DNA from: Anabaena subtropica FACHB-260
GTDB taxonomy: Bacteria; Cyanobacteriota; Cyanobacteriia; Cyanobacteriales; Nostocaceae
NCBI RefSeq assembly: GCF_014697105.1
Contig: NZ_JACJRF010000015.1
Location: 1 to 64,000, forward strand
DNA length: 64,000 nucleotides
Reading direction: 5' to 3'
Positions 1 through 64,000 of the stretch are shown here, piece by piece. Below the pieces are notes generated by a model. It worked only from the letters and a program-made list of their open reading frames with translations. It had not been told where the DNA came from and ran no database searches. Made by a program: the position numbers and the translations under genes. How positions within the stretch are numbered: position 1 is the first letter of the stretch; each line of letters opens with the position of its first letter.

Positions 1-44
1 AATGAATTTATAATCACTGTTAAACTAAAATATTTTAATCCTTC

Positions 45-76
45 GCCCAAAATCTAACATATTTTGGGCTATTTTT
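45..76 (+). terminator. Rho-independent terminator of an upstream off-window gene
   Basis: A perfect 9-bp stem (45-53 with 61-69, GCCCAAAAT/ATTTTGGGC) around a 7-nt loop is followed by a T-run at 72-76. The T-run follows the stem only on the plus strand, so it would end a plus-strand gene lying before the window. No gene is visible in 1-448 apart from this hairpin and the one at 382-410. Confidence 0.7.
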
Positions 77-381
77 ATTGGCTTTTTCTTAACATTCAAC
101 ACTTCTGCAACAATTCATACATTTCTGTTTGTCAATGTTTGGCATTGTTGATACCCACTATGTAATTTTGCCAAGAGGGGTATGACCCCCTATTATTGCC
201 AATAATTATTTTTTCGGTCTTATCAGAAAAGGATTACAAAAACCATTATTACTCTTTTTGAAATCACTCAAAGGGCGATAAGTGACAAAAGTCAAAAAAC
301 CATGAATTTTATGATTTATGCCGTTCAACTTAGTACTACTAACTTTTTCCCAAGATTTGTTGGCGTAATTGATATTGAAAA

Positions 382-410
382 GAAGCCTTGGTGATGTTCA
401 CCAAGGCTTC
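382..410 (-). terminator. Rho-independent terminator of the hli operon
   Basis: A perfect 13-bp stem (382-394 with 398-410) with a 3-nt loop lies 38 nt after the stop of the minus-strand gene at 449-688. Read on the minus strand the stem is followed by TTTT. It very likely ends the two-gene hli transcript. Confidence 0.85.
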
Positions 411-448
411 TGGTATATTTATTCAGTTTCCAATCTAAGCTCAACTTT

Positions 449-688
449 CTAGCCCAAATTACTAAAGAAAGTTGCCCACAAGGTTCCGGTTACGCCGATA
501 GCAATTAGAGTATTTGTCAAAAAATTGCCTAATTCAGCCTGTTCTCCCAATTTTTTGTCATCTTGACCGGCGCTAAAAAACAATGACCAAGCTTGATTAA
601 CATTAATTGTCTCAAAGTTGTTGAAATTAGGTCTGAATACAACAGGACCAATTAAATCTTTTCTAGGGAAATCAAAATCAGTTCTCAT
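449..688 (-). CDS. Small membrane-anchored protein downstream of hli (unrecognised)
   Basis: A 79-aa protein I do not recognise. The N-terminal half is polar, and the last ~25 residues contain one hydrophobic stretch (LIAIGVTGTLWATFF) that could be a single membrane helix. It lacks the ExxNxRxAM chlorophyll-binding motif of the Hli gene upstream. The ATG has a good AAGGA ribosome site 5 nt before it. It starts 61 nt after the hli stop on the same strand and is followed by a strong terminator, so the two genes look co-transcribed. A role beside the Hli protein in thylakoids is inference from position only. Confidence 0.75.
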   Translation of the reverse strand: MRTDFDFPRKDLIGPVVFRPNFNNFETINVNQAWSLFFSAGQDDKKLGEQAELGNFLTNTLIAIGVTGTLWATFFSNLG

Positions 689-749
689 AACTTTCCTTAC
701 TTACTGTTTTATTTGTGATGAATGGCAATTTTTGAAGATTTAAATCTAA

Positions 750-962
750 TTACAGGTTTGTCAGCCATGCAATCAAGCCTTGTCCGGTAATCAACTCTAC
801 CGCTATGAGTGAGACAAAACCAATCATAGCCAAACGTCCATTAAGTTTCTCTGCATACTCGGTGAAACCAGCCCTTGGTGTTTGGTCTACATAAACCTTT
901 GGTTCGATGGCGAAGTTGTTGAGTTGTCCGAGTTCGTTGGTAGTAAAACCTTTGCTTATCAT
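750..962 (-). CDS. High-light-inducible (Hli/SCP) chlorophyll-binding protein
   Basis: A 70-aa one-helix protein of the cyanobacterial Hli/SCP family, thylakoid proteins that bind chlorophyll and carotenoid and protect photosystem II assembly under stress. The diagnostic pieces are visible: a [16 protein letters not shown] segment leading into the E-x-x-N-x-R-x-A-M-I-G-F motif (about residues 38-49), then one hydrophobic helix and a short tail. The length is typical. An AAAGGA ribosome site precedes the ATG. It is the first gene of a two-gene minus-strand unit ending at the hairpin at 382-410. Which Hli subclass it belongs to cannot be decided by eye. Confidence 0.92.
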
Positions 963-1229
963 GTCTTTTTTCCTTTTGTTTTCTTATGTAACTAAATATA
1001 ACTTTATGTAAACAATTTTTGCAAGTGCTTGACAAAATAAATATGTGGTGATTTCATCCTAAAAGAGTCGAGAATACCGTATGAATTGGGAAATTGGTCT
1101 TTCATGCACGATAAATCGCATCTCTACATAAGAGATTTTGGATTGATTTCCATTGTTTTGGGTTATGGACGTATTTCTCCTCCAGGCTAATGACGAAGAT
1201 AATGAGGAGAAATTGAGCAGATTTTTCAG

Positions 1230-2096
1230 CTACCAGAGATTAAGTTGATTGGGTGGATGCTGGAGGTGATTCCAAGGAAGGGGTGGAACTGGTACACTAT
1301 TTTGTTCTAATAGCTGCTGGAAGTAACGGGCAGTGTTAGGCGATCGCTCTTCTAGAGGACAATGGACAAAGAAATAAATTCGTGTCCCAGTTTGTAACCA
1401 CTGTTGAAGTTGTCTCACCCACTCTTCCATAAAGGGTTGATTTACTGTCAAATCAGGATGAGAAATAAACCTAATCAGGCTAAAAGGTGCGGTGACGCTG
1501 AATTGTACAGGTAATTTCGGTTTGCGTCGTTCTGATTGTAATTGGCGATCGTCGTCTCCAGTGTAGATGGGGCGTGAATCTAGTAGCACCCTTCCCACTC
1601 CCAGAGTTTCTAAAAGCTGTGTCAAATTACTTCTATGAGGTTCTCGAAACCAGTCAGGATGTCTCACCTCTAGGGCTAGTGGTGCTGTTGTGCGCGGCCA
1701 AGCTTCTAAAAAACCAGCCAAATCATCAATCAATTTTGGTGCATAACTTGGTGGTAACTGGGCAAATATGGGGCCAAGACGTTTACCCAAAGGACGCATC
1801 CCCTCCAAAAATGTTAATGCTGCGGGAATCTGGGGTTTTAATAAACCTTGGTGGGTAATATCTCGTGGTAATTTCAGACAAAATTCAAAGCCTGGCGGTG
1901 TTTCTGCTGCCCAACGGCTTACAGTTTCTTGGTTTGGTACTGCATAAAAAGTTGTATTACCCTCTACTGTAGTGAAGCAATGACTGTAGAGGTTGAGAAA
2001 TTCTGTAGCGCGAGTCCCTTGGGGATAAAGTTCACCCACCCAACCCTTATAAGCCCAAACAGCACATCCAATAGAGAAATTCACAAGCTTTGACAA
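1230..2096 (-). CDS. DUF72 (YecE-like) family protein
   Basis: A 288-aa protein of the DUF72/YecE family, a TIM-barrel family of unknown biochemical role. Typical segments are IGCAVWAYKGW near the N-terminus, TTVEGNTTFYAVP (about residues 43-55), FEFCLKLPRDITH (about 70-82) and LALEVRHPDWF (about 139-149). The ORF opens with TTG (2094-2096) without a clear ribosome site. A GTG four codons later (2082-2084) gives MNFSIGCAVW, so the exact start is uncertain. It appears to be a single-gene unit: the Hli operon lies 267 nt downstream and repeat elements lie upstream. No function can be assigned beyond the family. Confidence 0.85.
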   Translation of the reverse strand: MSKLVNFSIGCAVWAYKGWVGELYPQGTRATEFLNLYSHCFTTVEGNTTFYAVPNQETVSRWAAETPPGFEFCLKLPRDITHQGLLKPQIPAALTFLEGMRPLGKRLGPIFAQLPPSYAPKLIDDLAGFLEAWPRTTAPLALEVRHPDWFREPHRSNLTQLLETLGVGRVLLDSRPIYTGDDDRQLQSERRKPKLPVQFSVTAPFSLIRFISHPDLTVNQPFMEEWVRQLQQWLQTGTRIYFFVHCPLEERSPNTARYFQQLLEQNSVPVPPLPWNHLQHPPNQLNLW

Positions 2097-2205
2097 AAAA
2101 ATCTACAGGGAAATCCTGAGTGTTCATATTTAATATTAAAAGAGATTAAGTAAGTTGGTGAGAATAAGGAAACACCAAAAAATAAATTATTCCAAATTGA
2201 CGGTT

Positions 2206-2304
2206 AGTAGGGTGCGTCAGTATGAATAGTTTCTTGGTACAGCTAAGTTTTCTTGCACTGACGCACCCTACATTTTGGATGTTTTTTTATCTGGAAGTCC
2301 CTAA
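2206..2304 (-). repeat. Palindromic repeat family A, copy 1
   Basis: An ~99-bp element with terminal inverted repeats (TAGGGTGCGTCAGTA at one end, CTGACGCACCCTA at the other). It matches, in reverse orientation, elements at 7019-7108 and 49485-49583. The similarity extends past the inverted repeat into an AT-rich arm resembling CCAGATAAAAAAATATCC. It has no coding capacity and looks like a MITE-like or structured intergenic repeat. Confidence 0.8.
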
Positions 2305-2337
2305 ATCTCACTATGTAAAATAATATAAGTTTATTGT

Positions 2338-2379
2338 GTTCGAGTTCGTAATCAGGACTTAAGTCCTGACTACAAACCT
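2338..2379. repeat. Palindromic repeat family B, copy 1
   Basis: A palindrome built around CAGGACTTAAGTCCTG with flanks GTTCG.GT and ACTACAAAC. The same outer arms (GTTTGTAGT / ACTACAAAC) and AAGGACT-type inner arms occur at 31705-31761 and 35166-35221 inside the hgl operon. It lies directly after the stop of the cupin gene and could act as a hairpin at the 3' end of that transcript. Confidence 0.7.
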
Positions 2380-2721
2380 TTAATTTTCATCTCGCCCATG
2401 AACTTCAGCCGGTGGGCTAGTTGCTTCCACAGCCGTGAATGGTTCGAGAATTTTGTAGGTGTGGTTTGCGCCTTTTGGCACAGTCCAAGAACTCCCAGGT
2501 TCTAGTAATATTATTTGCCCTTCAATGTGCAACTCGGCACGACCATTAATTACATAACCAACGGTTTCGTATTCTCGACGAGTTGGTTGTTTATCTTCAC
2601 CTGGTTGTTCGTCTTCCCAAAGACGCATAGAAATAGATTTACCCGATGCTAAATATTTCTGACCGAGTTTACCTTTGGGAGAATGGTGAGAATCTATTTT
2701 TTTAACGCTGGTATCACTCAT
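2380..2721 (-). CDS. Cupin-domain protein
   Basis: A 113-aa single-domain cupin (small beta-barrel). Motif 1 is loosely seen around YETVGYVINGRAELHIEG and motif 2 around EPGSSWTVPKGANHTYKI (about residues 75-92). The usual metal-binding histidines are only partly present: motif 2 keeps a His in NHTY, whereas motif 1 has Y-E-T-V instead of a H-x-H pair. The metal and any enzymatic role are therefore uncertain. The ATG has an AAGGTGG ribosome site and follows the stop of the zinc dehydrogenase by only 11 nt, so the two are almost certainly one transcript. It may be a sensor or accessory protein for that enzyme; this is inference. Confidence 0.85.
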   Translation of the reverse strand: MSDTSVKKIDSHHSPKGKLGQKYLASGKSISMRLWEDEQPGEDKQPTRREYETVGYVINGRAELHIEGQIILLEPGSSWTVPKGANHTYKILEPFTAVEATSPPAEVHGRDEN

Positions 2722-2732
2722 ATTTAACCACC

Positions 2733-3902
2733 TTACGGTTTTAGTACAACTTTGATGCAGTTATCTTTTTTATGTTTAAAAATTTCGTACCCGTGGGATG
2801 CTTGTTCTAGTGGGAGGGTGTGGGTGATGACGAATGATGGGTCAATTTCGCCATTTTGAATACGTTCTAGTAAGGGCTTCAAATATTTATGGACATGGGT
2901 TTGTCCCATCTTGAAAGTTAAACCCTTATTCATTGCCGAACCCATCGGGATTTTGTCAAGGAAACCACCATATACACCCGCCACTGAAACATGACCACCT
3001 TTAGCCGCAGACAGAATTACTTGTCGTAATGCGGTTGGTCTGTCTGTTTCTAGGCGGACAGCCTGTTTTACTTGGTCGTAGAAAGCCATCAAATCTGTAC
3101 CGTGGGCTTCCATTCCGACTGCATCAATACAAGCATCAGGCCCACGTCCACCAGTCATTTCCTTGAGTGCTTCCCCAATATTGACCTCTTCGTAGTTGAG
3201 GACTTCGGCATTACATTGTTCTTTAGCCATTTGTAAGCGTTCAGGAATGCGGTCAAAGGCGATAACTCTTTCTGCACCCAACATATAGGCGCTCTTAATG
3301 GCAAACTGCCCGACTGGGCCACAGCCCCACACAGCCACAATATCGCCGGGTTTGATGTTGCAATTCTCCGCCGCCATGTAACCAGTCGGAAAAATATCAG
3401 TTAAAAATAATACTTTTTCATCTGGAAGATTATCGGGTATTTTGAGCAAGCCAATATCTGCAAAAGGTACGCGGGCGTATTCTGCTTGACCGCCAGCATA
3501 GCCACCAAATAGGTGAGAGTAGCCAAATAGACCTGCTGGAGAATGACCCATTTGCAGTTCTACCATCCAGGCGTTAGGGTTGGAATTATCACACAAAGAC
3601 CATAAATCCCGTTGACAGAAGAAGCAAGAACCGCAGGAAATTGTGAAAGGAACAACCACGCGATCGCCTATTTTCACATTTTTTACAGCACTCCCTAATT
3701 CAACTACTTCCCCCATGAATTCATGACCAAGGATATCGCCATTTTGCATAGTGGGAATATAGCCATCATATATATGCAAATCTGACCCACAAATAGCTGT
3801 AGAAGTAATTTTAATAATTGCATCTCGTGGATTAAGAATTTTTGGGTCAGGTACTGTTTCTACCCTGACATCATTTGTCCCCTGCCAGCAAACAGCTTTC
3901 AT
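2733..3902 (-). CDS. Zinc-dependent alcohol dehydrogenase, paralogue 1
   Basis: A 389-aa medium-chain dehydrogenase/reductase resembling glutathione-independent formaldehyde dehydrogenases and threonine dehydrogenase-like enzymes. Catalytic zinc ligands are visible as C38 and H60-E61 (GHEFMGE), and a structural-zinc set as C90, C93, C96 and C104 (CGSCFFC...C). A Rossmann segment [13 protein letters not shown] (about 190-202) should bind NAD(P). A second gene of exactly the same length and very similar sequence lies at 4744-5913. The start ATG has an AGGA site. Immediately downstream is a cupin gene. The substrate cannot be read from sequence; an aldehyde or short alcohol arising under stress is the likely class. 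Confidence 0.92.
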
Positions 3903-4019
3903 ATTGATGATTCCTAATTTATTTGTGACTCAGAGACGCGAATTATCGCGTCTCCAGTTTAATTAAGATGGTGATTAAATCAATGATTCACGCGTAAAAC
4001 TCAAGCTTGGTATTAATTA

Positions 4020-4427
4020 TTAACTCCGACTTCTAGCTTCTCTTACACGCTCAGGCTGTCGATAATAACCACCTTCACTTTGAGTCATTGGCTCAACTGT
4101 TTTACCTATTTTTCTTTGTACTGATTTGCCAAACTCTTTAGTAGCTCTGGGTGTTTCTTCGTCTAAGTTTAATTTTTCACGCACATTATCAGCAGTGTTT
4201 CTCAGACGATTTTGAGCGTTTCTTACTTGATTATCATTTCTGATACCTTCGTTATTAGGAGTACCTTTGTAGTAAGTACCTTCTGGTGTTTGGACGGTAT
4301 TAGCTTGAGCAATCATAGCAGTACCGTAGATTAAAGATTGACCTACGAAAAATGTTGCTGCTACCAAGAAAACAACTAAAATTTGACGAAGCAAAATATT
4401 TTGTATCCAAGAAATTAGGCGGTTCAT
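4020..4427 (-). CDS. Small secreted/anchored stress-type protein (DUF6658-like)
   Basis: A 135-aa protein with an N-terminal hydrophobic helix (about residues 12-38, after positive residues), probably a signal anchor or signal peptide ending near AMIAQA. A polar region follows with TPEGTYYKGTP and a helical NAQNRLRNTADNVREKLNLDEETP segment. I recall similar cyanobacterial proteins under the name DUF6658, sometimes labelled low-temperature induced, but cannot confirm this here. The start is supported by an AAAGGAG site just before the ATG. It sits between the two dehydrogenase paralogues on the same strand, 117 nt before the first. Function unknown. Confidence 0.8.
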   Translation of the reverse strand: MNRLISWIQNILLRQILVVFLVAATFFVGQSLIYGTAMIAQANTVQTPEGTYYKGTPNNEGIRNDNQVRNAQNRLRNTADNVREKLNLDEETPRATKEFGKSVQRKIGKTVEPMTQSEGGYYRQPERVREARSRS

Positions 4428-4743
4428 AGAACTCCTTTATTACATGATGTGTAAGGATGTATATATTTTTGACGTGATCAATGTTATTAAACATCTATCT
4501 GTAACTAGGTTTAGATATCGGCAATTAGTAGTAGTTTATATTTATAAAAGATTACTAAATACCTAATTACAACCTTAAAAATCTTAGAGCTAATTTGTAA
4601 ACTAAAGTAAAATACTTACCATGTAAGGGTTTCAGGAATTCGGGTTAATACAGCACTTATTCGCTGAAACTTAGACCTAGTAATGATTTGAATCTCCTTA
4701 AGATTTTCTTTACGAATCAGCTCTTATTTCCTACTCCCCATAC
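4428..4743. other. Gene-free stretch between small protein and dehydrogenase 2
   Basis: These 316 AT-rich bases hold no convincing ORF, hairpin terminator or repeat. The part next to 4427 should contain the promoter of the minus-strand small protein gene, but I could not settle on -35/-10 boxes. Confidence 0.5.
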
Positions 4744-5913
4744 TCACGGTTTAAGTACAACTTTGACGCAGTTATCTTTTTTCTGTTGGAAAATGTGATA
4801 ACCGTGGGATGCTTGTTCTAGGGGTAATTGATGGGTGACAACAAAAGATGGATCGAGTTTGCCGTCTAAGATAAGTTGGAGTAACAAATTCATGTATTTC
4901 TGACCGTGCATTTGTCCCATCCTGAAAGTTAGACCTTTATTAAAAGCAGCACCCATTGGTATTTTGTCTACAAATCCACCGTAGACACCCATAATTGAAA
5001 GCGTGCCACCTTTACGACAGGCGACCATCATTTCCCGCAATACGTGAGGACGGTCGGTTTCTAGCCTTAACTTTTGCTTTGTTTGGTCGTAAAAGTCTTC
5101 TAAACCAACACCATGCGCCTCCAAACCTACTGCATCAATGCAAGCATCAGGGCCGCGTCCCCCTGTCATTTCTTTTAAGGCTTCACCTGTATTGACTTCT
5201 TCGTAATTAATAACTTCGGCTTTGGCATATTTTTGCGCCATCTCTAGACGTTCGGGAAAGCGGTCTATGGCTATGACTTTTTCTGCACCCATCATATAGG
5301 CGCTAATCATGGCGAATTGACCGACAGCACCACAACCCCACACAGCGACAGTGTCACCTGGTTGAATGTCGCAAATTTCTGCACCCATATAACCGGTGGG
5401 AATAGCATCGGAGATGAATAGCAACATCTCGTCTGGTAAATCTGGCGGAACTTTCACCACACCGACATCAGCAAAAGGGACGCGGATATATTCAGCTTGT
5501 GCGCCAGCGTAACCACCTAATAGATGAGAGTAACCGTAAATGGCTGAGGTGACATTGCCGTAGAGTTTTTCTTCTAACCAAGCATTGGGGTTAGAGTTGT
5601 CACACAGCGACCACATATCATGTTCACAATAGTGGCATCTACCACAGCCTATCGTAGAAGGAACAACAACGCGATCGCCTATTTTTAAGTTATCGACTCC
5701 GCTACCAACTTCGACGACTTCCCCCATAAACTCATGACCAATAATGTCACCCTGTTGTACTGTGGGGATATAGCCGCCATAAATATGTAAATCAGAGCCA
5801 CAAATTGCTGTGGAACTAATTTTAATAATTGCATCACGGGGGTTGAGAATTTTCGGGTCTGGTACCGTCTCCACCCGCACCTCGTTAGCACCATACCAGC
5901 AGACAGCTTTCAT
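4744..5913 (-). CDS. Zinc-dependent alcohol dehydrogenase, paralogue 2
   Basis: A 389-aa medium-chain zinc dehydrogenase that aligns without obvious gaps to the product of 2733-3902, including start and end (MKAVCW... ...VKVVLKP). It keeps C38, the GHEFMGE metal site, the four structural cysteines (CGRCHYC...C) and the [13 protein letters not shown] nucleotide-binding loop. Differences cluster in about residues 112-135 and in the C-terminal third. No strong ribosome site precedes the ATG; instead the upstream region has a heptameric repeat. The pair looks like an old tandem duplication with the small gene at 4020-4427 now between them. Different substrates or expression conditions are possible but unproven. 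Confidence 0.92.
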
Positions 5914-5925
5914 AGTTATTAGTCA

Positions 5926-5949
5926 GTTGTTAGTTGTCAGTTGTCAGAC
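5926..5949. repeat. Heptameric short tandem repeat (CAGTTGT/TAGTTGT)
   Basis: About three and a half copies of a 7-bp unit (CAGTTGT-TAGTTGT-CAGTTGT-CAG) lie just upstream of dehydrogenase 2. The same unit recurs at 17845-17869 and, in diverged form, near 51490-51510. Short tandemly repeated heptamers of this kind are well known in Nostoc-type genomes. Confidence 0.75.
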
Positions 5950-5997
5950 GTTCTGACTTTTCACAGTATCTCGGAAACCCCTACTTCCCCTGCCTCC

Positions 5998-6711
5998 CTA
6001 CTTCCTTCCCGATGGCTGTCCTTCAGTTGTGGCGATTTCTCCAGCTTCCATCAGCATTTTGAAGCGGCGTAGTTCATCACCAATTTGCTGTTCTGGTTCT
6101 TCACCAAAAAGTTTGGCAACTACAGCAGCTAAAGCACCCCCAGGGGGATTGTATTCTAAAACAACCTTTACTTCAGTACCGCGATCGCCTGGGGCTTTTT
6201 GAAAACGTACAAAACCAGAATTTTCCACATCTGCACCTTCCACAGAAGCCCAAGAAATAAACTCATTTTCTCGGTCTTCTAAAATATCGGCATCCCATTC
6301 CACGTTGTTACCTAAAGGCGCATTAGCTATCCAATGCGAGCGTTTTTCGTTGTACACCTTTACAGATTTGAGATGCTTCATAAAGGTCGGCAGATTCTCA
6401 AAGTTATGCCAATAACGGTACAGTTCATCTGCTGGTTTATTAATTGTCACCGTCTTTTCAACTTTGATGGGTTTATTTATGCCTATCGCTTCTTGCGCTT
6501 GCTGAATAGTGCTTTGTTTGGTTACACCTTGATAGATTAAACCGCCACCAGCTAAAGCCGTCAGCACTCCCCGCAAAGAAGCTTGTCTTAAACCTAGTAA
6601 TACTAATGCCCCGCCGCCAATGAGAGAAGCCCAACGCTCACTCTCACTGGCTTGACTCGGAGTGTTACTCTGTCTATCTCCTGATGTCAAAGTCACTCTT
6701 TTATCTCCCAT
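5998..6711 (-). CDS. SRPBCC (START/cyclase-dehydrase-like) membrane-associated protein
   Basis: A 237-aa two-part protein. Residues about 28-65 form a glycine-rich hydrophobic region (LIGGGALVLLGLRQASLRG...GGGLIYQG) like DUF2892-type membrane segments. Residues about 85-225 form a SRPBCC polyketide cyclase/dehydrase-like fold, with VEKTVTINKPADELYRYWHN at its start, F-x-x-W-x-S-V-E-G and a C-terminal helix. Such proteins bind hydrophobic ligands, but no ligand can be inferred. It lies in the minus-strand stress-type group, 84 nt before dehydrogenase 2. An AGGGG sequence about 15 nt upstream is the only ribosome-site candidate. Confidence 0.85.
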   Translation of the reverse strand: MGDKRVTLTSGDRQSNTPSQASESERWASLIGGGALVLLGLRQASLRGVLTALAGGGLIYQGVTKQSTIQQAQEAIGINKPIKVEKTVTINKPADELYRYWHNFENLPTFMKHLKSVKVYNEKRSHWIANAPLGNNVEWDADILEDRENEFISWASVEGADVENSGFVRFQKAPGDRGTEVKVVLEYNPPGGALAAVVAKLFGEEPEQQIGDELRRFKMLMEAGEIATTEGQPSGRK

Positions 6712-6779
6712 TTAAAATGCAAACCCCTAATGAGGGACTTCCAGATCAATTCAAAATTCAAAATTAAATACAGCCAGAC

Positions 6780-6990
6780 ACCTGGGGGAGCCAGTGCGTT
6801 GGTGAAGCAGTCCGGTCTTGGGGGTTCCCCCCAGGAGGAACTGCTGAAAGGGTTCCCCGGCTTAAAGCAACTGGCGTTGGGGTTTGTACCTACCTTCTCT
6901 ACGTTTCCTGCGGAACGCTACGCGTTCGCGTAGCGTGTCGTAGACAGACGCTACCGCCTAGCTTGCTTCTCCGGAGGAGTACGCCCACTA
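6780..6990. repeat. Composite of GC-rich palindromic intergenic repeats
   Basis: A GC-rich block between two minus-strand genes. It includes a 10-bp inverted repeat ACGCTACGCG-TT-CGCGTAGCGT (6915-6936), a GGGGGTTCCCCCC-like palindrome near 6828-6833, and a TAGCTTGCTTCTCCGGAGGA segment (6957-6980) whose first 15 bases reappear at about 22620. Related ACGCTACGCG sequence also occurs near 12181. The base composition differs sharply from the AT-rich flanks. ORFs across it look like chance products of the repeats. Confidence 0.65.
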
Positions 6991-7018
6991 GGGGCAAGGT
7001 TTTGAACCTAGCTTTTTC

Positions 7019-7108
7019 TGATAAAAAAATATCCAAGTAGGTTGGGTGCGTCAGTACGAAAAAACCTAGCTGTACCCAGAAGTTATTCATACTGACGCAC
7101 CCTACTAA
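7019..7108 (+). repeat. Palindromic repeat family A, copy 2
   Basis: This copy contains GGGTGCGTCAGTACG ... ATACTGACGCACCC, with the conserved interior AACCTAGCTGTACC and the AT-rich left arm ATAAAAAAATATCC. It ends 15 nt after the stop of the DJ-1/ferritin-like gene (7123-8220), much as copy 3 starts at the sufS stop. Confidence 0.8.
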
Positions 7109-7122
7109 CTAAGAACTACGAA

Positions 7123-8220
7123 TTACATTGATACAGCAGCCCCTGTTGTTGGCTTAGGAGGCTGAACGGTAGCACCTGTGCGTGTCCGGTACAGTCCTAC
7201 TAATCGCTGTTCGTATTTGAGCAAATCTTTGTAAATTTCTTTGAAAATAGCGGTTGCTATGGGGTCAGTGTACATTGCACAGAGATTACCAATATCACCA
7301 ATACCAGTTTGTACATCGCCCAAGGCGCTACGTATTTGATATATGTCATCGCTACCACTTAAAGCGCTTTTCACCTTGGCATATTGATTAGCGATATTTG
7401 CCCCGAAGGAGGGTTTTTCACCCATCCTAGAGAGATAGGTTTCTAGGTACTCAATATGACGCTGTTTATTAGTAATCATTTCTTGGAACAGTGCTTTTGC
7501 TTCTGTATCCGATTCTTTTTCTGCGTACTTCTCTAGGGCTTCTAGTGAGTAACGTTCTCCACCCAAAGCAGTATTTAAACCTCTGACGATATCACCTTTA
7601 GTTGAACCGCCCCAAGCATCTGCGAGTTTCCACCATTCTGCACTAGTATCATTTTCGTCTGGTAGTGCTGCATCTTTACCACCATAACCCAGACGACTCA
7701 AAATAGCTGTGGTGAAAATCGCCAAATCTCCGGGTTCACGGGATGTAATTAAATTCCCATCAACGACTAGGGCTTCATCTAGATAGTTTACACCAGCATT
7801 AATCATGTCTTTGCTGATAGCACTAAAGCCAGTAGCCCGTTTACCTTTCAGCAAGTCGCCTTCAATTAAAACCTGTGGCCCGTGACAAACCGCAGCTACC
7901 CATTTTCCTTGCTGTATGGCTTCTTGTACGAAGCGGACTGTATTTGTGTTGCGCCGCATTCTATCGGGAGCCATCCCGCCAGGAATGATCACGGCATCAA
8001 ATTCGGAAGCGATCGCTTCTGTAGTGGTACCATCGGCTTGAGTAGAAAGTCTACCTCGTTTTCCCTTATATTTTTCATTCATCCGCGAACCGAGGACAAC
8101 CACCTCAAATCCGGCTTGTTTTAAACCATTACAAGGGATGATAAATTCTACATCTTCTACTGCCTGTTCAATGAGAATAGCTACTTTTTTCTTCCCAGAA
8201 TTATTACTATGGCTGGTCAT
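7123..8220 (-). CDS. DJ-1/PfpI domain fused to a ferritin-like helical domain
   Basis: A 365-aa fusion. Residues about 10-180 are a DJ-1/PfpI (class I glutamine amidotransferase-like) domain with the nucleophile elbow AAVCHGPQ (C112-H113) and the preceding VIIPGGMAPDRMR. Such domains act as chaperones, deglycases or proteases. Residues about 205-345 are a helical region, with YSLEALEKYAEKESDTEAK and NKQRHIEYLETYLSRM, resembling ferritin-like/DUF2383-type bundles. The acidic and His residues could bind metal, but no full di-iron motif is obvious. AGGAA precedes the ATG. It follows the DUF2267 gene by 48 nt on the same strand, suggesting one stress-related transcript. Confidence 0.85.
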   Translation of the reverse strand: MTSHSNNSGKKKVAILIEQAVEDVEFIIPCNGLKQAGFEVVVLGSRMNEKYKGKRGRLSTQADGTTTEAIASEFDAVIIPGGMAPDRMRRNTNTVRFVQEAIQQGKWVAAVCHGPQVLIEGDLLKGKRATGFSAISKDMINAGVNYLDEALVVDGNLITSREPGDLAIFTTAILSRLGYGGKDAALPDENDTSAEWWKLADAWGGSTKGDIVRGLNTALGGERYSLEALEKYAEKESDTEAKALFQEMITNKQRHIEYLETYLSRMGEKPSFGANIANQYAKVKSALSGSDDIYQIRSALGDVQTGIGDIGNLCAMYTDPIATAIFKEIYKDLLKYEQRLVGLYRTRTGATVQPPKPTTGAAVSM

Positions 8221-8268
8221 ATTTTTTCCTATCTAACGGTAGATTGAGCTAAAACCCTAACTTGGTAA

Positions 8269-8670
8269 CTATGCTGGTGTTTCACTAGTGGGTGAAGTAC
8301 CAAACATTTCTTCGTAATCATGCGAGAAGTGAGAATGCAGTTTGGCAAACTCTTCTGGTCTAATAGCGTTTTGCAAAACTGCAAAAACAGCACGTACATG
8401 AATTGCTGTTGTTGTGGGTTCTAGGTTTTCCTTTTGACTCACGCGCATGATAAAGTCTTGCAAATTAAAACTTTGATCTGGTTCTCCTTCTCTACCCCGC
8501 AAACAGTCTGCTAATTCTTGTGGTAGTTGAGCTGCTAATTCTTGAGCTTCTTCACCAGAAATGCGTTCTTTAATAGTTTCTAGAGTGGCACAGGTAGCTC
8601 TTTGAGCCTCTTCTCGAGAATTTGATTGAGCGAGGCTTTGTACATGAGTAATGAATCCGCCGTATTCCAC
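8269..8670 (-). CDS. DUF2267 domain protein
   Basis: A 133-aa protein of the DUF2267 family, small helical proteins common in stress loci of cyanobacteria and proteobacteria; biochemical function unknown. Supporting segments are EAQRATCATLETIKERISGEEAQELAAQLP (two pieces) and LQDFIMRVSQKENL, and a C-terminal helix ending in EEMFGTSP. Translation most likely begins at GTG (8668-8670), preceded by a clear GGAGGT site. It is followed by the DJ-1 fusion gene after 48 nt and preceded, with a 3-nt gap, by a doubtful small hydrophobic ORF. Confidence 0.85.
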   Translation of the reverse strand: MEYGGFITHVQSLAQSNSREEAQRATCATLETIKERISGEEAQELAAQLPQELADCLRGREGEPDQSFNLQDFIMRVSQKENLEPTTTAIHVRAVFAVLQNAIRPEEFAKLHSHFSHDYEEMFGTSPTSETPA

Positions 8671-8673
8671 CTT

Positions 8674-8865
8674 CTACCTCCACTGATAATCATTAATAAT
8701 TTGAAAGAAAAGCATAACTGAAAATATCTTTTTTATAAAAACCTCATCCACAAAAGGATAGAGTTTTGTTAATGGCCAGTTAGCAACAAAATATTTTAAT
8801 ATCACCCACAAAGAAATTATTAAACCAGGTTCCAAAACGACTGACACAAGTACCACAATAAACAC
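8674..8865 (-). CDS. Possible small hydrophobic protein (doubtful)
   Basis: A 63-aa GTG-started ORF rich in hydrophobic residues with two possible membrane helices (about 1-28 and 45-57). In favour: it ends 3 nt before the DUF2267 start, which could mean coupling. Against: no ribosome site, AT-rich sequence that gives hydrophobic codons by chance, and no family I recognise. It may just be part of the promoter region of the DUF2267 gene. Confidence 0.25.
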   Translation of the reverse strand: MFIVVLVSVVLEPGLIISLWVILKYFVANWPLTKLYPFVDEVFIKKIFSVMLFFQIINDYQWR

Positions 8866-9113
8866 AAAAAATAGTTATAAGTCAAAAGTTTTTACTTTAG
8901 TTGATTGTGGTTTGAAAACTCCTAACTCATAACTAACAGATTCAACTACAAATGGCTTGACCTTGATTTGATACTTTTTAGATTAGGTGGAAATAGCTGG
9001 TTTTACTTCGTTCCCAAGAAATAGATCCTTTTATTTCTAAAGTTGTACATCTTATGCAGTACAACTTAATGAAAATAAAAAGCTATTGTGAGAATATAGA
9101 AATGGTTAGTATT

Positions 9114-9515
9114 ATGGCAGAAAAAACTAATAATCAAGAAATTAATTCTGAAGATTTGCCACAGGAAATTACTGAATCCTATGGCACTGGTGTCAAAGAC
9201 TTACCAGGATACAACATTGGTGGACGTGTATTACAAGACAGAAGACGTGAATATACAGAAACTAGTCCCGAACTTACAGGTGGCGATGTTGATGCTTATT
9301 GGCAAGATGCGGATGCAGTAGGAGACGAAGCTGTTGGTGGTACTGCTCCAACACCAGATCAGAATGTGACTGAAGAAATAGAAGCAGCCGTGGGGTTGGA
9401 AATGCACGATAAAGCCTTTCTCCGCACCAATGAGATTTTAGAACAGCGTGATGATAGACGCTGGGAATTAGATCCCAAGTCTTCTGAAGATTATGAAGAA
9501 CGGGGAGATAAGTAG
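9114..9515 (+). CDS. DUF6335-like small acidic protein
   Basis: About 133 aa from the chosen ATG at 9114 (MAEKTNNQ). The frame stays open upstream to 9054, but the extra 20 residues look unlike the conserved part. The protein is very acidic and probably soluble, with a GGDVDAYWQDADAVGDEAVGG-type core (about residues 60-80) followed by TPDQNVTEEI and an acidic tail. I recall this core from cyanobacterial DUF6335 proteins; function unknown. It is divergent from the DUF2267/DJ-1 unit, so both may share a regulatory region at 8866-9050. Confidence 0.8.
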   Translation: MAEKTNNQEINSEDLPQEITESYGTGVKDLPGYNIGGRVLQDRRREYTETSPELTGGDVDAYWQDADAVGDEAVGGTAPTPDQNVTEEIEAAVGLEMHDKAFLRTNEILEQRDDRRWELDPKSSEDYEERGDK

Positions 9516-9549
9516 AATGGCAAATCACTGAAGAGGTAGGAAGCAGAAA

Positions 9550-9580
9550 GCAGGAAGCATTGCCTCTGCTCCCTGCTCCC
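9550..9580 (+). terminator. Possible 3' hairpin after the DUF6335-like gene
   Basis: GCAGGAAGCA (9550-9559) and TGCTCCCTGC (9567-9576) form a 10-bp stem with one mismatch, 34 nt after the stop codon. There is no good T-run after it, so it may be a 3' stabilising hairpin or a repeat remnant instead of a terminator. Confidence 0.35.
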
Positions 9581-9739
9581 TTGCTAATTACCCCACCAAA
9601 TTATGTAGATGGGGTAGTGAATGCGTGTATGGCTTTGGTCTGGATTGTACAATTCTCTTAGTAACATTAATAGGTTTAAGCCTCATCTGTGGCCAACTTT
9701 ATCCACGGGGGCAATGTAATTAGGAGAATCACAATACTC

Positions 9740-10222
9740 ATGACGCTCGATAAACCCTCTCAACAAGGTGCAAATTCCACAGAATGTGCAGCCAATGTCA
9801 TGGAAACTGTACCGTTAGTGATGCGGTTTATTCGATCGGAAATGCGGGCCCATAAAGCAGCTTTTTTGTCAATACCACAATTGCGATCGCTAGCATATCT
9901 CAATCGCTACCCTGGAGCTTCATTATCTGACCTAGCCGAGCATTTAGGTGTCACTTCAGCCACAGCATCAGCCACAATCGAACGGCTAGTACAACGCGAT
10001 TTAGTACAACGTATTCACCATCCCCAAGAGCGAAGACGTATCGTCCTCACTCTCACTGAAGAGGGGAAATCTATTTTGCAGCAATCCTTAGATCAAACGC
10101 GCACTCAAATCGCCGACCTTTTAAAAGGTCTGACAGCCGAGGAAATTTCCTCTGTTGAGAAAGGATTAGCCTTACTCAAAAATATTTTTGAGCAAACAGA
10201 GTTCAATCCCCATAAGCGCTGA
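9740..10222 (+). CDS. MarR-family transcriptional regulator
   Basis: About 160 aa from the ATG at 9740; the frame extends upstream to a GTG at 9689, but the AGGAG at 9722-9726 fits the later start better. It has the MarR winged-helix layout: helix SIPQLRSLAYLNRYPG, HTH LSDLAEHLGVTSATASATIERLV, wing RDLVQRIHHPQERRRIVLTLTEEG, then a C-terminal dimerisation helix. Proteins of this family usually repress neighbouring or divergent genes and are relieved by phenolic or oxidant ligands. The target is not evident. It is convergent with the 10299-10601 gene. Confidence 0.9.
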   Translation: MTLDKPSQQGANSTECAANVMETVPLVMRFIRSEMRAHKAAFLSIPQLRSLAYLNRYPGASLSDLAEHLGVTSATASATIERLVQRDLVQRIHHPQERRRIVLTLTEEGKSILQQSLDQTRTQIADLLKGLTAEEISSVEKGLALLKNIFEQTEFNPHKR

Positions 10223-10298
10223 GGTTGATTGTAGTGAATGTTTTTCTGGTAGAGTGACTATAAATTGGCGATCGCTTCTGATCCTGCGCCTCGCTCAA

Positions 10299-10601
10299 TT
10301 ACGATGAACACTTATCCAAACATGGATCTGTAGCATTTTGCAAAACTTGGGGAGGTTCATCTAGATTCTGAACTTCTCCGTTCATTTCTTTCAACCATTT
10401 CTGAATGCGTTTTCTCTGTAATTCGCAGACTTTCACACTTGCTACTGTTAATGCTTGGCGGGGAAAAATTTCTCTCAAATCAGCCAACATATCAGCACAA
10501 ACACAAGCTTCTAAACATTCTGTAATATAAGCCATAGAATCTAAACACAACCATTCCTGATTCGCCTCTAGCTTACAGATGTTGAGCTTTATGGTTTTCA
10601 T
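10299..10601 (-). CDS. Hypothetical protein, cysteine-containing, 100 aa
   Basis: A small soluble-looking protein that I do not recognise. It has seven cysteines (C9, C19, C29, C33, C35, C59 and C94 or nearby, plus one near the end), among them a C-L-E-A-C-V-C cluster that might bind metal or be redox active. A helical LQRKRIQKWLKEMNGEVQ segment follows. The ATG lacks a clear ribosome site. The codon pattern and length suggest a real gene, but the evidence is modest. It lies between the convergent MarR gene and the bidirectional hairpin after hglT. Confidence 0.65.
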   Translation of the reverse strand: MKTIKLNICKLEANQEWLCLDSMAYITECLEACVCADMLADLREIFPRQALTVASVKVCELQRKRIQKWLKEMNGEVQNLDEPPQVLQNATDPCLDKCSS

Positions 10602-10733
10602 AAGAATAGGTTATTTTATATACCCGCATTTGCCTAACTATTTTAGTGTATTTTAGAACAACTTTTTCAAAAATTCACCAACTTTAATGTGCGTCTCCTT
10701 TGGAGAATCACAGAACTTTATTGAAAGCGGCGG

Positions 10734-10763
10734 AAAACCCCAACTAAAAAGAGTTGGGGTTTT
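10734..10763. terminator. Bidirectional terminator downstream of hglT
   Basis: A perfect 12-bp stem (10734-10745 AAAACCCCAACT with 10752-10763) and a 6-nt loop, with A's before and T's after, so it can work on both strands. It lies 29 nt past the stop of hglT and most likely ends the minus-strand hgd-hglT transcript. Confidence 0.88.
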
Positions 10764-10792
10764 TTCTCTCCGTTGCTTAATCAGTAACTTTT

Positions 10793-12058
10793 TTAAACAG
10801 GCGTTGCTTCTTGCTTGTTAGATGATTGCACTAACTCAAAAAGTCTGCTTTCAAACCTTTCCATACAAGCTGACCAATCATAGCCCAGTATAGAAGGACG
10901 TGCTTCTTCACTCATGGCAGCTTTGAGTTCAGGGTTTTCCAAAATAGCAATTACCTTTTGCGCAAAATCTTTTGGATTGTTAGGTTCTGCCAAAAAGCCG
11001 TTACGACCAGGGAATACTTGTTCTGATGTTGACGGTGCTAATGCGGCAACTACGGGAGTACCGGAAGCTAGAGCTTCGTTTGTTGTTGTGCAGAAATTCT
11101 CTGTTACTGAGGGATTCACGAATATATCGGCGCGAGCAAACCAACCTAAAAGTTCTGTACCGTGAGACTCGCCCCACACAGTGATACCAGAGACAAACTT
11201 TTGAGCGCGTCTACGGATTTCTTCATCTAGAGGGCCGCTACCAACAATTACCAAATGCACATCAGGAATTTTGGCAGCAATCAGGGGATACATATCTATC
11301 AGTTGAGTGACATTCTTTTCTGCGGTGACACGTCCTACAAATAACAGAGTTGGTCTATCGTCGTTAGGAATCGGATTGTGAGTAATGTTGCGGGGATGGA
11401 ATTTTTCACAATCAATCCCTTGATAAGGTAGATATTCACTACGTTGACATTTTAATTTCTGGTACTTCGCCAATTGTTCTCGTGAAGAAAACACATTCAG
11501 ATCATACTCTTCACTAAACTGCTTCACTAAAAGTGGAACAAGAGGACGCACCAAACTAAAGAAGATATCGCCAAAGTAATATTTAATATAGGCAACAATG
11601 TCTGTATGAAAGACAGAGATGATGGGGGTTTGAGTAAACTTGGCGTATTCCACACCTACAGGACGACCATAACCTTGCAACAAAGCTGAGTATAAACCTC
11701 GCATTTGTGCTGCTTCTTCCACTACGATAATGTCTGGTTGAAAGTCTGCAAGTAACTGACTATCACTCCAATGGCGATAGTTCAAAGGTTGGGGAAGAGA
11801 TTTATAAAATATTAGTGGCTGTGTAGGAAAGGCGTAGGAAGAGAAATTCGGGAAAGGAGTTAATTCATCTAGTCCCGCCATAGGACGCTTCCCAACATTT
11901 TTAGGAAACTGTTCGTTGATTTGGGGATGGACGAGTAAAACTTCATGCCCTTGTTTTAACAACCAGTGAACTCTCTGATGTACCGCAACTGATACTCCAG
12001 TTAAGAAAGGGGCGTACAATCCGCTAAACAGCGCAATGCGAAGCTTTGGTTTTTGCAT
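10793..12058 (-). CDS. hglT: Heterocyst glycolipid glycosyltransferase HglT (GT4 family)
   Basis: A 421-aa GT-B fold glycosyltransferase of family GT4. The N-terminal domain starts LRIALFSGLYAPFLTGVSVAV. The C-terminal domain shows LLFVGRVTAEKN (about 235-246) and the E-x7-E type motif in TENFCTTTNEALASGTPVV (about 320-338). In Anabaena PCC 7120 the corresponding gene (all5341) is known to add the sugar to the heterocyst glycolipid aglycone. Assignment rests on sequence type and on the shared gene neighbourhood (hgdB-hgdC-hgdA and two GT2 genes upstream, the hgl synthase nearby). It is last in a seven-gene minus-strand series ending at a strong terminator. Confidence 0.85.
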   Translation of the reverse strand: MQKPKLRIALFSGLYAPFLTGVSVAVHQRVHWLLKQGHEVLLVHPQINEQFPKNVGKRPMAGLDELTPFPNFSSYAFPTQPLIFYKSLPQPLNYRHWSDSQLLADFQPDIIVVEEAAQMRGLYSALLQGYGRPVGVEYAKFTQTPIISVFHTDIVAYIKYYFGDIFFSLVRPLVPLLVKQFSEEYDLNVFSSREQLAKYQKLKCQRSEYLPYQGIDCEKFHPRNITHNPIPNDDRPTLLFVGRVTAEKNVTQLIDMYPLIAAKIPDVHLVIVGSGPLDEEIRRRAQKFVSGITVWGESHGTELLGWFARADIFVNPSVTENFCTTTNEALASGTPVVAALAPSTSEQVFPGRNGFLAEPNNPKDFAQKVIAILENPELKAAMSEEARPSILGYDWSACMERFESRLFELVQSSNKQEATPV

Positions 12059-12174
12059 ATTTTTAGTAAATTTGTGTATTTCTTAGAGAAAATTGGTATT
12101 TGAAAGCGCCCTATTGGTTATTTCTTCCCCACACCCATTTCTGTAGTTCCTTCACAAGAAGATTTTGCGATTTC

Positions 12175-12207
12175 TACGAGACGCTACGCGAACACGCCGC
12201 GTGTCGG
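12175..12207. repeat. GC-rich short repeat related to the 6900 block
   Basis: TACGAGACGCTACGCGAACA followed by CGCCGCGTGTCGG, located in the short gap before hglT. It shares ACGCTACGCG with the palindrome at 6915-6936. This looks like a fragment of a dispersed intergenic repeat. Confidence 0.5.
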
Positions 12208-12218
12208 ACAACGCCTGT

Positions 12219-13448
12219 TTACTCCAATGGCTGATAAGGACGATAATCAACTAGGCGAATATTCCCCGATTCATTAACTTCGTAGCTGACACCACGCCAA
12301 TTGACTGTTTGCATCCGCAAAGAGGCTATCATCGCCCACCCATAAATCCAGTGTGTTAGCGGTATTCCTATCACCATCCTCAAGATAAGAGGTGCTGACA
12401 ATTGGGTAATCGGTTTACCTTGTGAACGGATGATTGGTTGTACACCCAACTCTAAAAACAGCATCAGCATAGCTAATGCCAATATATAAATGACATACCA
12501 ACTCAAAGCAAAAGTAGCTGTATCCCCTTGTCCACTTAAAAAGGCAATAAACCACACCACAATTAAGAGTTGAGATAGTCCTATGGTTAAAACAGCTTCA
12601 CCTACTACCGCCCACCAATGGGGATGATAAAGTCGGGAGGAAAGTAGTTGGCGCTGGAACCAGTATCTTAAACTTGGTAAATTACACTCCTCTTGATTGA
12701 GCATTATCAGAGAAGGTACAAACTGCACCCGGAGGTTATATTTAGCCAATACACGGCGTATCATTGTATCTTCTCTCAGGGCTTCTCCCCACTTCTCTAA
12801 CAGTCCGGTTTGGTGCAGCACTTCCCTTTTTATTGCCAAAGTTCCGCCCCAAGGAATCCCATATAGGTACATCTGCACAATTGCGGTAACATTCCCGATG
12901 TACCTCACTAAAGTACCCCAATAAGTTCCTGTGGATACATACCAGCAATTACCAGTAGTTGCACCTACTGTGGGATGAGACAGAGGGCTGACTAATTCTC
13001 GTAACCAATTGGGATGAACAATAGTATCAGCATCGACTAAAGCAATTACCTTATAAGAGTCATCTAATTCTGAGACAGCTTGCAATAAGGAACTGCATTT
13101 GAGACTACAACTTTGGCGTACAGTCCGCAAATGATTAATTTGGAAATTATTTGCGTTTATTTGCTTGATGATATCGTTAACAACTTGCCAAGCTGGGTCT
13201 TGTTCACTATCGACAATTAGCTTTAGATCATATCGTGGATAGTTTTGCTGAAGAAGCGATCGCAAACAATCAGCTAAAAACGGATATACTCCCCGTAAGC
13301 ACAAGACTACTGCTGTTTTAGGTAATTGCTCATCAGGTAGATTTTTTGAGCGTGTATTCAAACCCCACCAAAATCGTAATACTGAATACACTTGCACAAC
13401 TAACCAAATCACCAATAACTTAGATATTAAGATCGCCAATTCATCCAT
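12219..13448 (-). CDS. Family 2 membrane glycosyltransferase, copy 1
   Basis: About 409 aa from the ATG at 13446-13448, chosen because a GAGGT site lies just upstream and because the N-terminus (MDELAILISK) then matches its neighbour (MKELAIFLSK). The frame stays open to 13505. It is a GT2 processive-type enzyme: N-terminal membrane helix, AVVLCLRGVYPFL, metal-binding ALVDADTIVHPNWL, a GTTGNCWYV region, acceptor ED in ALREDTMIRRVL, and QRQLL in place of Q-x-x-RW, then about three C-terminal membrane helices. It corresponds in position to all5342/all5343 of Anabaena PCC 7120. Its role in the heterocyst envelope is inferred from context. Confidence 0.88.
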   Translation of the reverse strand: MDELAILISKLLVIWLVVQVYSVLRFWWGLNTRSKNLPDEQLPKTAVVLCLRGVYPFLADCLRSLLQQNYPRYDLKLIVDSEQDPAWQVVNDIIKQINANNFQINHLRTVRQSCSLKCSSLLQAVSELDDSYKVIALVDADTIVHPNWLRELVSPLSHPTVGATTGNCWYVSTGTYWGTLVRYIGNVTAIVQMYLYGIPWGGTLAIKREVLHQTGLLEKWGEALREDTMIRRVLAKYNLRVQFVPSLIMLNQEECNLPSLRYWFQRQLLSSRLYHPHWWAVVGEAVLTIGLSQLLIVVWFIAFLSGQGDTATFALSWYVIYILALAMLMLFLELGVQPIIRSQGKPITQLSAPLILRMVIGIPLTHWIYGWAMIASLRMQTVNWRGVSYEVNESGNIRLVDYRPYQPLE

Positions 13449-13534
13449 TAATGGATTACCTCTATGTATTAATCGGCGGTTAATAATTAGTAGAAACGTT
13501 GCCATGCAACGCCTCTACCGCAATGCAACATCCC

Positions 13535-14794
13535 TCACAGGGATATTTTGCTATCAATAGGTTGATCTAAGGAATCATAAGCATGGTACTCAACTAGGCG
13601 GATATTCTCAGGGCTGTAAATTCGATAAATAATGCCCCGCCATTTAACTGTTGATATCCACAAAGAAGATAGCATTGCTAACCCATAAACCCATTGTGTT
13701 AAGGGAATTGCCAGTAACATTTTCCCCACCCTAGCAATTGATAACTGTGTCCCTGGCTGACCTTGAGCGCAAATTACTGGTTGTAGTCCTATCTCCATCA
13801 CCAGCATCAGTAAGAGCAATCCCAGAGTATAAATGCTGTAGGAATTGAACAATAAAGCTGCTACATCCCATTGAGCATCACCCAAGGACAACAGAAATAC
13901 AATAATGGCTAAACTTGGGAACAAAATACTAGAAACAGCTTCACTAACTATAGCCAGCCACCGGGGATGATAGAGCCGAGAATAAAGCAGGAAACGCTGG
14001 AGATATTCGATGATACCCAGTAAATCACACTCCTCACGATTGACCATAATCAGTGAAGGCACAAATTTAACTCGCAATCCATGTTTCCTTAACACATTGT
14101 GCATCATCAAATCTTCGCCGAAAGCTTGCGCCCACTGTTCCAGTAGTCCTGTTTGGCGCAACACTTCTGTTTTCACAGCTAAAGTCCCACCCCAGGGAAT
14201 ACCAAATAGGTACATCTGCACAACTGTAGCGATATTACCGGTGTAGCGTACCAAAGAACCCCAATATTTACCCGTGGGAATATACCAACGATTACCTGTT
14301 GTCACCCCAACTTTGGGATTATTCAGAGGACTAACTAATTCCCGCAACCAGTGAGGATGAACGATTGTATCTGCATCTACTAAAGCAACTACTTGATAAG
14401 AATCATCTAAATCAGAAATAGCTTGAATTAGAGAACTGCATTTGAGACTACAATTGTGGCGGATAATTCTCAAATGATCGATTTGAGCGTTAGTAGCTCC
14501 TAATCTATTGATGGTATCACTAGTAATCTGCCAAGCTGGGTCATCTTGACTATCAACAACTACCTTGAGACTGTAATTTGGGTAATTCTGCTGTAATAAC
14601 GCTTCTAAACAGTTGTGTAAAAAAGGGTCAGCCCCCCGTAAGCAAAGAACTATCGCCGTTTTAGGTAACTGGTCATCAGGTAAATTCTGAGAACGCCATG
14701 TCCGCACATACAACAAAAAGATGAATGAGAGACACATCTGAATAACTAACCACCCCAGCAAAGACTTAGACAAGAAAATTGCCAACTCTTTCAT
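13535..14794 (-). CDS. Family 2 membrane glycosyltransferase, copy 2
   Basis: A 419-aa protein starting at ATG 14792-14794; a GTG one codon earlier is possible. It is a clear paralogue of the gene at 12219-13448: AIVLCLRGADPFL, VALVDADTIVHPHWL, GVTTGNRWY, FGEDLMMHNVL and C-terminal membrane helices align throughout. Tandem duplication is therefore likely. The acceptor motif reads FLLYSRLYHP and lacks a good Q-x-x-RW, as in its sister. Both lie between hgdA and hglT on one strand with short gaps, so co-expression during heterocyst maturation is expected. The sugar and acceptor are unknown. Confidence 0.88.
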   Translation of the reverse strand: MKELAIFLSKSLLGWLVIQMCLSFIFLLYVRTWRSQNLPDDQLPKTAIVLCLRGADPFLHNCLEALLQQNYPNYSLKVVVDSQDDPAWQITSDTINRLGATNAQIDHLRIIRHNCSLKCSSLIQAISDLDDSYQVVALVDADTIVHPHWLRELVSPLNNPKVGVTTGNRWYIPTGKYWGSLVRYTGNIATVVQMYLFGIPWGGTLAVKTEVLRQTGLLEQWAQAFGEDLMMHNVLRKHGLRVKFVPSLIMVNREECDLLGIIEYLQRFLLYSRLYHPRWLAIVSEAVSSILFPSLAIIVFLLSLGDAQWDVAALLFNSYSIYTLGLLLLMLVMEIGLQPVICAQGQPGTQLSIARVGKMLLAIPLTQWVYGLAMLSSLWISTVKWRGIIYRIYSPENIRLVEYHAYDSLDQPIDSKISL

Positions 14795-14911
14795 CACATC
14801 TATGTCTCCGGCAAATTTTGCCTTGCTTGTGTAATGGTCTATTGTTTAGGGATGTGGGGGATGTGGTATTCTTTCCCATCTTCCCCAAGTCCCTATCTCT
14901 CCTCACTCCAT

Positions 14912-15379
14912 TTATCTATCAAGTGAGTATTTGATAGAAATATTCACAGTGGTGTTTTTTGAGACTGAAAAACTTGACTTGCTAAATGCTGGTGTACCTG
15001 TTTGGATGGAGACAGTGGGATTATTAGAAATACCAAAGCCTTCTTTCGGAATACCAAAGAAGTTTGTATCTAGCTTGCGATTACCATTTTCATCATGAAC
15101 GATCGCCACAGCATATTTACCTGCTGGTAAGCCGTAGAAACTCTTGCTTACAGTCTTACCAGTAATTTTTGTACAGCCACTTTGAATTTCACTGGTGTCA
15201 CTCATGGGAAATCCTTCTTCACTGGCGTAAACCCGGAAGCAAATTTCACCTTTTTGATGACGTATACCGTTGACGTTAACAGTTAATTTAGTTGGAGTTT
15301 CTGCGTTTACGCCTGTCAGAGAGCCTAAACTTAATAGGGTAGCTAATAGGAAATAACGCAAATGGGAAATTTTTAACAT
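14912..15379 (-). CDS. DUF2141 secreted protein
   Basis: A 155-aa protein with a classic signal peptide (hydrophobic stretch about 9-24, cleavage near VNAET). A DUF2141 domain follows, recognisable from LPAGKYAVAIVHDENGNRKL and DTNFFGIPKEGFGISNN (about residues 82-118). The acidic loop DENGNRKLD resembles a calcium-binding loop. Family function is unknown; members are often periplasmic. It is the fourth gene in the hgd-hglT series, 90 nt after hgdA, so an envelope role in heterocysts is a reasonable guess but not shown. Confidence 0.88.
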   Translation of the reverse strand: MLKISHLRYFLLATLLSLGSLTGVNAETPTKLTVNVNGIRHQKGEICFRVYASEEGFPMSDTSEIQSGCTKITGKTVSKSFYGLPAGKYAVAIVHDENGNRKLDTNFFGIPKEGFGISNNPTVSIQTGTPAFSKSSFSVSKNTTVNISIKYSLDR

Positions 15380-15469
15380 GATTGCTATTCCTCTAATTAT
15401 TTGAGATGGTTAATTGTTGAGTTACGAAAAATGAAGTTTCCAGATATAAGCAAAACCGAATCTTCACTT

Positions 15470-16471
15470 TTATTTAACTAATTTTTGCAGGTCAGTGTTT
15501 TGCAACCATGCTTTTGTCTGACGTAAGCCTTCTTCGAGGTCAATTTTTGGCTTGTAATCTAGTAAAGTTTGGGCTTTAGCAATAGAATAAGCATGAGGAC
15601 GAGTCATAAAATCTACCGACTCTGGAAGGATATCGGCTTTTTTGCGAAATAGTTTCTGTCCCTGATTTCGCAATTTCAAAAACAATTTCATTTCATCTTT
15701 TGGAATAGACATAGGAGCAGATGAACCTTCCATCGCCGCTAGGCGCATGAAGTATTCTTTCCAAGAAGTTTCTTCTCCATCGGTGATATTAAAGATTTCA
15801 CCATAAGCATCTTTTTCTATTGCTAAAAAGATGGCATCAATTAAGTTATCGATATAAACATGATTGATAACTCCTTGGCCTTCGTTAGCGTAAGCAAACA
15901 ATTTTTGCCGCATCATCAAAATTGGTCGAACTATCCAGGGGATACTTCCTGGCCCGTAAACATCACCGGCGCGAATGATAATTACGCCAAAATCAGGCGG
16001 AGAATTTAGGGGTAAAAGTTCGGCTTCAGCTTCGATTTTGGTTTGACAATAGGGATTGTTATCACCGGAAAGTGTGCCAGATTCGGTAATGCGATCGCTA
16101 TAATTAAACCCATAAACCATGACGCTGGAAAGATGTACAAAGCTTTTCACACCAGCATTTTTGGCAGCTTTAGCCATATTGACTGCGCCAGCCACATTAA
16201 TTTCCCGAAAATTCTTGATGGGGCCTGCTTCTTCGGTCAATTGTGCTGTGTGTAGAACAATGTCTACTCCTTGACAAGCTTTTTGGGCGATCGCTGCATC
16301 AGTTATACTACCAACAATCACTTCCGCACCCAATTGCTGCGCTTTGTCTTTATTGGTAGAACTTTGCAGTCCACGCACTTTCATTCCTTGGGCGATCGCT
16401 AACTCGGCTGCACGCAAACCGATAAATTCATCAATCCCAGTAATCAGCAGAGTTTTATTTTGTAAATCCAT
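15470..16471 (-). CDS. hgdA: HgdA-like NAD-dependent epimerase/dehydratase
   Basis: A 333-aa extended short-chain dehydrogenase. The Rossmann start is TGIDEFIGLRAAELA (residues ~11-25, a variant of TGxxGFIG), with catalytic Ser in VHLSSVMVYG (about 111-120) and a Y-x-x-x-K pair in NPYCQTKIEAE (about 136-146). The family acts on sugars or hydroxysteroid-like alcohols. In Anabaena PCC 7120 the gene at the same place, beside hgdB and hgdC, is called hgdA and is needed for proper glycolipid layer deposition. It is separated from hgdC by 179 nt filled mostly by tandem repeats. The substrate is unknown. Confidence 0.82.
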   Translation of the reverse strand: MDLQNKTLLITGIDEFIGLRAAELAIAQGMKVRGLQSSTNKDKAQQLGAEVIVGSITDAAIAQKACQGVDIVLHTAQLTEEAGPIKNFREINVAGAVNMAKAAKNAGVKSFVHLSSVMVYGFNYSDRITESGTLSGDNNPYCQTKIEAEAELLPLNSPPDFGVIIIRAGDVYGPGSIPWIVRPILMMRQKLFAYANEGQGVINHVYIDNLIDAIFLAIEKDAYGEIFNITDGEETSWKEYFMRLAAMEGSSAPMSIPKDEMKLFLKLRNQGQKLFRKKADILPESVDFMTRPHAYSIAKAQTLLDYKPKIDLEEGLRQTKAWLQNTDLQKLVK

Positions 16472-16520
16472 AATACAGAGTTATTGTTTTACTAAAATTT
16501 CCATTCTTAACCCAGGAGAA

Positions 16521-16643
16521 TAATCACTCCATTACTCATTACTCATTACTCCTTACTCCTTACTCATCACTCATTACTCATTACTCCTTACTCCTTACTC
16601 ATCACTCATTACTCCTTACTCATCACTCATTACTCATCACTAA
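16521..16643. repeat. Heptameric short tandem repeat array (CATTACT-type)
   Basis: About 17 consecutive 7-bp units, mostly CATTACT/CCTTACT/CATCACT, fill the gap between hgdC and hgdA. A longer array of the same unit lies at 49590-49753. The array would be transcribed if hgdBCA is an operon, and its length is a multiple of 7. Confidence 0.9.
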
Positions 16644-16650
16644 CTACGTC

Positions 16651-17829
16651 CTAAAAAATATCTGCTGGGTCGGCGGAACGAAGTTTGTTAATAGCCAACG
16701 CACCAGAAGTAATACACATTAGCACTGCTGAAACAAAGACAATTAAAGCGTTATTTGCCGTCATGACAATTGGTAATTTAGTTGCTGACATGGCAAAATC
16801 ATACAAACCAATTGAAACTATAAATCCTGGAATATAAGCTAATAATGCTAGGATTAAAGCTTGTTGAAATACCACATTCAAGAGATAACTGTTAGGATAT
16901 CCAATTGCTTTTAATGTTGCGTAAGCAATGAATTGAGTGGCAATATTGCTGTAGAGAATTTGATAAACAATCACCACACCTACAACAGAAGCCATTGTGA
17001 GCATGATGTTGAGAATAAAGCCAATTGGTGTTCTAGCAGACCAATATTCTTTTTCAAAATCAATAAAGCCTTGGCGAGTGAAAATCCTCACATCATTAGG
17101 CAAACTGGCTTCTAAATTTGCCACAACATTTTCCTGATTAGCACCTGGTTTCAGGGTGATTATACCAACATCAATTTTCTCGGCTGGACGAGTATTAGGA
17201 TTAATCCGCAGAAAAGTTGAATCGCTGACAATCAAGTTACCATCAACACCAAAAGAGGGGCCTAAACTGAATAAGCCACCTACTCGGACTTTGTAGCCAA
17301 TAGGCGCATCAAAGGGAAAAATTTCAATTGTCTGCTCTGTATCCCCTTTGTCAAAATTGGCAGCTATAGGGCCAAATTCTGGACGGGAATCTCTATCGAA
17401 AAGCATGACATCAGGAATTTTCAGTCTGTCTAAATTTTGATCCAGTTCGGGAATATTCATTACTGGTTGACCAGGGTCAAAACCAATAACATAGATTGAA
17501 TATTTTTCTCCAGTTTCCGGATTTTTTAATTTAGCAAACTGCAAATACATGGGGCTAACTGATTCCACCCCATTAAACCCTAAAGTTTGATACAATCGAG
17601 TCCGAGAAAAACTTTGATTTGATGTCAAAGATTTATATTGTGAACTCACTAAAAACAAGTCACCTTTGAGATTCTGATGTACTGCGGTAGCACTGGAGTA
17701 AAGCGCATCTTGAAAACCAAGCTGCACGAACATCAGCAAGACAATAAAAGCAATGCCAGCTACAGCTATAAGAAAACGGATCTTCTGTTGGACTAGCTGT
17801 AGCCATGCTAAGGGAATTTTAAAATTCAT
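16651..17829 (-). CDS. hgdC: HgdC: DevC-like ABC exporter permease (MacB/FtsX fold)
   Basis: A 392-aa membrane protein of the DevC/MacB type. One N-terminal helix (about 20-38), a large extracytoplasmic domain (about 45-255) and three C-terminal helices (about 270-385) with the FtsX-like pattern YATLKAIGYPNSYLL (about 299-313). In Anabaena PCC 7120 the HgdB-HgdC pair, related to DevB-DevC, is needed to deposit the heterocyst glycolipid layer. No DevA-type ATPase gene is present beside them here, as I recall is also the case in PCC 7120. It follows hgdB by 88 nt, a gap that includes a heptameric repeat. Confidence 0.86.
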   Translation of the reverse strand: MNFKIPLAWLQLVQQKIRFLIAVAGIAFIVLLMFVQLGFQDALYSSATAVHQNLKGDLFLVSSQYKSLTSNQSFSRTRLYQTLGFNGVESVSPMYLQFAKLKNPETGEKYSIYVIGFDPGQPVMNIPELDQNLDRLKIPDVMLFDRDSRPEFGPIAANFDKGDTEQTIEIFPFDAPIGYKVRVGGLFSLGPSFGVDGNLIVSDSTFLRINPNTRPAEKIDVGIITLKPGANQENVVANLEASLPNDVRIFTRQGFIDFEKEYWSARTPIGFILNIMLTMASVVGVVIVYQILYSNIATQFIAYATLKAIGYPNSYLLNVVFQQALILALLAYIPGFIVSIGLYDFAMSATKLPIVMTANNALIVFVSAVLMCITSGALAINKLRSADPADIF

Positions 17830-17844
17830 CTTGATTTTGTTGAT

Positions 17845-17869
17845 TGTTAGTTGTCAGTTGTCAGTTGTT
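17845..17869. repeat. Heptameric short tandem repeat (CAGTTGT)
   Basis: Units of the form TAGTTGT-CAGTTGT-CAGTTGT lie in the hgdB-hgdC gap. A second run of ATGACTA units follows at about 17894-17914. The unit matches that at 5926-5949. Confidence 0.75.
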
Positions 17870-17917
17870 ATTTGTACACGTTGAAACTAATAACCAATGA
17901 CTAATGACTAATGACCA

Positions 17918-19120
17918 CTAGATTTGAATTGCTACATCAACTTGTAAGTTAGTTAAACGTGCGACCCGTTCGCTATCTGCGGGATTTTCGATAGAGACTT
18001 TGACCTCAACTATTCGGCGGTCTGTGTCTGATCTGGGGTTGAGGCTGAAGATACTTTGTTTGTCAACTTGCCAACCAATTTCTTTGACGGTTCCTTGTAG
18101 TGTGCCAGCAAATGCAGTGCTGGTAATTCTGGCTGTTTGACCTACACGCACTTTTTGAATGTCAGTTTGATAGACTTCGGCAATTACATACATCTGCGAT
18201 GTTTTACCGATGTCAGCAAATCCGGTGCTGGGGATAACTTCGCCTGTTTTGGCATGAACTTTTAAAATTCTGCCATCCATAGGAGCTTTAATGTAAGTTA
18301 GCTCTTGATCGGCTTTGGCTTGTTTGATAGCTGTTACAGCACTTCTGACTTCCATCTGGGCTAAATCTACATCTACATCCCGCACTTCGGCGACACTGTT
18401 GAGTCTGGCTTTAGCTTCTTTAATTTGGTCAGCAAGGGTGTTTTGAGTCCGGCTGAGGGCGGCTTGGGCTTCGGTTAGTTGCTGTTGTACAGTTTTGAGT
18501 TGCAGGGCTTTACTATCTGATACAGAGGCGGAAACTGCGCCTTCTTTGAATAATTGTTGATAGCGATCGTTTTCAGTTTGAGCGTTGTTGACTTCCGCTT
18601 GAATACGGTTAATTGTTGCTTGTTGAGTAGCAGTTTCTCCTTTTAATTGTGATTCTAAACGAGCAACTGTAGCTCTTTGAGCATCGATGTCTCCAGATTT
18701 TGCTCCCGCTTTAACTTGCGCAAGTCTAACTTTAGCAATTTGCAGTTTATCTAAAGCTTGTTCTAGGGCTGAGGTAGCACGATTATAATCTTCTAGGTAA
18801 GCTAATACTTGCCCTGCTTTTACCTGTTCACCTTCTGTCACCAATAGTCTGTCTACTCGGATACCATTGGTGGAACTAGGGGCGGATAAAGTAGTGATTT
18901 TTCCTTGTGGTTGTAAGCGTCCTAAAGCGGTGACAGCAACTCTCACGGGTTCAGCCTTAGGAGGATTGGCTGTGGGAGTCTTAACTTGGGGGCTGAACTT
19001 ATTGGACGAAAAACTGTAGAAAGAAATTAACCCAGCTGCTAATGCAAGAGAGGCTGCGAAAATTAATCGCCACCTACCTTGAGGTTTGATAAATAACTGG
19101 CGTTCTTTGTTTACTGCCAT
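17918..19120 (-). CDS. hgdB: HgdB: DevB-like periplasmic adaptor (HlyD/MFP family)
   Basis: A 400-aa membrane fusion protein. An N-terminal anchor helix (about 19-36) is followed by a lipoyl-type half motif (GRLQPQGKITTL...LLVTEGEQVKAGQVLAYLED), a long alpha-helical hairpin (about 115-270, e.g. QRATVARLESQLKG), a second lipoyl half (KAPMDGRILKVHAKTGEVI) and a beta-barrel. With HgdC and presumably a TolC-type outer membrane channel it should form an export complex. It is the first gene of the minus-strand hgd-hglT series, so its upstream region (19121 onward) probably carries the developmentally regulated promoter. A weak GGAAT ribosome site precedes the ATG. Confidence 0.87.
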   Translation of the reverse strand: MAVNKERQLFIKPQGRWRLIFAASLALAAGLISFYSFSSNKFSPQVKTPTANPPKAEPVRVAVTALGRLQPQGKITTLSAPSSTNGIRVDRLLVTEGEQVKAGQVLAYLEDYNRATSALEQALDKLQIAKVRLAQVKAGAKSGDIDAQRATVARLESQLKGETATQQATINRIQAEVNNAQTENDRYQQLFKEGAVSASVSDSKALQLKTVQQQLTEAQAALSRTQNTLADQIKEAKARLNSVAEVRDVDVDLAQMEVRSAVTAIKQAKADQELTYIKAPMDGRILKVHAKTGEVIPSTGFADIGKTSQMYVIAEVYQTDIQKVRVGQTARITSTAFAGTLQGTVKEIGWQVDKQSIFSLNPRSDTDRRIVEVKVSIENPADSERVARLTNLQVDVAIQI

Positions 19121-19915
19121 ATTTTCATTCCAAATTATAATTGTGATTATTTAGGAGATAGCCAAGATGGCTATGTTTGGTAAACTGCTACTCATCCGCA
19201 ATTAACCAAAAACTCTTTTCTTATATGGTTTTACCTACAGTTAGCGGAGAGGTCTAATTAATTGTGTATGAATTGCTTTTCTGTGCGTGTTAGTTATTAG
19301 TTGCACAAAATACGACTAGCAAAATTGATGGTGGTTGTGCTTTGAATCTTCCTCAGTTTTATCCTAATTTGATCCCGAATCAAGTAGCGTAAAATACGAT
19401 CGCTCTGTGTTGGAATTAGGGAGTGAAAAAATGAATGCCTTTGTTGTCAGCGATGTACTCCTATCAGTGGGAGGCGATCGCCTATAAATATCTAGCAAGA
19501 AATTTGCATCTCAAACACCACGAAGCGCTGATAAAAGTAGGCGAAAACTTTGGGCAAACTAGTCTCTAATCATTGCAAAAAACTCTGATTTTGTCAATTA
19601 AATGAGTATATAGATTACCCTGGGATGCCGTATTTTGTGAGTAATTAAGTGTCTTTGGTATTATTGGCGGATTGTGCTTCCCCTAGCTGTGTAGTATAAG
19701 ACATTCTCATCGATTCTGGCGGTAAAATCATCATTTCCAGATGATTGATGAAACTTATTAGGTGTATCTTAGTCGTAATTATTGGTGTGTTAATTGACTG
19801 CACTGAAAAATAGTAATACCAATTTGAGAAAAGAATGGGACAGATACATACTCCAAAACCATGATTCTGCTTGGCTTTCCTAATTTTGAATTTTGAATTT
19901 TGAATTGGTATAACT
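19121..19915. other. Long intergenic region upstream of hgdB and of the parB-like gene
   Basis: A 795-bp divergent region. It must hold the hgdB promoter, and possibly that of the plus-strand ParB-like gene. Visible structure: GCGATCGC octamer near 19473, a tiny ORF at 19431-19487, and a 7-bp TTTTGAA tandem repeat at about 19882-19906. I could not identify a convincing HetR or DevH site by eye. Confidence 0.5.
19431..19487 (+). CDS. Possible 18-aa micropeptide or leader ORF
   Basis: An ATG-started ORF of 18 codons (MNAFVVSDVLLSVGGDRL) with a well-placed GGGAG site 6-7 nt upstream. It ends shortly after a GCGATCGC octamer. The ribosome site is better than that of most genes here, but an ORF this short arises easily by chance and I know no relative. 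Confidence 0.2.
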   Translation: MNAFVVSDVLLSVGGDRL

Positions 19916-21262
19916 ATGCCTATAGTACCCATAGACCAAATTAAAATCGGTCGCAATCGCCGTCCGGTCAAGGGTGAGAAAGTGAATGAGTTGAAGGAAT
20001 CAATCAAGACTAATGGTCTATTGAACCCCATCACGGTAGATCAGAGGCTCACCTTGATTGCTGGACTGCATCGGCTGACAGCTTGTAAGTTGTTGGGGCT
20101 AGAAGCGATCGCCTGCAATATTATCCATTACGAAGATACTGACCAAGCGCGGTTAGCAGAAATTGACGAAAATTTGATTCGCAATGAGTTAGAGCCTTTG
20201 GAACGTTCGGAATTGTGGTTGGAACGTGACCAAATTCTCGAACGTATGGGATTGCGGGCGAAGGTTGGGGATAATCAACATACATTTAAAGGTGGTGAAA
20301 TGGTTTCACCACCTCCGAAGAGAACTGTGGAGTTAGCGAAAGAGGCTGGTTACTCGGAACGCACCTTTCAGCATGGTAAGCAAATTGCCAAAAGTATTCA
20401 CCCAGAAGTCAAACAGCTGATTAAAGGTACACCCATTGCAGATAGTCCCACAGCCCTCTTACAGGTGGCGAGGGCGGGGACACAGGAACGGAATTTGGCA
20501 GAAGAGGCGCAACAGGCTTGGGAGTTAGCCCAGGTGAGAGGCGATAAAAAAGAGGCGGAAAAACAAGCGAAGTTAGTAGAAGAGTCGAAGGAAAAGCAAA
20601 AAGCATCTCAGTTACTAGCTTATAAAAGTGCGATCGCCCAAAAGGAAGCCAAGTTAGCAGCGAAGAAAACGCAACGCCAGCCAGCACCACTAACCACCAA
20701 TGAACCAGTGATTCAAACTGGTGATGAATGGATACTAGGCAGACATTTAGTATATTGTGGCGACACAGCCAAGCCAGAATTTCGCAATTTACTACCTTCA
20801 GATGCAGCATTGGCGATCGCCACCATCTCACCCACTTGGGAGCATAATTACTTGGTGGATGAAGCCAGAGTTGTGGCTGTTATCCGTTCGGAAGGACATA
20901 TTTATGAATTTTACAAGCGGAATCAAATGCCCTTCCAATATGAATTATTACTAGGTCACTTTTATGTAGGAATTTTTTCTCATCAAGTAATACCTAAACC
21001 CCAAACACCAATTAATATTGAAGGCGTTGAAGGAATTGTTAACTATTTGATCAATTTGTACACCAGCCCCAATCATTTTGTGATTGCCCCATTTATGGGA
21101 CACGGCGAAATCTTAATTACTTGTGAACGAATGGGGAGAATTTGTTTTATTGGTGACAGCAATTCCGAATTAATGAGTCGGGGAATTGGACGATGGCAAA
21201 AATGGACTAGCAAACAAGCCATCAAAACAGTGACTAATGAATCACAAATTAAAAAAGCATAA
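19916..21262 (+). CDS. ParB-like N-terminal domain fused to a degenerate DNA methyltransferase-like domain
   Basis: A 448-aa protein. Residues about 1-90 are a ParB/Srx-type domain (GRNRRPVKGEKVNELKES, then LIAGLHRLTACKLLGLEAI with the HR signature). About 95-230 is helical and charged, including a HTH-like ELAKEAGYSERTFQHGKQI. About 270-440 has the order of an N4/N6 DNA methyltransferase, starting TGDEWILGRHLVYCGD and ending in FMGHGEILITCERMGRICFIGDSN (where active enzymes have DPFxGSGT). The expected DPPY catalytic motif is replaced by SPTW (residues ~304-307). It probably binds DNA without methylating it. It is a single plus-strand gene with no sign of a partition partner. Confidence 0.8.
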   Translation: MPIVPIDQIKIGRNRRPVKGEKVNELKESIKTNGLLNPITVDQRLTLIAGLHRLTACKLLGLEAIACNIIHYEDTDQARLAEIDENLIRNELEPLERSELWLERDQILERMGLRAKVGDNQHTFKGGEMVSPPPKRTVELAKEAGYSERTFQHGKQIAKSIHPEVKQLIKGTPIADSPTALLQVARAGTQERNLAEEAQQAWELAQVRGDKKEAEKQAKLVEESKEKQKASQLLAYKSAIAQKEAKLAAKKTQRQPAPLTTNEPVIQTGDEWILGRHLVYCGDTAKPEFRNLLPSDAALAIATISPTWEHNYLVDEARVVAVIRSEGHIYEFYKRNQMPFQYELLLGHFYVGIFSHQVIPKPQTPINIEGVEGIVNYLINLYTSPNHFVIAPFMGHGEILITCERMGRICFIGDSNSELMSRGIGRWQKWTSKQAIKTVTNESQIKKA

Positions 21263-22118
21263 TTACCCATATAGTAATCCGATTTGATTCTTGAAATTAT
21301 TTGCGTAGATGGGGAGCAGGGAATAGAGCATAGAGAAAAATAAAGATATCAATTACGAATTATTCTGTAGCTTGTTTGTCAAATATTTATTTGTAAATCA
21401 GCAATTTAGGTAATTCATCACAAGCCTTTGATATGTTTATTATGCACAATAGATAAAATGAATGTTTGCTTGATAAATACTTACTCACCTTCATCAGTCA
21501 TTTATATTAGAAATCCCTCAAAAAGCATCCCTCAATTATGGCGTTATGCTGAAAAACAAATTTAGAAATTTCAGTAATCTGATTTATGTATTTCATGAGT
21601 TATTACTGAGGTGCTAGATGGTTTGACTATTCTCTGCATCAAGATGTAGCTAACCTTAAAGCCTGAATCAAGCAACTTACAGTCTATCTTTGTTAGTTCT
21701 TAGTTATACTTGCATACTATGTCTAAATTGAGATTTTCATCAATAAATAACCAGCTTTTTTATAAAAAAAACTTAAACAAATGATTTAGTTTCTATGAAC
21801 TGTGCTATTGTTTTTATTAATTCAACGTAAAAAAGCGGCAAGGCAAATTAGTTATTTAATCGCAACTGTAACAGCAAAAACTAAACCCAGTGCAGTATGG
21901 CAGAAATAATTACTCAATTGAAAAAGCGAAAAGAATTTTCTTCCCCTCTGCTTTCTGCCTCCTGAGTGCTGCATCACCATCACCTTTTATATGCTTGATT
22001 ATTCCTGCAAATAACGGTATGAATTCGTAATCAAGGTGATGTTTCTTCTGTAACGAACTTGTCAACTTTTCTGAGACAAATCCCATAACATATATTATCC
22101 TGGACGCTGAAACTGGCT
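21263..22118. other. 856-bp AT-rich gene-free stretch before the hgl region
   Basis: I see no ORF with coding character, no tRNA and no terminator-grade hairpin here. The ribosome-site pattern and repeats are unremarkable. Its length and position just upstream of the hgl-linked small gene make it a candidate for a long 5' leader or regulatory region. Confidence 0.5.
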
Positions 22119-22397
22119 ATGGCATTCATCAAGATACAGAACGTTGTCATTAATACCAGCTATGTGGCTGCGGTGAAACTAGATAATCAAACTAGTTTGG
22201 GAGAAAAAAGCGTTTCTGTCCTCATAGCTACTCCTCAGTTGCCATCGTTCCAGTGGGATACAATTGCTCAAAATCTCTACCATTACGAATGGATTGAATT
22301 TACGGGTCAAGCAGCTACCGTTGTCCAAGATTATTTTACCAGTTTCAACAACGTTATTGACCTATTGCCACAATATCAAGAGTCAAGCGTTGGATAA
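22119..22397 (+). CDS. Small conserved-type hypothetical protein upstream of hglE
   Basis: A 92-aa soluble protein I do not recognise by family. The sequence starts MAFIKIQNVVINTSYVAAVKL, a beta-rich pattern of alternating residues like small scaffold or sensor domains. An acidic/aromatic middle (YHYEWIEFTGQAATVV) and a C-terminal helix follow. It has no membrane segment and no strong ribosome site. A small gene lies at the same position in Anabaena PCC 7120 (from memory alr5350), so it may be part of the hgl locus, although 399 nt separate it from hglE. Confidence 0.7.
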   Translation: MAFIKIQNVVINTSYVAAVKLDNQTSLGEKSVSVLIATPQLPSFQWDTIAQNLYHYEWIEFTGQAATVVQDYFTSFNNVIDLLPQYQESSVG

Positions 22398-22796
22398 CAT
22401 TCTTTTGATTACTGAGTTTAGGAATGTAGGGTCTATATAGATATCAAAACCCTAACACTCTTACACCCGCCCAAAGCTGACAGGGTGAAATGGGCCGTAT
22501 ATATGGTGTGGTGTTTCAAGAAAAGCATTTAGCCTGACCTACAGTCATACCAATTCTCGAAAATCCTGCAACAAATTCAAACTAGAAAACCATTAGAAAA
22601 TCTGGCTTTTTGAATTTTGTAGCTTGCTTCTCCGTTCGCGGAGCGTCCCGCAGGGAAGGAGTATTTTGAATTGATATCAGCTGTGCCAATGCACATAGGA
22701 TAGGTAGTTGCTAACAAGTGCGATCGCTATTTTAACTGAGCAACAGAAATTACTGTAGCTGCAAAATCCACAGTACTCCAGAACAGTATATGTCCT
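22398..22796. other. hglE upstream region with an inserted GC-rich repeat
   Basis: A 399-bp region that should contain the hglE promoter. At about 22609-22674 lies a GC-rich segment with the palindrome CTCCG-TTCG-CGGAG, flanked on both sides by TTTTGAATT. Part of it (TAGCTTGCTTCTCCG) matches 6957-6971. This looks like a small repeat inserted into an AT-rich promoter region. No clear sigma or regulator site could be assigned. Confidence 0.55.
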
Positions 22797-25700
22797 ATGT
22801 CTGCTAATCCAATTGATAGTGCCTTAGCGGAGTTAGAAACCCAAATAAATAACTGCGAAAAGGTTTTGTTGAGGTGTATTGAGGAAAAAAAAATGAAATC
22901 AGAAAAACCAATGTCAATCAACAAAATTAATAGACAGCTACAACATAATCCTATCGCCATCATTGGCATGGCTTCACTGCTACCCGAAGCGAGAAATTTA
23001 CGGGAATATTGGCAAAACATAGTTAATAAAATTGATTGTATCACTGATGTTCCCTCTACTCACTGGAGCGTAGAAGATTACTACGACCCCAACCCCAGAA
23101 CCCCTGAAGATAAAACCTACTGTAAACGGGGCGGGTTTATTCCTGAGGTTGATTTTAACCCAATGGAATTTGGTATTCCTCCCAGCATTTTGGAAGTAAC
23201 CGACGTTTCCCAACTATTAAGTTTAGTAGTTGCGAAAGAAGCAATGGAAGATGCTGGTTATGGCGATGCTCGTGAATTTAACCGCGATTTGGTGGGGGTA
23301 ATCTTAGGTGTGGCGATGGCCAAGCAATTGGGTATGCCACTTTCCGCAAGGTTAGAATATCCAATTTGGGAAAAAGTCCTCAAAAACAGTGGACTTTCCG
23401 ACGAAGACACCAAAAAAATCGTCGATAAAATCAAAAGTGCCTACGTCAAGTGGGATGAGAACGCCTTCCCTGGGATGTTAGCTAACGTTGTGGCTGGACG
23501 TATCGCCAACCGCTTGAACTTCGGCGGGATGAACTGCGTCGTGGATGCGGCTTGCGCTAGTTCCTTCGGTGCATTGAAGATGGCGATTAGTGAATTAGTC
23601 GAACATCGCGCCGACATGATGCTGACTGGTGGTGTGGATACAGATAACACCATCATGGCTTATATTTCCTTCAGCAAAACCCCAGCCGTATCTCCCAGCG
23701 ATAACGTCAAACCCTTCGATGCAAAATCCGACGGGATGATGTTGGGCGAAGGAATCTGTATGATGGTGCTGAAACGCTTGGAAGATGCAGAACGTGATGG
23801 CGATCGCATTTATGCAGTCATCAAAGGTATTGGTACTTCTAGTGATGGTCGTTACAAGAGTATATATGCGCCCCGCAAGGAAGGACAAGTCAATGCCTTG
23901 CGCCGTGCTTATGAAGATGCAGGCTTCTCCCCCGCTACCGTTGGTCTGATGGAAGCCCACGGTACAGGGACAATGGCTGGTGACCCCACCGAGTTCGGTT
24001 CTTTAAGAGATTACTTTAGCGAACACGACAACAAAAAGCAGCACATCGCTTTGGGTAGTGTGAAATCCCAAATCGGTCACACCAAAGCGGCAGCTGGTGC
24101 AGCAAGTCTAATTAAAACAGCCTTGGCACTGCACCATAAAGTATTACCAGCGACAATTAACATCACCGAGCCTAACCCCAAACTCAACATTACAGAATCG
24201 GCTTTTTACCTCAACACCGAAACTAGACCTTGGATTCGCCCAGAAGGAGAAGCACCAAGAAGGGCTGGGGTCAGTTCCTTCGGCTTTGGTGGGACAAACT
24301 ACCACGTAGTTTTGGAAGAATACGAAGCAGAACAAAATCGCCCTTACCGCTTACACAACAGCGCCAATGAAATCTTACTGTTTGCGGCTAACCCGGCGGA
24401 ACTGCTCAAACAGTGTGAGGAAGTTTTAGGTAAGTTGCAATCTGATGGTGGTAATCAGCATTACTCCCAATTAGTTCAAGATTGTCAATCGGTGCAAATT
24501 CCCCAAAATGCAGCTAGGGTGGGCTTTGTCGCCGAGAATCTGCAAGAAGCTTGCAAGTTCATGCAAACCAGCATCGACTGGCTGAAGCATAAAGCTGGTG
24601 CAGCTAACTGGGAACATCCCCAAGGGATTTACTACCGTGCTTCCGGTATGGAATTAAACGGTAAAGTCGTCTCCCTGTTCTCCGGTCAAGGTTCTCAATA
24701 CCTGGAAATGGGACGGGAACTGGTGATGAACTTCCCCACCTTGCGCCGTTTGTTCGGTTATATGGATGGGTTGTTGCTTCAAGATAACTTGCGCCCTCTG
24801 TCGGAAATTGTTTTCCCCAATCCTGTGTTTGATGAAGCCCAGAAAAACGCTCAAGTTTCTGCACTGCAACGTACAGAATACGCACAGCCAGCAATTGGGG
24901 CATTTAGCGCCGGGCTTTATTCTATCCTCAAACAAGCTGGGTTTAAGTCTGACTTTGTAGCCGGACACAGCTTTGGGGAAATCACCGCTTTGTGGGCTGC
25001 GGGTGTGTTGAGTGACGCAGATTATATGTACCTAGTGAAAGCTAGGGGTCAAGCAATGGCTGCGCCAGAAGACCCAGACCATGATGCAGGGACAATGCTG
25101 GCGGTGAAGGAAGACTTGAGCAAAATTGAACCCATCCTCAAGCAGTTCCCTCAAGTTAGCATCGCTAATTACAATTCTCCCACCCAGATTGTCTTAGCAG
25201 GGCCGACCGCCGAAATCGCTAAAGTCCGTCAAGCCTTACAAGCCCAAGGTTACGCGGCTGTACCCTTACCAGTCTCCGCCGCCTTCCACACCTCACTGAT
25301 TGCTTTCGCCCAAAAATCCTTTGCGATCGCCACAAAATCAGTCCAATTCCACGAGCCGAAAATCCCTGTATTCACTAACGTTACAGGTAAGCCTTATCCC
25401 AAAGACCCCCAAGCGATTCAAAAAATCCTAGAAACTCACCTGGCTAACTCGGTGTTGTTCAAGCAGGAGATTGAAAATATCTATGCGGCTGGCGGTCATT
25501 GCTTCGTAGAATTTGGGCCGAAGCGGATTCTCACCAACTTAGTGAAAGATATCCTTGGCGATCGCCCCCACATCACCGTATCCTTGAACCCCAGCACCCA
25601 AAAGAACAGCGATCGCTCTCTGCGGGAAGCAGCCGTACAAATGCGAGTGATAGGGATGCAGTTACAAAACCTCGACCCATACCAAGCCCCTCCTGCACTA

Positions 25701-28133
25701 CCACCAGCCGAGACAAAGAAAGGTCTGAGTGTCACCTTACGGGGTATCAACTACAGATCGGAAAAAACCAAAAAGGCGTGGGAGGACGCAATGAACGATG
25801 GGTTCAAAGTATCCCTACCCTCTGCACCTGTTACCCCCGCAATTTCTGAACCTGTAGCAGCAGTCAAAGAAAATAACGGTAACGGTAACGGACATGGCAA
25901 AATCACCCAACTACCCAAAATATTAGATAACTCTACTAGTCTCATAGCTCACCGACCTGAAATGAATGTGGCGATCGCTTCACCCAAACTAGTCGAAGAA
26001 AAGAAGATGCAAACACCAGAAAAACTGGACAACTACAAGCGCGTGCTAGAAAGCTTAGAGTACCTGACAACTCAGTTTCAAAAAAATCAAACTGAGAACC
26101 TGCAAGTTCATGGTACTTACCTCAACCATCAGATGGAATACACCAAAGCGTTCTTCCAACTGATGCAGCAACAAAACACCTTGTTTGCAAACGCCAAATC
26201 TTCCCAAGAAGCAGCCCAGCTTAAACTAGTGGTGATGGAAAGCCTAGAGCGTAGCATGGTGCAGTTTCACTCCCAACAAGGCGAAACCCTCCGCATCCAT
26301 GAAAAATACCTCCAGGAACAGGTAGCTTATGCAAGAAACTTTTTTGAACTAATTCAACAACAATATTCTTTGGTGTTGTCTGGTGGAGTGAATACGCCAG
26401 TGACTGAAACACCAGTCCCAGAAGTTTCCGCCTTCACCATCGAAACACCCGTAATTGCTGCACCCGTCACTTCCACCCCTGAGCCTGTAGTCAAAAAAGA
26501 CATCAGCATAGTTGATGCACCTGCACCGACAGCTTGGCAAATTCAGTCTGAACCTGTAGTTACTGCACCTGCTCCTGTTATTCCCACAACACCTGCGCCT
26601 GCTGCTGTCATTCCCACAATTGAACCTGTAGCTACCGCACCAGCACCCGTCATCCCCACAAGTGAACCAGTCGTTACAGCACCAATAGTCGCAAAAATTG
26701 CTGAATCCGCACCAGCACCAGCCATTAATATTGCTGACTTGGATAAAAACCTCCTAGCAATTATCAGCGATAAGACTGGCTACCCAGTGGAAATGCTGGA
26801 AATGGAAATGGACATGGAGGCAGATTTAGGGATTGACTCCATCAAACGGGTAGAAATCTTAGGCGGATTACAAGAAGTGTACCCCGACCTACCCAAGCCC
26901 AACTTAGAAGAACTGGCAGAAAAACGCACCATCGGGCAAATTGTCGAGTATCTGCAAGCTCAAGTTGCGATTAGCCAGACGGTAGAGGTAGCGATTCAAC
27001 AAGCGCAACAAGTAACCGAGACACCAGCGCCAGTAGTCACTGCAAGTATACCTACACCAGCACCAGTAGTTGCACCTGAGCCAGTCGCCATCCCCGCAAC
27101 ACCAGAACCGGAAGCTGTCGCAGACACCACCGACTACGCAGACTTAGCGCAAACCTTACTCAACATCACTAGCGATAAGACTGGCTACCCAGTGGAAATG
27201 CTAGAACTCGATATGGACATGGAGGCAGATTTGGGGATTGACTCCATCAAACGGGTAGAAATCCTGGGAGCAATGCAAGAGACATACCCCAACCTACCCA
27301 AGCCCAACATCGAGGAACTAGGCGACCTCCGTACCATCCGGCAAATTGTTGACTACCTCCAGAAGCTGGTGGGAGGTGAAAAAAAAAAGTCTCAGTCTGA
27401 GTGCAACTGGCAGCCAGTCCAAATAATCGGCAACGTCCAACGCCGTCCAGCCAAACTCAAATACCTACCAACACCAGATAGCTTAGACTTTTCGTTACCA
27501 GAGGGACACATCTGTTTAATCACCGATGATGGTTCCCTCACCACCTCCCAAGTAGTGCAATCCCTAACAGAGCGTGGTTGGAAACTCGTAGTCTTAAGCT
27601 TCCCCTCATCCATCGTTCCCCAACAATCAGTCTTACCCGCCAGCGTCCACCGCGTCGCCCTCGCAGATATGAGTGAAGAATTACTACAACACAAATTATC
27701 TGCGATCGCCACCAACTACGGCACAATTGGCGCTTTCATCCACCTCCACCCAGCATTCTCCAATCAAGGGCTTTACTTACCACAAGAGAAAGCGATTGTC
27801 AAGCAAATATTTTTCATCGCCAAGTACCTGAAAAAATCCCTCACCGAAGCCGGACGCTATGAGCGTAGTTGCTTCCTCACCGTCACCCGCCTAGATGGAG
27901 CCTTTGGATTAGAGCATAACACCAATTTTGGGGCGATCGCTGGCGGATTATTCGGACTAGTGAAAACCCTAAGATGGGAATGGCCTAACGTATTTACCAG
28001 AGGAATCGACCTCAGCCCCACCATCAACCCCCAAAAATCAGCGCAACACATCCTTAACGAACTACACGACTCCAACCTCTATATCCCTGAAGTCGCTTAC
28101 AACTCCCAAGGACGCTTCACCCTCATCAGCTAA
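22797..28133 (+). CDS. hglE: Heterocyst glycolipid synthase HglE (KS-AT-ACP-ACP-partial KR)
   Basis: A 1778-aa type I polyketide/PUFA-like synthase subunit (PfaA-like) that builds the heterocyst glycolipid chain. Domains: ketosynthase about 50-510 (active Cys253 in VDAACASSF, then EAHGTGT and SQIGHTKAAAG), acyltransferase about 620-940 (GHSFGE, Ser725), a linker with two similar helical segments and Pro/Ala-rich repeats, two ACPs (LGIDSIKRVEIL, Ser1348 and Ser1483), and a C-terminal ketoreductase structural half from ~1535. The catalytic ketoreductase half is in the next gene. The ATG at 22797 has no ribosome site; an in-frame ATG at 22893 has GAGG 8 nt upstream and is a serious alternative start. 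Confidence 0.93.
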   Translation: MSANPIDSALAELETQINNCEKVLLRCIEEKKMKSEKPMSINKINRQLQHNPIAIIGMASLLPEARNLREYWQNIVNKIDCITDVPSTHWSVEDYYDPNPRTPEDKTYCKRGGFIPEVDFNPMEFGIPPSILEVTDVSQLLSLVVAKEAMEDAGYGDAREFNRDLVGVILGVAMAKQLGMPLSARLEYPIWEKVLKNSGLSDEDTKKIVDKIKSAYVKWDENAFPGMLANVVAGRIANRLNFGGMNCVVDAACASSFGALKMAISELVEHRADMMLTGGVDTDNTIMAYISFSKTPAVSPSDNVKPFDAKSDGMMLGEGICMMVLKRLEDAERDGDRIYAVIKGIGTSSDGRYKSIYAPRKEGQVNALRRAYEDAGFSPATVGLMEAHGTGTMAGDPTEFGSLRDYFSEHDNKKQHIALGSVKSQIGHTKAAAGAASLIKTALALHHKVLPATINITEPNPKLNITESAFYLNTETRPWIRPEGEAPRRAGVSSFGFGGTNYHVVLEEYEAEQNRPYRLHNSANEILLFAANPAELLKQCEEVLGKLQSDGGNQHYSQLVQDCQSVQIPQNAARVGFVAENLQEACKFMQTSIDWLKHKAGAANWEHPQGIYYRASGMELNGKVVSLFSGQGSQYLEMGRELVMNFPTLRRLFGYMDGLLLQDNLRPLSEIVFPNPVFDEAQKNAQVSALQRTEYAQPAIGAFSAGLYSILKQAGFKSDFVAGHSFGEITALWAAGVLSDADYMYLVKARGQAMAAPEDPDHDAGTMLAVKEDLSKIEPILKQFPQVSIANYNSPTQIVLAGPTAEIAKVRQALQAQGYAAVPLPVSAAFHTSLIAFAQKSFAIATKSVQFHEPKIPVFTNVTGKPYPKDPQAIQKILETHLANSVLFKQEIENIYAAGGHCFVEFGPKRILTNLVKDILGDRPHITVSLNPSTQKNSDRSLREAAVQMRVIGMQLQNLDPYQAPPALPPAETKKGLSVTLRGINYRSEKTKKAWEDAMNDGFKVSLPSAPVTPAISEPVAAVKENNGNGNGHGKITQLPKILDNSTSLIAHRPEMNVAIASPKLVEEKKMQTPEKLDNYKRVLESLEYLTTQFQKNQTENLQVHGTYLNHQMEYTKAFFQLMQQQNTLFANAKSSQEAAQLKLVVMESLERSMVQFHSQQGETLRIHEKYLQEQVAYARNFFELIQQQYSLVLSGGVNTPVTETPVPEVSAFTIETPVIAAPVTSTPEPVVKKDISIVDAPAPTAWQIQSEPVVTAPAPVIPTTPAPAAVIPTIEPVATAPAPVIPTSEPVVTAPIVAKIAESAPAPAINIADLDKNLLAIISDKTGYPVEMLEMEMDMEADLGIDSIKRVEILGGLQEVYPDLPKPNLEELAEKRTIGQIVEYLQAQVAISQTVEVAIQQAQQVTETPAPVVTASIPTPAPVVAPEPVAIPATPEPEAVADTTDYADLAQTLLNITSDKTGYPVEMLELDMDMEADLGIDSIKRVEILGAMQETYPNLPKPNIEELGDLRTIRQIVDYLQKLVGGEKKKSQSECNWQPVQIIGNVQRRPAKLKYLPTPDSLDFSLPEGHICLITDDGSLTTSQVVQSLTERGWKLVVLSFPSSIVPQQSVLPASVHRVALADMSEELLQHKLSAIATNYGTIGAFIHLHPAFSNQGLYLPQEKAIVKQIFFIAKYLKKSLTEAGRYERSCFLTVTRLDGAFGLEHNTNFGAIAGGLFGLVKTLRWEWPNVFTRGIDLSPTINPQKSAQHILNELHDSNLYIPEVAYNSQGRFTLIS

Positions 28134-28165
28134 CCACTCCGCGTAACTTTGCGCTTACCTTTGCG

Positions 28166-28199
28166 TTCCTCTGCGTTATTTCTCCCCCACGCAGAGGAA
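28166..28199. other. Perfect hairpin in the hglE-KR/DH gene gap
   Basis: TTCCTCTGCGT (28166-28176) and ACGCAGAGGAA (28189-28199) form an 11-bp perfect stem with a 12-nt loop. The stem lies in the 95-nt gap between the two halves of the ketoreductase. There is no T-run, so termination is unlikely. An RNA processing or stability role is possible. The segment TTTGCG..TCTGCGTT also resembles a dispersed repeat seen near 30003-30020 and 30060-30069. Confidence 0.6.
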
Positions 28200-28228
28200 T
28201 AAACAAAATACTTTTACAACTCAAGTAT

Positions 28229-29950
28229 ATGACTACACTCACCCAAGTTCGCCCCGCATCAGTTTTTATTGTCAGTGGTGGTGCAAAAGGAATCACAGCT
28301 CAGTGCGTCATTGAACTAGCCCAACACCAACCTTGTAAATTTATTCTCCTTGGTCGCTCAGAAGTCATCGAAAACGAGCCAGATTTTGCTCGTGATTGTC
28401 TTGAGGAGCCAGTTTTAAAAAAAGCGATTATGCAGCACCTACTGACTCAAGGTGAAAAGCCCACACCCATGAGCGTACAGAAGGTTTATCACACAATTGT
28501 TTCCAGCCGAGAAATCAAAGCCACCTTACAGGTGATCGCTGCCACAGGTGCAACAGCAGAGTATATTAATGTTGACGTGACTAATGTCGCGGAGTTACAG
28601 CAAAAGTTAGCATCTGTCGGCAAGATTACAGGTATTATCCACGGCGCGGGTAATTTAGCCGATAAATTGATTGAGAAGAAGACAGACCAGGACTTTGAAA
28701 AAGTTTACACTGCAAAGGTGCAAGGTTTAGAAAACCTGTTGGCTTGTGTTGACCCCAAACAACTAGAGCATTTAGTATTGTTTTCCTCCGTCGCCGGATT
28801 TTATGGGAATATGGGGCAATCGGATTATGCGATCGCTAATGAAATCCTCAATAAATCTGCCCATCTAATCAAACAAAACAATCCCCAGTGTCACGTTGTC
28901 GCCATCAACTGGGGCGGTTGGGATAGTGGAATGGTGACACCAGAACTAAAAAAAGCCTTTGCTGAACGGGGAATTGATATTATCCCTGTGGATGTTGGCA
29001 CAAAAATGTTAGTTAACGAACTCCATCCCAGTCACCGTGATTCCACTCAAGTAGTCATCGGTAGCCCCATCATCCCCCCACCAGGAAACCTAGACCCCCA
29101 ACTACGCAGCTATCGCATCCGTCGCCGCATGACAGTAGAGGCGAACCCCTTCTTACAAGACCATGTAATTGCAGGTATTCCCGTATTACCTGCTACCTGT
29201 GCCATGTCTTGGATGATTAATGCTTGCGAAGAATTGTACCCAGGTTATAAGTATTTCCGTTGTCAAGAATTTAAAGTTTTGAAGGGAATCACCTTCAATC
29301 AAAATGTTCCTAAAGAACATATTTTAGAAATACAAGAAATTGCTAAACATGGTTCTGAATCTATCGAATTTCAGACCAAAATACTCAGCAAAACACCAGA
29401 AGGTAAAACCCATTATCACTTCAGCGCCCACATTACCATCGTCCACAAATCCCCAGAAGCACCATTTTATGAATCCCTAAATCTCACAGAAGATAACATC
29501 ATTACCACCAGAGGTAAAGATTTTTATCGTAATGGAGATTCATCCTTATTTCACGGCCCATCTTTTCAAGAAATTACCAGAGTTTTAAACATTAATTCCG
29601 AAAAAATTACCGTTGAATGTTTGTGGAAAACAATCTCAGATGAAGCCCAAGGACAGTTTCCTGTCAGATGGCACAATCCCTACTCCACTGATATCAGTAC
29701 CCAACCCTTATGGCTGTGGTTGAGTCATTTACATCAAGAAGTATGCCTACCCGGACAATTAACTCACTCAGAGCAGTTTCGCGCCATACCTTGCGATGAA
29801 CCATTCTACGTTTCTTGCGAAGTTATCAGTAAAACAGCCACAGGCACAAATGCCAACATCATCTTACACGACAGCGAAGGAAAACTATTTTCCCGCATCT
29901 TAGGCGCAAAAGCCATCATTGCACCGATGAATTTACATAAACCAAAGTAA
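28229..29950 (+). CDS. Hgl synthase subunit: catalytic ketoreductase + dehydratase (hglF/hglG-type)
   Basis: A 573-aa protein. Residues about 10-270 are a catalytic ketoreductase half: Rossmann VFIVSGGAKGITAQCVIELA, then HLVLFSSVAGFYGNMGQSDY with the Ser and Tyr of the catalytic set and YAIAN. Residues about 300-560 are a hot-dog dehydratase like those of PUFA synthases, with H-x3-G-x4-P in DHVIAGIPVLPAT and FHGPSFQE further on. It reduces and dehydrates the beta-keto intermediate, working with HglE, whose C-terminus carries the other ketoreductase half. Naming of this gene differs in my memory (hglF or hglG), so no symbol is given. ATG start; weak ribosome site. Confidence 0.88.
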   Translation: MTTLTQVRPASVFIVSGGAKGITAQCVIELAQHQPCKFILLGRSEVIENEPDFARDCLEEPVLKKAIMQHLLTQGEKPTPMSVQKVYHTIVSSREIKATLQVIAATGATAEYINVDVTNVAELQQKLASVGKITGIIHGAGNLADKLIEKKTDQDFEKVYTAKVQGLENLLACVDPKQLEHLVLFSSVAGFYGNMGQSDYAIANEILNKSAHLIKQNNPQCHVVAINWGGWDSGMVTPELKKAFAERGIDIIPVDVGTKMLVNELHPSHRDSTQVVIGSPIIPPPGNLDPQLRSYRIRRRMTVEANPFLQDHVIAGIPVLPATCAMSWMINACEELYPGYKYFRCQEFKVLKGITFNQNVPKEHILEIQEIAKHGSESIEFQTKILSKTPEGKTHYHFSAHITIVHKSPEAPFYESLNLTEDNIITTRGKDFYRNGDSSLFHGPSFQEITRVLNINSEKITVECLWKTISDEAQGQFPVRWHNPYSTDISTQPLWLWLSHLHQEVCLPGQLTHSEQFRAIPCDEPFYVSCEVISKTATGTNANIILHDSEGKLFSRILGAKAIIAPMNLHKPK

Positions 29951-30353
29951 GAAATAAGGGAGATATAGCGTTTCCTAATCTACTGAAGTACTAGGTAAAA
30001 TCTCTGCGCTTCTCTGCGTTTTCCAGCCTGCGGCAAGCCGAAAAAGCGTCTACAGCGCCCCTCTGCGTTCAAGAAGAATAAATCTGTACCTCACTTGCTT
30101 AGGAATTGCTATAAGGGCAATGATGTATATTACTCTAGTCCTAAACTCTCCCAAGTCTCGACTCCTGTGAGTAAGACAAATCTGAAAACAAAACCCTCAA
30201 AACATCCTAAATAGTTTAGGATTGCTATAGTAGGCCGATATTAATCAGCCTCATATCTTTGCTTGTCTGCGACTTAGTGAATCCTGTCCAGTTTGGGGAA
30301 TAGCGTAAATCTAATAGTTCGTAATTCGTTATACCCTAACGAGGAAATTAGTA
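29951..30353. other. 403-bp gap inside the hgl gene series
   Basis: No coding sequence is seen. Contents: GC-rich CTCTGCG-type repeat pieces (30000-30070) and a perfect 8-bp hairpin ATCCTAAA-TAG-TTTAGGAT (30204-30222). Two near-copies of TTAGGAATTGCTATA / TTAGGATTGCTATA lie at about 30101 and 30216. The gap is far longer than the others in the series and could hold an internal promoter for hglD onward, or the remnant of a gene that occupies this place in PCC 7120. Confidence 0.5.
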
Positions 30354-31712
30354 GTGGAAAAAATCGCCATCATTGGCTTATCATGCCTCTTTCCTGATGC
30401 TAACAATCCTGAGCAATTTTGGCAGAATATTAATGATCAGAAAGATTCGACATCATCTGTAACTGTTGAAGAAATGGGCGTAGATCCCACAATATTTTAC
30501 GACCCGGTAAAAGGCAAGCCGGAAAAAATTTATTTCCTCAAAGGTGGATTTATTCGCAATTTTCAATTTGATGCTAGTGAATACAATCTGCCAGCAGAAT
30601 ATGTGGAAAGCTTAGATAATAGCTTCAAATGGTCGCTATATGCGGCTAAACAAGCAATTTTACATAGTGGTTATTGGGGAAATAAAGAAGTTCTCTCTAA
30701 ATGTGGAGTAATTTTAGGGACTCTTTCTTTACCAACAAGGTTATCTAATCAATTAATTGCACCAATTTATCGTCAAACCATTGAACCTGCTGTTGCAGAA
30801 CTTTTACAAAATCCAGATTTCCATCTAGCTGCTTTACCCACAGCAACTAAACCAGCTACACATAATGCCATGATATCTGGCTTACCAGCCGCGTTAGTTG
30901 CTAAGGCTTTCTCTCTATCAGCTAATCATTTCTGTATTGATGCTGCTTGTTCTTCAGCTTTTTACGCGATTAAATTAGCATCTCATTACCTGTGGACGGG
31001 TAAAGCTGATGTGATGTTAGCTGGTGCTATCAGTTGCACAGACCCTTTGTTCTTGCGGATGTTTTTCTCTGGTCTGCAAGCCTATCCAGAAAATGGAATT
31101 AGCTCGCCTTTAGATAAATCATCAAGAGGTTTGGTGACATCCGAAGGCATTGGAATGGTAATGCTGAAACGGTATAGTGATGCTGTCAGAGATGGCGATA
31201 AAATCCTGGCTACAGTATGTGGTAATGGTCTTTCTAATGATGGCAAAGGAAAGCATTTACTTAGCCCTAGTACGAAGGGACAAGTATTAGCTTTTGAACG
31301 TGCTTATCAAGAAGCCCAACTGAGTCCCCAAGCTATTGATTATTTGGAGTGTCACGCCACTGGTACTCTATTGGGCGATACCACAGAATTTAACTCGATA
31401 GAAACCTTTTTTGGAAAACACCAAACATCACCATTAGTAGGTTCAGCTAAAGCTAATGTGGGTCATTTATTAGTAGCTGCCGGTATGGTGAGTTTGACGA
31501 AGGCAATTTACGGCATGAATCATAATCAGATTGCACCAACTATTAATGTAAATGACCCTATAGGTTCGGCAAATAATGTGATTTCTGCCAAGAATATTGT
31601 CCGTACTCCCACATCATGGCCTCACAATACTGGAACTAAATATGTGGCTTTGAGTGCTTTTGGTTTTGGTGGAACCAATTCCCATCTGATTCTAGAAAAA
31701 GAAGGTTTGTAG
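30354..31712 (+). CDS. hglD: HglD: stand-alone ketosynthase
   Basis: A 452-aa beta-ketoacyl synthase. The full Cys-His-His set is present: C199 in CIDAACSSAF, His in LECHATGTLLGD (about 329-338) and His in KANVGHLLVAAGM (about 369-381). The C-terminal signature FGFGGTNSHLIL is intact. It is therefore a catalytically competent condensing domain, resembling the KS of PfaC. Translation begins at GTG (30354) with GAGGA about 10 nt upstream. It lies 86 nt before hglC, and its stop codon overlaps the first arm of palindrome B2. Together with the cysteine-less KS of HglC it may form a KS/chain-length-factor pair. Confidence 0.92.
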   Translation: MEKIAIIGLSCLFPDANNPEQFWQNINDQKDSTSSVTVEEMGVDPTIFYDPVKGKPEKIYFLKGGFIRNFQFDASEYNLPAEYVESLDNSFKWSLYAAKQAILHSGYWGNKEVLSKCGVILGTLSLPTRLSNQLIAPIYRQTIEPAVAELLQNPDFHLAALPTATKPATHNAMISGLPAALVAKAFSLSANHFCIDAACSSAFYAIKLASHYLWTGKADVMLAGAISCTDPLFLRMFFSGLQAYPENGISSPLDKSSRGLVTSEGIGMVMLKRYSDAVRDGDKILATVCGNGLSNDGKGKHLLSPSTKGQVLAFERAYQEAQLSPQAIDYLECHATGTLLGDTTEFNSIETFFGKHQTSPLVGSAKANVGHLLVAAGMVSLTKAIYGMNHNQIAPTINVNDPIGSANNVISAKNIVRTPTSWPHNTGTKYVALSAFGFGGTNSHLILEKEGL

Positions 31713-31761
31713 TCAGCACTAAAGTGCTTTATCAATAAGGGCTAAAGCCCTTACTACAAAC
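31705..31761. repeat. Palindromic repeat family B, copy 2 (hglD-hglC junction)
   Basis: Outer arms GTTTGTAGT and ACTACAAAC plus two inner palindromes (AGCACTAAAGTGCT and GGGCTAAAGCCC) give a 57-nt element able to fold as a large stem with two sub-hairpins. It begins 3 nt before the hglD stop codon and ends 38 nt before the HglC start. Confidence 0.8.
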
Positions 31762-31801
31762 TTGTGGATTTATGTAACCTTGACAGGGTAATAGTAAAGT
31801 G

Positions 31802-34800
31802 ATGTTTGAAACAGAAAATAACAACACTGCCAAAATCGCTATTGTAGGTATGGATGCCTTCTTTGGTGAGTGCAATAGCTTAGATGCGTTTGAGCGCAGT
31901 ATTTATGACGGTAAGCAGCATTTCATTTCCCTACCGCTAAAGAGATGGCATGGCATTGATGAGCAGAAAGACTTGTTGTCAGAGTATGGTTTAGCTGACG
32001 GGAAAGCGCCTGTAGGTGCTTACATCAAAGAATTTGATGTTGATGCTCTCGCTTATAAGATTCCTCCCAACGAAGTTGAAAAATTAAATCCTCAACAATT
32101 GCTACTGTTGACAGTAGCCGATCGCGCCCTCAAAGATGCGAAGATTTCAGAAGGGGGCAATGTAGCCGTAATTATTGGGGCTGAAACAGAGTTATCTATA
32201 CACCAGCTACAACAACGCTGGGATGCTTCTTGGCAAGTTAAGGATGGTTTGAACGCAGCAGAAATTACCCTACCACCAGAACAAGTTACTCAACTGGAAA
32301 CCATCGTTAAAGACAGTATTCACCATCAAGTAGAGATTGGTGAGTATTTGAGCTGCATCACCAACATCATGGCTAATCGAATTTCCTCTTTATGGAATTT
32401 CACTGGCCCTTCTTTCACGGTAATGGCGGCAGAAAGTTCTGCTTTCAAGGCGCTAGAAGTGGCACAAATGCTGCTGATGACTGGAGAAGTGGATGCAGTG
32501 GTTGTTGGTGCGGTGGACTTGGCTGGTGGGGTAGAAAATGTCTTATTACGCAGTCAATCTGCGAAGATTAATACAGGCACCAATACCTTGAGCTATGACC
32601 AAAAAGCCAACGGTTGGACACCTGGAGAGGGTGCGGGTGTAGTTGTTCTCAAGCGTCATCAACAGGCAATTGAAAATGGCGATCGCATTTATGCTGTAAT
32701 TGATGCTATTAGTATTGGACAATCCCACACAAATGTAGACGGAACAAGCATTAGCCAAGGCTGTCAGCAAGCTTTACAGATGGCTGGTGTCCAACCTGAG
32801 CAGGTGAAGTATGTAGAAGTTTGCGCCAGTGGGATTCCCCAGGAAGATGAGGCGGAAATCGCTGGTTTAGTCCAAGCTTATCCGTCGGTAGGTGATGGGC
32901 TGCACTGTGCAATTGGCAGTGTGAAAGCGAACATTGGTCATACTTTTGTGGCTTCGGGAATTGCCAGCTTAATTAAAACCGCCCTGTGTTTGTATTACAG
33001 ATACATCCCCTCTACACCTAATTGGTCTGGTGTGAAGACTCCCCAAGCCTTTGAGGGTAGCCCTTTCTATGTAGCTACAGAATCTAGACCTTGGTTCCTC
33101 AGCAAGAACGCCTCACGACGGATTGCGGCGATTAATGGGATAGGGTGTGATGGTAGTTATGCCCATGTCATCTTGTCGGAAGAAACCAGTGAGCAAGAGC
33201 GTCCGAATAAATATTTGGAACAGATGCCTTTTTATCTGTTCCCTGTAACGGCTGATGACCGTACCAGCCTTGTAGAGGCTTTGGATAAGCTACAAAAGTG
33301 TATTGCTGAAAGTGCTGCTTTATCTAATAGTGCCAGTCAAGCCTTCAACACCTTTGAACAGCAATCCCAAGCACCTTACGCCATCTCAATTGCTGGGCGG
33401 AATAAGAAAGAACTCCTCAGAGAAATTGAATCGGCTCGTAAAGGTATTAATGCGGCGTTTGACAAAGGTACAGATTGGCAAACACCTGTAGGTAGTTACT
33501 TTACAGCCAACCCACTGGGTAAAAAAGGTGAAGTCGCTTACGTCTATCCGGCGGCGGTAAATTCTTATGTGGGTATTGGGCGTAATCTTTTCCGTCTCTT
33601 TCCCAAACTCCACGACAACCCCTTTGTACAGAGTATTTACAAACGGGCTGCTGATGTCGAGAGGCTGGTATTTCCTAGAAGCTTGAATAAGTTAACCACC
33701 AGACAGTTAGAACAGCTAGAGAAGAAATTACTCAATGATTCTCTGGCGATGTTTGAAGCGGAAATGTTCTGCACCAAATTGCTCACAACCATTATTCGGG
33801 ATGATTTTCAAGTCCGTCCGAAATATGTGTTTGGCTATAGTTTGGGTGAAACCAGCATGATGGTTGCTCAAGGGGTGTGGAGCAATTTTTATGAGGGTAG
33901 TAATTCTTTCAACTCCTCGGCGTTGTTTGGTGATAGGTTATCTGGGCCGAAAAACGCAGTGCGTGAGTATTGGGGATTACCAAAAGCTGCCACAGCTTCA
34001 GGTGATAATTTGTGGGGTAATTATGTGCTGATGGCTAGTCCTGTACAAGTGCGGGATGCTATTAGAAATGAAACACGGGTTTATCTGACACAAATTAATA
34101 CACCAGAAGAAGTATTAATTGCAGGTGAGCCTGCGGCTTGTCAAAGGGTGATCAAAACTATAGGCTGTAATGCTTTTCCGGCTCCATTCGATCATGTGAT
34201 TCATTGTCAAACCATGCGATCGGAGTTTGATGAACTAGTAAAATTAAATACTTTACCGAGTCAGGATATTTCCGGCATTGTATTTTATTCTGCTGCCCAA
34301 TATCAAACTATCACCTTGGAGAGGGAAAATATTGCCCGTAGTATCGCCACAGGGCTATCTCAAGAATTAGATTTCCCCAAACTAGTTAACCGCATCTACG
34401 ACGACGGGGCAAAAATCTTCGTAGAAGCTGGTGCTGGTAGTGTTTGCTCGCGCTGGCTTGATAAAATCCTCGAAGATAAAGAACACATTACCATATCGCT
34501 GAACCGTCGGGGTTTAGATGACCATACTTCTTTTATCAAAGCCTTAGCTAAACTCGTCAGCCATCGAGTAGCTGTGAATTTATCGCCACTATATAGTCCA
34601 GTTACAGAAATTAGTCAGCTAAATAAAGTCATGCTGCGGACTGTAACTTTAGGTGGTGATGCAATTACAGGTAAAATCCTCAGTGCAGAAAACCGTCAGC
34701 TATTTCAAGAAATTGCCGAGAAATTCAAACAAGAAAGCGCCCAGAGACAACAGCAACACGATATTTTAGGCATAACTTCACTGAAGTTACCACAGGCATT

Positions 34801-35152
34801 AGCTAATAGTGCAACTCTACCCCAGCCTGTAGAAAACTCCCCAGAAAATATCATTGAACACGTTTTAGAGCCAGAAGAACAACTAAAATCTTCTGAGTTA
34901 ACCGCAACTCAACCCACAACGCCACAAGATTTTTCATCATTAATTACCACCGATATCGAATTTGCAACCATCATCAATATGTTGGAATTAAATAAAGCTC
35001 AGTATCAAAAGCTGAATGCAAACAATGCGCGGATAACGCAAAATCACACAGCCTTCTTAAAAGCCAGAGAAGATTTTAGTAAGCAATTGAGTGAAATTAT
35101 TCAATTACAAATGGTTTGTGCTGAAGATTTATTGCAGGAAGAAGTGAAATAG
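31802..35152 (+). CDS. hglC: HglC: pseudo-ketosynthase (CLF-like) + acyltransferase
   Basis: About 1116 aa from ATG 31802; a GTG one codon earlier is possible. It resembles PfaB. Residues about 10-460 are a ketosynthase fold that has lost its catalytic residues: the active-site Cys is replaced by Glu (VMAAESSAF, residue ~211) and the EAHGTGT histidine is missing (EVCASGIPQ), although KANIGHTFVASG is kept. Residues about 565-900 are an acyltransferase with GYSLGE (Ser kept, His to Tyr as in PfaB). The C-terminal ~170 residues are helical without a known domain. It probably supplies the chain-length-factor partner of HglD and loads acyl units. Confidence 0.91.
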   Translation: MFETENNNTAKIAIVGMDAFFGECNSLDAFERSIYDGKQHFISLPLKRWHGIDEQKDLLSEYGLADGKAPVGAYIKEFDVDALAYKIPPNEVEKLNPQQLLLLTVADRALKDAKISEGGNVAVIIGAETELSIHQLQQRWDASWQVKDGLNAAEITLPPEQVTQLETIVKDSIHHQVEIGEYLSCITNIMANRISSLWNFTGPSFTVMAAESSAFKALEVAQMLLMTGEVDAVVVGAVDLAGGVENVLLRSQSAKINTGTNTLSYDQKANGWTPGEGAGVVVLKRHQQAIENGDRIYAVIDAISIGQSHTNVDGTSISQGCQQALQMAGVQPEQVKYVEVCASGIPQEDEAEIAGLVQAYPSVGDGLHCAIGSVKANIGHTFVASGIASLIKTALCLYYRYIPSTPNWSGVKTPQAFEGSPFYVATESRPWFLSKNASRRIAAINGIGCDGSYAHVILSEETSEQERPNKYLEQMPFYLFPVTADDRTSLVEALDKLQKCIAESAALSNSASQAFNTFEQQSQAPYAISIAGRNKKELLREIESARKGINAAFDKGTDWQTPVGSYFTANPLGKKGEVAYVYPAAVNSYVGIGRNLFRLFPKLHDNPFVQSIYKRAADVERLVFPRSLNKLTTRQLEQLEKKLLNDSLAMFEAEMFCTKLLTTIIRDDFQVRPKYVFGYSLGETSMMVAQGVWSNFYEGSNSFNSSALFGDRLSGPKNAVREYWGLPKAATASGDNLWGNYVLMASPVQVRDAIRNETRVYLTQINTPEEVLIAGEPAACQRVIKTIGCNAFPAPFDHVIHCQTMRSEFDELVKLNTLPSQDISGIVFYSAAQYQTITLERENIARSIATGLSQELDFPKLVNRIYDDGAKIFVEAGAGSVCSRWLDKILEDKEHITISLNRRGLDDHTSFIKALAKLVSHRVAVNLSPLYSPVTEISQLNKVMLRTVTLGGDAITGKILSAENRQLFQEIAEKFKQESAQRQQQHDILGITSLKLPQALANSATLPQPVENSPENIIEHVLEPEEQLKSSELTATQPTTPQDFSSLITTDIEFATIINMLELNKAQYQKLNANNARITQNHTAFLKAREDFSKQLSEIIQLQMVCAEDLLQEEVK

Positions 35153-35165
35153 TTAAACAATCATC

Positions 35166-35221
35166 GTTTGTAGTAAGGACTTCAGTCTTTAATTTTCAGG
35201 ACTAAAGTCCTTACTACGAAC
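35166..35221. repeat. Palindromic repeat family B, copy 3 (hglC-enoyl reductase junction)
   Basis: GTTTGTAGTAAGGACTTCAG ... AGGACTAAAGTCCTTACTAC: an imperfect 56-nt palindrome starting 14 nt after the hglC stop. It is closely related to the element at 31705-31761 and, in its core, to 2338-2379. Confidence 0.8.
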
Positions 35222-35286
35222 ATCTATTTCCAATTGTCATGAGCCAGTAGGTAGTAATTAATTGCTAATCGTGCGAGGGAACGACT

Positions 35287-36945
35287 GTGACCACTGTTGA
35301 TGCGCTGATAAATAAATATGATAATGGTCTAGGATTTTCTGCCCAGAACTCATATCAAAATCTAGTTTGGAAAGGTTCTTTAGACTGCATATCTTTTGAA
35401 CAAGTAGCCATAAAAAATAAATTAATGGCTTTAGATAAACCTTGTTACATTGTCAAAGTTGCTGGCAAAATTGGTGTAACAAATGACGGTTATTTAGCTC
35501 CTGCGGAAATTGGCATCACAGGACAAGTAGAACTTTTAACATCTCTATCATCTATCCGCATTCAACAACTGGGCGACCCTACTTTTCTCTCATTTTATGG
35601 CGTACAGTCTGCCTATATGACTGGTGCAATGGCTGGGGGTATTGCTTCGGAAGAAATGGTCATTGCTTTAGGTAAACAGAAAATTTTGGGTTCTTTTGGT
35701 GCTGGTGGTTTACCTCCAGAACGTTTAGAAATAGCTATTAATCGGATTCAACAAGCTTTACCCAATGGCCCCTACGCCTTCAATTTAATCCACAGCCCCA
35801 ATGATATGGCAATTGAGCGCCGGGCTGTGGATTTATACCTCAAATATGGGGTGACAACTGTAGAAGCTTCGGCATTTTTAGATTTAACTGCCAACATCGT
35901 TTATTATCGGGTGGCAGGATTAAGTTTAAATGATGCCAATCAAATTCAAATTAAAAATAAAGTCATTGCGAAAATTTCTCGCCGGGAAGTAGCGAGTAAA
36001 TTTATGCAACCAGCACCAGCCAGAATTATCAAAGAATTGCTGGAACAAGGGTTAATTACTGAGTTGCAAGCAAAGCTTGCTGCTAACGTACCGATGGCTG
36101 ATGATATCACCGTTGAAGCTGATTCTGGCGGTCATACAGATAACCGTCCCTTGGTTTGTTTGTTACCTTCAATTATTGCTTTACGGGATGAAATTCAAAG
36201 ACAATATAATTATCCCCAACCGATTAGAGTAGGTGCAGCCGGTGGAATTGCCACACCAGAATCAGCTTTAGCAGCTTTTATGATGGGCGCTGCTTACATA
36301 GTAACTGGTTCGGTAAATCAAGCTTGTATTGAATCGGGTGCTTGTGACCATACCAAGCAATTATTAGCCCAAGCTGAAATGGCTGATGTAATTATGGCTC
36401 CCGCCGCCGATATGTTTGAAATGGGAGTGAAATTACAAGTCCTCAAACGTGGGACAATGTTCGCTATGCGGGCGCAAAAATTGTATGAATTGTACCGCAA
36501 TTATGACTCAATTGAAGCCATTCCTCAAGCTGAAAGAGAGAAATTAGAAAAACAAGTTTTCCGGAAAACAATTGCTGAAGTTTGGGAAGGGACGGCGGCT
36601 TATTTATCTCAGAAAAATCCAGAGAAATTAGGTAAAGCAGTTAACAATCCTAAGCTAAAAATGGCGTTGATTTTCCGTTGGTATTTAGGATTATCTTCCC
36701 GTTGGTCTAGTTCCGGGGAAAAAGGTAGAGAAGTTGATTATCAAATTTGGTGCGGCCCGGCGATGGGTGGTTTTAACGACTGGGTGCGTGGTTCTTATTT
36801 GGCAGAAGCAAATAATCGGCAAGTTGTGGATGTTGCTCATCACATTATGACTGGGGCAGCATTTTTATATCGCATTCAAAGTATGAAAATTCAAGGAATG
36901 CAAATACCTGATTACTACTGTCAATATCACCCAGTTCGTTACTAA
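35287..36945 (+). CDS. PfaD-like FMN enoyl reductase of the hgl cluster (hglA)
   Basis: A 552-aa protein of the PfaD/2-nitropropane dioxygenase-like enoyl reductase family, a TIM-barrel FMN enzyme that saturates the double bond during chain extension. Visible marks: QSAYMTGAMAGGIASEEMVI, KILGSFGAGGLPPE, GPYAFNLIHSPND (about 160-172), VEADSGGHTDNRP (about 277-289) and VGAAGGIATPESALAAF (about 317-333, phosphate-binding). Begins at GTG 35287 with a GAGGGA site 7 nt upstream. It is followed by hglB after 19 nt. I recall the name hglA for alr5356 in PCC 7120, but not firmly enough to give it as the symbol. Confidence 0.9.
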   Translation: MTTVDALINKYDNGLGFSAQNSYQNLVWKGSLDCISFEQVAIKNKLMALDKPCYIVKVAGKIGVTNDGYLAPAEIGITGQVELLTSLSSIRIQQLGDPTFLSFYGVQSAYMTGAMAGGIASEEMVIALGKQKILGSFGAGGLPPERLEIAINRIQQALPNGPYAFNLIHSPNDMAIERRAVDLYLKYGVTTVEASAFLDLTANIVYYRVAGLSLNDANQIQIKNKVIAKISRREVASKFMQPAPARIIKELLEQGLITELQAKLAANVPMADDITVEADSGGHTDNRPLVCLLPSIIALRDEIQRQYNYPQPIRVGAAGGIATPESALAAFMMGAAYIVTGSVNQACIESGACDHTKQLLAQAEMADVIMAPAADMFEMGVKLQVLKRGTMFAMRAQKLYELYRNYDSIEAIPQAEREKLEKQVFRKTIAEVWEGTAAYLSQKNPEKLGKAVNNPKLKMALIFRWYLGLSSRWSSSGEKGREVDYQIWCGPAMGGFNDWVRGSYLAEANNRQVVDVAHHIMTGAAFLYRIQSMKIQGMQIPDYYCQYHPVRY

Positions 36946-36964
36946 ATAATTTGGAGATATCAAA

Positions 36965-38485
36965 ATGAGTCTAAAACAAAATTATAGTGCAGCAGATATT
37001 CAAGCTTGGATGGTGTCTCATCTAGCTGAATTATTGGGAGTAGATAGTGATGAAATTGATGCTACCGTCAATTTAGAAAGCTACGGTTTGGATTCAGCCC
37101 AGGCAATGACTCTAGTGAGTAAACTAGAGCAATTGCTAGGTTTTCAACCATCACCTTTGTTGTTGTGGCATTACCCAACTATTGAATCATTGTCTGGGCG
37201 TTTGGCTGAAGAATTAGAGGAATTATCTGAGGGAAAAGATACAGATTCTCCTAGTTCTAATCACACCCCTGATACACCTGTCCTCGATTTACAAGCTGAA
37301 GTAGTTCTTGACCCCACAATTCATCCTGGTGGTGCAATTCCTGTTGATTTTCCGGTGACTCAACCGAAGAAAATATTACTCACTGGTGCTACAGGGTTCT
37401 TAGGTGCTTTCTTAATTCGGGAACTGCTACAAGAAACTCAGGCTGATATATATTGTTTGGTACGTGCTGCTAATACTGAAGCAGGTAAGGCTAAACTGCA
37501 AACTAATTTAGAAGGTTATGCAATTTGGCAGGAAGAATATGAGTCGAGAATTATTCCTGTTGTGGGTGATTTAGCTGAACCGTTGCTGGGTTTGAGTGGA
37601 ACACAATTCCAAACTTTAGCAGCAGAAATTGACACTATTTATCATAGTGGTGCTTTGTTGAATTATGTTTTCCCTTACTCGGCTTTGAAAGCTGCGAATG
37701 TATTGGGAACGCAAGAAATTTTAAGATTGGCTTGTCAAATTAAAGTCAAGCCTGTGCATTATGTTTCCAGTGTGGCGGTGTTTGAATCACCTATCTATGC
37801 TGGTAAGGTAGTGCAGGAAAGTGATGATTTTAGTCACTGGGAAGGTATTTTTCTAGGCTACTCCCAAACCAAATGGGTAGCAGAAAAATTAGTGAAGATT
37901 GCCAGCGATCGCGGTTTACCTGTTACTATCCATAGACCACCCTTAATTTCTGGAGATAGTGAGACTGGTATCGGTAACACCCACGACTTTATTAACTTGA
38001 TGGTCAAGGGTTGTCTACAAATGGGATGCTTCCCGGAAGTAGAATATATGCTAGATATGTCTCCTGTAGATTATGTCAGTAAAGCGATCGTGCATCTATC
38101 GATGCAGAAACAATCGCTAGGTAAAGCTTTCCACTTGCAACACCCAGAACCAGTATCTTTGAGTGTTCTAGTTGATTGGGTACGCTCTTTCGGCTATGAC
38201 ATTAAAATGCTGCCTTATGAAGAATGGCAAGCAGAGTTAATTCAAAATGCCACTTCTGTAGACAATCCCCTATACACCTTGCGTCCCTTCCTCTTAGAAC
38301 GCTGGTCTGATGAACAACTCACCATTCCCGATTTATACCTCAAAGCCAGAAGGCCCCACATTAGCTGTCAAGATACCCTCAAAGCACTAGCAGGTAGTTC
38401 TATTAGCTGTCCGCCGATTAATGGCACATTATTTATGACTTACACAGCCTACTTGATTCAAACTGGTTTCTTGACCTTGGCTTAG
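36965..38485 (+). CDS. hglB: HglB (HetM): ACP + thioester reductase
   Basis: A 506-aa protein. An N-terminal acyl carrier domain (about 8-85, phosphopantetheine Ser44 in [11 protein letters not shown]) is followed by a thioester reductase domain (about 135-500) with [19 protein letters not shown] and a [11 protein letters not shown] active-site motif. It would take the finished chain and release it reductively with NADPH as aldehyde or alcohol, giving the fatty alcohol aglycone. Called hglB or hetM in Anabaena PCC 7120. GGAG precedes the ATG. It is the last hgl gene: in PCC 7120 hetN and hetI follow, but here a terminator does. Confidence 0.92.
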
Positions 38486-38641
38486 TGGAACAGATAGAGG
38501 GAATGATGGAGATGTAGCTTTACCTTTCTGTAGAGTGAATAATTAGTAAAATTTTATCAAGAAAGGCAGCTATGCTGAAGGAAATTCTGCTTCCTGCTCT
38601 CTGCCCTCCCTTATCTCTTCACTTTCTGATTTCATGCGTGT

Positions 38642-38671
38642 AACCCGGTTTCTATGAGAAACTGGGTTTTT
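38642..38671 (+). terminator. Rho-independent terminator of the hgl operon
   Basis: A 12-bp stem with one internal mismatch (38642-38653 AACCCGGTTTCT with 38657-38668 AGAAACTGGGTT), a 3-nt ATG loop and a T-run at 38667-38671. It lies 156 nt after the hglB stop and closes the hgl series. Confidence 0.85.
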
Positions 38672-38743
38672 CCTGTGGGATGATAAATTTTGTATTTTTT
38701 AGTTCATAGTCCTTGGTGAATCTTTTTCATCTCCCCCACTCCC

Positions 38744-38880
38744 AATACGGTTCGGATAAGCAGGGGGTGCAGGGGAGGGAAGAGAGTTATTATTAAGCAA
38801 TTTCTCTTCCCCTGCTTCTATTCTCCCCCTGCACAAGAACAGCTCGCCTCAACAGATAACTCTGTTAACCGAACCGTATT
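38744..38880. repeat. 137-bp nested inverted-repeat element
   Basis: Perfect 12-bp terminal inverted repeats (AATACGGTTCGG at 38744-38755, CCGAACCGTATT at 38869-38880) flank an interior with further complementary G-rich and C-rich tracts (e.g. CAGGGGAGGGAAGAGAG against CTCTTCCCCTG). Both ends sit in similar CCCCCACTCC sequence (before the left end and just after the right), possibly a target duplication. There is no ORF. It is a MITE-like or structured-RNA candidate just upstream of the ABC ATPase gene. Confidence 0.75.
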
Positions 38881-38944
38881 GCCCCCACTCCGTCATAAAT
38901 ATGAATGGTAGTGTAGATAAGGAAATTGTGTCACCAATTTACTC

Positions 38945-39847
38945 ATGACTGCTGCTGTTCTTCTCGAAAACATCTACAAATTTTACAACAACGTCCCTGT
39001 AGTCAATGACTTGTCATTCAACATCGAAGCCGGAGAAATATTTGCTCTCCTTGGCCCGAACGGTGCAGGAAAATCAACCACAATTCGGATGCTGACTACA
39101 CTGACAAAACCATCCCAAGGACGGATGGAAGTAGCCGGATATGATGTAGCTCGTCAACCCATACTAGCAAAGCAGAGTATCGGCGTTGTTTTGCAGCAAA
39201 TTAGTGTAGATGGTGATTTAAGTGTGTGGGAAAATATGGAGCTACATGGCAGGCTACATCATATCCCTAACCCACAGCGACAGCAACTAATTAATCAATG
39301 GCTGGAGTATGTCGAACTAGCAGACAGACGGGAAAGCTTGGTAAAAACCCTGTCTGGTGGGATGAAACGACGATTGCAAATAGCTAGAGCTTTATTGCAT
39401 CAACCAAAAATCTTGTTTTTAGATGAACCGACAGTGGGACTAGACCCCCAAACTCGTCGCCGCCTGTGGGAAATTATTCGGGATTTAAATAAACAAGGAA
39501 TGACGATGTTACTAACTACTCATTACATGGATGAGGTGGAATTTTTATGTAATGCTTTTGGCTCTGCTAAACCAGGACGCATTGGTATTATGGATGGTGG
39601 TAAACTAATCTCTTTGGGAACTTTAAAACAATTGCGTTCTGCTCACGGTGAAGGTCTAGTCATGAAACAGTTGAGCGTTACCGACGCAGGTAATGATAGT
39701 TCACGAGGCTGGGAATATTTATTTTTTCCTTCTTTGGAAGAGGCAAACATTTATCTAAATCAACAGCCAGATAAAACGGGAATGATGGTACGTCCTTCTA
39801 ATTTAGAAGATATTTTTGTCGAGTTAACAGGACGGCAATTAAATTAA
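38945..39847 (+). CDS. ABC transporter ATP-binding protein (DrrA/NatA type)
   Basis: A 300-aa ABC ATPase with Walker A GPNGAGKST (residues ~39-47), Q-loop near VLQQ, signature LSGGMKRR (about 139-146), Walker B ILFLDEP (about 158-164) and an H-loop THYMDE. The C-terminal ~80 residues match the extra domain of DrrA/NatA-type drug or polysaccharide exporters. No permease gene is adjacent: the next gene is a convergent TPR protein. The substrate is therefore unknown. It occupies the place of hetN in Anabaena PCC 7120. No strong ribosome site precedes the ATG. Confidence 0.88.
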   Translation: MTAAVLLENIYKFYNNVPVVNDLSFNIEAGEIFALLGPNGAGKSTTIRMLTTLTKPSQGRMEVAGYDVARQPILAKQSIGVVLQQISVDGDLSVWENMELHGRLHHIPNPQRQQLINQWLEYVELADRRESLVKTLSGGMKRRLQIARALLHQPKILFLDEPTVGLDPQTRRRLWEIIRDLNKQGMTMLLTTHYMDEVEFLCNAFGSAKPGRIGIMDGGKLISLGTLKQLRSAHGEGLVMKQLSVTDAGNDSSRGWEYLFFPSLEEANIYLNQQPDKTGMMVRPSNLEDIFVELTGRQLN

Positions 39848-39854
39848 TTCAGCC

Positions 39855-40571
39855 TTATAACTGCTGAAGCATCGCCTCTACCCTAGCTACGCCATCTGCA
39901 TCATTGCGCCTTTGATATAAGTCACGGGCTTTTTGCAGCAGATTACTTGCTTGTTTGGTTTGTCGTCGTTGTTTATACATCGCCGCCATAAATTCGTAAG
40001 TTTGAGCATTGTTCTTGTCGAGGTTAATTGCTTGCTCAAATGCCCAATTAGCAGCTTTGAAGTCGCCCATCCGAGATTGAGTGATGCCTAAGCCGACATA
40101 AGCGCTAACATTGTTGCGGTTCAATTGGATAGCACGGCGGTAAGCTTCTTTTGCACCAGGAGTATCTCCCATGTTGCCTTTGATGTAACCTACTGCATAG
40201 AAAAAATCACTATTATTTGGGTTAATGGCGATCGCCCGACGGTATGATGCTAGTGCTGCCTGAAAATTTCCCTGTTGAGCGTATAAATACCCAATTCCCG
40301 AATGGATTCTGGCATTTTTGGGTTCCATAGCAGCAGCCTGTTGATAAACTGCGATCGCCCCATTATAATCACCAGCATCTACTAGCCTCTTGCCATCTTC
40401 CAACAATCGTTTTAATTCTGCGCTATTAGCCTGCACAATCAAAACCTGAGCTTGGGCTACTGAGGGGATATTCGCAACACAACAGCCTAATAACAGCACA
40501 CCCAACACGAATGATATGCGTTTGTACACAGTAATTTTCCCTAAATTATAGTGAACTTTTTTCTTGTTCAT
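39855..40571 (-). CDS. Secreted TPR-repeat protein
   Basis: A 238-aa protein with an N-terminal hydrophobic segment (about 19-38, VLGVLLLGCCVANIPSVAQA), probably a signal peptide. Five tetratricopeptide repeats follow from about residue 55 (e.g. AIAVYQQAAAMEPKNARIHSGIGYL as separate helices, ASYRRAIAINPNN, AYRRAIQLNRNN, AFEQAINLDKNN). TPR proteins act as scaffolds; the partner is unknown. It is convergent with the ABC ATPase gene, with only 7 nt between stop codons. The ATG has no clear ribosome site. Confidence 0.88.
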   Translation of the reverse strand: MNKKKVHYNLGKITVYKRISFVLGVLLLGCCVANIPSVAQAQVLIVQANSAELKRLLEDGKRLVDAGDYNGAIAVYQQAAAMEPKNARIHSGIGYLYAQQGNFQAALASYRRAIAINPNNSDFFYAVGYIKGNMGDTPGAKEAYRRAIQLNRNNVSAYVGLGITQSRMGDFKAANWAFEQAINLDKNNAQTYEFMAAMYKQRRQTKQASNLLQKARDLYQRRNDADGVARVEAMLQQL

Positions 40572-41089
40572 TAAAACAAAAAATTTGATTTTTGAAAACT
40601 GTATTTATCCCTCTTTACAAAATATTAATAATCAGTAAATTTAACTAAAGGGTTCAATACAAAAAGCCTAGAAAATATACTGAGTTAATTATTGGTGATT
40701 TAATAGGTTGGTAACAAGGGTTAAAGTCCTAATTTGTTTAGACATAAAACTTCTTAGACAAATCCTGTAAGCTAGTTGTAAAAAAGGTTTTATAGTAGAT
40801 ATATTTTCATTTTAGGTTGTCGGATTTTCTCCTGAAGCACTGTTTTGAGAATACGATTGCTGCTCAAATGAGGTTAGTAAGTAGAAAAGATAAACGAGGG
40901 AGAGATTTTCATCCTCTGTTTGTGTAATTCTTCTGAGTAAATTCTATAGGACTCCTAGATAATTTTTGTTGACTTAGCTGCGCTATGGGCTGACAAGATT
41001 CGGTCAATATCTATCCTCCTTCACTCTCTCCTGACTACAGCTTGATAGACTAGTAACTAGGTTCGCTAGTCAGCAATTTATGAGGAACA
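40572..41089. other. 518-bp gene-free stretch
   Basis: This is the divergent region between the TPR gene and the YbjQ-type gene, and must hold both promoters. No ORF with coding character, repeat array or strong hairpin was found. Confidence 0.5.
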
Positions 41090-41092
41090 GTG

Positions 41093-41419
41093 ATGATTGT
41101 AACTACAACAGATGTAATTCAAGGTGCAGTGATTGATTCCTACTTAGGTATTGTTACCGCAGAAGTTGTTTATGGTAGTAATTTTCTGCGAGATTTTTTA
41201 GCTAGTATTCGTGACGTTATTGGTGGTCGTACTGGCAGTTATGAACGTCTATTTGAGCAGGGACAACGTAAAGCTATAGAAGAATTGGAACTCCGGGCGC
41301 AACGTTTGGGAGCGAATGCTGTCATCGGCATTGAAATAGACACCGGCACAATTAATGTTGACCAGTCAGGTGTTTTATTATTAATTACTGCGACAGGTAC
41401 TGCTGTGAAAGTACGTTAA
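41093..41419 (+). CDS. YbjQ family (UPF0145/heavy-metal-binding-like) protein
   Basis: A 108-aa protein of the YbjQ family: the N-terminal VTTTDVIQGAVIDSYLGIVT, then AEVVYG and the C-terminal LGANAVIGIEIDTGTI are typical. Family members form beta-rich oligomers; a heavy-metal-binding role has been suggested but is not established. The start is set by GAGGAA, which sits 6 nt before the ATG at 41093 (a GTG at 41090 would be too close). It appears to be a single-gene unit. Confidence 0.9.
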   Translation: MIVTTTDVIQGAVIDSYLGIVTAEVVYGSNFLRDFLASIRDVIGGRTGSYERLFEQGQRKAIEELELRAQRLGANAVIGIEIDTGTINVDQSGVLLLITATGTAVKVR

Positions 41420-41764
41420 AGTGGATAAATTCCTCATTTACAGGGTCTTTATTAATGAATGATGGGTAATTTTTTGCCTATCATTACTCATCATCAACTA
41501 TGAAAATATTTTTAATTACTAAATATAATGGTCATATTCAGAAAATTTTTTAAGTAAACTTAATCTAAAAAATAGACATTTTTATTTCGATAAAGATAAA
41601 TTAATTTCTATAAATGGAATCTATTTATTATTACCGAAGATAGATCAAATAACTCTTTCTGTTGATAGATATTAAAATCCGTAATTAGCCATTTAATTTT
41701 AACGTAAGCATAAAAATAAGAGAACACTTTACCTAAGTTAAAGTAGCAAGGAGAAAATAGACTT
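41420..41764. other. 345-bp AT-rich intergenic stretch
   Basis: Nothing convincing is seen apart from AT-richness. It contains the probable promoter and leader of the membrane protein gene at 41765, with AAGGAG about 12 nt before its ATG. A short run TTACTCATCATCAACT (about 41484) resembles a decayed heptamer repeat. Confidence 0.45.
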
Positions 41765-42400
41765 ATGTCATACGTAAATCGAGTAGGCGACGATGTGATT
41801 CAGCCCGAATCGGCAGTAGTTGGAAGAGTAAGTGATTACCATGACCGTGTTCGTTGGGGTCCTATAATTTCTGGTGTATTAGTTGCTTTAGCTACACAAT
41901 TAATTTTGAGTGCCTTGTTTAGCGCAATTGGCACTGGCACAGTTGCCGATTCAGGCGCACCTAGAACAATTGCTCCTGACGTTGCCGGCAATGTAGGACT
42001 TTGGTCAACTATTGCTTTGTTGCTTTCCTTATTTGTTGGTGGTTGGGTAACATCTCGCGCCTGTGGCCCCATGAACCGGAATACAGCACTACTCAACGGT
42101 GCAATTTTGTGGGCGACTACTTTAGCACTTAGCTCATGGTTATTAGCCAGTGGAGTAACAGGTGCTTTTGGTATAGCCGCTTCCAACGCTGGACAAGTTA
42201 TCAACCAAGTACAACAACCAGGTACTGGCGTACCACAAAACGTCCCCAATGTCACGGCTCAACAAACTCGTGAAATTGCTGCTGCTACTTCTAAAGCTTT
42301 ATGGTGGTTTGTATTTGGCTCTTTATTAGGTCTAGTTGCCTCGTTAATAGGTGCGGCGGCTGGAGTTCGCAGTCCTAGAACTAACCATTACAACGCTTAA
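41765..42400 (+). CDS. Putative integral membrane protein, 211 aa
   Basis: I do not recognise the family firmly. About four membrane helices are visible: about 32-54 (GPIISGVLVALATQLILSAL), 76-95 (LWSTIALLLSLFVGGWVTS), 105-130 (NTALLNGAILWATTLALSSW) and 183-205 (LWWFVFGSLLGLVASLIGAAAG). The N-terminus is soluble (HDRVRWG just before helix 1), and a polar loop holds the QQPGTGVPQNVPN segment. The topology resembles small stress-related YrzE/TIGR-type membrane proteins. It is single-gene and ends at a terminator shared with the convergent PEBP gene. Confidence 0.85.
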   Translation: MSYVNRVGDDVIQPESAVVGRVSDYHDRVRWGPIISGVLVALATQLILSALFSAIGTGTVADSGAPRTIAPDVAGNVGLWSTIALLLSLFVGGWVTSRACGPMNRNTALLNGAILWATTLALSSWLLASGVTGAFGIAASNAGQVINQVQQPGTGVPQNVPNVTAQQTREIAAATSKALWWFVFGSLLGLVASLIGAAAGVRSPRTNHYNA

Positions 42401-42428
42401 TAAATAAATACTGTGGAATCATTTTTGA

Positions 42429-42453
42429 AAGCACCTCCGATCAGGTGCTTTTT
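42429..42453 (+). terminator. Rho-independent terminator
   Basis: An 8-bp stem AAGCACCT/AGGTGCTT (42429-42436 with 42443-42450), a 6-nt loop and a T-run at 42449-42453, 28 nt after the membrane protein stop. It also lies 5 nt from the stop of the convergent PEBP gene. Confidence 0.85.
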
Positions 42454-42458
42454 GTGAT

Positions 42459-42914
42459 TTAACTGCGTTTGTATTTTCCCATTAATTGTGCGATCGCCAA
42501 TACATGGCCTTTCATTGCAGCCAAAACTTGATTTTTAGTTGCACCTACTGGCAAACCCAACTTTTTATCTAACGCATAAAGTTGGAAAAAGTAGCGATGA
42601 GTACCACTAGGTGGACACGGGCCGCCATAACCTAAATTGCCAAAGTCATTTTTACCATGCACTCCTCCATTAAAAAGAGTTTTCACCGGTGAAATTTGTT
42701 CTGGTAACTCGTTGACCGTAGCAGGAATATCATAAATTACCCAATGTACAAATGTTCCTCTAGGTGCATCAGGGTCATCAACAATTAATGCTATACTTTG
42801 TGTTTCTCTGGGAACTTCATTCCAAGTTAATGGTGGGGAAATATCTACACCATCACAGGTATATTGCACAGGAATTAAGCCATCAGCATCAAAGGCGTTA
42901 CTTTCTAATTTCAT
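42459..42914 (-). CDS. YbhB/YbcL family (PEBP-like) protein
   Basis: A 151-aa phosphatidylethanolamine-binding-like protein. Typical pieces: FDADGLIPVQYTCDGVDISPPL (in two parts), the D-P-D-A-P-x-G-x-x-x-H motif in VDDPDAPRGTFVHWVIYDIP and the GPCPPSGTHRYFF ligand-site motif. Its role in bacteria is unclear. The longest frame begins at a GTG (42921-42923) that overlaps the Shine-Dalgarno sequence itself. AGGAGGT sits 7 nt before the ATG at 42912-42914, so that ATG is chosen. No signal peptide; probably cytosolic. Confidence 0.92.
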   Translation of the reverse strand: MKLESNAFDADGLIPVQYTCDGVDISPPLTWNEVPRETQSIALIVDDPDAPRGTFVHWVIYDIPATVNELPEQISPVKTLFNGGVHGKNDFGNLGYGGPCPPSGTHRYFFQLYALDKKLGLPVGATKNQVLAAMKGHVLAIAQLMGKYKRS

Positions 42915-43051
42915 GGTTTTCACCTCCTAATTTAATGGACTTTACTTAGTTGGGGCTTGGGGAATGGTGAAAAACTTAAAATGTAGTCTTTTCAGCTATG
43001 TTATGGTTTTTGACTCACAATATTTCGTCTAATTTTAAAAAATTAAGAGCT

Positions 43052-43312
43052 TCACCACTTTAAATATGATGCTTCTATTCCTTGCTCTCTTCTAATTTTA
43101 CCGTCGTTTTCAAACCAAGAAATAACTTGCTGGGTTGTTAAATCTTCTATAGGAACACCATATTCTTGGGCAATATGCTTCAAGAGTTTGAGTGAAGAAA
43201 TGGTTAATCTTGTTAAGAATTTCTCAGGGGATGACAAAAGAGCGGTGTCTACTTTTGCTGATTCTTCTAAGGTGAGGAATTGGGTTGAGGGTTGCTGTGA
43301 TGGTAAATCCAT
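43052..43312 (-). CDS. Small hypothetical protein, 86 aa
   Basis: A soluble, mostly helical protein of unknown family: FLTLEESAKVDTALLSS, then FLTRLTISSLKLLKHIAQEYG and a C-terminal WFENDGKIRREQG. The charge and codon pattern look like a real gene. No strong ribosome site was found before the ATG (43310-43312). It lies alone between the PEBP gene and sufR, all on the minus strand. No function is suggested. Confidence 0.65.
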   Translation of the reverse strand: MDLPSQQPSTQFLTLEESAKVDTALLSSPEKFLTRLTISSLKLLKHIAQEYGVPIEDLTTQQVISWFENDGKIRREQGIEASYLKW

Positions 43313-43617
43313 AGAAGTATATAAAAGCCAATATTGGGTAATTATATAGCTAGCAGGAAAAAGGTTGTAGGGGAAGAAACATTTTTATCATAAATTCAAA
43401 AGTTTAAGACCTTTAAGTCTACACTTAGTCTTAGTTGAGTTGGGGTAAGAGTCCCTAAATCCAACTGTCTTTATTTTTGTAGCGCTGGCACTTGCCGTAG
43501 AATATTTTGAATATTGAATTGTTAATGTTGGTGTATTTAGTCCATGATTGGGCTAATTGGTAAAAGCTTTTACTAATTGGTTATGATTCATGACCTAAAC
43601 TGAATTGGAAAATAGAT
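43313..43617. other. 305-bp intergenic stretch downstream of sufR
   Basis: No ORF is seen. A weak inverted pair AAGACCTTTAAGTCT is present near 43405. There is no clear terminator for sufR. Confidence 0.4.
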
Positions 43618-44301
43618 TTATATATGAGATGTTTGTTTACGGGCTTGAACTAGATAGCCGCAACGATGTTCGCCGTTGATCTGCCAATGGGTACGCTCGA
43701 CTGTACAATCTGGGAGGACGGCGGCGAACATTTCTAGTTCATGTCCGCAGACGCTGGGAAATGACTCAGCAACATTGGAAATTGCACAGTTATGTTCGAT
43801 GAAGATAAATCTTTCTTCCTCTGTTGAGTCAGAGGAATCTACAGGGTAATATTCTGCCATGAAGCCTTCAGCTTTTCGCAGTTCGACTAAGGTAGCTACC
43901 CGTTCTTGCAGGGAACCATTGCCTACACGATCGCGGTATTCTTGGGCTTTACGCTCCCACTGTTTCTGTAAAATAGTCTTGAATTGGTCGTGTCCTACGG
44001 TTTCGGCTAGGGTATCTAATAAGGATACGGCAAAATCACCGTGGCGATCGCTCACATTTTTGTGCAGACGTTCTCTTCCTTGGCGGCTTAATTGATAAAC
44101 GTGCTGCGGTCGCCCCATCCCCGCTTGCACTGTAGTTGAATATACAACTAATTCTTCCGTCTCCAAATCTTTGAGATGACGACGAATTGCTTGGGGACTG
44201 ACATCTAAAACATTAGCTAGGTCAAGGGCTGTTGCCTGTGAGTGTTTCCAGAGATACTCTAAAATCTCTTGTTTAGTTGAGGCTTGCTGAGTAGTCGCCA
44301 T
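43618..44301 (-). CDS. sufR: SufR: Fe-S cluster-binding repressor of the suf operon
   Basis: A 227-aa DeoR-type winged-helix regulator. The HTH lies at about 20-45 (TALDLANVLDVSPQAIRRHLKDL). The C-terminal part carries the cysteine set typical of SufR (EHNCAISNVAESFPSVCGHE, then PDCTVER and EHRCGYL), proposed to hold a [4Fe-4S] cluster. In Synechocystis SufR represses sufBCDS when the cluster is intact. It is divergent from sufB with two CAAC-N6-GTTG sites between the two genes, the second of which lies upstream of sufB and both upstream of sufR, so autoregulation is likely. Confidence 0.95.
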   Translation of the reverse strand: MATTQQASTKQEILEYLWKHSQATALDLANVLDVSPQAIRRHLKDLETEELVVYSTTVQAGMGRPQHVYQLSRQGRERLHKNVSDRHGDFAVSLLDTLAETVGHDQFKTILQKQWERKAQEYRDRVGNGSLQERVATLVELRKAEGFMAEYYPVDSSDSTEEERFIFIEHNCAISNVAESFPSVCGHELEMFAAVLPDCTVERTHWQINGEHRCGYLVQARKQTSHI

Positions 44302-44338
44302 CTTTTTCTAAAAATTTTTTGAGAAAATTTGACTTTGA

Positions 44339-44352
44339 CAACATTGTTGTTG
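44339..44352. promoter_or_regulatory. Predicted SufR operator 1
   Basis: A perfect CAAC-ATTGTT-GTTG, matching the CAAC-N6-GTTG pattern known for SufR sites in Synechocystis. It lies 37 nt upstream of the sufR start and next to a TAAAAT (about 44365) that could be a -10 box for sufB. Confidence 0.85.
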
Positions 44353-44383
44353 TTAATCTAGCGTAAAATGGAGATACATTAAA

Positions 44384-44397
44384 CAACGTCAATGTTG
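44384..44397. promoter_or_regulatory. Predicted SufR operator 2
   Basis: A perfect CAAC-GTCAAT-GTTG, 45 bp (centre to centre) from operator 1, or about four helical turns. Paired sites are as described for the Synechocystis suf promoter. It would lie just downstream of a sufB start site near 44372. Confidence 0.85.
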
Positions 44398-44526
44398 TTT
44401 TACTCTCCACCCCCATTCTAACAGCCGTGTCACCACTCAGTAATATGAGATGAGATTCGGCTAGAACAAAGCCCGTCTCCCATCCTTATCAAGAGATTCA
44501 GTACCGAACACGAGAGAACACTACCA

Positions 44527-45966
44527 ATGAGTGCCACTGTCAAAACCTTAGTCAACCAACCTTACAAGTACGGCTTTGTCACCGATATTGAAGCCGACAC
44601 TATCCCCCGTGGACTCGATGAAGATGTTGTCCGCTTGATTTCTACCAAGAAGAACGAGCCAGAGTTCATGCTGGAATTTCGCCTCAGAGCGTTCCGCCAG
44701 TGGCAAAAAATGACGGAACCAACTTGGCCTAGTGTCAAGTATCCGCCAATAGACTATCAGAATATCATCTATTACTCAGCGCCGAAAAAAAAGAAGGCAA
44801 AACTCAACAGCTTGGACGAAGTTGACCCCACCCTCATAGAAACCTTCGAGAAGCTGGGTATTCCCCTATCTGAACAAAAACGCTTGGCAAACGTTGCGGT
44901 AGATGCGATTTTTGATAGCGTTTCTGTCGCCACTACATTTAAAGAAAAACTTGCCGAGGACGGCGTAATTTTCTGCTCAATTTCCGAAGCCTTACAAGAA
45001 CACCCAGAACTAATCAAGAAATATCTGGGTAGCGTTGTTCCCATTGCTGATAATTACTTTGCAGCCCTCAACGCGGCAGTATTTAGTGATGGTTCTTTTG
45101 TCTATATTCCTAAAGGCGTAAAATGCCCAATGGAATTGTCTACCTACTTCCGCATCAACTCTGGTGATACGGGACAGTTTGAGCGGACTTTGATTGTCGC
45201 CGAAGAAGGTAGCTATGTTTCCTACCTCGAAGGTTGCACCGCACCTATGTACGACAGCAACCAACTCCACGCTGCTGTGGTGGAACTCGTGGCTTTAGAT
45301 AACGCCGAGATTAAATATTCCACAGTGCAGAACTGGTATGCGGGTGATGCTAACGGTAAAGGTGGTATTTATAACTTCGTCACCAAGCGCGGTTTGTGTC
45401 AAGGTGTAAATTCTAAGATTTCTTGGACACAGGTAGAAACTGGGTCTGCTATTACTTGGAAGTATCCTAGTTGCGTATTGGTTGGTGATAACTCCGTTGG
45501 TGAATTTTACTCGGTGGCGCTGACAAATAATATGCAGCAAGCCGACACCGGGACGAAGATGATTCATATCGGGAAGAACACCCGTAGCACAATTATTTCT
45601 AAAGGAATCTCTGCCGGTCAATCTAGTAATAGTTACCGGGGTTTGGTGAAAATCAATCCCACAGCTAAAGGCGCACGGAACTATTCTCAGTGTGACTCTA
45701 TGTTAATCGGTGATAATGCCCACGCTAATACTTTCCCTTATATTCAAGTGCAGAATAATACGGGGAAGGTGGAGCATGAAGCTTCTACTTCCAAGATAGG
45801 GGAAGATCAGCTATTTTTCTTTGCTCAACGCGGTATTTCTTCGGAGGACGCTATTTCTATGATGATTAGCGGTTTCTGTAAGGATGTGTTTAATCAGTTA
45901 CCTATGGAGTTTGCGGTGGAGGCTGATAAGTTGTTGAGTCTGAAGCTGGAAGGTAGTGTTGGTTAG
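44527..45966 (+). CDS. sufB: SufB: Fe-S cluster scaffold subunit
   Basis: A 479-aa SufB with the family-specific start ([20 protein letters not shown]), the long beta-helix core and conserved segments [51 protein letters not shown] and the C-terminal [15 protein letters not shown]. It is the main scaffold of the SufBC2D complex that builds Fe-S clusters, needed in quantity for photosystem I and nitrogenase. It is first in sufBCDS, with a ~130-nt leader between SufR site 2 and the ATG. It has a GAGAG-type weak ribosome site. Confidence 0.97.
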
Positions 45967-46040
45967 GGAGTTTTAACGCAGAGGGCGCTGAGGTAGGCGC
46001 TGAGGTACGCAGAGAAGAGAGAGAAGAGAGAAGAGAGAAG

Positions 46041-46829
46041 ATGATTATTGAAAATAGTGAAGTTGTGCTGTCAGTTAGAGATTTGACGGCTGAAGTTGAT
46101 GGTACGCCAATTCTCAAGGGTGTGAATCTTGAGGTGCGTTCTGGTGAAGTTCATGCAATTATGGGGCCGAATGGTTCTGGTAAGAGTACTTTGTCTAAGG
46201 TGTTGGCGGGACATCCTGCTTATACGGTTACTGGTGGTGAGGTAGTTTTCCAAGGACGGAATTTGCTGGAGTTGGAACCGGAGGAACGGGCGCGGACTGG
46301 TGTGTTTTTGGCGTTCCAATATCCTTTGGAAATCCCTGGTGTGAGTAATTTGGATTTCTTGCGGGTGGCTTATAATTCTCGTCGCAAAGCTCAAGGGTTG
46401 GAGGAAATTGATACCTTTGATTTTGATGATTTGATTGAGGAAAAGCTGGAAGTGGTGAAGATGAATGCTGCTTTCCTGAATCGGAGTGTGAATGAAGGGT
46501 TTTCTGGTGGTGAGAAGAAGCGGAATGAGATTCTGCAAATGGCTTTGCTGGAACCGAAGTTGGCAATTTTGGATGAGACTGATTCTGGTTTAGATATTGA
46601 TGCGCTGAAAATTGTCGCTCATGGTGTGAATCAACTCGCTAGTCCGGAAAATGCGACGATTTTGATTACTCACTATCAACGGTTGCTTGATTATATTGTG
46701 CCGGATTTTGTCCATGTGATGGCACGGGGGCAGATAATTACTAGTGGTGGTAAGGAATTGGCACTAGAGTTAGAGTCTCGTGGTTATGACTGGCTGCTAG
46801 AAGATGCTGCTGTTGAGGTGGGTGTGTAA
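46041..46829 (+). CDS. sufC: SufC: ATPase of the SufBCD complex
   Basis: A 262-aa ABC-type ATPase: Walker [10 protein letters not shown] (residues ~35-43), signature [10 protein letters not shown] (about 154-163), Walker [13 protein letters not shown] (about 175-186) and the H-loop [10 protein letters not shown]. SufC drives Fe-S cluster assembly on the SufB-SufD heterodimer. The 74-nt gap after sufB contains GAGAGAAGA-type repeats that include its ribosome site. Its stop overlaps the sufD start by one base, suggesting translational coupling and balanced amounts. Confidence 0.97.
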
Positions 46830-48190
46830 TGACGATGCAAGTTTCTCCTAGTGCAATTGCTAATTCGGATGCGGTGAGTTTGACATCGAGTTTGTTGGAT
46901 AGAGATAGTTATTTGCTTAGTTTGTTAAATCAGGTGACTGTACCAGCGACAGAGGGATGGTTACAGGAATTGCGTGAAGGTGCTGCGAATTGGGTGCGTC
47001 ATTCAACTATTCCTACTACTCGTGAGGAAGAATGGCGGTTTACTGATTTGTCGGCTTTGCGACGGGTGGAATTTCAGCAAGGGGAAGTAAAGCCAGCTGA
47101 TATTTCGGTGCTGGGTTTGTCAGAAGCCGCAGACAGTCGGTTGGTGTTTGTCAATGGTGTTTATGCGCCTGATTTATCAGCAGTTGCAGATTTACCTCCC
47201 GGTGTAGTTGTTGGTAATTTATCTGCGTTACCCATCACTGAGCAGGAACGTGTAAAAAAATATTTAGCACAATCTGAAGGTGCGTTAGAAGTATTCACCG
47301 CCTTGAATACGGCTGGTATCTCGGATGTGGCTGTGGTGTTGGTGGCGAAGAATGTCATCGTGGAAACACCAATACATCTGGTATTTATTTCTGTGGCTGG
47401 TGAAACGGCGATGATTTCCCAACCCCGGTGTTTAGTGGTGGCGGAAAGTGGTTCCCAGGTAAGTGTAGTTGAAGAGTTTGTTACCCCAAATGCAGAAGAG
47501 GGGGTTTACCTAACCAACGCAGTTACGGAAATTACGATCGCTGACAATGCCCATGTCAGTCACACTAGAGTTGAGAATGAAAGTAAGCAGGCTTTCCACA
47601 TCGGGAAAACTGCGGTAACACAGGCACGTTATAGCCGTTATACTTGTCACGCCGTAACTTTGGGTGGAAAAATATCACGGCATAATTTAGAGATTTTGCA
47701 GACTGGTGAACAAACCGAAACTACTCTCAACGGTTTGACAATGGTAGCCAGTAACCAGTTGGCAGATACTCATAGTGCGATCGCACTCAATCATCCCTAT
47801 GGTACAAGTAAGCAATTACATAAATGTATTGTAGGCGATCGCGCTCATGCAGTCTTCAATGGTAAAGTTTTCGTTCCCAAACCAGCACAGCTAACAGATG
47901 CAGCCCAGTTAAACCGCAACTTGCTGTTATCATCAAAAGCCAGAGTTGACACCAAACCCCAACTAGAAATCACCGCCGACAACGTAAAATGCGCCCACGG
48001 TGCAACTGTCAGTCAGTTGGAAGATGATGAAATATTCTACCTGCAAAGCCGGGGAATAGATGCCAACGACGCACGCAAGTTATTAATTAACGCTTTCGCC
48101 GCCGAAATCATCAACCAAATACCTGTACCTTCCTTGCGAGACAAATTACTAAACACTGTCACTAGTTTTAAGTCTCTAACTAATGACTAA
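46829..48190 (+). CDS. sufD: SufD: Fe-S cluster assembly subunit
   Basis: A 453-aa SufD related to SufB in its C-terminal beta-helix. Marks are VRHSTIPTTREEEWRFTDLS (about 54-73), ALNHPYGTSKQLHKCIV and the C-terminal CAHGATVSQLEDDEIFYLQS-type segment. It partners with SufB on the SufC dimer and is thought to help iron entry. The start ATG overlaps the TAA of sufC (TAATG). A second ATG two codons on is possible. Confidence 0.96.
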   Translation: MTMQVSPSAIANSDAVSLTSSLLDRDSYLLSLLNQVTVPATEGWLQELREGAANWVRHSTIPTTREEEWRFTDLSALRRVEFQQGEVKPADISVLGLSEAADSRLVFVNGVYAPDLSAVADLPPGVVVGNLSALPITEQERVKKYLAQSEGALEVFTALNTAGISDVAVVLVAKNVIVETPIHLVFISVAGETAMISQPRCLVVAESGSQVSVVEEFVTPNAEEGVYLTNAVTEITIADNAHVSHTRVENESKQAFHIGKTAVTQARYSRYTCHAVTLGGKISRHNLEILQTGEQTETTLNGLTMVASNQLADTHSAIALNHPYGTSKQLHKCIVGDRAHAVFNGKVFVPKPAQLTDAAQLNRNLLLSSKARVDTKPQLEITADNVKCAHGATVSQLEDDEIFYLQSRGIDANDARKLLINAFAAEIINQIPVPSLRDKLLNTVTSFKSLTND

Positions 48191-48223
48191 TGACTATGAG
48201 TATTGACTATTGACTAATTACCA

Positions 48224-49486
48224 ATGACTTATACACCTACCAAAACCCTTGCAGATAAAGTCCGCGCCGATTTTCCCATATTGCATCAGGAAGTCAACGG
48301 TAAAACCTTAGTTTACCTAGATAACGCGGCGACATCGCAAAAACCCTTGTTCGTCTTAAATGCACTCAGGGATTATTACGAACGATACAACTCTAACGTG
48401 CATCGGGGAGCGCATACCCTCAGCGCCAAAGCCACCGACGCTTATGAAGCCGCACGGGATAAGGTTGCTAAATTTATCAATGCAGCCTCCCGTCAAGAAA
48501 TTGTTTACACCCGCAACGCCAGCGAAGCCATTAACCTCGTCGCCTATAGCTGGGGAATGAACAATTTAAAAGCTGGTGATGAAATTATTCTGTCGGTGAT
48601 GGAACACCACAGTAATATAGTTCCCTGGCAATTTGTGGCTCAAAAAACAGGTGCAGTTCTCAAGTTTGTGGAACTAACACCAGAACAAACTTTGGATATG
48701 GAACAGTTTAAACAACTGATTTGTGAAAAAACAAAACTGGTTTCCATCGTCCACGTTTCTAACACATTGGGTTGTATAAATCCAGTGGCAGAGATTGCGG
48801 AAATTGCTCACAGATACGGCGCGAAATTCTTAGTTGATGCTTGTCAAAGTGTTCCCCATATACCTGTCGATGTCCAGCAAATAGACTGTGACTGGTTGGT
48901 AGCATCTGGGCATAAAATGTGCGCTCCCACAGGCATCGGGTTCTTATATGGTAAGTTGGCATTATTAGAAGCAATGCCGCCATTTTTTGGTGGTGGTGAG
49001 ATGATTGCAGAAGTATATTTAGATCATTCCACCTATGCCGAATTACCCCATAAATTTGAAGCTGGGACACCTGCAATTGGGGAAGCGATCGCACTCGGTG
49101 CGGCGATAGATTATCTTACTAATATCGGTATGGACAAAATCCACGCCTATGAAGCCGAATTAACAGCTTATTTGTACCAACAATTAGAGCAAATTCCCCA
49201 AATTACCCTCTACGGCCCCAAACCTAACGCAGACGGAGAAGGTAGAGCCGCTTTAGCAACATTTACTACCGAAGGAGTCCACGCCAACGACCTATCTACA
49301 TTATTAGATCAAGAAGGCGTTGCTATCCGTTCCGGACACCACTGCACTCAACCATTACACCGCCACTTAGGTTTAGCAGCAACCGCACGCGCCAGCCTAT
49401 CGTTCTACAACACCCGCGAGGAAATTGATGTCTTCATCAAAGCACTCAAGGAAACTCTGGAATTTTTCGCCAGTGTTTTTGGTTAA
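48224..49486 (+). CDS. sufS: SufS: cysteine desulfurase
   Basis: A 420-aa PLP-dependent cysteine desulfurase (class V aminotransferase, group II). Visible: [11 protein letters not shown] (about 31-41), [13 protein letters not shown], the PLP-lysine motif [12 protein letters not shown] (about 226-237) and the active-site cysteine loop RSGHHCTQP (about 367-375). It supplies persulfide sulfur to SufBCD. The 33-nt gap to sufD is made of TGACTAAT-like repeats. The stop codon overlaps the first bases of palindromic repeat A3, which may provide the mRNA 3' end. Confidence 0.97.
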
Positions 49487-49583
49487 GGGATTTCCAGATA
49501 AAAAAATATCCAAAATGCAGGGTGCGTCAGTGCGAGAAAACCTAGCTGTATCAAAAAATTATTCATACTGACACACCCTACTA
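49485..49583 (+). repeat. Palindromic repeat family A, copy 3
   Basis: The best-preserved copy, containing CCAGATAAAAAAATATCC, GGGTGCGTCAGTGCG, AACCTAGCTGTA and CATACTGACACACCC. One base in the right inverted repeat differs (ACACACCC versus ACGCACCC). It starts at the sufS stop codon and runs directly into the heptamer array. Confidence 0.85.
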
Positions 49584-49589
49584 CTACAC

Positions 49590-49753
49590 TCATTACTCAT
49601 TACTCATTACTCATCACTCATTACTCATTACTCATTACTCATTACTCATTACTCATCACTCATCACTCATTACTCATCACTCATTACTCATCACTCATCA
49701 CTCATTACTCATTACTCATCACTCATTACTCATTACTCATTACTCATTACTCA
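49590..49753. repeat. Long heptameric short tandem repeat array
   Basis: About 23 units of 7 bp, mainly CATTACT and CATCACT, run from about 49590 to 49753 between sufS and nadE. The unit is the same as at 16521-16643. There are no unique spacers, so it is not a CRISPR array. Confidence 0.93.
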
Positions 49754-49774
49754 ATTCATAAGTAGCGCAACCTT

Positions 49775-51475
49775 CTAACTGTAAACCGCTATATTGTGGT
49801 AATTACTTTTAATCGCACTCCAGTCACTAGCAATTGGCATTCGCCAACCAGTACCAAAGGCGCGGTCGGTGATTTTCAATCCTGGGGGTGCTTGGCGGCG
49901 CTTAAATTCTGCTCGCGCCACCATTTGAATAACTCTGTCTACTACCACAGAGTCGTGACCTGCGGCGACAATTTCCCCTACTGATTGATGATTGTGAATT
50001 AGGCGTTGTAAGATGTCGTCCAAGATTTCGTAAGGGGGTAGGGAATCTTGGTCAACTTGACCGGGTTTGAGTTCGGCGCTTGGTGGTTTGGTGAGGACGT
50101 TTTGGGGGATGATTTCTTGAGAGCGATTTAACCATCTGCACAAAGAGTAGACGCGAGTTTTGGGAACATCAGCAATTACAGCCAAGCCGCCGTTCATGTC
50201 ACCGTAGAGAGTGCAGTAACCCACCGCCATTTCAGACTTGTTGCCGGTGGATAGTAACAGGTAACCAAATTTATTAGCGATCGCCATTAATAAGTTACCG
50301 CGAATCCGTGACTGAATATTCTCCTCAGCTAAACCAAATTCTGTCCCAGCAAATAACTCTAACAAACTGTTATCAAAGCTTTGCATTAACTCCCCTATGG
50401 GTAAAATTTGCGTTTTGATTCCCAAATTTCCGGCTAATGCTAAAGCGTCACTAATGGAATGTTCGGAACTGTAAGGGGAAGGCATCAACACACCAAAGAC
50501 ATTTTCTTTACCTAATGCTTCAGTGGCAATTGTCGCTACTAATGCCGAATCAATCCCCCCACTTAAACCCAACACTACTTGAGAAAAACGACATTTTTGA
50601 GCATAATCCCGCACTCCCAAAACTAAAGCGTGCCAAATTTCTTCATCTTCTGACTCATAAGCAAGAGCAACAGAACTTAATTGTAAATCCCGTTGTGCCT
50701 CGTCAAATTCTACTGTAATTAAATCAGACTCAAAACCCTTAGTCCGACACATTACTTCGCCTTGACGATTTAAAGCAAAACTCCGACCATCAAAAATTAA
50801 ATCATCATTGCCGCCGACTTGGTTAGTGTAAATTACTGGTTGTTGAAATCTTACTGCACTATGTTTAAGCATTGCTTCTCTACAGCCTTGCTTACCCAAA
50901 CTGTAAGGTGAAGCCGATAAATTGACGATTAAATCTACACCTAAAATTGCTAAATCAGCAATAGGATTTGCTACATAACTACGTTTGCCCCAAAATTCCT
51001 CATCGTTCCATAAATCCTCACAAATTGTCACGCCAACATTGATATTATCTAAAGTGAAATAATTAGCTTCTTGACCTGCTGCAAAATAACGATGCTCGTC
51101 AAATACATCATAAGTAGGTAAAAGTCGCTTATGAAAAAATTGTTTAATTTCACCATTTTCTAATAGAGCTATGCTGTTAAATAAAGACTTTTCTCCAGTA
51201 ATATGAGCTTGATAATTTGGTGTAACTGTACCCACTAACACAGCCAAATTTACAGGTAAATCTCTAGCTAATTGTTGTAAATTGATAGTCATTGCTGCCA
51301 AAAAGCTAGGATTTAATAACAAATCTCTTGGTGGATAACCACATAAAGATAATTCTGGTGTTAACAGCAGTCTTGCACCTTTTTTGACTGCCTGCTGTGC
51401 CATTTCTAGAATTTTTTGGGCATTGCCTGATAAATCACCAATAATAGGATTAATTTGAGCGATCGCAATTTTCAT
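49775..51475 (-). CDS. nadE: Glutamine-dependent NAD+ synthetase
   Basis: A 566-aa two-domain enzyme. The N-terminal nitrilase-type glutaminase (about 1-260) shows the Glu-Lys-Cys triad in TPELSLCGYPPRD, HKRLLPTYDVFDE and VTICEDLWN. The C-terminal ammonia-dependent NAD synthetase domain (about 285-566) has the P-loop LGLSGGIDSALVATIA, STGNKSEMAVGYCTLYGDM and the lysine-rich end. It converts nicotinate adenine dinucleotide to NAD+. It lies on the same strand as pncB-nadD-nrtR, 83 nt after the last of these, with a short repeat between. Confidence 0.95.
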   Translation of the reverse strand: MKIAIAQINPIIGDLSGNAQKILEMAQQAVKKGARLLLTPELSLCGYPPRDLLLNPSFLAAMTINLQQLARDLPVNLAVLVGTVTPNYQAHITGEKSLFNSIALLENGEIKQFFHKRLLPTYDVFDEHRYFAAGQEANYFTLDNINVGVTICEDLWNDEEFWGKRSYVANPIADLAILGVDLIVNLSASPYSLGKQGCREAMLKHSAVRFQQPVIYTNQVGGNDDLIFDGRSFALNRQGEVMCRTKGFESDLITVEFDEAQRDLQLSSVALAYESEDEEIWHALVLGVRDYAQKCRFSQVVLGLSGGIDSALVATIATEALGKENVFGVLMPSPYSSEHSISDALALAGNLGIKTQILPIGELMQSFDNSLLELFAGTEFGLAEENIQSRIRGNLLMAIANKFGYLLLSTGNKSEMAVGYCTLYGDMNGGLAVIADVPKTRVYSLCRWLNRSQEIIPQNVLTKPPSAELKPGQVDQDSLPPYEILDDILQRLIHNHQSVGEIVAAGHDSVVVDRVIQMVARAEFKRRQAPPGLKITDRAFGTGWRMPIASDWSAIKSNYHNIAVYS

Positions 51476-51558
51476 TATTTTTAGTTAGTGGTCAGTTGTC
51501 AGTTATCAGTTGCTATTACAGAAAGGTTATCTCTGCATCAACAATTACCAATTACCAA

Positions 51559-52305
51559 TTAAATAAATACTAAAGGTTTGTCCTTGAAGGGGGCGAAAGC
51601 TTCGGCATCAAACTTGTATAAACTCGCGGGACGACCTGCGCCTCGTGATACTTTGATTCCGGTATCTGATAAAAATCCCAACTTCAATAAACGCGCTCGA
51701 AAATTGGAATAATCGGCAAAATTTTCCCCTAAAACTGTTGTATACAACTGATATAAATCATTTAAAGTAAACATTTCCGGCAAGACTTCAAAAGCCACTG
51801 GACTGTATTCTAATTTATTGCGTAAGCGCCGATGTCCATAAGCCAAAATTTCATTATGGTCAAACGCTAATTTTGGCACTTGCTTGACTGGATACCAAGC
51901 AATACCAGTAACACCATCAGCAATCAATTCTGCTTCCTCAAATCTGACGAGGGCAAAGTAACTAACTGATAGGTAACGTACACCATAACTACCAATTTCT
52001 TCTCGTGGGTCACGTTCGGGGCCGCCAAAGGTATATAACTGTTCTAAATAGAGATTTTTGACTCTAATTTTCTCAGCCATAATGCGATAGGCAGCATCTT
52101 CTAAAGACTCTCCTTCTCGTACCAAAGTACCGGGAAGACTCCAATAATTTAAGAATGGTTCTTGCTGTCGCATTACTAACAGAACTAACAGCCGATTCTT
52201 TTCAGTATCTACGGAAAAAATTACATTATCAACACCAACCTTAAAATCGGCCAAAGGTTGTTGATTTAGCGGAGTTGAAAACTTTTTGTGGTTGCGTCCG
52301 GGCAT
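51559..52305 (-). CDS. NrtR-family regulator of NAD metabolism (NUDIX + winged helix)
   Basis: A 248-aa protein with a NUDIX-fold domain (about 20-160) and a C-terminal winged helix (about 165-245, ending GRPASLYKFDAEAF). The NUDIX box is degenerate: GTLVREGESLEDAAYRIMAEKI has Arg-Ile instead of Arg-Glu and Ala-Glu instead of Glu-Glu, so hydrolase activity is doubtful. This architecture is that of NrtR, an ADP-ribose-sensing repressor of NAD genes. Its gene overlaps the 3' end of nadD by 40 nt. The palindrome upstream of pncB (54287-54307) is the likely operator. A catalytic ADP-ribose pyrophosphatase is the alternative. Confidence 0.88.
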   Translation of the reverse strand: MPGRNHKKFSTPLNQQPLADFKVGVDNVIFSVDTEKNRLLVLLVMRQQEPFLNYWSLPGTLVREGESLEDAAYRIMAEKIRVKNLYLEQLYTFGGPERDPREEIGSYGVRYLSVSYFALVRFEEAELIADGVTGIAWYPVKQVPKLAFDHNEILAYGHRRLRNKLEYSPVAFEVLPEMFTLNDLYQLYTTVLGENFADYSNFRARLLKLGFLSDTGIKVSRGAGRPASLYKFDAEAFAPFKDKPLVFI

Positions 52306-52874
52306 TTGTACAAATGCTGTTGATGAATGTATGCGACTATAGGGGGTGTGAGAGCTTCGGTATCTCCACGTTCACGATACGCTGTTGAAGAAACATCTAG
52401 ACCTGTTAAAGAGGCGATCGCAATTTTGCCTCCCAGTTGTTGCACGGCTTCTAGACTAGTCCCATCTATTGCATATCCGGGTCGTGGCACAATCAACAGT
52501 TGCACCTGCTGTAATAATTCTTCAACTCGATACCAGCGCGGTAACTGACTCAGTAAATCTGAACCAATTATCAAAGTAAACTCTGTCTCTGCACCCCAAC
52601 GTAATTTCGCCTTCTCCACTGTTTCCAGAGTTCTAAAGCTACTCAAATCCTGTTCTAAAGCTATATTCTGTCGAGGCGTTTCTATATCCGCAATCAACAG
52701 CCGCAACATTGCCGCCCGATGCTCTAATAGTGTTTGATGAGATTTAAACGGGTTATCAGCCGCCCAAACTGCCACCCAATCATAACGCTCAGACAACCAG
52801 CGTAAAATTTTCTGATGTCCGGCTGTTGGTGGGTCTGCACTAGTACCAAATAAAGCGATTTTGTTCATAGTCAT
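52266..52874 (-). CDS. nadD: Nicotinate-nucleotide adenylyltransferase
   Basis: About 202 aa. A class I nucleotidylyltransferase with ALFGTSADPPTAGHQ (phosphate-binding G-T-S...H-x-x-H-like motif, about 7-21) and VSSTAYRERG (the S-S-T-x-x-R ATP motif, about 169-178). It makes nicotinate adenine dinucleotide. The first ATG overlaps the pncB stop in an ATGA arrangement, so the two are coupled; the second ATG (52866-52868) is possible. The 3' end overlaps nrtR by 40 nt. Together the three genes form a tight operon. Confidence 0.92.
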   Translation of the reverse strand: MTMNKIALFGTSADPPTAGHQKILRWLSERYDWVAVWAADNPFKSHQTLLEHRAAMLRLLIADIETPRQNIALEQDLSSFRTLETVEKAKLRWGAETEFTLIIGSDLLSQLPRWYRVEELLQQVQLLIVPRPGYAIDGTSLEAVQQLGGKIAIASLTGLDVSSTAYRERGDTEALTPPIVAYIHQQHLYKCPDATTKSFQLR

Positions 52875-54253
52875 TGGTTGAGACGTTGCAATGTAACTTC
52901 TGTCAAATCTTGCAGTGTGGGGGAAATTTCCACTGGTACCGGAATGGGATTATTCAGCCGTCTTGTTTGTTCGGGTAAACTGGCTACGGAGGCTGTGGTG
53001 CGTTGGCGAATTGCGGACAGGGTTTCTGGTGGTTGGAGGCGTTGACCTTCTTTGACTACCAATTGCAATAAAGGCGTTTCTTGTGCCAAAGGGGTGTCTG
53101 TCATTAACCCCAGTCTGTCTGCTTTGACCTGACCTCCCGCATAGGAGCGAAAGATTTGTTTGCGCCCTGGGTATGTTACCTTACCACTGGACTTTTTCAT
53201 GACTGGGATGTCGTCAATTTCTACGAGTTTATAAACTCCATTCACAGGCGTACCTGTAACTAGTCTGGTTCCTAGTCCGTAGCCGTCGATTTCTGCACCG
53301 GCTGCTTTGAGTTTGGCGATTTCCCATTCATCTAAGTCGCCACTGGCAAAAATGGATACTTCTGGTAGGAGCGATCGCACTTGTTTTGATAAGGTAACTA
53401 AGTCACCAGAATCTAACCTGACACCAGATAATTGCATTTTTCCGCTATTCACTTGCTCTGATAAGTGTTGGGCTGCCGCGACAGTATCATAAGTATCTAT
53501 CAACAATGGCGCACCGGGAAAATAGCGATGGAACGCACTAAAAGCTTGCTCTTCACTGCCTTCCATCGCCGACAATGCCATAACCAAGGCGTGAGCCATC
53601 GTACCACTTGGCTGTTCACCCAGTTGTAGCGCTGCTAACACATTGGAGGTGGCATCTAGTCCGCCCCCTAAGGCTGCCCTGGCTGCCCACAAAGAGGCTT
53701 GGGGACTAAATGCCCGTCTTGTACCAAATTCCAAAAGTCTTGCTGGCTCACCCGCTACATCACGGAGGCGTGCTGCTCTTGTGGCTACTAGAGTTTGGTA
53801 GTTGAGCGTATTTAATAAGTAAGTTTCTACTAGCTGTGCTTGCCATAGGGGTGCCTCGACCCGTAAAAATGGCTCGTTGGCAAATACGGCTGTCCCTTCT
53901 GGTACTGCCCACACATCCCCACTAAACCGCCCCTCTGCTAGTAATGACCAAAAGCTTTCCCCTGCATGAGCGAAAATTCCTGTGGCTTGTAATGCTGCTA
54001 TCTGTTCCGGGCTAAAGCGTAACTTTTCTAAATATTCCAGTGCTTGCGCCAGCCCCATCGCAATTAAGTAACCAAAACCTTCTGGCGATCGCCTGACAAA
54101 TAATTCAAAGCTAGCTCGTCGTTGTTCTACGCCTTCACCTGTATAACAAGCTGCCATTGTCAGCTGGTAAAGATCGGTAAGCAGGCTGTAATCAGCCGCA
54201 GAGATGTTTAATTCTGGGGTTTGCTGAACATCCCAGATGGGGATAGTTTTCAT
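52871..54253 (-). CDS. pncB: Nicotinate phosphoribosyltransferase
   Basis: A 460-aa enzyme of the nicotinate phosphoribosyltransferase family, first step of the salvage route from nicotinate. Key pieces: LLTDLYQLTMAACY near the N-terminus, SFELFVRRSPEGFGYL, ARLLEFGTRRAFSPQAS (about 170-186), LIDTYDTVAAAQHL and VRLDSGDLVTLSKQVR (the phosphoribosyl-binding segment). AAGGA precedes the ATG by 8 nt. It is first in pncB-nadD-nrtR, and the predicted NrtR palindrome lies 34 nt upstream of its start. Confidence 0.95.
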   Translation of the reverse strand: MKTIPIWDVQQTPELNISAADYSLLTDLYQLTMAACYTGEGVEQRRASFELFVRRSPEGFGYLIAMGLAQALEYLEKLRFSPEQIAALQATGIFAHAGESFWSLLAEGRFSGDVWAVPEGTAVFANEPFLRVEAPLWQAQLVETYLLNTLNYQTLVATRAARLRDVAGEPARLLEFGTRRAFSPQASLWAARAALGGGLDATSNVLAALQLGEQPSGTMAHALVMALSAMEGSEEQAFSAFHRYFPGAPLLIDTYDTVAAAQHLSEQVNSGKMQLSGVRLDSGDLVTLSKQVRSLLPEVSIFASGDLDEWEIAKLKAAGAEIDGYGLGTRLVTGTPVNGVYKLVEIDDIPVMKKSSGKVTYPGRKQIFRSYAGGQVKADRLGLMTDTPLAQETPLLQLVVKEGQRLQPPETLSAIRQRTTASVASLPEQTRRLNNPIPVPVEISPTLQDLTEVTLQRLNQ

Positions 54254-54286
54254 GCAAGCGCTTCCTTAAAAGAATGCTTCTTTTTA

Positions 54287-54307
54287 TTATGGTAGGATTT
54301 ACCATAA
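54287..54307. promoter_or_regulatory. Predicted NrtR operator upstream of pncB
   Basis: A perfect 8-bp inverted repeat with a 5-bp centre (TTATGGTA-GGATT-TACCATAA) lies 34-54 nt before the pncB start codon. Its location, symmetry and the nrtR gene in the same operon fit an operator. I cannot verify the cyanobacterial NrtR consensus here. Confidence 0.7.
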
Positions 54308-54724
54308 ATATTGTCAAGCGCTCAGAAAAATTTGGTCGCATACAAGCAAAGACAACATTTTTAGCAATTGATAAGCTTGAAAAATTCCATTAATTAATAT
54401 TTCTTAATAGTTGAATTTGATATTATTCCGATACTAAAAATTCGTGTTTAATATCCACGAGATTTTTCAAAGCACCTTACAGTAAGGAAAAGAAGGCAAA
54501 CATTCACGTTCTCTGCCGTTGTTTTCAAGTTTTTCTCATGGGGATTTTTAAGTTAAAATCTAAGTGAAAACTGTCAGTTAGTTGCCAATAATTTAAAGTA
54601 TTGCAAAGCTATCTGAAAAAGTATTGCATTTATTCTCAATATATTGAGAACTAAAGCCAGATAAGTTTAGTTGAACTACAGTAGGGAAATCACCAGAAAT
54701 TGACTCAAATAGGGGTCTAAGTTT
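54308..54724. other. 417-bp AT-rich stretch
   Basis: The left part should contain the pncB promoter and the right part the promoter of the plus-strand small gene at 54725. Nothing else is recognisable. Confidence 0.45.
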
Positions 54725-54877
54725 ATGGCTATTTCCAAAATGTTCTCTGGCGTAATGCAATATATTTCTGAAGCATTTTTGCGGATTTTTGGGCCTACAG
54801 ATGATGCTTATCCATTTATAGGAGTACAACCATTTACTGGTGAACCTTATAAAAAACGTACAGCAGATATTTGGTAA
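54725..54877 (+). CDS. Small protein, 50 aa, easily missed
   Basis: An ATG-started frame of 51 codons with AGGGG 9 nt upstream and a strong terminator starting 49 nt after the stop. The peptide begins MAISKMFSGVMQYISEAFLR with an amphipathic helix. It continues IFGPTDDAYPFIGVQPFTGE and ends PYKKRTADIW. The combination of ribosome site, compositionally balanced sequence, turn-rich YPFIGVQPFTGEPY core and own terminator argues for a real gene. I do not recognise a family. A longer ORF on the opposite strand (54593-54895) is probably its shadow. Confidence 0.7.
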   Translation: MAISKMFSGVMQYISEAFLRIFGPTDDAYPFIGVQPFTGEPYKKRTADIW

Positions 54878-54925
54878 ATACGAATTCATCAACAAATGGC
54901 AGATAAAGCTTTAAGTAACAAGAAG

Positions 54926-54953
54926 GCATGGGATAATTATTCCATGCTTTTTT
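54926..54953 (+). terminator. Rho-independent terminator of the 50-aa gene
   Basis: GCATGG (54926-54931) pairs with CCATGC (54942-54947), with A/T pairs continuing inside the stem, followed by six T's (54948-54953). It supports the reality and strand of the small gene just upstream. Confidence 0.85.
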
Positions 54954-55015
54954 GTATAAGTAGTCAATAGTTATTAGTTATTAGTCAGCACTTTTTTAAA
55001 TTAGTCAGAAGTTCT

Positions 55016-57859
55016 TTATTGTTGAATGGGAATTTCTATCATAAATTCTGTACCTTGTCCGGGTTGTGAATGACATTCCAGTTTACCATTATGTTTTTCG
55101 GTGATAATTTGGTAGCTGATAGACATCCCCATCCCTGTTCCTTTACCCACAGATTTAGTCGTAAAAAACGGATTAAACACTTGTTGTTGAATTTTCTCAG
55201 GCATTCCCATACCGTTGTCAGCGATCGCAATTTTAATCCGATGAGAATTACAAACTGAAGTAGAAATGCGAATTGTGGGAATTTGGTTATTTCCCATTCT
55301 CTCCTCTAAAGCATCAATCGCATTTGCCAAAATATTCATAAAAACTTGATTGAGTTGCCCAGCATAGCATTCGACTAACGGCAATGTCCCATAATCTTTG
55401 ATAATTTGAATAGCTGGACGTTCTGGTTGTTCTTTGAGGCGATGTTGCAAGATCATTAGGGTACTATCGATACCTGCATGAATATCCACAGCTTTAAACT
55501 CGGCTTCATCCATGCGGGAAAAAGTACGGAGTGACAGCACAATTTGACGGATACGTTGAGTACCCACCTTCATCGAATTGAGAATTTTTGGTAAATCGTG
55601 TTGGATGTAATCTAAGTCAATTTCCTCATGCAGAGTTTGAAATTCAGCATCGTAATTTGTATTTTTCTCTTGGTAAACTTGAATTATTCGCAGCAGGTCT
55701 TGAATATGTTCTTCCAGATAGCTGAGATTACCGTGGATAAAATTGACAGGGTTATTAATCTCGTGAGCGACACCAGCCACCAGTTGTCCCAAACTAGACA
55801 TTTTTTCTGCTTGAATCATCTGTGTTTGAGTGCGTTGGAGTTCTTGCAGAGTTGCTGCTAAATCTTGGGCTTGTTGTCTGAGTTGGGCTTCAATTTGTTG
55901 GCGATCGCGGATATCGCGGGCAATTGTGGATAAAAATTCCACCTCTCCCTGTTCATTTTTATGGGCGATAATTACCTGAGAAACAGGGAACTCTTCCCCA
56001 CAGAGCGATCGCATGAGAGATTCTCCAGACCAAATTCCCTGTTGCAGAACTGTTGGTATAATTTCTGTCTGAAATTTCTCTAACATTGACACTCCCACAA
56101 CTTCAATGATGGGAAAGTTATCGGTTGAGGACATACCAAGAATCCTCTGTGCTGCTTTATTTAAGTAGCAATTTCTGCCAGAAGCATCAGCAATGCCAAC
56201 GATATCAGTGGTAGCTTCCAAAATAGCTAGTAATCTTTGTTGCTCTTGCTCTGCTTGTATACGCTCACTAATATCCCGCACTACCGAAATTGCATGAGGC
56301 TTGCCATTATAGTCAAAACGTTTTCCTGTCACTTCTATATCGAAGCTAGTACCATCCTTGCGAATGTCCGTAGCCTGAGCATGAAACTCGCCTCCAGCTT
56401 TGATGATTTTGATGAAATCCTCTAATCTGTGATGATCATGGGGATGAACATAATCTGTAAGTTTTAAATTGAGGAATTCTGTTTGAGAATAGCCGTGCAT
56501 CTGGCAAATAGCAGGATTAACAGCAACAATATTGCTAGTTTCGAGATCCACAACGCTGATACCATCATTCACGGTTTCAAAAATGCCCCGATACTGGGCT
56601 TCTTGTTGACGTAGCATGGATTCAGCTTTTTTGCGTTCGCTAATATCATTTAAAGTACCCAGCATTCGATATGCCTGGCCTTCATGGTTAAACAAGAAAA
56701 CTCCGGTATCTTCTACATCAATGTATGTGCCATCTTTTTTTTGCAAGCGATACTCAACTTGATACCGGGTTTTTCCTGCCATTGCTTGCGTCAGCAGAGA
56801 AGTTACCAAATTCCGATCCTGTGGATGAATCATTGATTCCCAAGTAGCAATATCAAAATCCTCTGATTCTTCAGCAGTCAAACCCATGAATTTCTCAGTA
56901 GTACCTGCCCATTGGATTTTTCCTGAGAGAACGTTATAGTCATAGACAGCTTGTCCAGTTTGCTCAGTTGCTAAACGAAATCGTTCTTCACTGTCTCGTA
57001 GTGCAGCTTCAAAATTTAGGCGCTCGCTTACATCCTGCACCATTGAATAGATACCCAAAAAATTACCCTCACTATCAACTAATGGGGTGTTAATCCATTC
57101 ACAGGTGATTGATTTACCGTATTTGCTAATATTCTCATTCAGACTATAGTTACCACCTCTGTTTTCCAGCAGAGACTTTATTACTTCAACTACAGTATCT
57201 TTTTGGTTTTCTGGCACAATTTCTAAAGCGTGTTGATGCAGCATCTCAGCTGCCGAATAGCCAAATATTTTTTCCGCCGCCGGGTTCCACTCCACTACCT
57301 CAAAAGCAGAGTTCCACTCAATAATTCCTAAAGGTGTCTGTTGCAGCAAAAATTTTATTTTCGTCTCGAATTTCTTTAAAGCTTCTTCTGTGGCTTTGCG
57401 CTCAGTCACATCTCTGGCCATAGCAAAGACACAATTATCGTGAGCAACCGAAGTCCACGATAGCCAACAATAGGAACCATCTTTGCAGCGATAGCGATTT
57501 TCAAACCGAAAAACTTTGATTCCTTCACTCAACTTAGACATTTCACCCAATGTAGAGGCTTGATCTTCTGGGTGTACTAGCTCTATAAAGGGTAAGGATA
57601 GTAATTCTGCTTGAGAATAACCGAGAATTTTTTCACCGGCTGGATTCACTCGCTGGAAATAGCCATCAAAGCCAGCAATACAGAGCAAATCCGCCGAAAT
57701 ATCAAAGAATAGCGATAGGTTTTTAGCTTCCGTGAGTTGTTGTTCAAGTCGGGCAATAGTTGCACTAAATTCATGGGTAGTTGCTGCTAACTGTTGCTTT
57801 AATTCAGCGTTTTGTTGTCGGAGAAGATTTATTTCTTGTTCCAGTGCTTCAGTATACAT
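55016..57859 (-). CDS. Multi-PAS sensor histidine kinase
   Basis: A 947-aa soluble histidine kinase. A coiled coil (about 1-45) is followed by about five PAS/PAC units, each ending in a D-V/I-S/T-E-R motif (near residues 151, 280, 407, 532 and 656). Then come another coiled coil, the HisKA domain with SSLGQLVAGVAHEINNPVNF (phospho-acceptor His near 700) and an HATPase domain with NILANAIDAL, DNGMGMPEKI and GKGTGMGMSI. No membrane helix is seen. No response regulator gene is adjacent, so the partner is unknown. GGGAG precedes the ATG. PAS ligands (haem, flavin, small molecules) cannot be told from sequence. Confidence 0.94.
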   Translation of the reverse strand: MYTEALEQEINLLRQQNAELKQQLAATTHEFSATIARLEQQLTEAKNLSLFFDISADLLCIAGFDGYFQRVNPAGEKILGYSQAELLSLPFIELVHPEDQASTLGEMSKLSEGIKVFRFENRYRCKDGSYCWLSWTSVAHDNCVFAMARDVTERKATEEALKKFETKIKFLLQQTPLGIIEWNSAFEVVEWNPAAEKIFGYSAAEMLHQHALEIVPENQKDTVVEVIKSLLENRGGNYSLNENISKYGKSITCEWINTPLVDSEGNFLGIYSMVQDVSERLNFEAALRDSEERFRLATEQTGQAVYDYNVLSGKIQWAGTTEKFMGLTAEESEDFDIATWESMIHPQDRNLVTSLLTQAMAGKTRYQVEYRLQKKDGTYIDVEDTGVFLFNHEGQAYRMLGTLNDISERKKAESMLRQQEAQYRGIFETVNDGISVVDLETSNIVAVNPAICQMHGYSQTEFLNLKLTDYVHPHDHHRLEDFIKIIKAGGEFHAQATDIRKDGTSFDIEVTGKRFDYNGKPHAISVVRDISERIQAEQEQQRLLAILEATTDIVGIADASGRNCYLNKAAQRILGMSSTDNFPIIEVVGVSMLEKFQTEIIPTVLQQGIWSGESLMRSLCGEEFPVSQVIIAHKNEQGEVEFLSTIARDIRDRQQIEAQLRQQAQDLAATLQELQRTQTQMIQAEKMSSLGQLVAGVAHEINNPVNFIHGNLSYLEEHIQDLLRIIQVYQEKNTNYDAEFQTLHEEIDLDYIQHDLPKILNSMKVGTQRIRQIVLSLRTFSRMDEAEFKAVDIHAGIDSTLMILQHRLKEQPERPAIQIIKDYGTLPLVECYAGQLNQVFMNILANAIDALEERMGNNQIPTIRISTSVCNSHRIKIAIADNGMGMPEKIQQQVFNPFFTTKSVGKGTGMGMSISYQIITEKHNGKLECHSQPGQGTEFMIEIPIQQ

Positions 57860-58043
57860 AAGTTATTTCTCCCATTAACTGGCAGACTATAATGTCCATC
57901 ACTAATTCCCTACTTTTTCTACACAGTAGTATTCCCATTACTGATGGCATTGCTCACCTGTGTTTAGTTAAATCAAAATTCCTCCACCCGCACGCGAGTA
58001 GAGGAATCGGAGAATCCTATAATTTTTGTTAAGAGAAGAAAAC

Positions 58044-59468
58044 TTAGAACTTAGTGGAGTCCTCTAACAAAGATTGTTGTTGTAACCAATCTTTGCCTAC
58101 CTGAATACTAACATCCGAGTTGAGACTGCCAGTGCTTTCAACCCGCACATCGCCAAAACCCAAAGTGTTGCGGATAGATTCAGCACTATCACCATCACCT
58201 TGCTGGGCAATAATATTAGTTGTCTCTAAAGGTTGGCTCCAAGGTCTAGCTACAAAAATATTGCGATAGCCTGCTTTTTCTAAACTGCGGATGAGAGGAC
58301 GGAGTTGAGAGCGATCGCTGCCTGTGCTATCTTGAATTGCTACGCGCACAGATGCTGGTTCAACTACTCTATTTTCAAATAATGATTCTGATTGCAAACC
58401 AAAATGCTGTGCCATGACTTTAGAAATGCCACTTTTACTAGGTATCCAGTAGCTGGCATTATACTCAGTCGGTTCGCTAAAACGTCCAGGCAACATTAAC
58501 ATTTGCATATTGGCGCGATTAGTTCTGACACCAAAACCCACTAGCGCCACCAATTCTTCAACTGTCAAATTGGTGTCAATGTTATCTTTAACTACGTTGA
58601 GAATTTTTGGTAACTGAGCCACTGTGACTGGGTTAAGAACCTGATCCATTAAGGCACGCATCACCATTTGCTGGCGTTGAATCCGACCAATATCCCCTAG
58701 TTCATCATGACGAAACCGCAGTAATTGTAATGCTTGGTCGCCGTTGAGATGCTGTTTACCTGCTTTAAGATCAATATATAGGTGTTGGGAATGATCATGG
58801 TATTTCATATCTTTGGGGACGTAAACTGTGACTCCGCCCAAAGCATCAATAAGTTTGCCAACCCCCAAAACATTAATGCGGATATAGCGATCAATGCCCA
58901 CACCTCCCAGCAGGTTACTAACAGTTGTAGCAGTTAAAGCCGGCCCACCGTCCACATTAGTAGCATTGATTTTTTTGATTCCATACCCTTCCACCCGTGT
59001 ACGGGTATCTCTGGGAATCGAAAGCATGGCGATTTTCTTGCTTTCTGGGTCAAATTTCACCATGAGCATGACATCAGCAAGACCATCAAAAGAATTTACC
59101 TGAGGCAGGTATCTCAAATTTTGGGTTTCAGGAGGAGGATTCCGCACATCTGGTGGGAGTACACTCATCCCCATGACTAACAAATTTACGGGACGAGTTA
59201 ATTCTGAGAAACGCAACCCACTACCAGAGATTGCATCGCTATCAAAGACTGCTTCTTCTTGGGGGCTGAGTTGAGCTTGCTGCAAGGGTGTACTGGTTAA
59301 AGAAACCGCCAATAGCGCTCCGGCTGTTGCTGACACCATTGCAATTCCACCCATACCCAGCCAGAACCATAACCAACGCCCCGGTTTAGTATTTTGCGAA
59401 TGTTTGCCACTGGAGTTAGGGGCGTTTGACGACGGGTTTCCTTCTGCTGAAGTTCTTTGAATGGTCAC
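58044..59468 (-). CDS. LytR-CpsA-Psr (LCP) family protein with LytR_C domain
   Basis: About 474 aa from GTG 59466-59468, chosen because GAGGAA lies 5-6 nt upstream; the frame also offers a GTG at 59478-59480 with no ribosome site. One membrane helix (about 30-55, WLWFWLGMGGIAMVSATAGA) anchors an extracytoplasmic LCP domain (about 90-290; VNLLVMGMSVLPPD, MLMVKFDPESKKIAMLSIPRDTR in two parts, LQLLRFRHDELGDIGRIQRQQ). LytR_C domain is C-terminal (about 360-455, VRVAIQDSTGSDRSQ). LCP proteins attach polymers to peptidoglycan. The polymer here is unknown. Single-gene unit. Confidence 0.92.
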   Translation of the reverse strand: MTIQRTSAEGNPSSNAPNSSGKHSQNTKPGRWLWFWLGMGGIAMVSATAGALLAVSLTSTPLQQAQLSPQEEAVFDSDAISGSGLRFSELTRPVNLLVMGMSVLPPDVRNPPPETQNLRYLPQVNSFDGLADVMLMVKFDPESKKIAMLSIPRDTRTRVEGYGIKKINATNVDGGPALTATTVSNLLGGVGIDRYIRINVLGVGKLIDALGGVTVYVPKDMKYHDHSQHLYIDLKAGKQHLNGDQALQLLRFRHDELGDIGRIQRQQMVMRALMDQVLNPVTVAQLPKILNVVKDNIDTNLTVEELVALVGFGVRTNRANMQMLMLPGRFSEPTEYNASYWIPSKSGISKVMAQHFGLQSESLFENRVVEPASVRVAIQDSTGSDRSQLRPLIRSLEKAGYRNIFVARPWSQPLETTNIIAQQGDGDSAESIRNTLGFGDVRVESTGSLNSDVSIQVGKDWLQQQSLLEDSTKF

Positions 59469-59738
59469 GGACTTCCTCACACTTACTGATTAATTAGGTA
59501 AATTTGCCGACTTAAAATAATGCAGATAAATCAACCCATAATAGCTAACTTTTAATAAATTACATTGACCTTTTATTTTGGTTTCAACCACAACACTTAT
59601 AGCAGGATTTTTCTTTGTTGTGGCAATTTTCCCCAGGATTTATAGCAGTATGGCAATAGTCCGTTCCCTTTGACTAGGCCTATGAGAAAATTATCTCTAA
59701 CTTTGTGAGCCATTAAGTAAAAATACTGCCTCATCATC

Positions 59739-60131
59739 TCATAAATATTTGCTAAATACCCGTTCTGCAAAGCGGCTCAAACCAGGTAAACGATGGGATT
59801 TCCCTTGGAGCAAACGCAAAACTAGCCAGATACTCACCAAAAAGTAACCAGATGTAAAAAAGCCATTCAGGATTAATAGACGCAATGTAAAAAATTCTGA
59901 AGTTGCTGCTCCAGTAGCCAACAAGAGATACCCCAACAACCAAGTAAATGCCAATGTAATAGACAGACGACTGACAGCCAGTTGTTCCCGGCTACCTTGA
60001 CAGCGATAAACCGCCCACAGGGATGGAAAAAAACCGATAACAGGGATTAGATGTAAAATTAGCTGTGTTTTGGGACTGCTTGATTCCTCCCCAATTCCCA
60101 TGTTCTTTTCACTTGATTTAAAATTTTCCAT
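59739..60131 (-). CDS. Small integral membrane protein, 130 aa
   Basis: A cyanobacterial-type membrane protein I cannot name. Three probable helices: about 23-42 (TQLILHLIPVIGFFPSLWAV), 57-75 (ITLAFTWLLGYLLLATGA) and 83-108 (LRLLILNGFFTSGYFLVSIW). A polar N-terminus and a basic C-terminus follow (RLPGLSRFAERVF). The ATG at 60129-60131 lacks a strong ribosome site. It is divergent from the AI-2E family gene, with 107 nt between, so they share a promoter region. Confidence 0.8.
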   Translation of the reverse strand: MENFKSSEKNMGIGEESSSPKTQLILHLIPVIGFFPSLWAVYRCQGSREQLAVSRLSITLAFTWLLGYLLLATGAATSEFFTLRLLILNGFFTSGYFLVSIWLVLRLLQGKSHRLPGLSRFAERVFSKYL

Positions 60132-60238
60132 TGTTTTTTGTCAAATCCTAAACTAGAGGGATGAATGACAATGATGTAGTTAGAGATAATAAGCTATAGA
60201 TACAGAATTTTTTAGTTCTATCCCGCAATCGGCTCAAG

Positions 60239-61402
60239 ATGCAGACACTCAAGCTACTAAACTGGTGGCAGACACTAACACCAATAGCGAGAACTGGAGC
60301 GATCGCTCTGTTCGCTCCTTTACTAGTTCTCAATGGTTGGGCAATTTCCGCAATTTTTAATTACTTCCATTCCTTAATAGTCATTTTAGTCGGAGCTTCT
60401 GTTTTAGCATTTTTGCTCAACTACCCTGTTAGCTGGATGGAGCATCGCGGTGCGAGGCGAGAGCAAGTGGCTATTTTAGTGTTTTTATTGGCTCTGTCAA
60501 TTCTGTTAGCTCTTGGTGTAACACTGTTTCCGCTAGCACTTACTCAAGCTCAACAACTGGTAGCACGTATCCCCGAGTTAATTGACTCTGGACGCTCTCA
60601 GTTAATGATGTTAAACGAGAAAGCGGAGACTGTAGGTTTACCGATTAATCTTGATGCGTTGGTAGTGCAGATCAACGATCGCGTCAAGGGACAACTACAA
60701 GCGATCGCCGGACAAGTCCTCAATTTGGCTGTTGTCACTTTCACCAGTTTGCTAGATTTTCTGTTGACGATGGTGTTAACTTTCTATCTTTTGCAACATG
60801 GCGGTGAACTTTGGCAGAGTCTAGTAGAATGGCTACCTACCAGATTTCGCTCACCTTTCTCCCAGACAGTACGTTTGAGCTTTCAAAATTTCTTTATCAC
60901 TCAATTAATTTTATCTACTTGTATGGCATCAGCCCTCATCCCTGCTTTCTTGTGGCTGAAAGTGCCATTTGGTCTATTATTTGGTCTGACTATTGGCATT
61001 ATGGCGCTTGTGCCTTTTGGCGGTTCTGTAGGTATTGCCCTAACTACCTCACTAGTAGCGCTGCAAGATTTCTCGATGGGGGTAAGAGTTTTAATTGCAG
61101 CTGTGATTGTGCAGCAAATTCTCGAAAACTTAATCGCTCCCCGCATTTTAGGTAGTTTTACTGGGTTAAATCCAGTTTGGATACTTATTTCGGTTTTGAC
61201 AGGAGCTAGAATTGGCGGGCTTTTGGGCGTGATTGTGGCTGTACCTACTGCTGTAATTATTAAGACTGCTTTAACTGCTTTGCGTCCCTCTAATGTCAGT
61301 AATGAAATAGAGGTAACAGATACTACGGAGATAGCTGCATCAGTAGGAAAAAAAGAAAATCCCAAAAATACCCTGAGTATTTCCGAACCAACATTACCTT
61401 AA
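60239..61402 (+). CDS. AI-2E family (UPF0118/PerM-like) transporter
   Basis: A 387-aa membrane protein with about eight helices. Typical pieces are LVGASVLAFLLNYPVSWMEHRG (about 51-72), a long amphipathic region (100-150), VVTFTSLLDFLLTMVLTFYLLQHG, LWLKVPFGLLFGLTIGIMALVPFGGSVGI and ILENLIAPRILGSFTGLNPVWI. These match the AI-2E/PerM family of putative exporters. Despite the family name, autoinducer export is shown for only a few members; ion or lipid export is possible here. The start ATG has no strong ribosome site. Single-gene unit. Confidence 0.92.
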   Translation: MQTLKLLNWWQTLTPIARTGAIALFAPLLVLNGWAISAIFNYFHSLIVILVGASVLAFLLNYPVSWMEHRGARREQVAILVFLLALSILLALGVTLFPLALTQAQQLVARIPELIDSGRSQLMMLNEKAETVGLPINLDALVVQINDRVKGQLQAIAGQVLNLAVVTFTSLLDFLLTMVLTFYLLQHGGELWQSLVEWLPTRFRSPFSQTVRLSFQNFFITQLILSTCMASALIPAFLWLKVPFGLLFGLTIGIMALVPFGGSVGIALTTSLVALQDFSMGVRVLIAAVIVQQILENLIAPRILGSFTGLNPVWILISVLTGARIGGLLGVIVAVPTAVIIKTALTALRPSNVSNEIEVTDTTEIAASVGKKENPKNTLSISEPTLP

Positions 61403-61597
61403 TTCTGTGAACGCTGATATGGTGGGGGACTTAAACCAAATTATCTTCACTGTTAACTGTTAAAATCTACACTTGTAAAATTCCCCGTCCCTCATCTATA
61501 AATTTTCAAATTGAAGCGATAACACCAAAACTGTGACAGTATTCTGAAGTATCTTGATTCTCAGGCATGAGTCAAAAATTCAGAAGTTGCTATATCA

Positions 61598-62383
61598 ATG
61601 TGTCAATTGCTGGGAATGAATTGCAATGTGCCAACGGATATTTGTTTTTCCTTTGAAGGGTTTTCCGCGCGGGGAGGAAAAACAGATCATCACAGTGATG
61701 GTTGGGGGATTGCTTTCTTTGAAGGAAAGGGATGTCGAATATTTTTAGATGCTAAACCCTCTATAGATTCTCCAATAGCGGATTTTGTGCGATGCTATCC
61801 TATCCATTCTACCCATGTAATCGCCCATATTCGCAAGGCTACCCAAGGTGAAGTGGTGTTAGAAAACTGCCATCCTTTTCGTCGAGAACTGTGGGGAAGA
61901 TATTGGGTGTTTGCTCACAATGGTAATTTGCCAGATTTTCATCCAGAAACGCAAGGTTTTTATCAAGCAGTCGGTAATACGGACAGTGAAAAAGCCTTCT
62001 GTCTCATACTAGAAACATTGCGACAAAGTTTTCCTCAAGGTAAACCTCCCTTAGAAAAACTTTATCTTGTATTGCAACAAGTTACAGAAAAGTTGGACGC
62101 AGTAGGTATTTTTAACTATTTACTATCGGACGGAGAACATTTTTTTGCCCATTGCTCAACTAACCTCAGCTACATAGTGCGTCAAGCGCCCTTTGTTGCT
62201 GCACATCTGATTGATCAGGATATGACTGTAGATTTTAGTGAGTTAACAACACCAAGCGATCGCGTCGCTGTGATCGCTACTACACCTCTTACAGATAACG
62301 AAGTGTGGACACCCATTCCACCAGGAGAACTGTTAGTCTTTCAGGACGGTTTGCCACAAAGGCAGATATTGAATTATGGGTAG
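61598..62383 (+). CDS. Class II glutamine amidotransferase (YafJ-like)
   Basis: A 261-aa stand-alone class II amidotransferase. The nucleophile Cys2 follows the initiator Met (MCQLLGMNCN). Other marks are SDGWGIAFFEGKG (about 33-45), VIAHIRKATQGEV (about 74-86), FAHNGNLPDFHP (about 107-118) and GNTDSEKAFCLIL. It releases ammonia from glutamine; without a synthase domain the acceptor is unknown. YafJ-type proteins are of uncertain role, although related proteins act in ergothioneine synthesis (EgtC). No egt genes are near. Single-gene unit. Confidence 0.92.
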   Translation: MCQLLGMNCNVPTDICFSFEGFSARGGKTDHHSDGWGIAFFEGKGCRIFLDAKPSIDSPIADFVRCYPIHSTHVIAHIRKATQGEVVLENCHPFRRELWGRYWVFAHNGNLPDFHPETQGFYQAVGNTDSEKAFCLILETLRQSFPQGKPPLEKLYLVLQQVTEKLDAVGIFNYLLSDGEHFFAHCSTNLSYIVRQAPFVAAHLIDQDMTVDFSELTTPSDRVAVIATTPLTDNEVWTPIPPGELLVFQDGLPQRQILNYG

Positions 62384-62710
62384 GCGATCGCCAGATTATG
62401 ACAACAAAGACCAAAAGCTAGTTTTTAAAGGGCTTTAGCCAAAAATTTCCTAGTTAAATAGCTGTCTACTATCAAGTTACTTTGGATTCCAAGTAGCTAA
62501 ATTGTGGTCACAACTTGACATTAAAAAGCAACAGCATTTTAAATTGCTCATCAAACTGGTAAAATCTCTTCATTCCCCATATTCTCGATAGAGAATATGA
62601 AGTTTTTATAGTATCCATTAAATAAGAGATTTGAAATTATCGATATACCGCTAAACTGTAATAACAAGTATTCCCATCAATTAACAGTAGATTCACCCGG
62701 AGGAGATTAA
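62384..62710. other. Upstream region of sbpA
   Basis: A 327-bp AT-rich region with the sulfate operon promoter. It contains a perfect inverted repeat at 62578-62599 (annotated separately) and a strong GGAGGAG ribosome site at 62699-62705. Confidence 0.6.
62578..62599. promoter_or_regulatory. Perfect inverted repeat upstream of sbpA (possible operator)
   Basis: CATATTCTC-GATA-GAGAATATG: 9-bp arms and a 4-bp centre, 111 nt before the sbpA start. Position and symmetry suggest a regulator binding site, perhaps for sulfur control, but no regulator is identified. Confidence 0.5.
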
Positions 62711-63856
62711 ATGAGTGTGTGGCAGCGTCCCCTGAAAAAATTGCTCTTGGTAACAGAGCAGACGACACATAGATTCAGATTTAGCTCTTTGAAAGGCTTC
62801 GTATCACTAGTATTAGTAGGGGCTTTTTTGAGTGTGGTGCTTGCCGCCTGTACTGGTGGCAATGGCAATAATTCTGCTACAGAAAACCCAACGGCTAGTC
62901 CTGTTGCTGCCCGCAAACCAAATGTTGAACTAACCCTTGTTTCTTTTGCTGTGACTAAAGCAGCACACGAAGCAATCATTCCTAAGTTTGTTGAAAAATG
63001 GAAGCAAGAACAGAATCAAACAGTCACATTTAGACAAAGTTATGGTGGCTCTGGTTCTCAAACTCGTGCTGTTATTGATGGTTTGGAAGCAGATATAGTC
63101 CACCTAGCACTGGCTTTAGATACTCAGAAAATTGAGAAAGCTGGACTAATTCAACCAGGGTGGGAAAAAGAAGTTCCCAACAATGGAATTGTTTCCAAGT
63201 CTGTGGGAGCAATTATTACTCGTCCAGGTAACCCCAAGGGGATCAAAAGTTGGGCAGATTTGGCTAAAGGTGATGTTAGGGTAATTACTGCCGACCCCAA
63301 AACATCAGGTATTGCTCGCTGGAACTTCTTAGCCTTGTGGAATTCTGTGATTAAAACTGGTGGCGATGAGGCTAAGGCTACAGAATTTGTGACTCAAGTT
63401 TATCGCAATGTGCCAATTCTGACTAAGGATGCGAGAGAAGCTACTGACGCATTTGCTAAACAAGGTCAAGGCGACGCTTTAATCAATTATGAAAATGAAG
63501 TGATCTTGGCACAGCAAAAAGGTGAAAAACTAGATTATGTCATCCCTGATGTCAATATCTCTATTGACAATCCTATAGCTGTGGTAGACAGAAATGTGGA
63601 TAAGCACGGTAACAGAGAAGTTGCGGAAGCTTTTGTCAACTTCCTCTACACACCAGAAGCACAGGAAGAGTTTATCAAATTAGGATTTCGACCAGCAGAC
63701 GAAAAATTAGCTCAAACCAAAGAAGTAGCTGATAAGTTTCCTAAAGTCCAAACTCTAGGTACTGTTCAAGACTTCGGTGGCTGGACATCAATTGATCAAA
63801 AATTCTTCGCCGATGGCGGTGTATTTGACCAAATTCAATCCAAAAACAGACGGTAA
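62711..63856 (+). CDS. sbpA: Sulfate-binding lipoprotein of the sulfate ABC transporter
   Basis: A 381-aa periplasmic sulfate-binding protein. The N-terminus has an extended leader (about 1-28), a hydrophobic stretch and a lipobox VLAAC with Cys47, followed by a Gly/Ser-rich linker. The mature domain shows the family motifs TLVSFAVTKAAHEAIIPKF, FRQSYGGSGSQTRAVIDG (about 110-127, sulfate-binding loop), ADIVHLALALDTQKI, DPKTSGIARWNFLALW and the C-terminal FRPAD. GGAGGAG lies 6 nt before the ATG. A cysT-like gene follows after 84 nt, so this is the first gene of a sulfate uptake operon. Confidence 0.95.
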   Translation: MSVWQRPLKKLLLVTEQTTHRFRFSSLKGFVSLVLVGAFLSVVLAACTGGNGNNSATENPTASPVAARKPNVELTLVSFAVTKAAHEAIIPKFVEKWKQEQNQTVTFRQSYGGSGSQTRAVIDGLEADIVHLALALDTQKIEKAGLIQPGWEKEVPNNGIVSKSVGAIITRPGNPKGIKSWADLAKGDVRVITADPKTSGIARWNFLALWNSVIKTGGDEAKATEFVTQVYRNVPILTKDAREATDAFAKQGQGDALINYENEVILAQQKGEKLDYVIPDVNISIDNPIAVVDRNVDKHGNREVAEAFVNFLYTPEAQEEFIKLGFRPADEKLAQTKEVADKFPKVQTLGTVQDFGGWTSIDQKFFADGGVFDQIQSKNRR

Positions 63857-63867
63857 TTAGCGAGAAG

Positions 63868-63909
63868 GCAGGATTTAAAACATTTACTTAATGAATTCTG
63901 CTTTTTTTT
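63868..63909 (+). terminator. Hairpin and T-run between sbpA and cysT (attenuator-like)
   Basis: GCAGGATT (63868-63875) pairs with AATTCTGC (63894-63901, one G-T pair), then eight T's follow (63902-63909). The 18-nt loop makes it moderate in strength. It could let sbpA be made in excess over the membrane subunits while allowing read-through to cysT. Confidence 0.55.
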
Positions 63910-63940
63910 GAATTGTGAACGAGTAAATTTTGAATTGTTT

Positions 63941-64000
63941 ATGACTCTATCTCCTACGGCGGAAGTTAATAGTAAAACTCCTAACTGGAAAGTATTTATT
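63941..64000 (+). CDS. cysT: Sulfate ABC transporter permease CysT, 5' part only
   Basis: The last 60 bases encode MTLSPTAEVNSKTPNWKVFI, which has the polar start and first residues before the first membrane helix expected of CysT. The gene runs out of the window. The identification leans on its position right after sbpA on the same strand (sbpA-cysT-cysW-cysA is the common order). No clear ribosome site is seen before the ATG. Confidence 0.6.
   Translation, partial: MTLSPTAEVNSKTPNWKVFI

Follow-up and report, generated by a model that had tools for sequence, protein, structure and literature searches.

The hgl island and the sequence downstream of hglB

The window, the whole 64,000-nt stretch analysed here, opens a contig (C12) of the draft Anabaena subtropica FACHB-260 assembly (104 contigs, 99.18% complete) and contains an hgl island in which the genes from the HglE-type polyketide synthase through HglB were contiguous and intact; the island is complete (Table 1). 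Its gene order was colinear with the islands of three relatives from the same genus (G280, G283, and G276). The terminal hglB ORF joined an acyl carrier protein (ACP) to a thioester reductase, which is the HglB/HetM architecture, scored 367.3 bits against TIGR01746 (cut-off 213.35), and shared 92% identity with its counterparts in G283 and G280.

Table 1 Features of the window and of the contig just beyond it.
Feature	Position	Strand or orientation	Basis or remark
hgl island, whole	10,793-38,485	mixed strands	Pfam/NCBIfam profiles; colinearity with relatives
hgl island: glycosyltransferases, epimerase-type enzyme, FtsX and HlyD exporter parts	10,793-19,120	-	
hgl island: ParB_N protein	19,916-21,262	+	
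hgl island: polyketide genes	22,797-36,945	+	
hglB/hetM: acyl carrier protein and thioester reductase	36,965-38,485	+	PF00550, PF07993, TIGR01746
hglB's own terminator hairpin	38,629-38,685	+	fold; matches in relatives
Breakpoint	38,685/38,686		reciprocal alignment to G280, G283, G276
MITE-like element, inverted repeats CAATACGGTTCGG	38,743-38,881		copies in genome; fold
Block b: ABC ATPase, TPR gene, YbjQ-type gene, regulator, SUF Fe-S cluster genes	38,902-49,486		same order in G280, C1:1830090-1838437 and on; left edge set by the G276 match
ABC ATPase, DrrA/NodI-like kind, solitary	38,945-39,847	+	PF00005
Block a: NAD-synthesis genes, PAS histidine kinase, LytR-type gene, others	49,775-61,402	inverted relative to b	reverse order in G280, C1:1817431-1828136; Pfam
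hetN-hetI block	contig 65,786-75,213	inverted	~35 kb from hglB
hetI	contig 73,227-73,961	+	NCBIfam HetI equivalog NF042922; same contig, just beyond window
hetN	contig 73,998-74,867	-	SDR, 289 residues; same contig, just beyond window

The hglB stop was followed by a hairpin, a nested inverted repeat, and an ABC ATPase gene without an adjoining permease, all as the sequence-only reading had described them. The hairpin had a folding energy of -20.9 kcal/mol (z -3.87, equalled by none of 200 shuffles) and was kept between hglB and hetN in the relatives (4,530,630-4,530,686 in G280, where it also folds, and the same place in G283 and G276). The ATPase had been called DrrA-type, a loose label, since the protein is an ABC ATPase but reached only 289.5 bits against TIGR01188, below the cut-off of 312.45. 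The gene after it encoded a TPR protein on the opposite strand rather than an ABC-2 permease, and no ABC-2 permease was seen in 14 ortholog neighbourhoods covering as many as three ORFs on either side, as far as the available sequence reached (partial for L125 and L137), as judged by a rough hydropathy count of membrane spans and by Pfam on six neighbours; one neighbour with about five spans (L267) was assigned to PF00528 by Pfam. In the outgroup G140 (L267:5787-7287), a 5-formyltetrahydrofolate cyclo-ligase gene, not a TPR gene, came after the ABC ATPase.

hetN and hetI in this genome and across the genus

The sequence-only reading took the hgl cluster to be without hetN and hetI, which holds inside the window, whereas both genes were found intact on the same contig at 73,227-74,867. 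That reading had itself allowed that its observation would be ordinary if hetN lay just outside, and the stretch around the genome's PF01648 match showed it there. HetI scored 420.1 bits against the NCBIfam equivalog NF042922 (cut-off 370), and a profile search of all 104 contigs returned a single PF01648 match in the whole genome, at C12:73,617-73,856; with no second PF01648 gene found, a loss of hetI would probably not be tolerated. HetN belonged to the short-chain dehydrogenase (SDR) family (PF00106, 203.4 bits), retained an intact ERGSGR motif at residues 133-138, and fell into a 13-row clade with HetN of the 12 other genus members with support of 100/100, in a tree that includes a third of the low-identity SDRs of L143-L229, with duplicate sequences removed. 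The gene thus grouped with the hglB-linked hetN of the genus and adjoined hetI, as expected of an ortholog, the two being arranged tail to tail 36 bp apart. By their sequences, hetN and hetI are both evidently intact and moved together as a pair. A sucrose-phosphate synthase/phosphatase-type gene lay inside the moved block at contig 70,317-72,518 (L002:10317-12518) and had no match in the relatives' stretches compared, so the interior of the hetN block is not identical.

The genus sample comprised 13 genomes, this one included, and hglB, hetN, and hetI were consecutive, with hetI convergent, in all 12 others (G035, G077, G111, G276, G280, G283, G268, G230, G253, G242, G261, and G286, the hglB match of the last falling in two adjacent pieces). 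The expectation that hglB is followed by hetN and hetI therefore holds for the genus, and the break in this linkage is specific to the present genome.

Beyond the genus the picture differed. We classified 80 named hglB loci (L143-L222), the best 80 of 335 loci encoding a relative and hence a sample leaning to near relatives, dropping hetN matches below 45% and slot SDR matches below 50% identity. hetN and then hetI followed hglB at only four loci (L143-L146), all of this genus; another SDR and then hetI followed at 41, that SDR only at 11, hetI only at 12, and neither hetN/SDR nor hetI at 12, five of which had little downstream sequence. Matches at or below 55% were dropped in the comparison of the G280 block, G268, and G230, and those below 48% in the comparison of second islands. 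The SDR occupying the slot between hglB and hetI (267 aa, no RGSGR) was non-orthologous, with ~28-35% identity to the HetN of this genome, and carried KQGEGK or similar at the position of ERGSGR. It was present in this genome as well (C8:56,077-56,877, 79% identical to that of N. calcicola) and had a match in 12 of 13 genus members (E <= 1e-80). These counts indicate that hetN next to hglB is largely one genus's feature in this sample, so that this layout serves poorly as a standard for other Nostocales; the second finding that the earlier reading had named as making its observation ordinary, a general lack of hetN at this place, was thus obtained too. Among related SDRs, the site of the PatS-like hexapeptide varied (ERGSGH, ERRSGH, ERGNGH, KRDSGH), and several of them would need only one or two changes in this variable stretch to reach ERGSGR.

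According to PMC8064123 and PMC2821919, the hgl islands of Anabaena PCC 7120 and A. variabilis ATCC 29413 have the same hgl genes, the same types of hetN and hetI, and the same convergent hetN-hetI arrangement as found here, and hetN is placed downstream of hglB in A. variabilis (PMC8064123); unlike in those strains, where hetN comes after hglB, the hetN-hetI pair here was detached, inverted, and ~35 kb away. Of two primers designed for PCC 7120, alr5358-1 had no exact match among 284 loci, and alr5358-4 matched within hetI at L062, L067, and L143 (G280 and G283). Variation in hetN and hetI on hgl islands is described as common in sections 6 and 8 of PMC11804610, according to which hetI may lie elsewhere and the main glycolipids are not driven by this content. 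Published accounts report that Cylindrospermopsis raciborskii CS-505 has no hetN and a hetI-like gene at another locus (PMC2821919), that hetN and patS were not detected in Anabaena sp. 90 (PMC3542288), that patS and hetN lack conservation among heterocyst formers (PMC12756182), and that some HetN orthologs have no RGSGR (PMC9284123). Like CS-505 as described there, the present genome has hgl genes and a hetI elsewhere, but it keeps hetN with an intact motif. PMC7761841 yielded nothing useful on distribution, and a literature search found no paper treating hetN, hglB, and hetI jointly. As such variation is already published, detachment as such is ordinary; compared with the islands without hetN or hetI in those sections of PMC11804610, the present case is a recent, base-mapped move in a genus that otherwise keeps both genes on the island.

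A break at the hglB terminator

Reciprocal alignment showed that the ancestral sequence continues from hglB and stops at the end of the hairpin. The sequence found beyond the hairpin in the relatives, which is the upstream region of hetN, was located at contig position 75,213 downwards, with contig 75,213-74,768 corresponding to G280 4,530,687-4,531,145 as the other half of the break. The two halves abut in G280 and G276 and are separated by only 2 bp in G283, which places the cut directly after the hglB terminator. hetN retained a 346-bp upstream region in the alignment and now lies downstream of wecB on the same strand, with a hairpin of -16.4 kcal/mol (folded without a shuffle control) in between. 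One hairpin thus stands between hglB and the ATPase block and another between wecB and hetN, and both the hglB and the hetN units appear to be insulated, which fits the monocistronic transcription of hetN reported in PMC4133259 for PCC 7120. The position of the break presents hglB and hetN as transcription units that can be separated, with a terminator/promoter boundary as the place where their surroundings can change.

The DNA brought next to hglB came from a distant region. In G280, blocks a, b, and c (the last being wecB-argC) form one region at C1:1.817-1.845 Mb, 2.7 Mb from hgl, whereas the order here was hgl, b, inverted a, the genes at 61,598-65,672, the inverted hetN block, and c, the hetN half of the break at 75,213 being joined to c, which adjoins b in G280. 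The genes at 61,598-65,672 had no counterpart in those stretches of G280 that were compared. The distance from block a to the hetN block is 2.7 Mb in G280 and ~4.4 kb here. A run of TCATTAC-like heptamer repeats at 49,487-49,774 lies at another rearrangement boundary, where the suf genes give way to the inverted NAD block.

Taking these observations together, we consider it very probable that a lineage-specific rearrangement cut the hglB-hetN-hetI array once, between the hglB terminator and the hetN promoter region, and moved the intact hetN-hetI block ~35 kb away in flipped orientation. A single 36-kb inversion was considered and found insufficient: it would account neither for the reversal of a when b shares the orientation of c nor for the 2.7 Mb that separate a from the hetN block in G280. 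The path may instead have comprised a ~36.5 kb inversion between hglB|hetN and b|c, a re-inversion of the 10.5-kb ABC-suf block b, and at least one further event, which the short distance from a to the hetN block calls for and which leaves the path as a whole conjectural. The move would probably have left the expression and function of hetN and hetI unchanged.

The nested inverted repeat in the gap bears on two other accounts of the junction. Its 137-bp core (38,744-38,880) folded at -59 kcal/mol (z -8.13, with shuffles), and the element was flanked by an exact 10-bp direct repeat, CCCCCACTCC, at 38,733-38,742 and 38,882-38,891. The pattern of its ends had 49 genome matches at no more than one mismatch, versus two for a reversed control pattern. 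Among the 17 complete copies with readable flanks, 10 had an exact 10-bp duplication, six a duplication with one mismatch, and one none, whereas none of 272 mispaired flanks matched over 8 bp or more. The element thus had inverted ends, multiple copies, and a target duplication of fixed length, and it shares with MITEs (non-autonomous transposable elements) its shortness, its inverted ends, its many copies, and a constant 10-bp target duplication. Genome-wide, the family measures ~146 bp, has the ends CAATACGGTTCGG, and makes a 10-bp target duplication.

An assembly error at this repeated element might have been suspected in a draft of 104 contigs, as the element is multi-copy, but the exact duplication at the window's copy, with the same 10 bp on both flanks and no match of 8 bp or more among the mispaired flanks, speaks against misassembly; moreover, 57 bp separate the break from the element, and the other half of the break, at 75,213, is joined to c, the neighbour of b in G280, making such an error highly improbable. 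Recombination between two copies of the element is to our judgement very unlikely as well: in its favour, the element is located between the breakpoint and the ATPase, and G280 has a 27-bp remnant between sufS and wecB, at the b|c boundary, yet the exact target duplication means that the flanks were continuous when the element inserted, so the element is not a recombination joint, and besides the 57-bp offset a search of 120 kb turned up just one element, with no copy at the other junctions of the contig. The proposal that the inverted repeat marks the breakpoint was therefore correct in placing a break in the hglB 3' gap and mistaken about the element, which begins at 38,743 and is flanked by a perfect target duplication of its own. 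From its flanks and copies, the element is best regarded as a MITE that arrived by transposition, and as not having made the hglB junction.

The separated arrangement could also be the ancestral state and hglB-hetN adjacency, as seen in the other genus members, the derived one, given that hetN usually lies away from hglB outside the genus and that the HetN relative of G270 is inverted and ~33 kb from hglB. The adjacency in every other genus member and the position of hetI close behind hglB in many outgroups, as in the genus and unlike here, make this extremely unlikely, and the G270 relative sits in a second hgl-like island, so that the similar spacing is a coincidence. Finally, the idea that the genome lost hetN and hetI and that the DrrA-like ATPase, which does fill the place that hetN has in other genus members, took over their function has virtually no chance of being right and is already refuted by the sequence, the pair being present and intact and the ATPase an ordinary ortholog that matched in 80 of 192 family genomes, this one included (E <= 1e-120), and lay away from hglB in all 10 other genus members having one, among the matches listed for hglB, with the lowest-scoring genomes left aside and positions outside the genus judged by eye. 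Its ortholog in G280 (95%) is at C1:1830093, 2.7 Mb from hglB. The ATPase is a single-copy conserved ortholog from another chromosomal region; on the simplest reading it is solitary and was carried along by chance, and it presumably has no role in heterocyst patterning. A lineage-specific move of hetN-hetI, as preferred here, removes the false lead of a heterocyst former without these genes; the value of the finding lies in its base-level account and in the following side result.

hgl clusters without HglB

HglB had no match in 11 of 192 family genomes (E <= 1e-180), and six of these (G134, G150, G152, G153, G194, and G215; loci L223-L228) were examined. In the six, an HglC 83-90% identical to that of the window was followed by a lone ACP (59-70% to the ACP of HglB), a 622-residue protein, a HetN relative (66-71% identity), and hetI. 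Upstream, HglE, KR-DH, KS, and HglD were found in five of six, the G194 contig ending inside HglE; in the sixth, G134, the contig ends inside HglC. The 622-residue protein contained a TubC_N docking domain (PF18563), its PDB matches were confined to that domain, and it had no NCBIfam match. At L228:2241-4109, the lone ACP and this TubC_N-docking protein stand in place of HglB. The HetN relatives of the six, together with those of G188 and G250 and the HetN of the genus, formed a 21-row clade (98/92), and ERGSGR was preserved in G134, G152, and G153 and changed in G150, G194, and G215. In the stretches fetched for G188 and G250, no hgl genes lay upstream of the module.

These clusters raise the possibility, which we put forward tentatively and at somewhat less than even probability, that the hgl island ends in a swap zone, that the HetN of the genus is a ketoreductase from the alternative module, which kept or gained a PatS-like hexapeptide at a variable stretch of the dehydrogenase, and that chain release without HglB is carried out by another enzyme, possibly the 622-residue protein. 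With such clusters, two points would become testable: the release of the glycolipid chain in the absence of the reductase, and the origin of HetN. No description of such an HglB replacement was found in the literature searched, including sections 6 and 8 of PMC11804610, section 6 of which already covers second 'hgl-like' islands.

The 622-residue protein matched in 96 of 192 genomes, with no match in the present one. In G190, G300, and G270, where HglB is also present, it lay with a HetN relative in a second, more divergent hgl-like island, and this divergent island type was present in a genome of another family too (G119).
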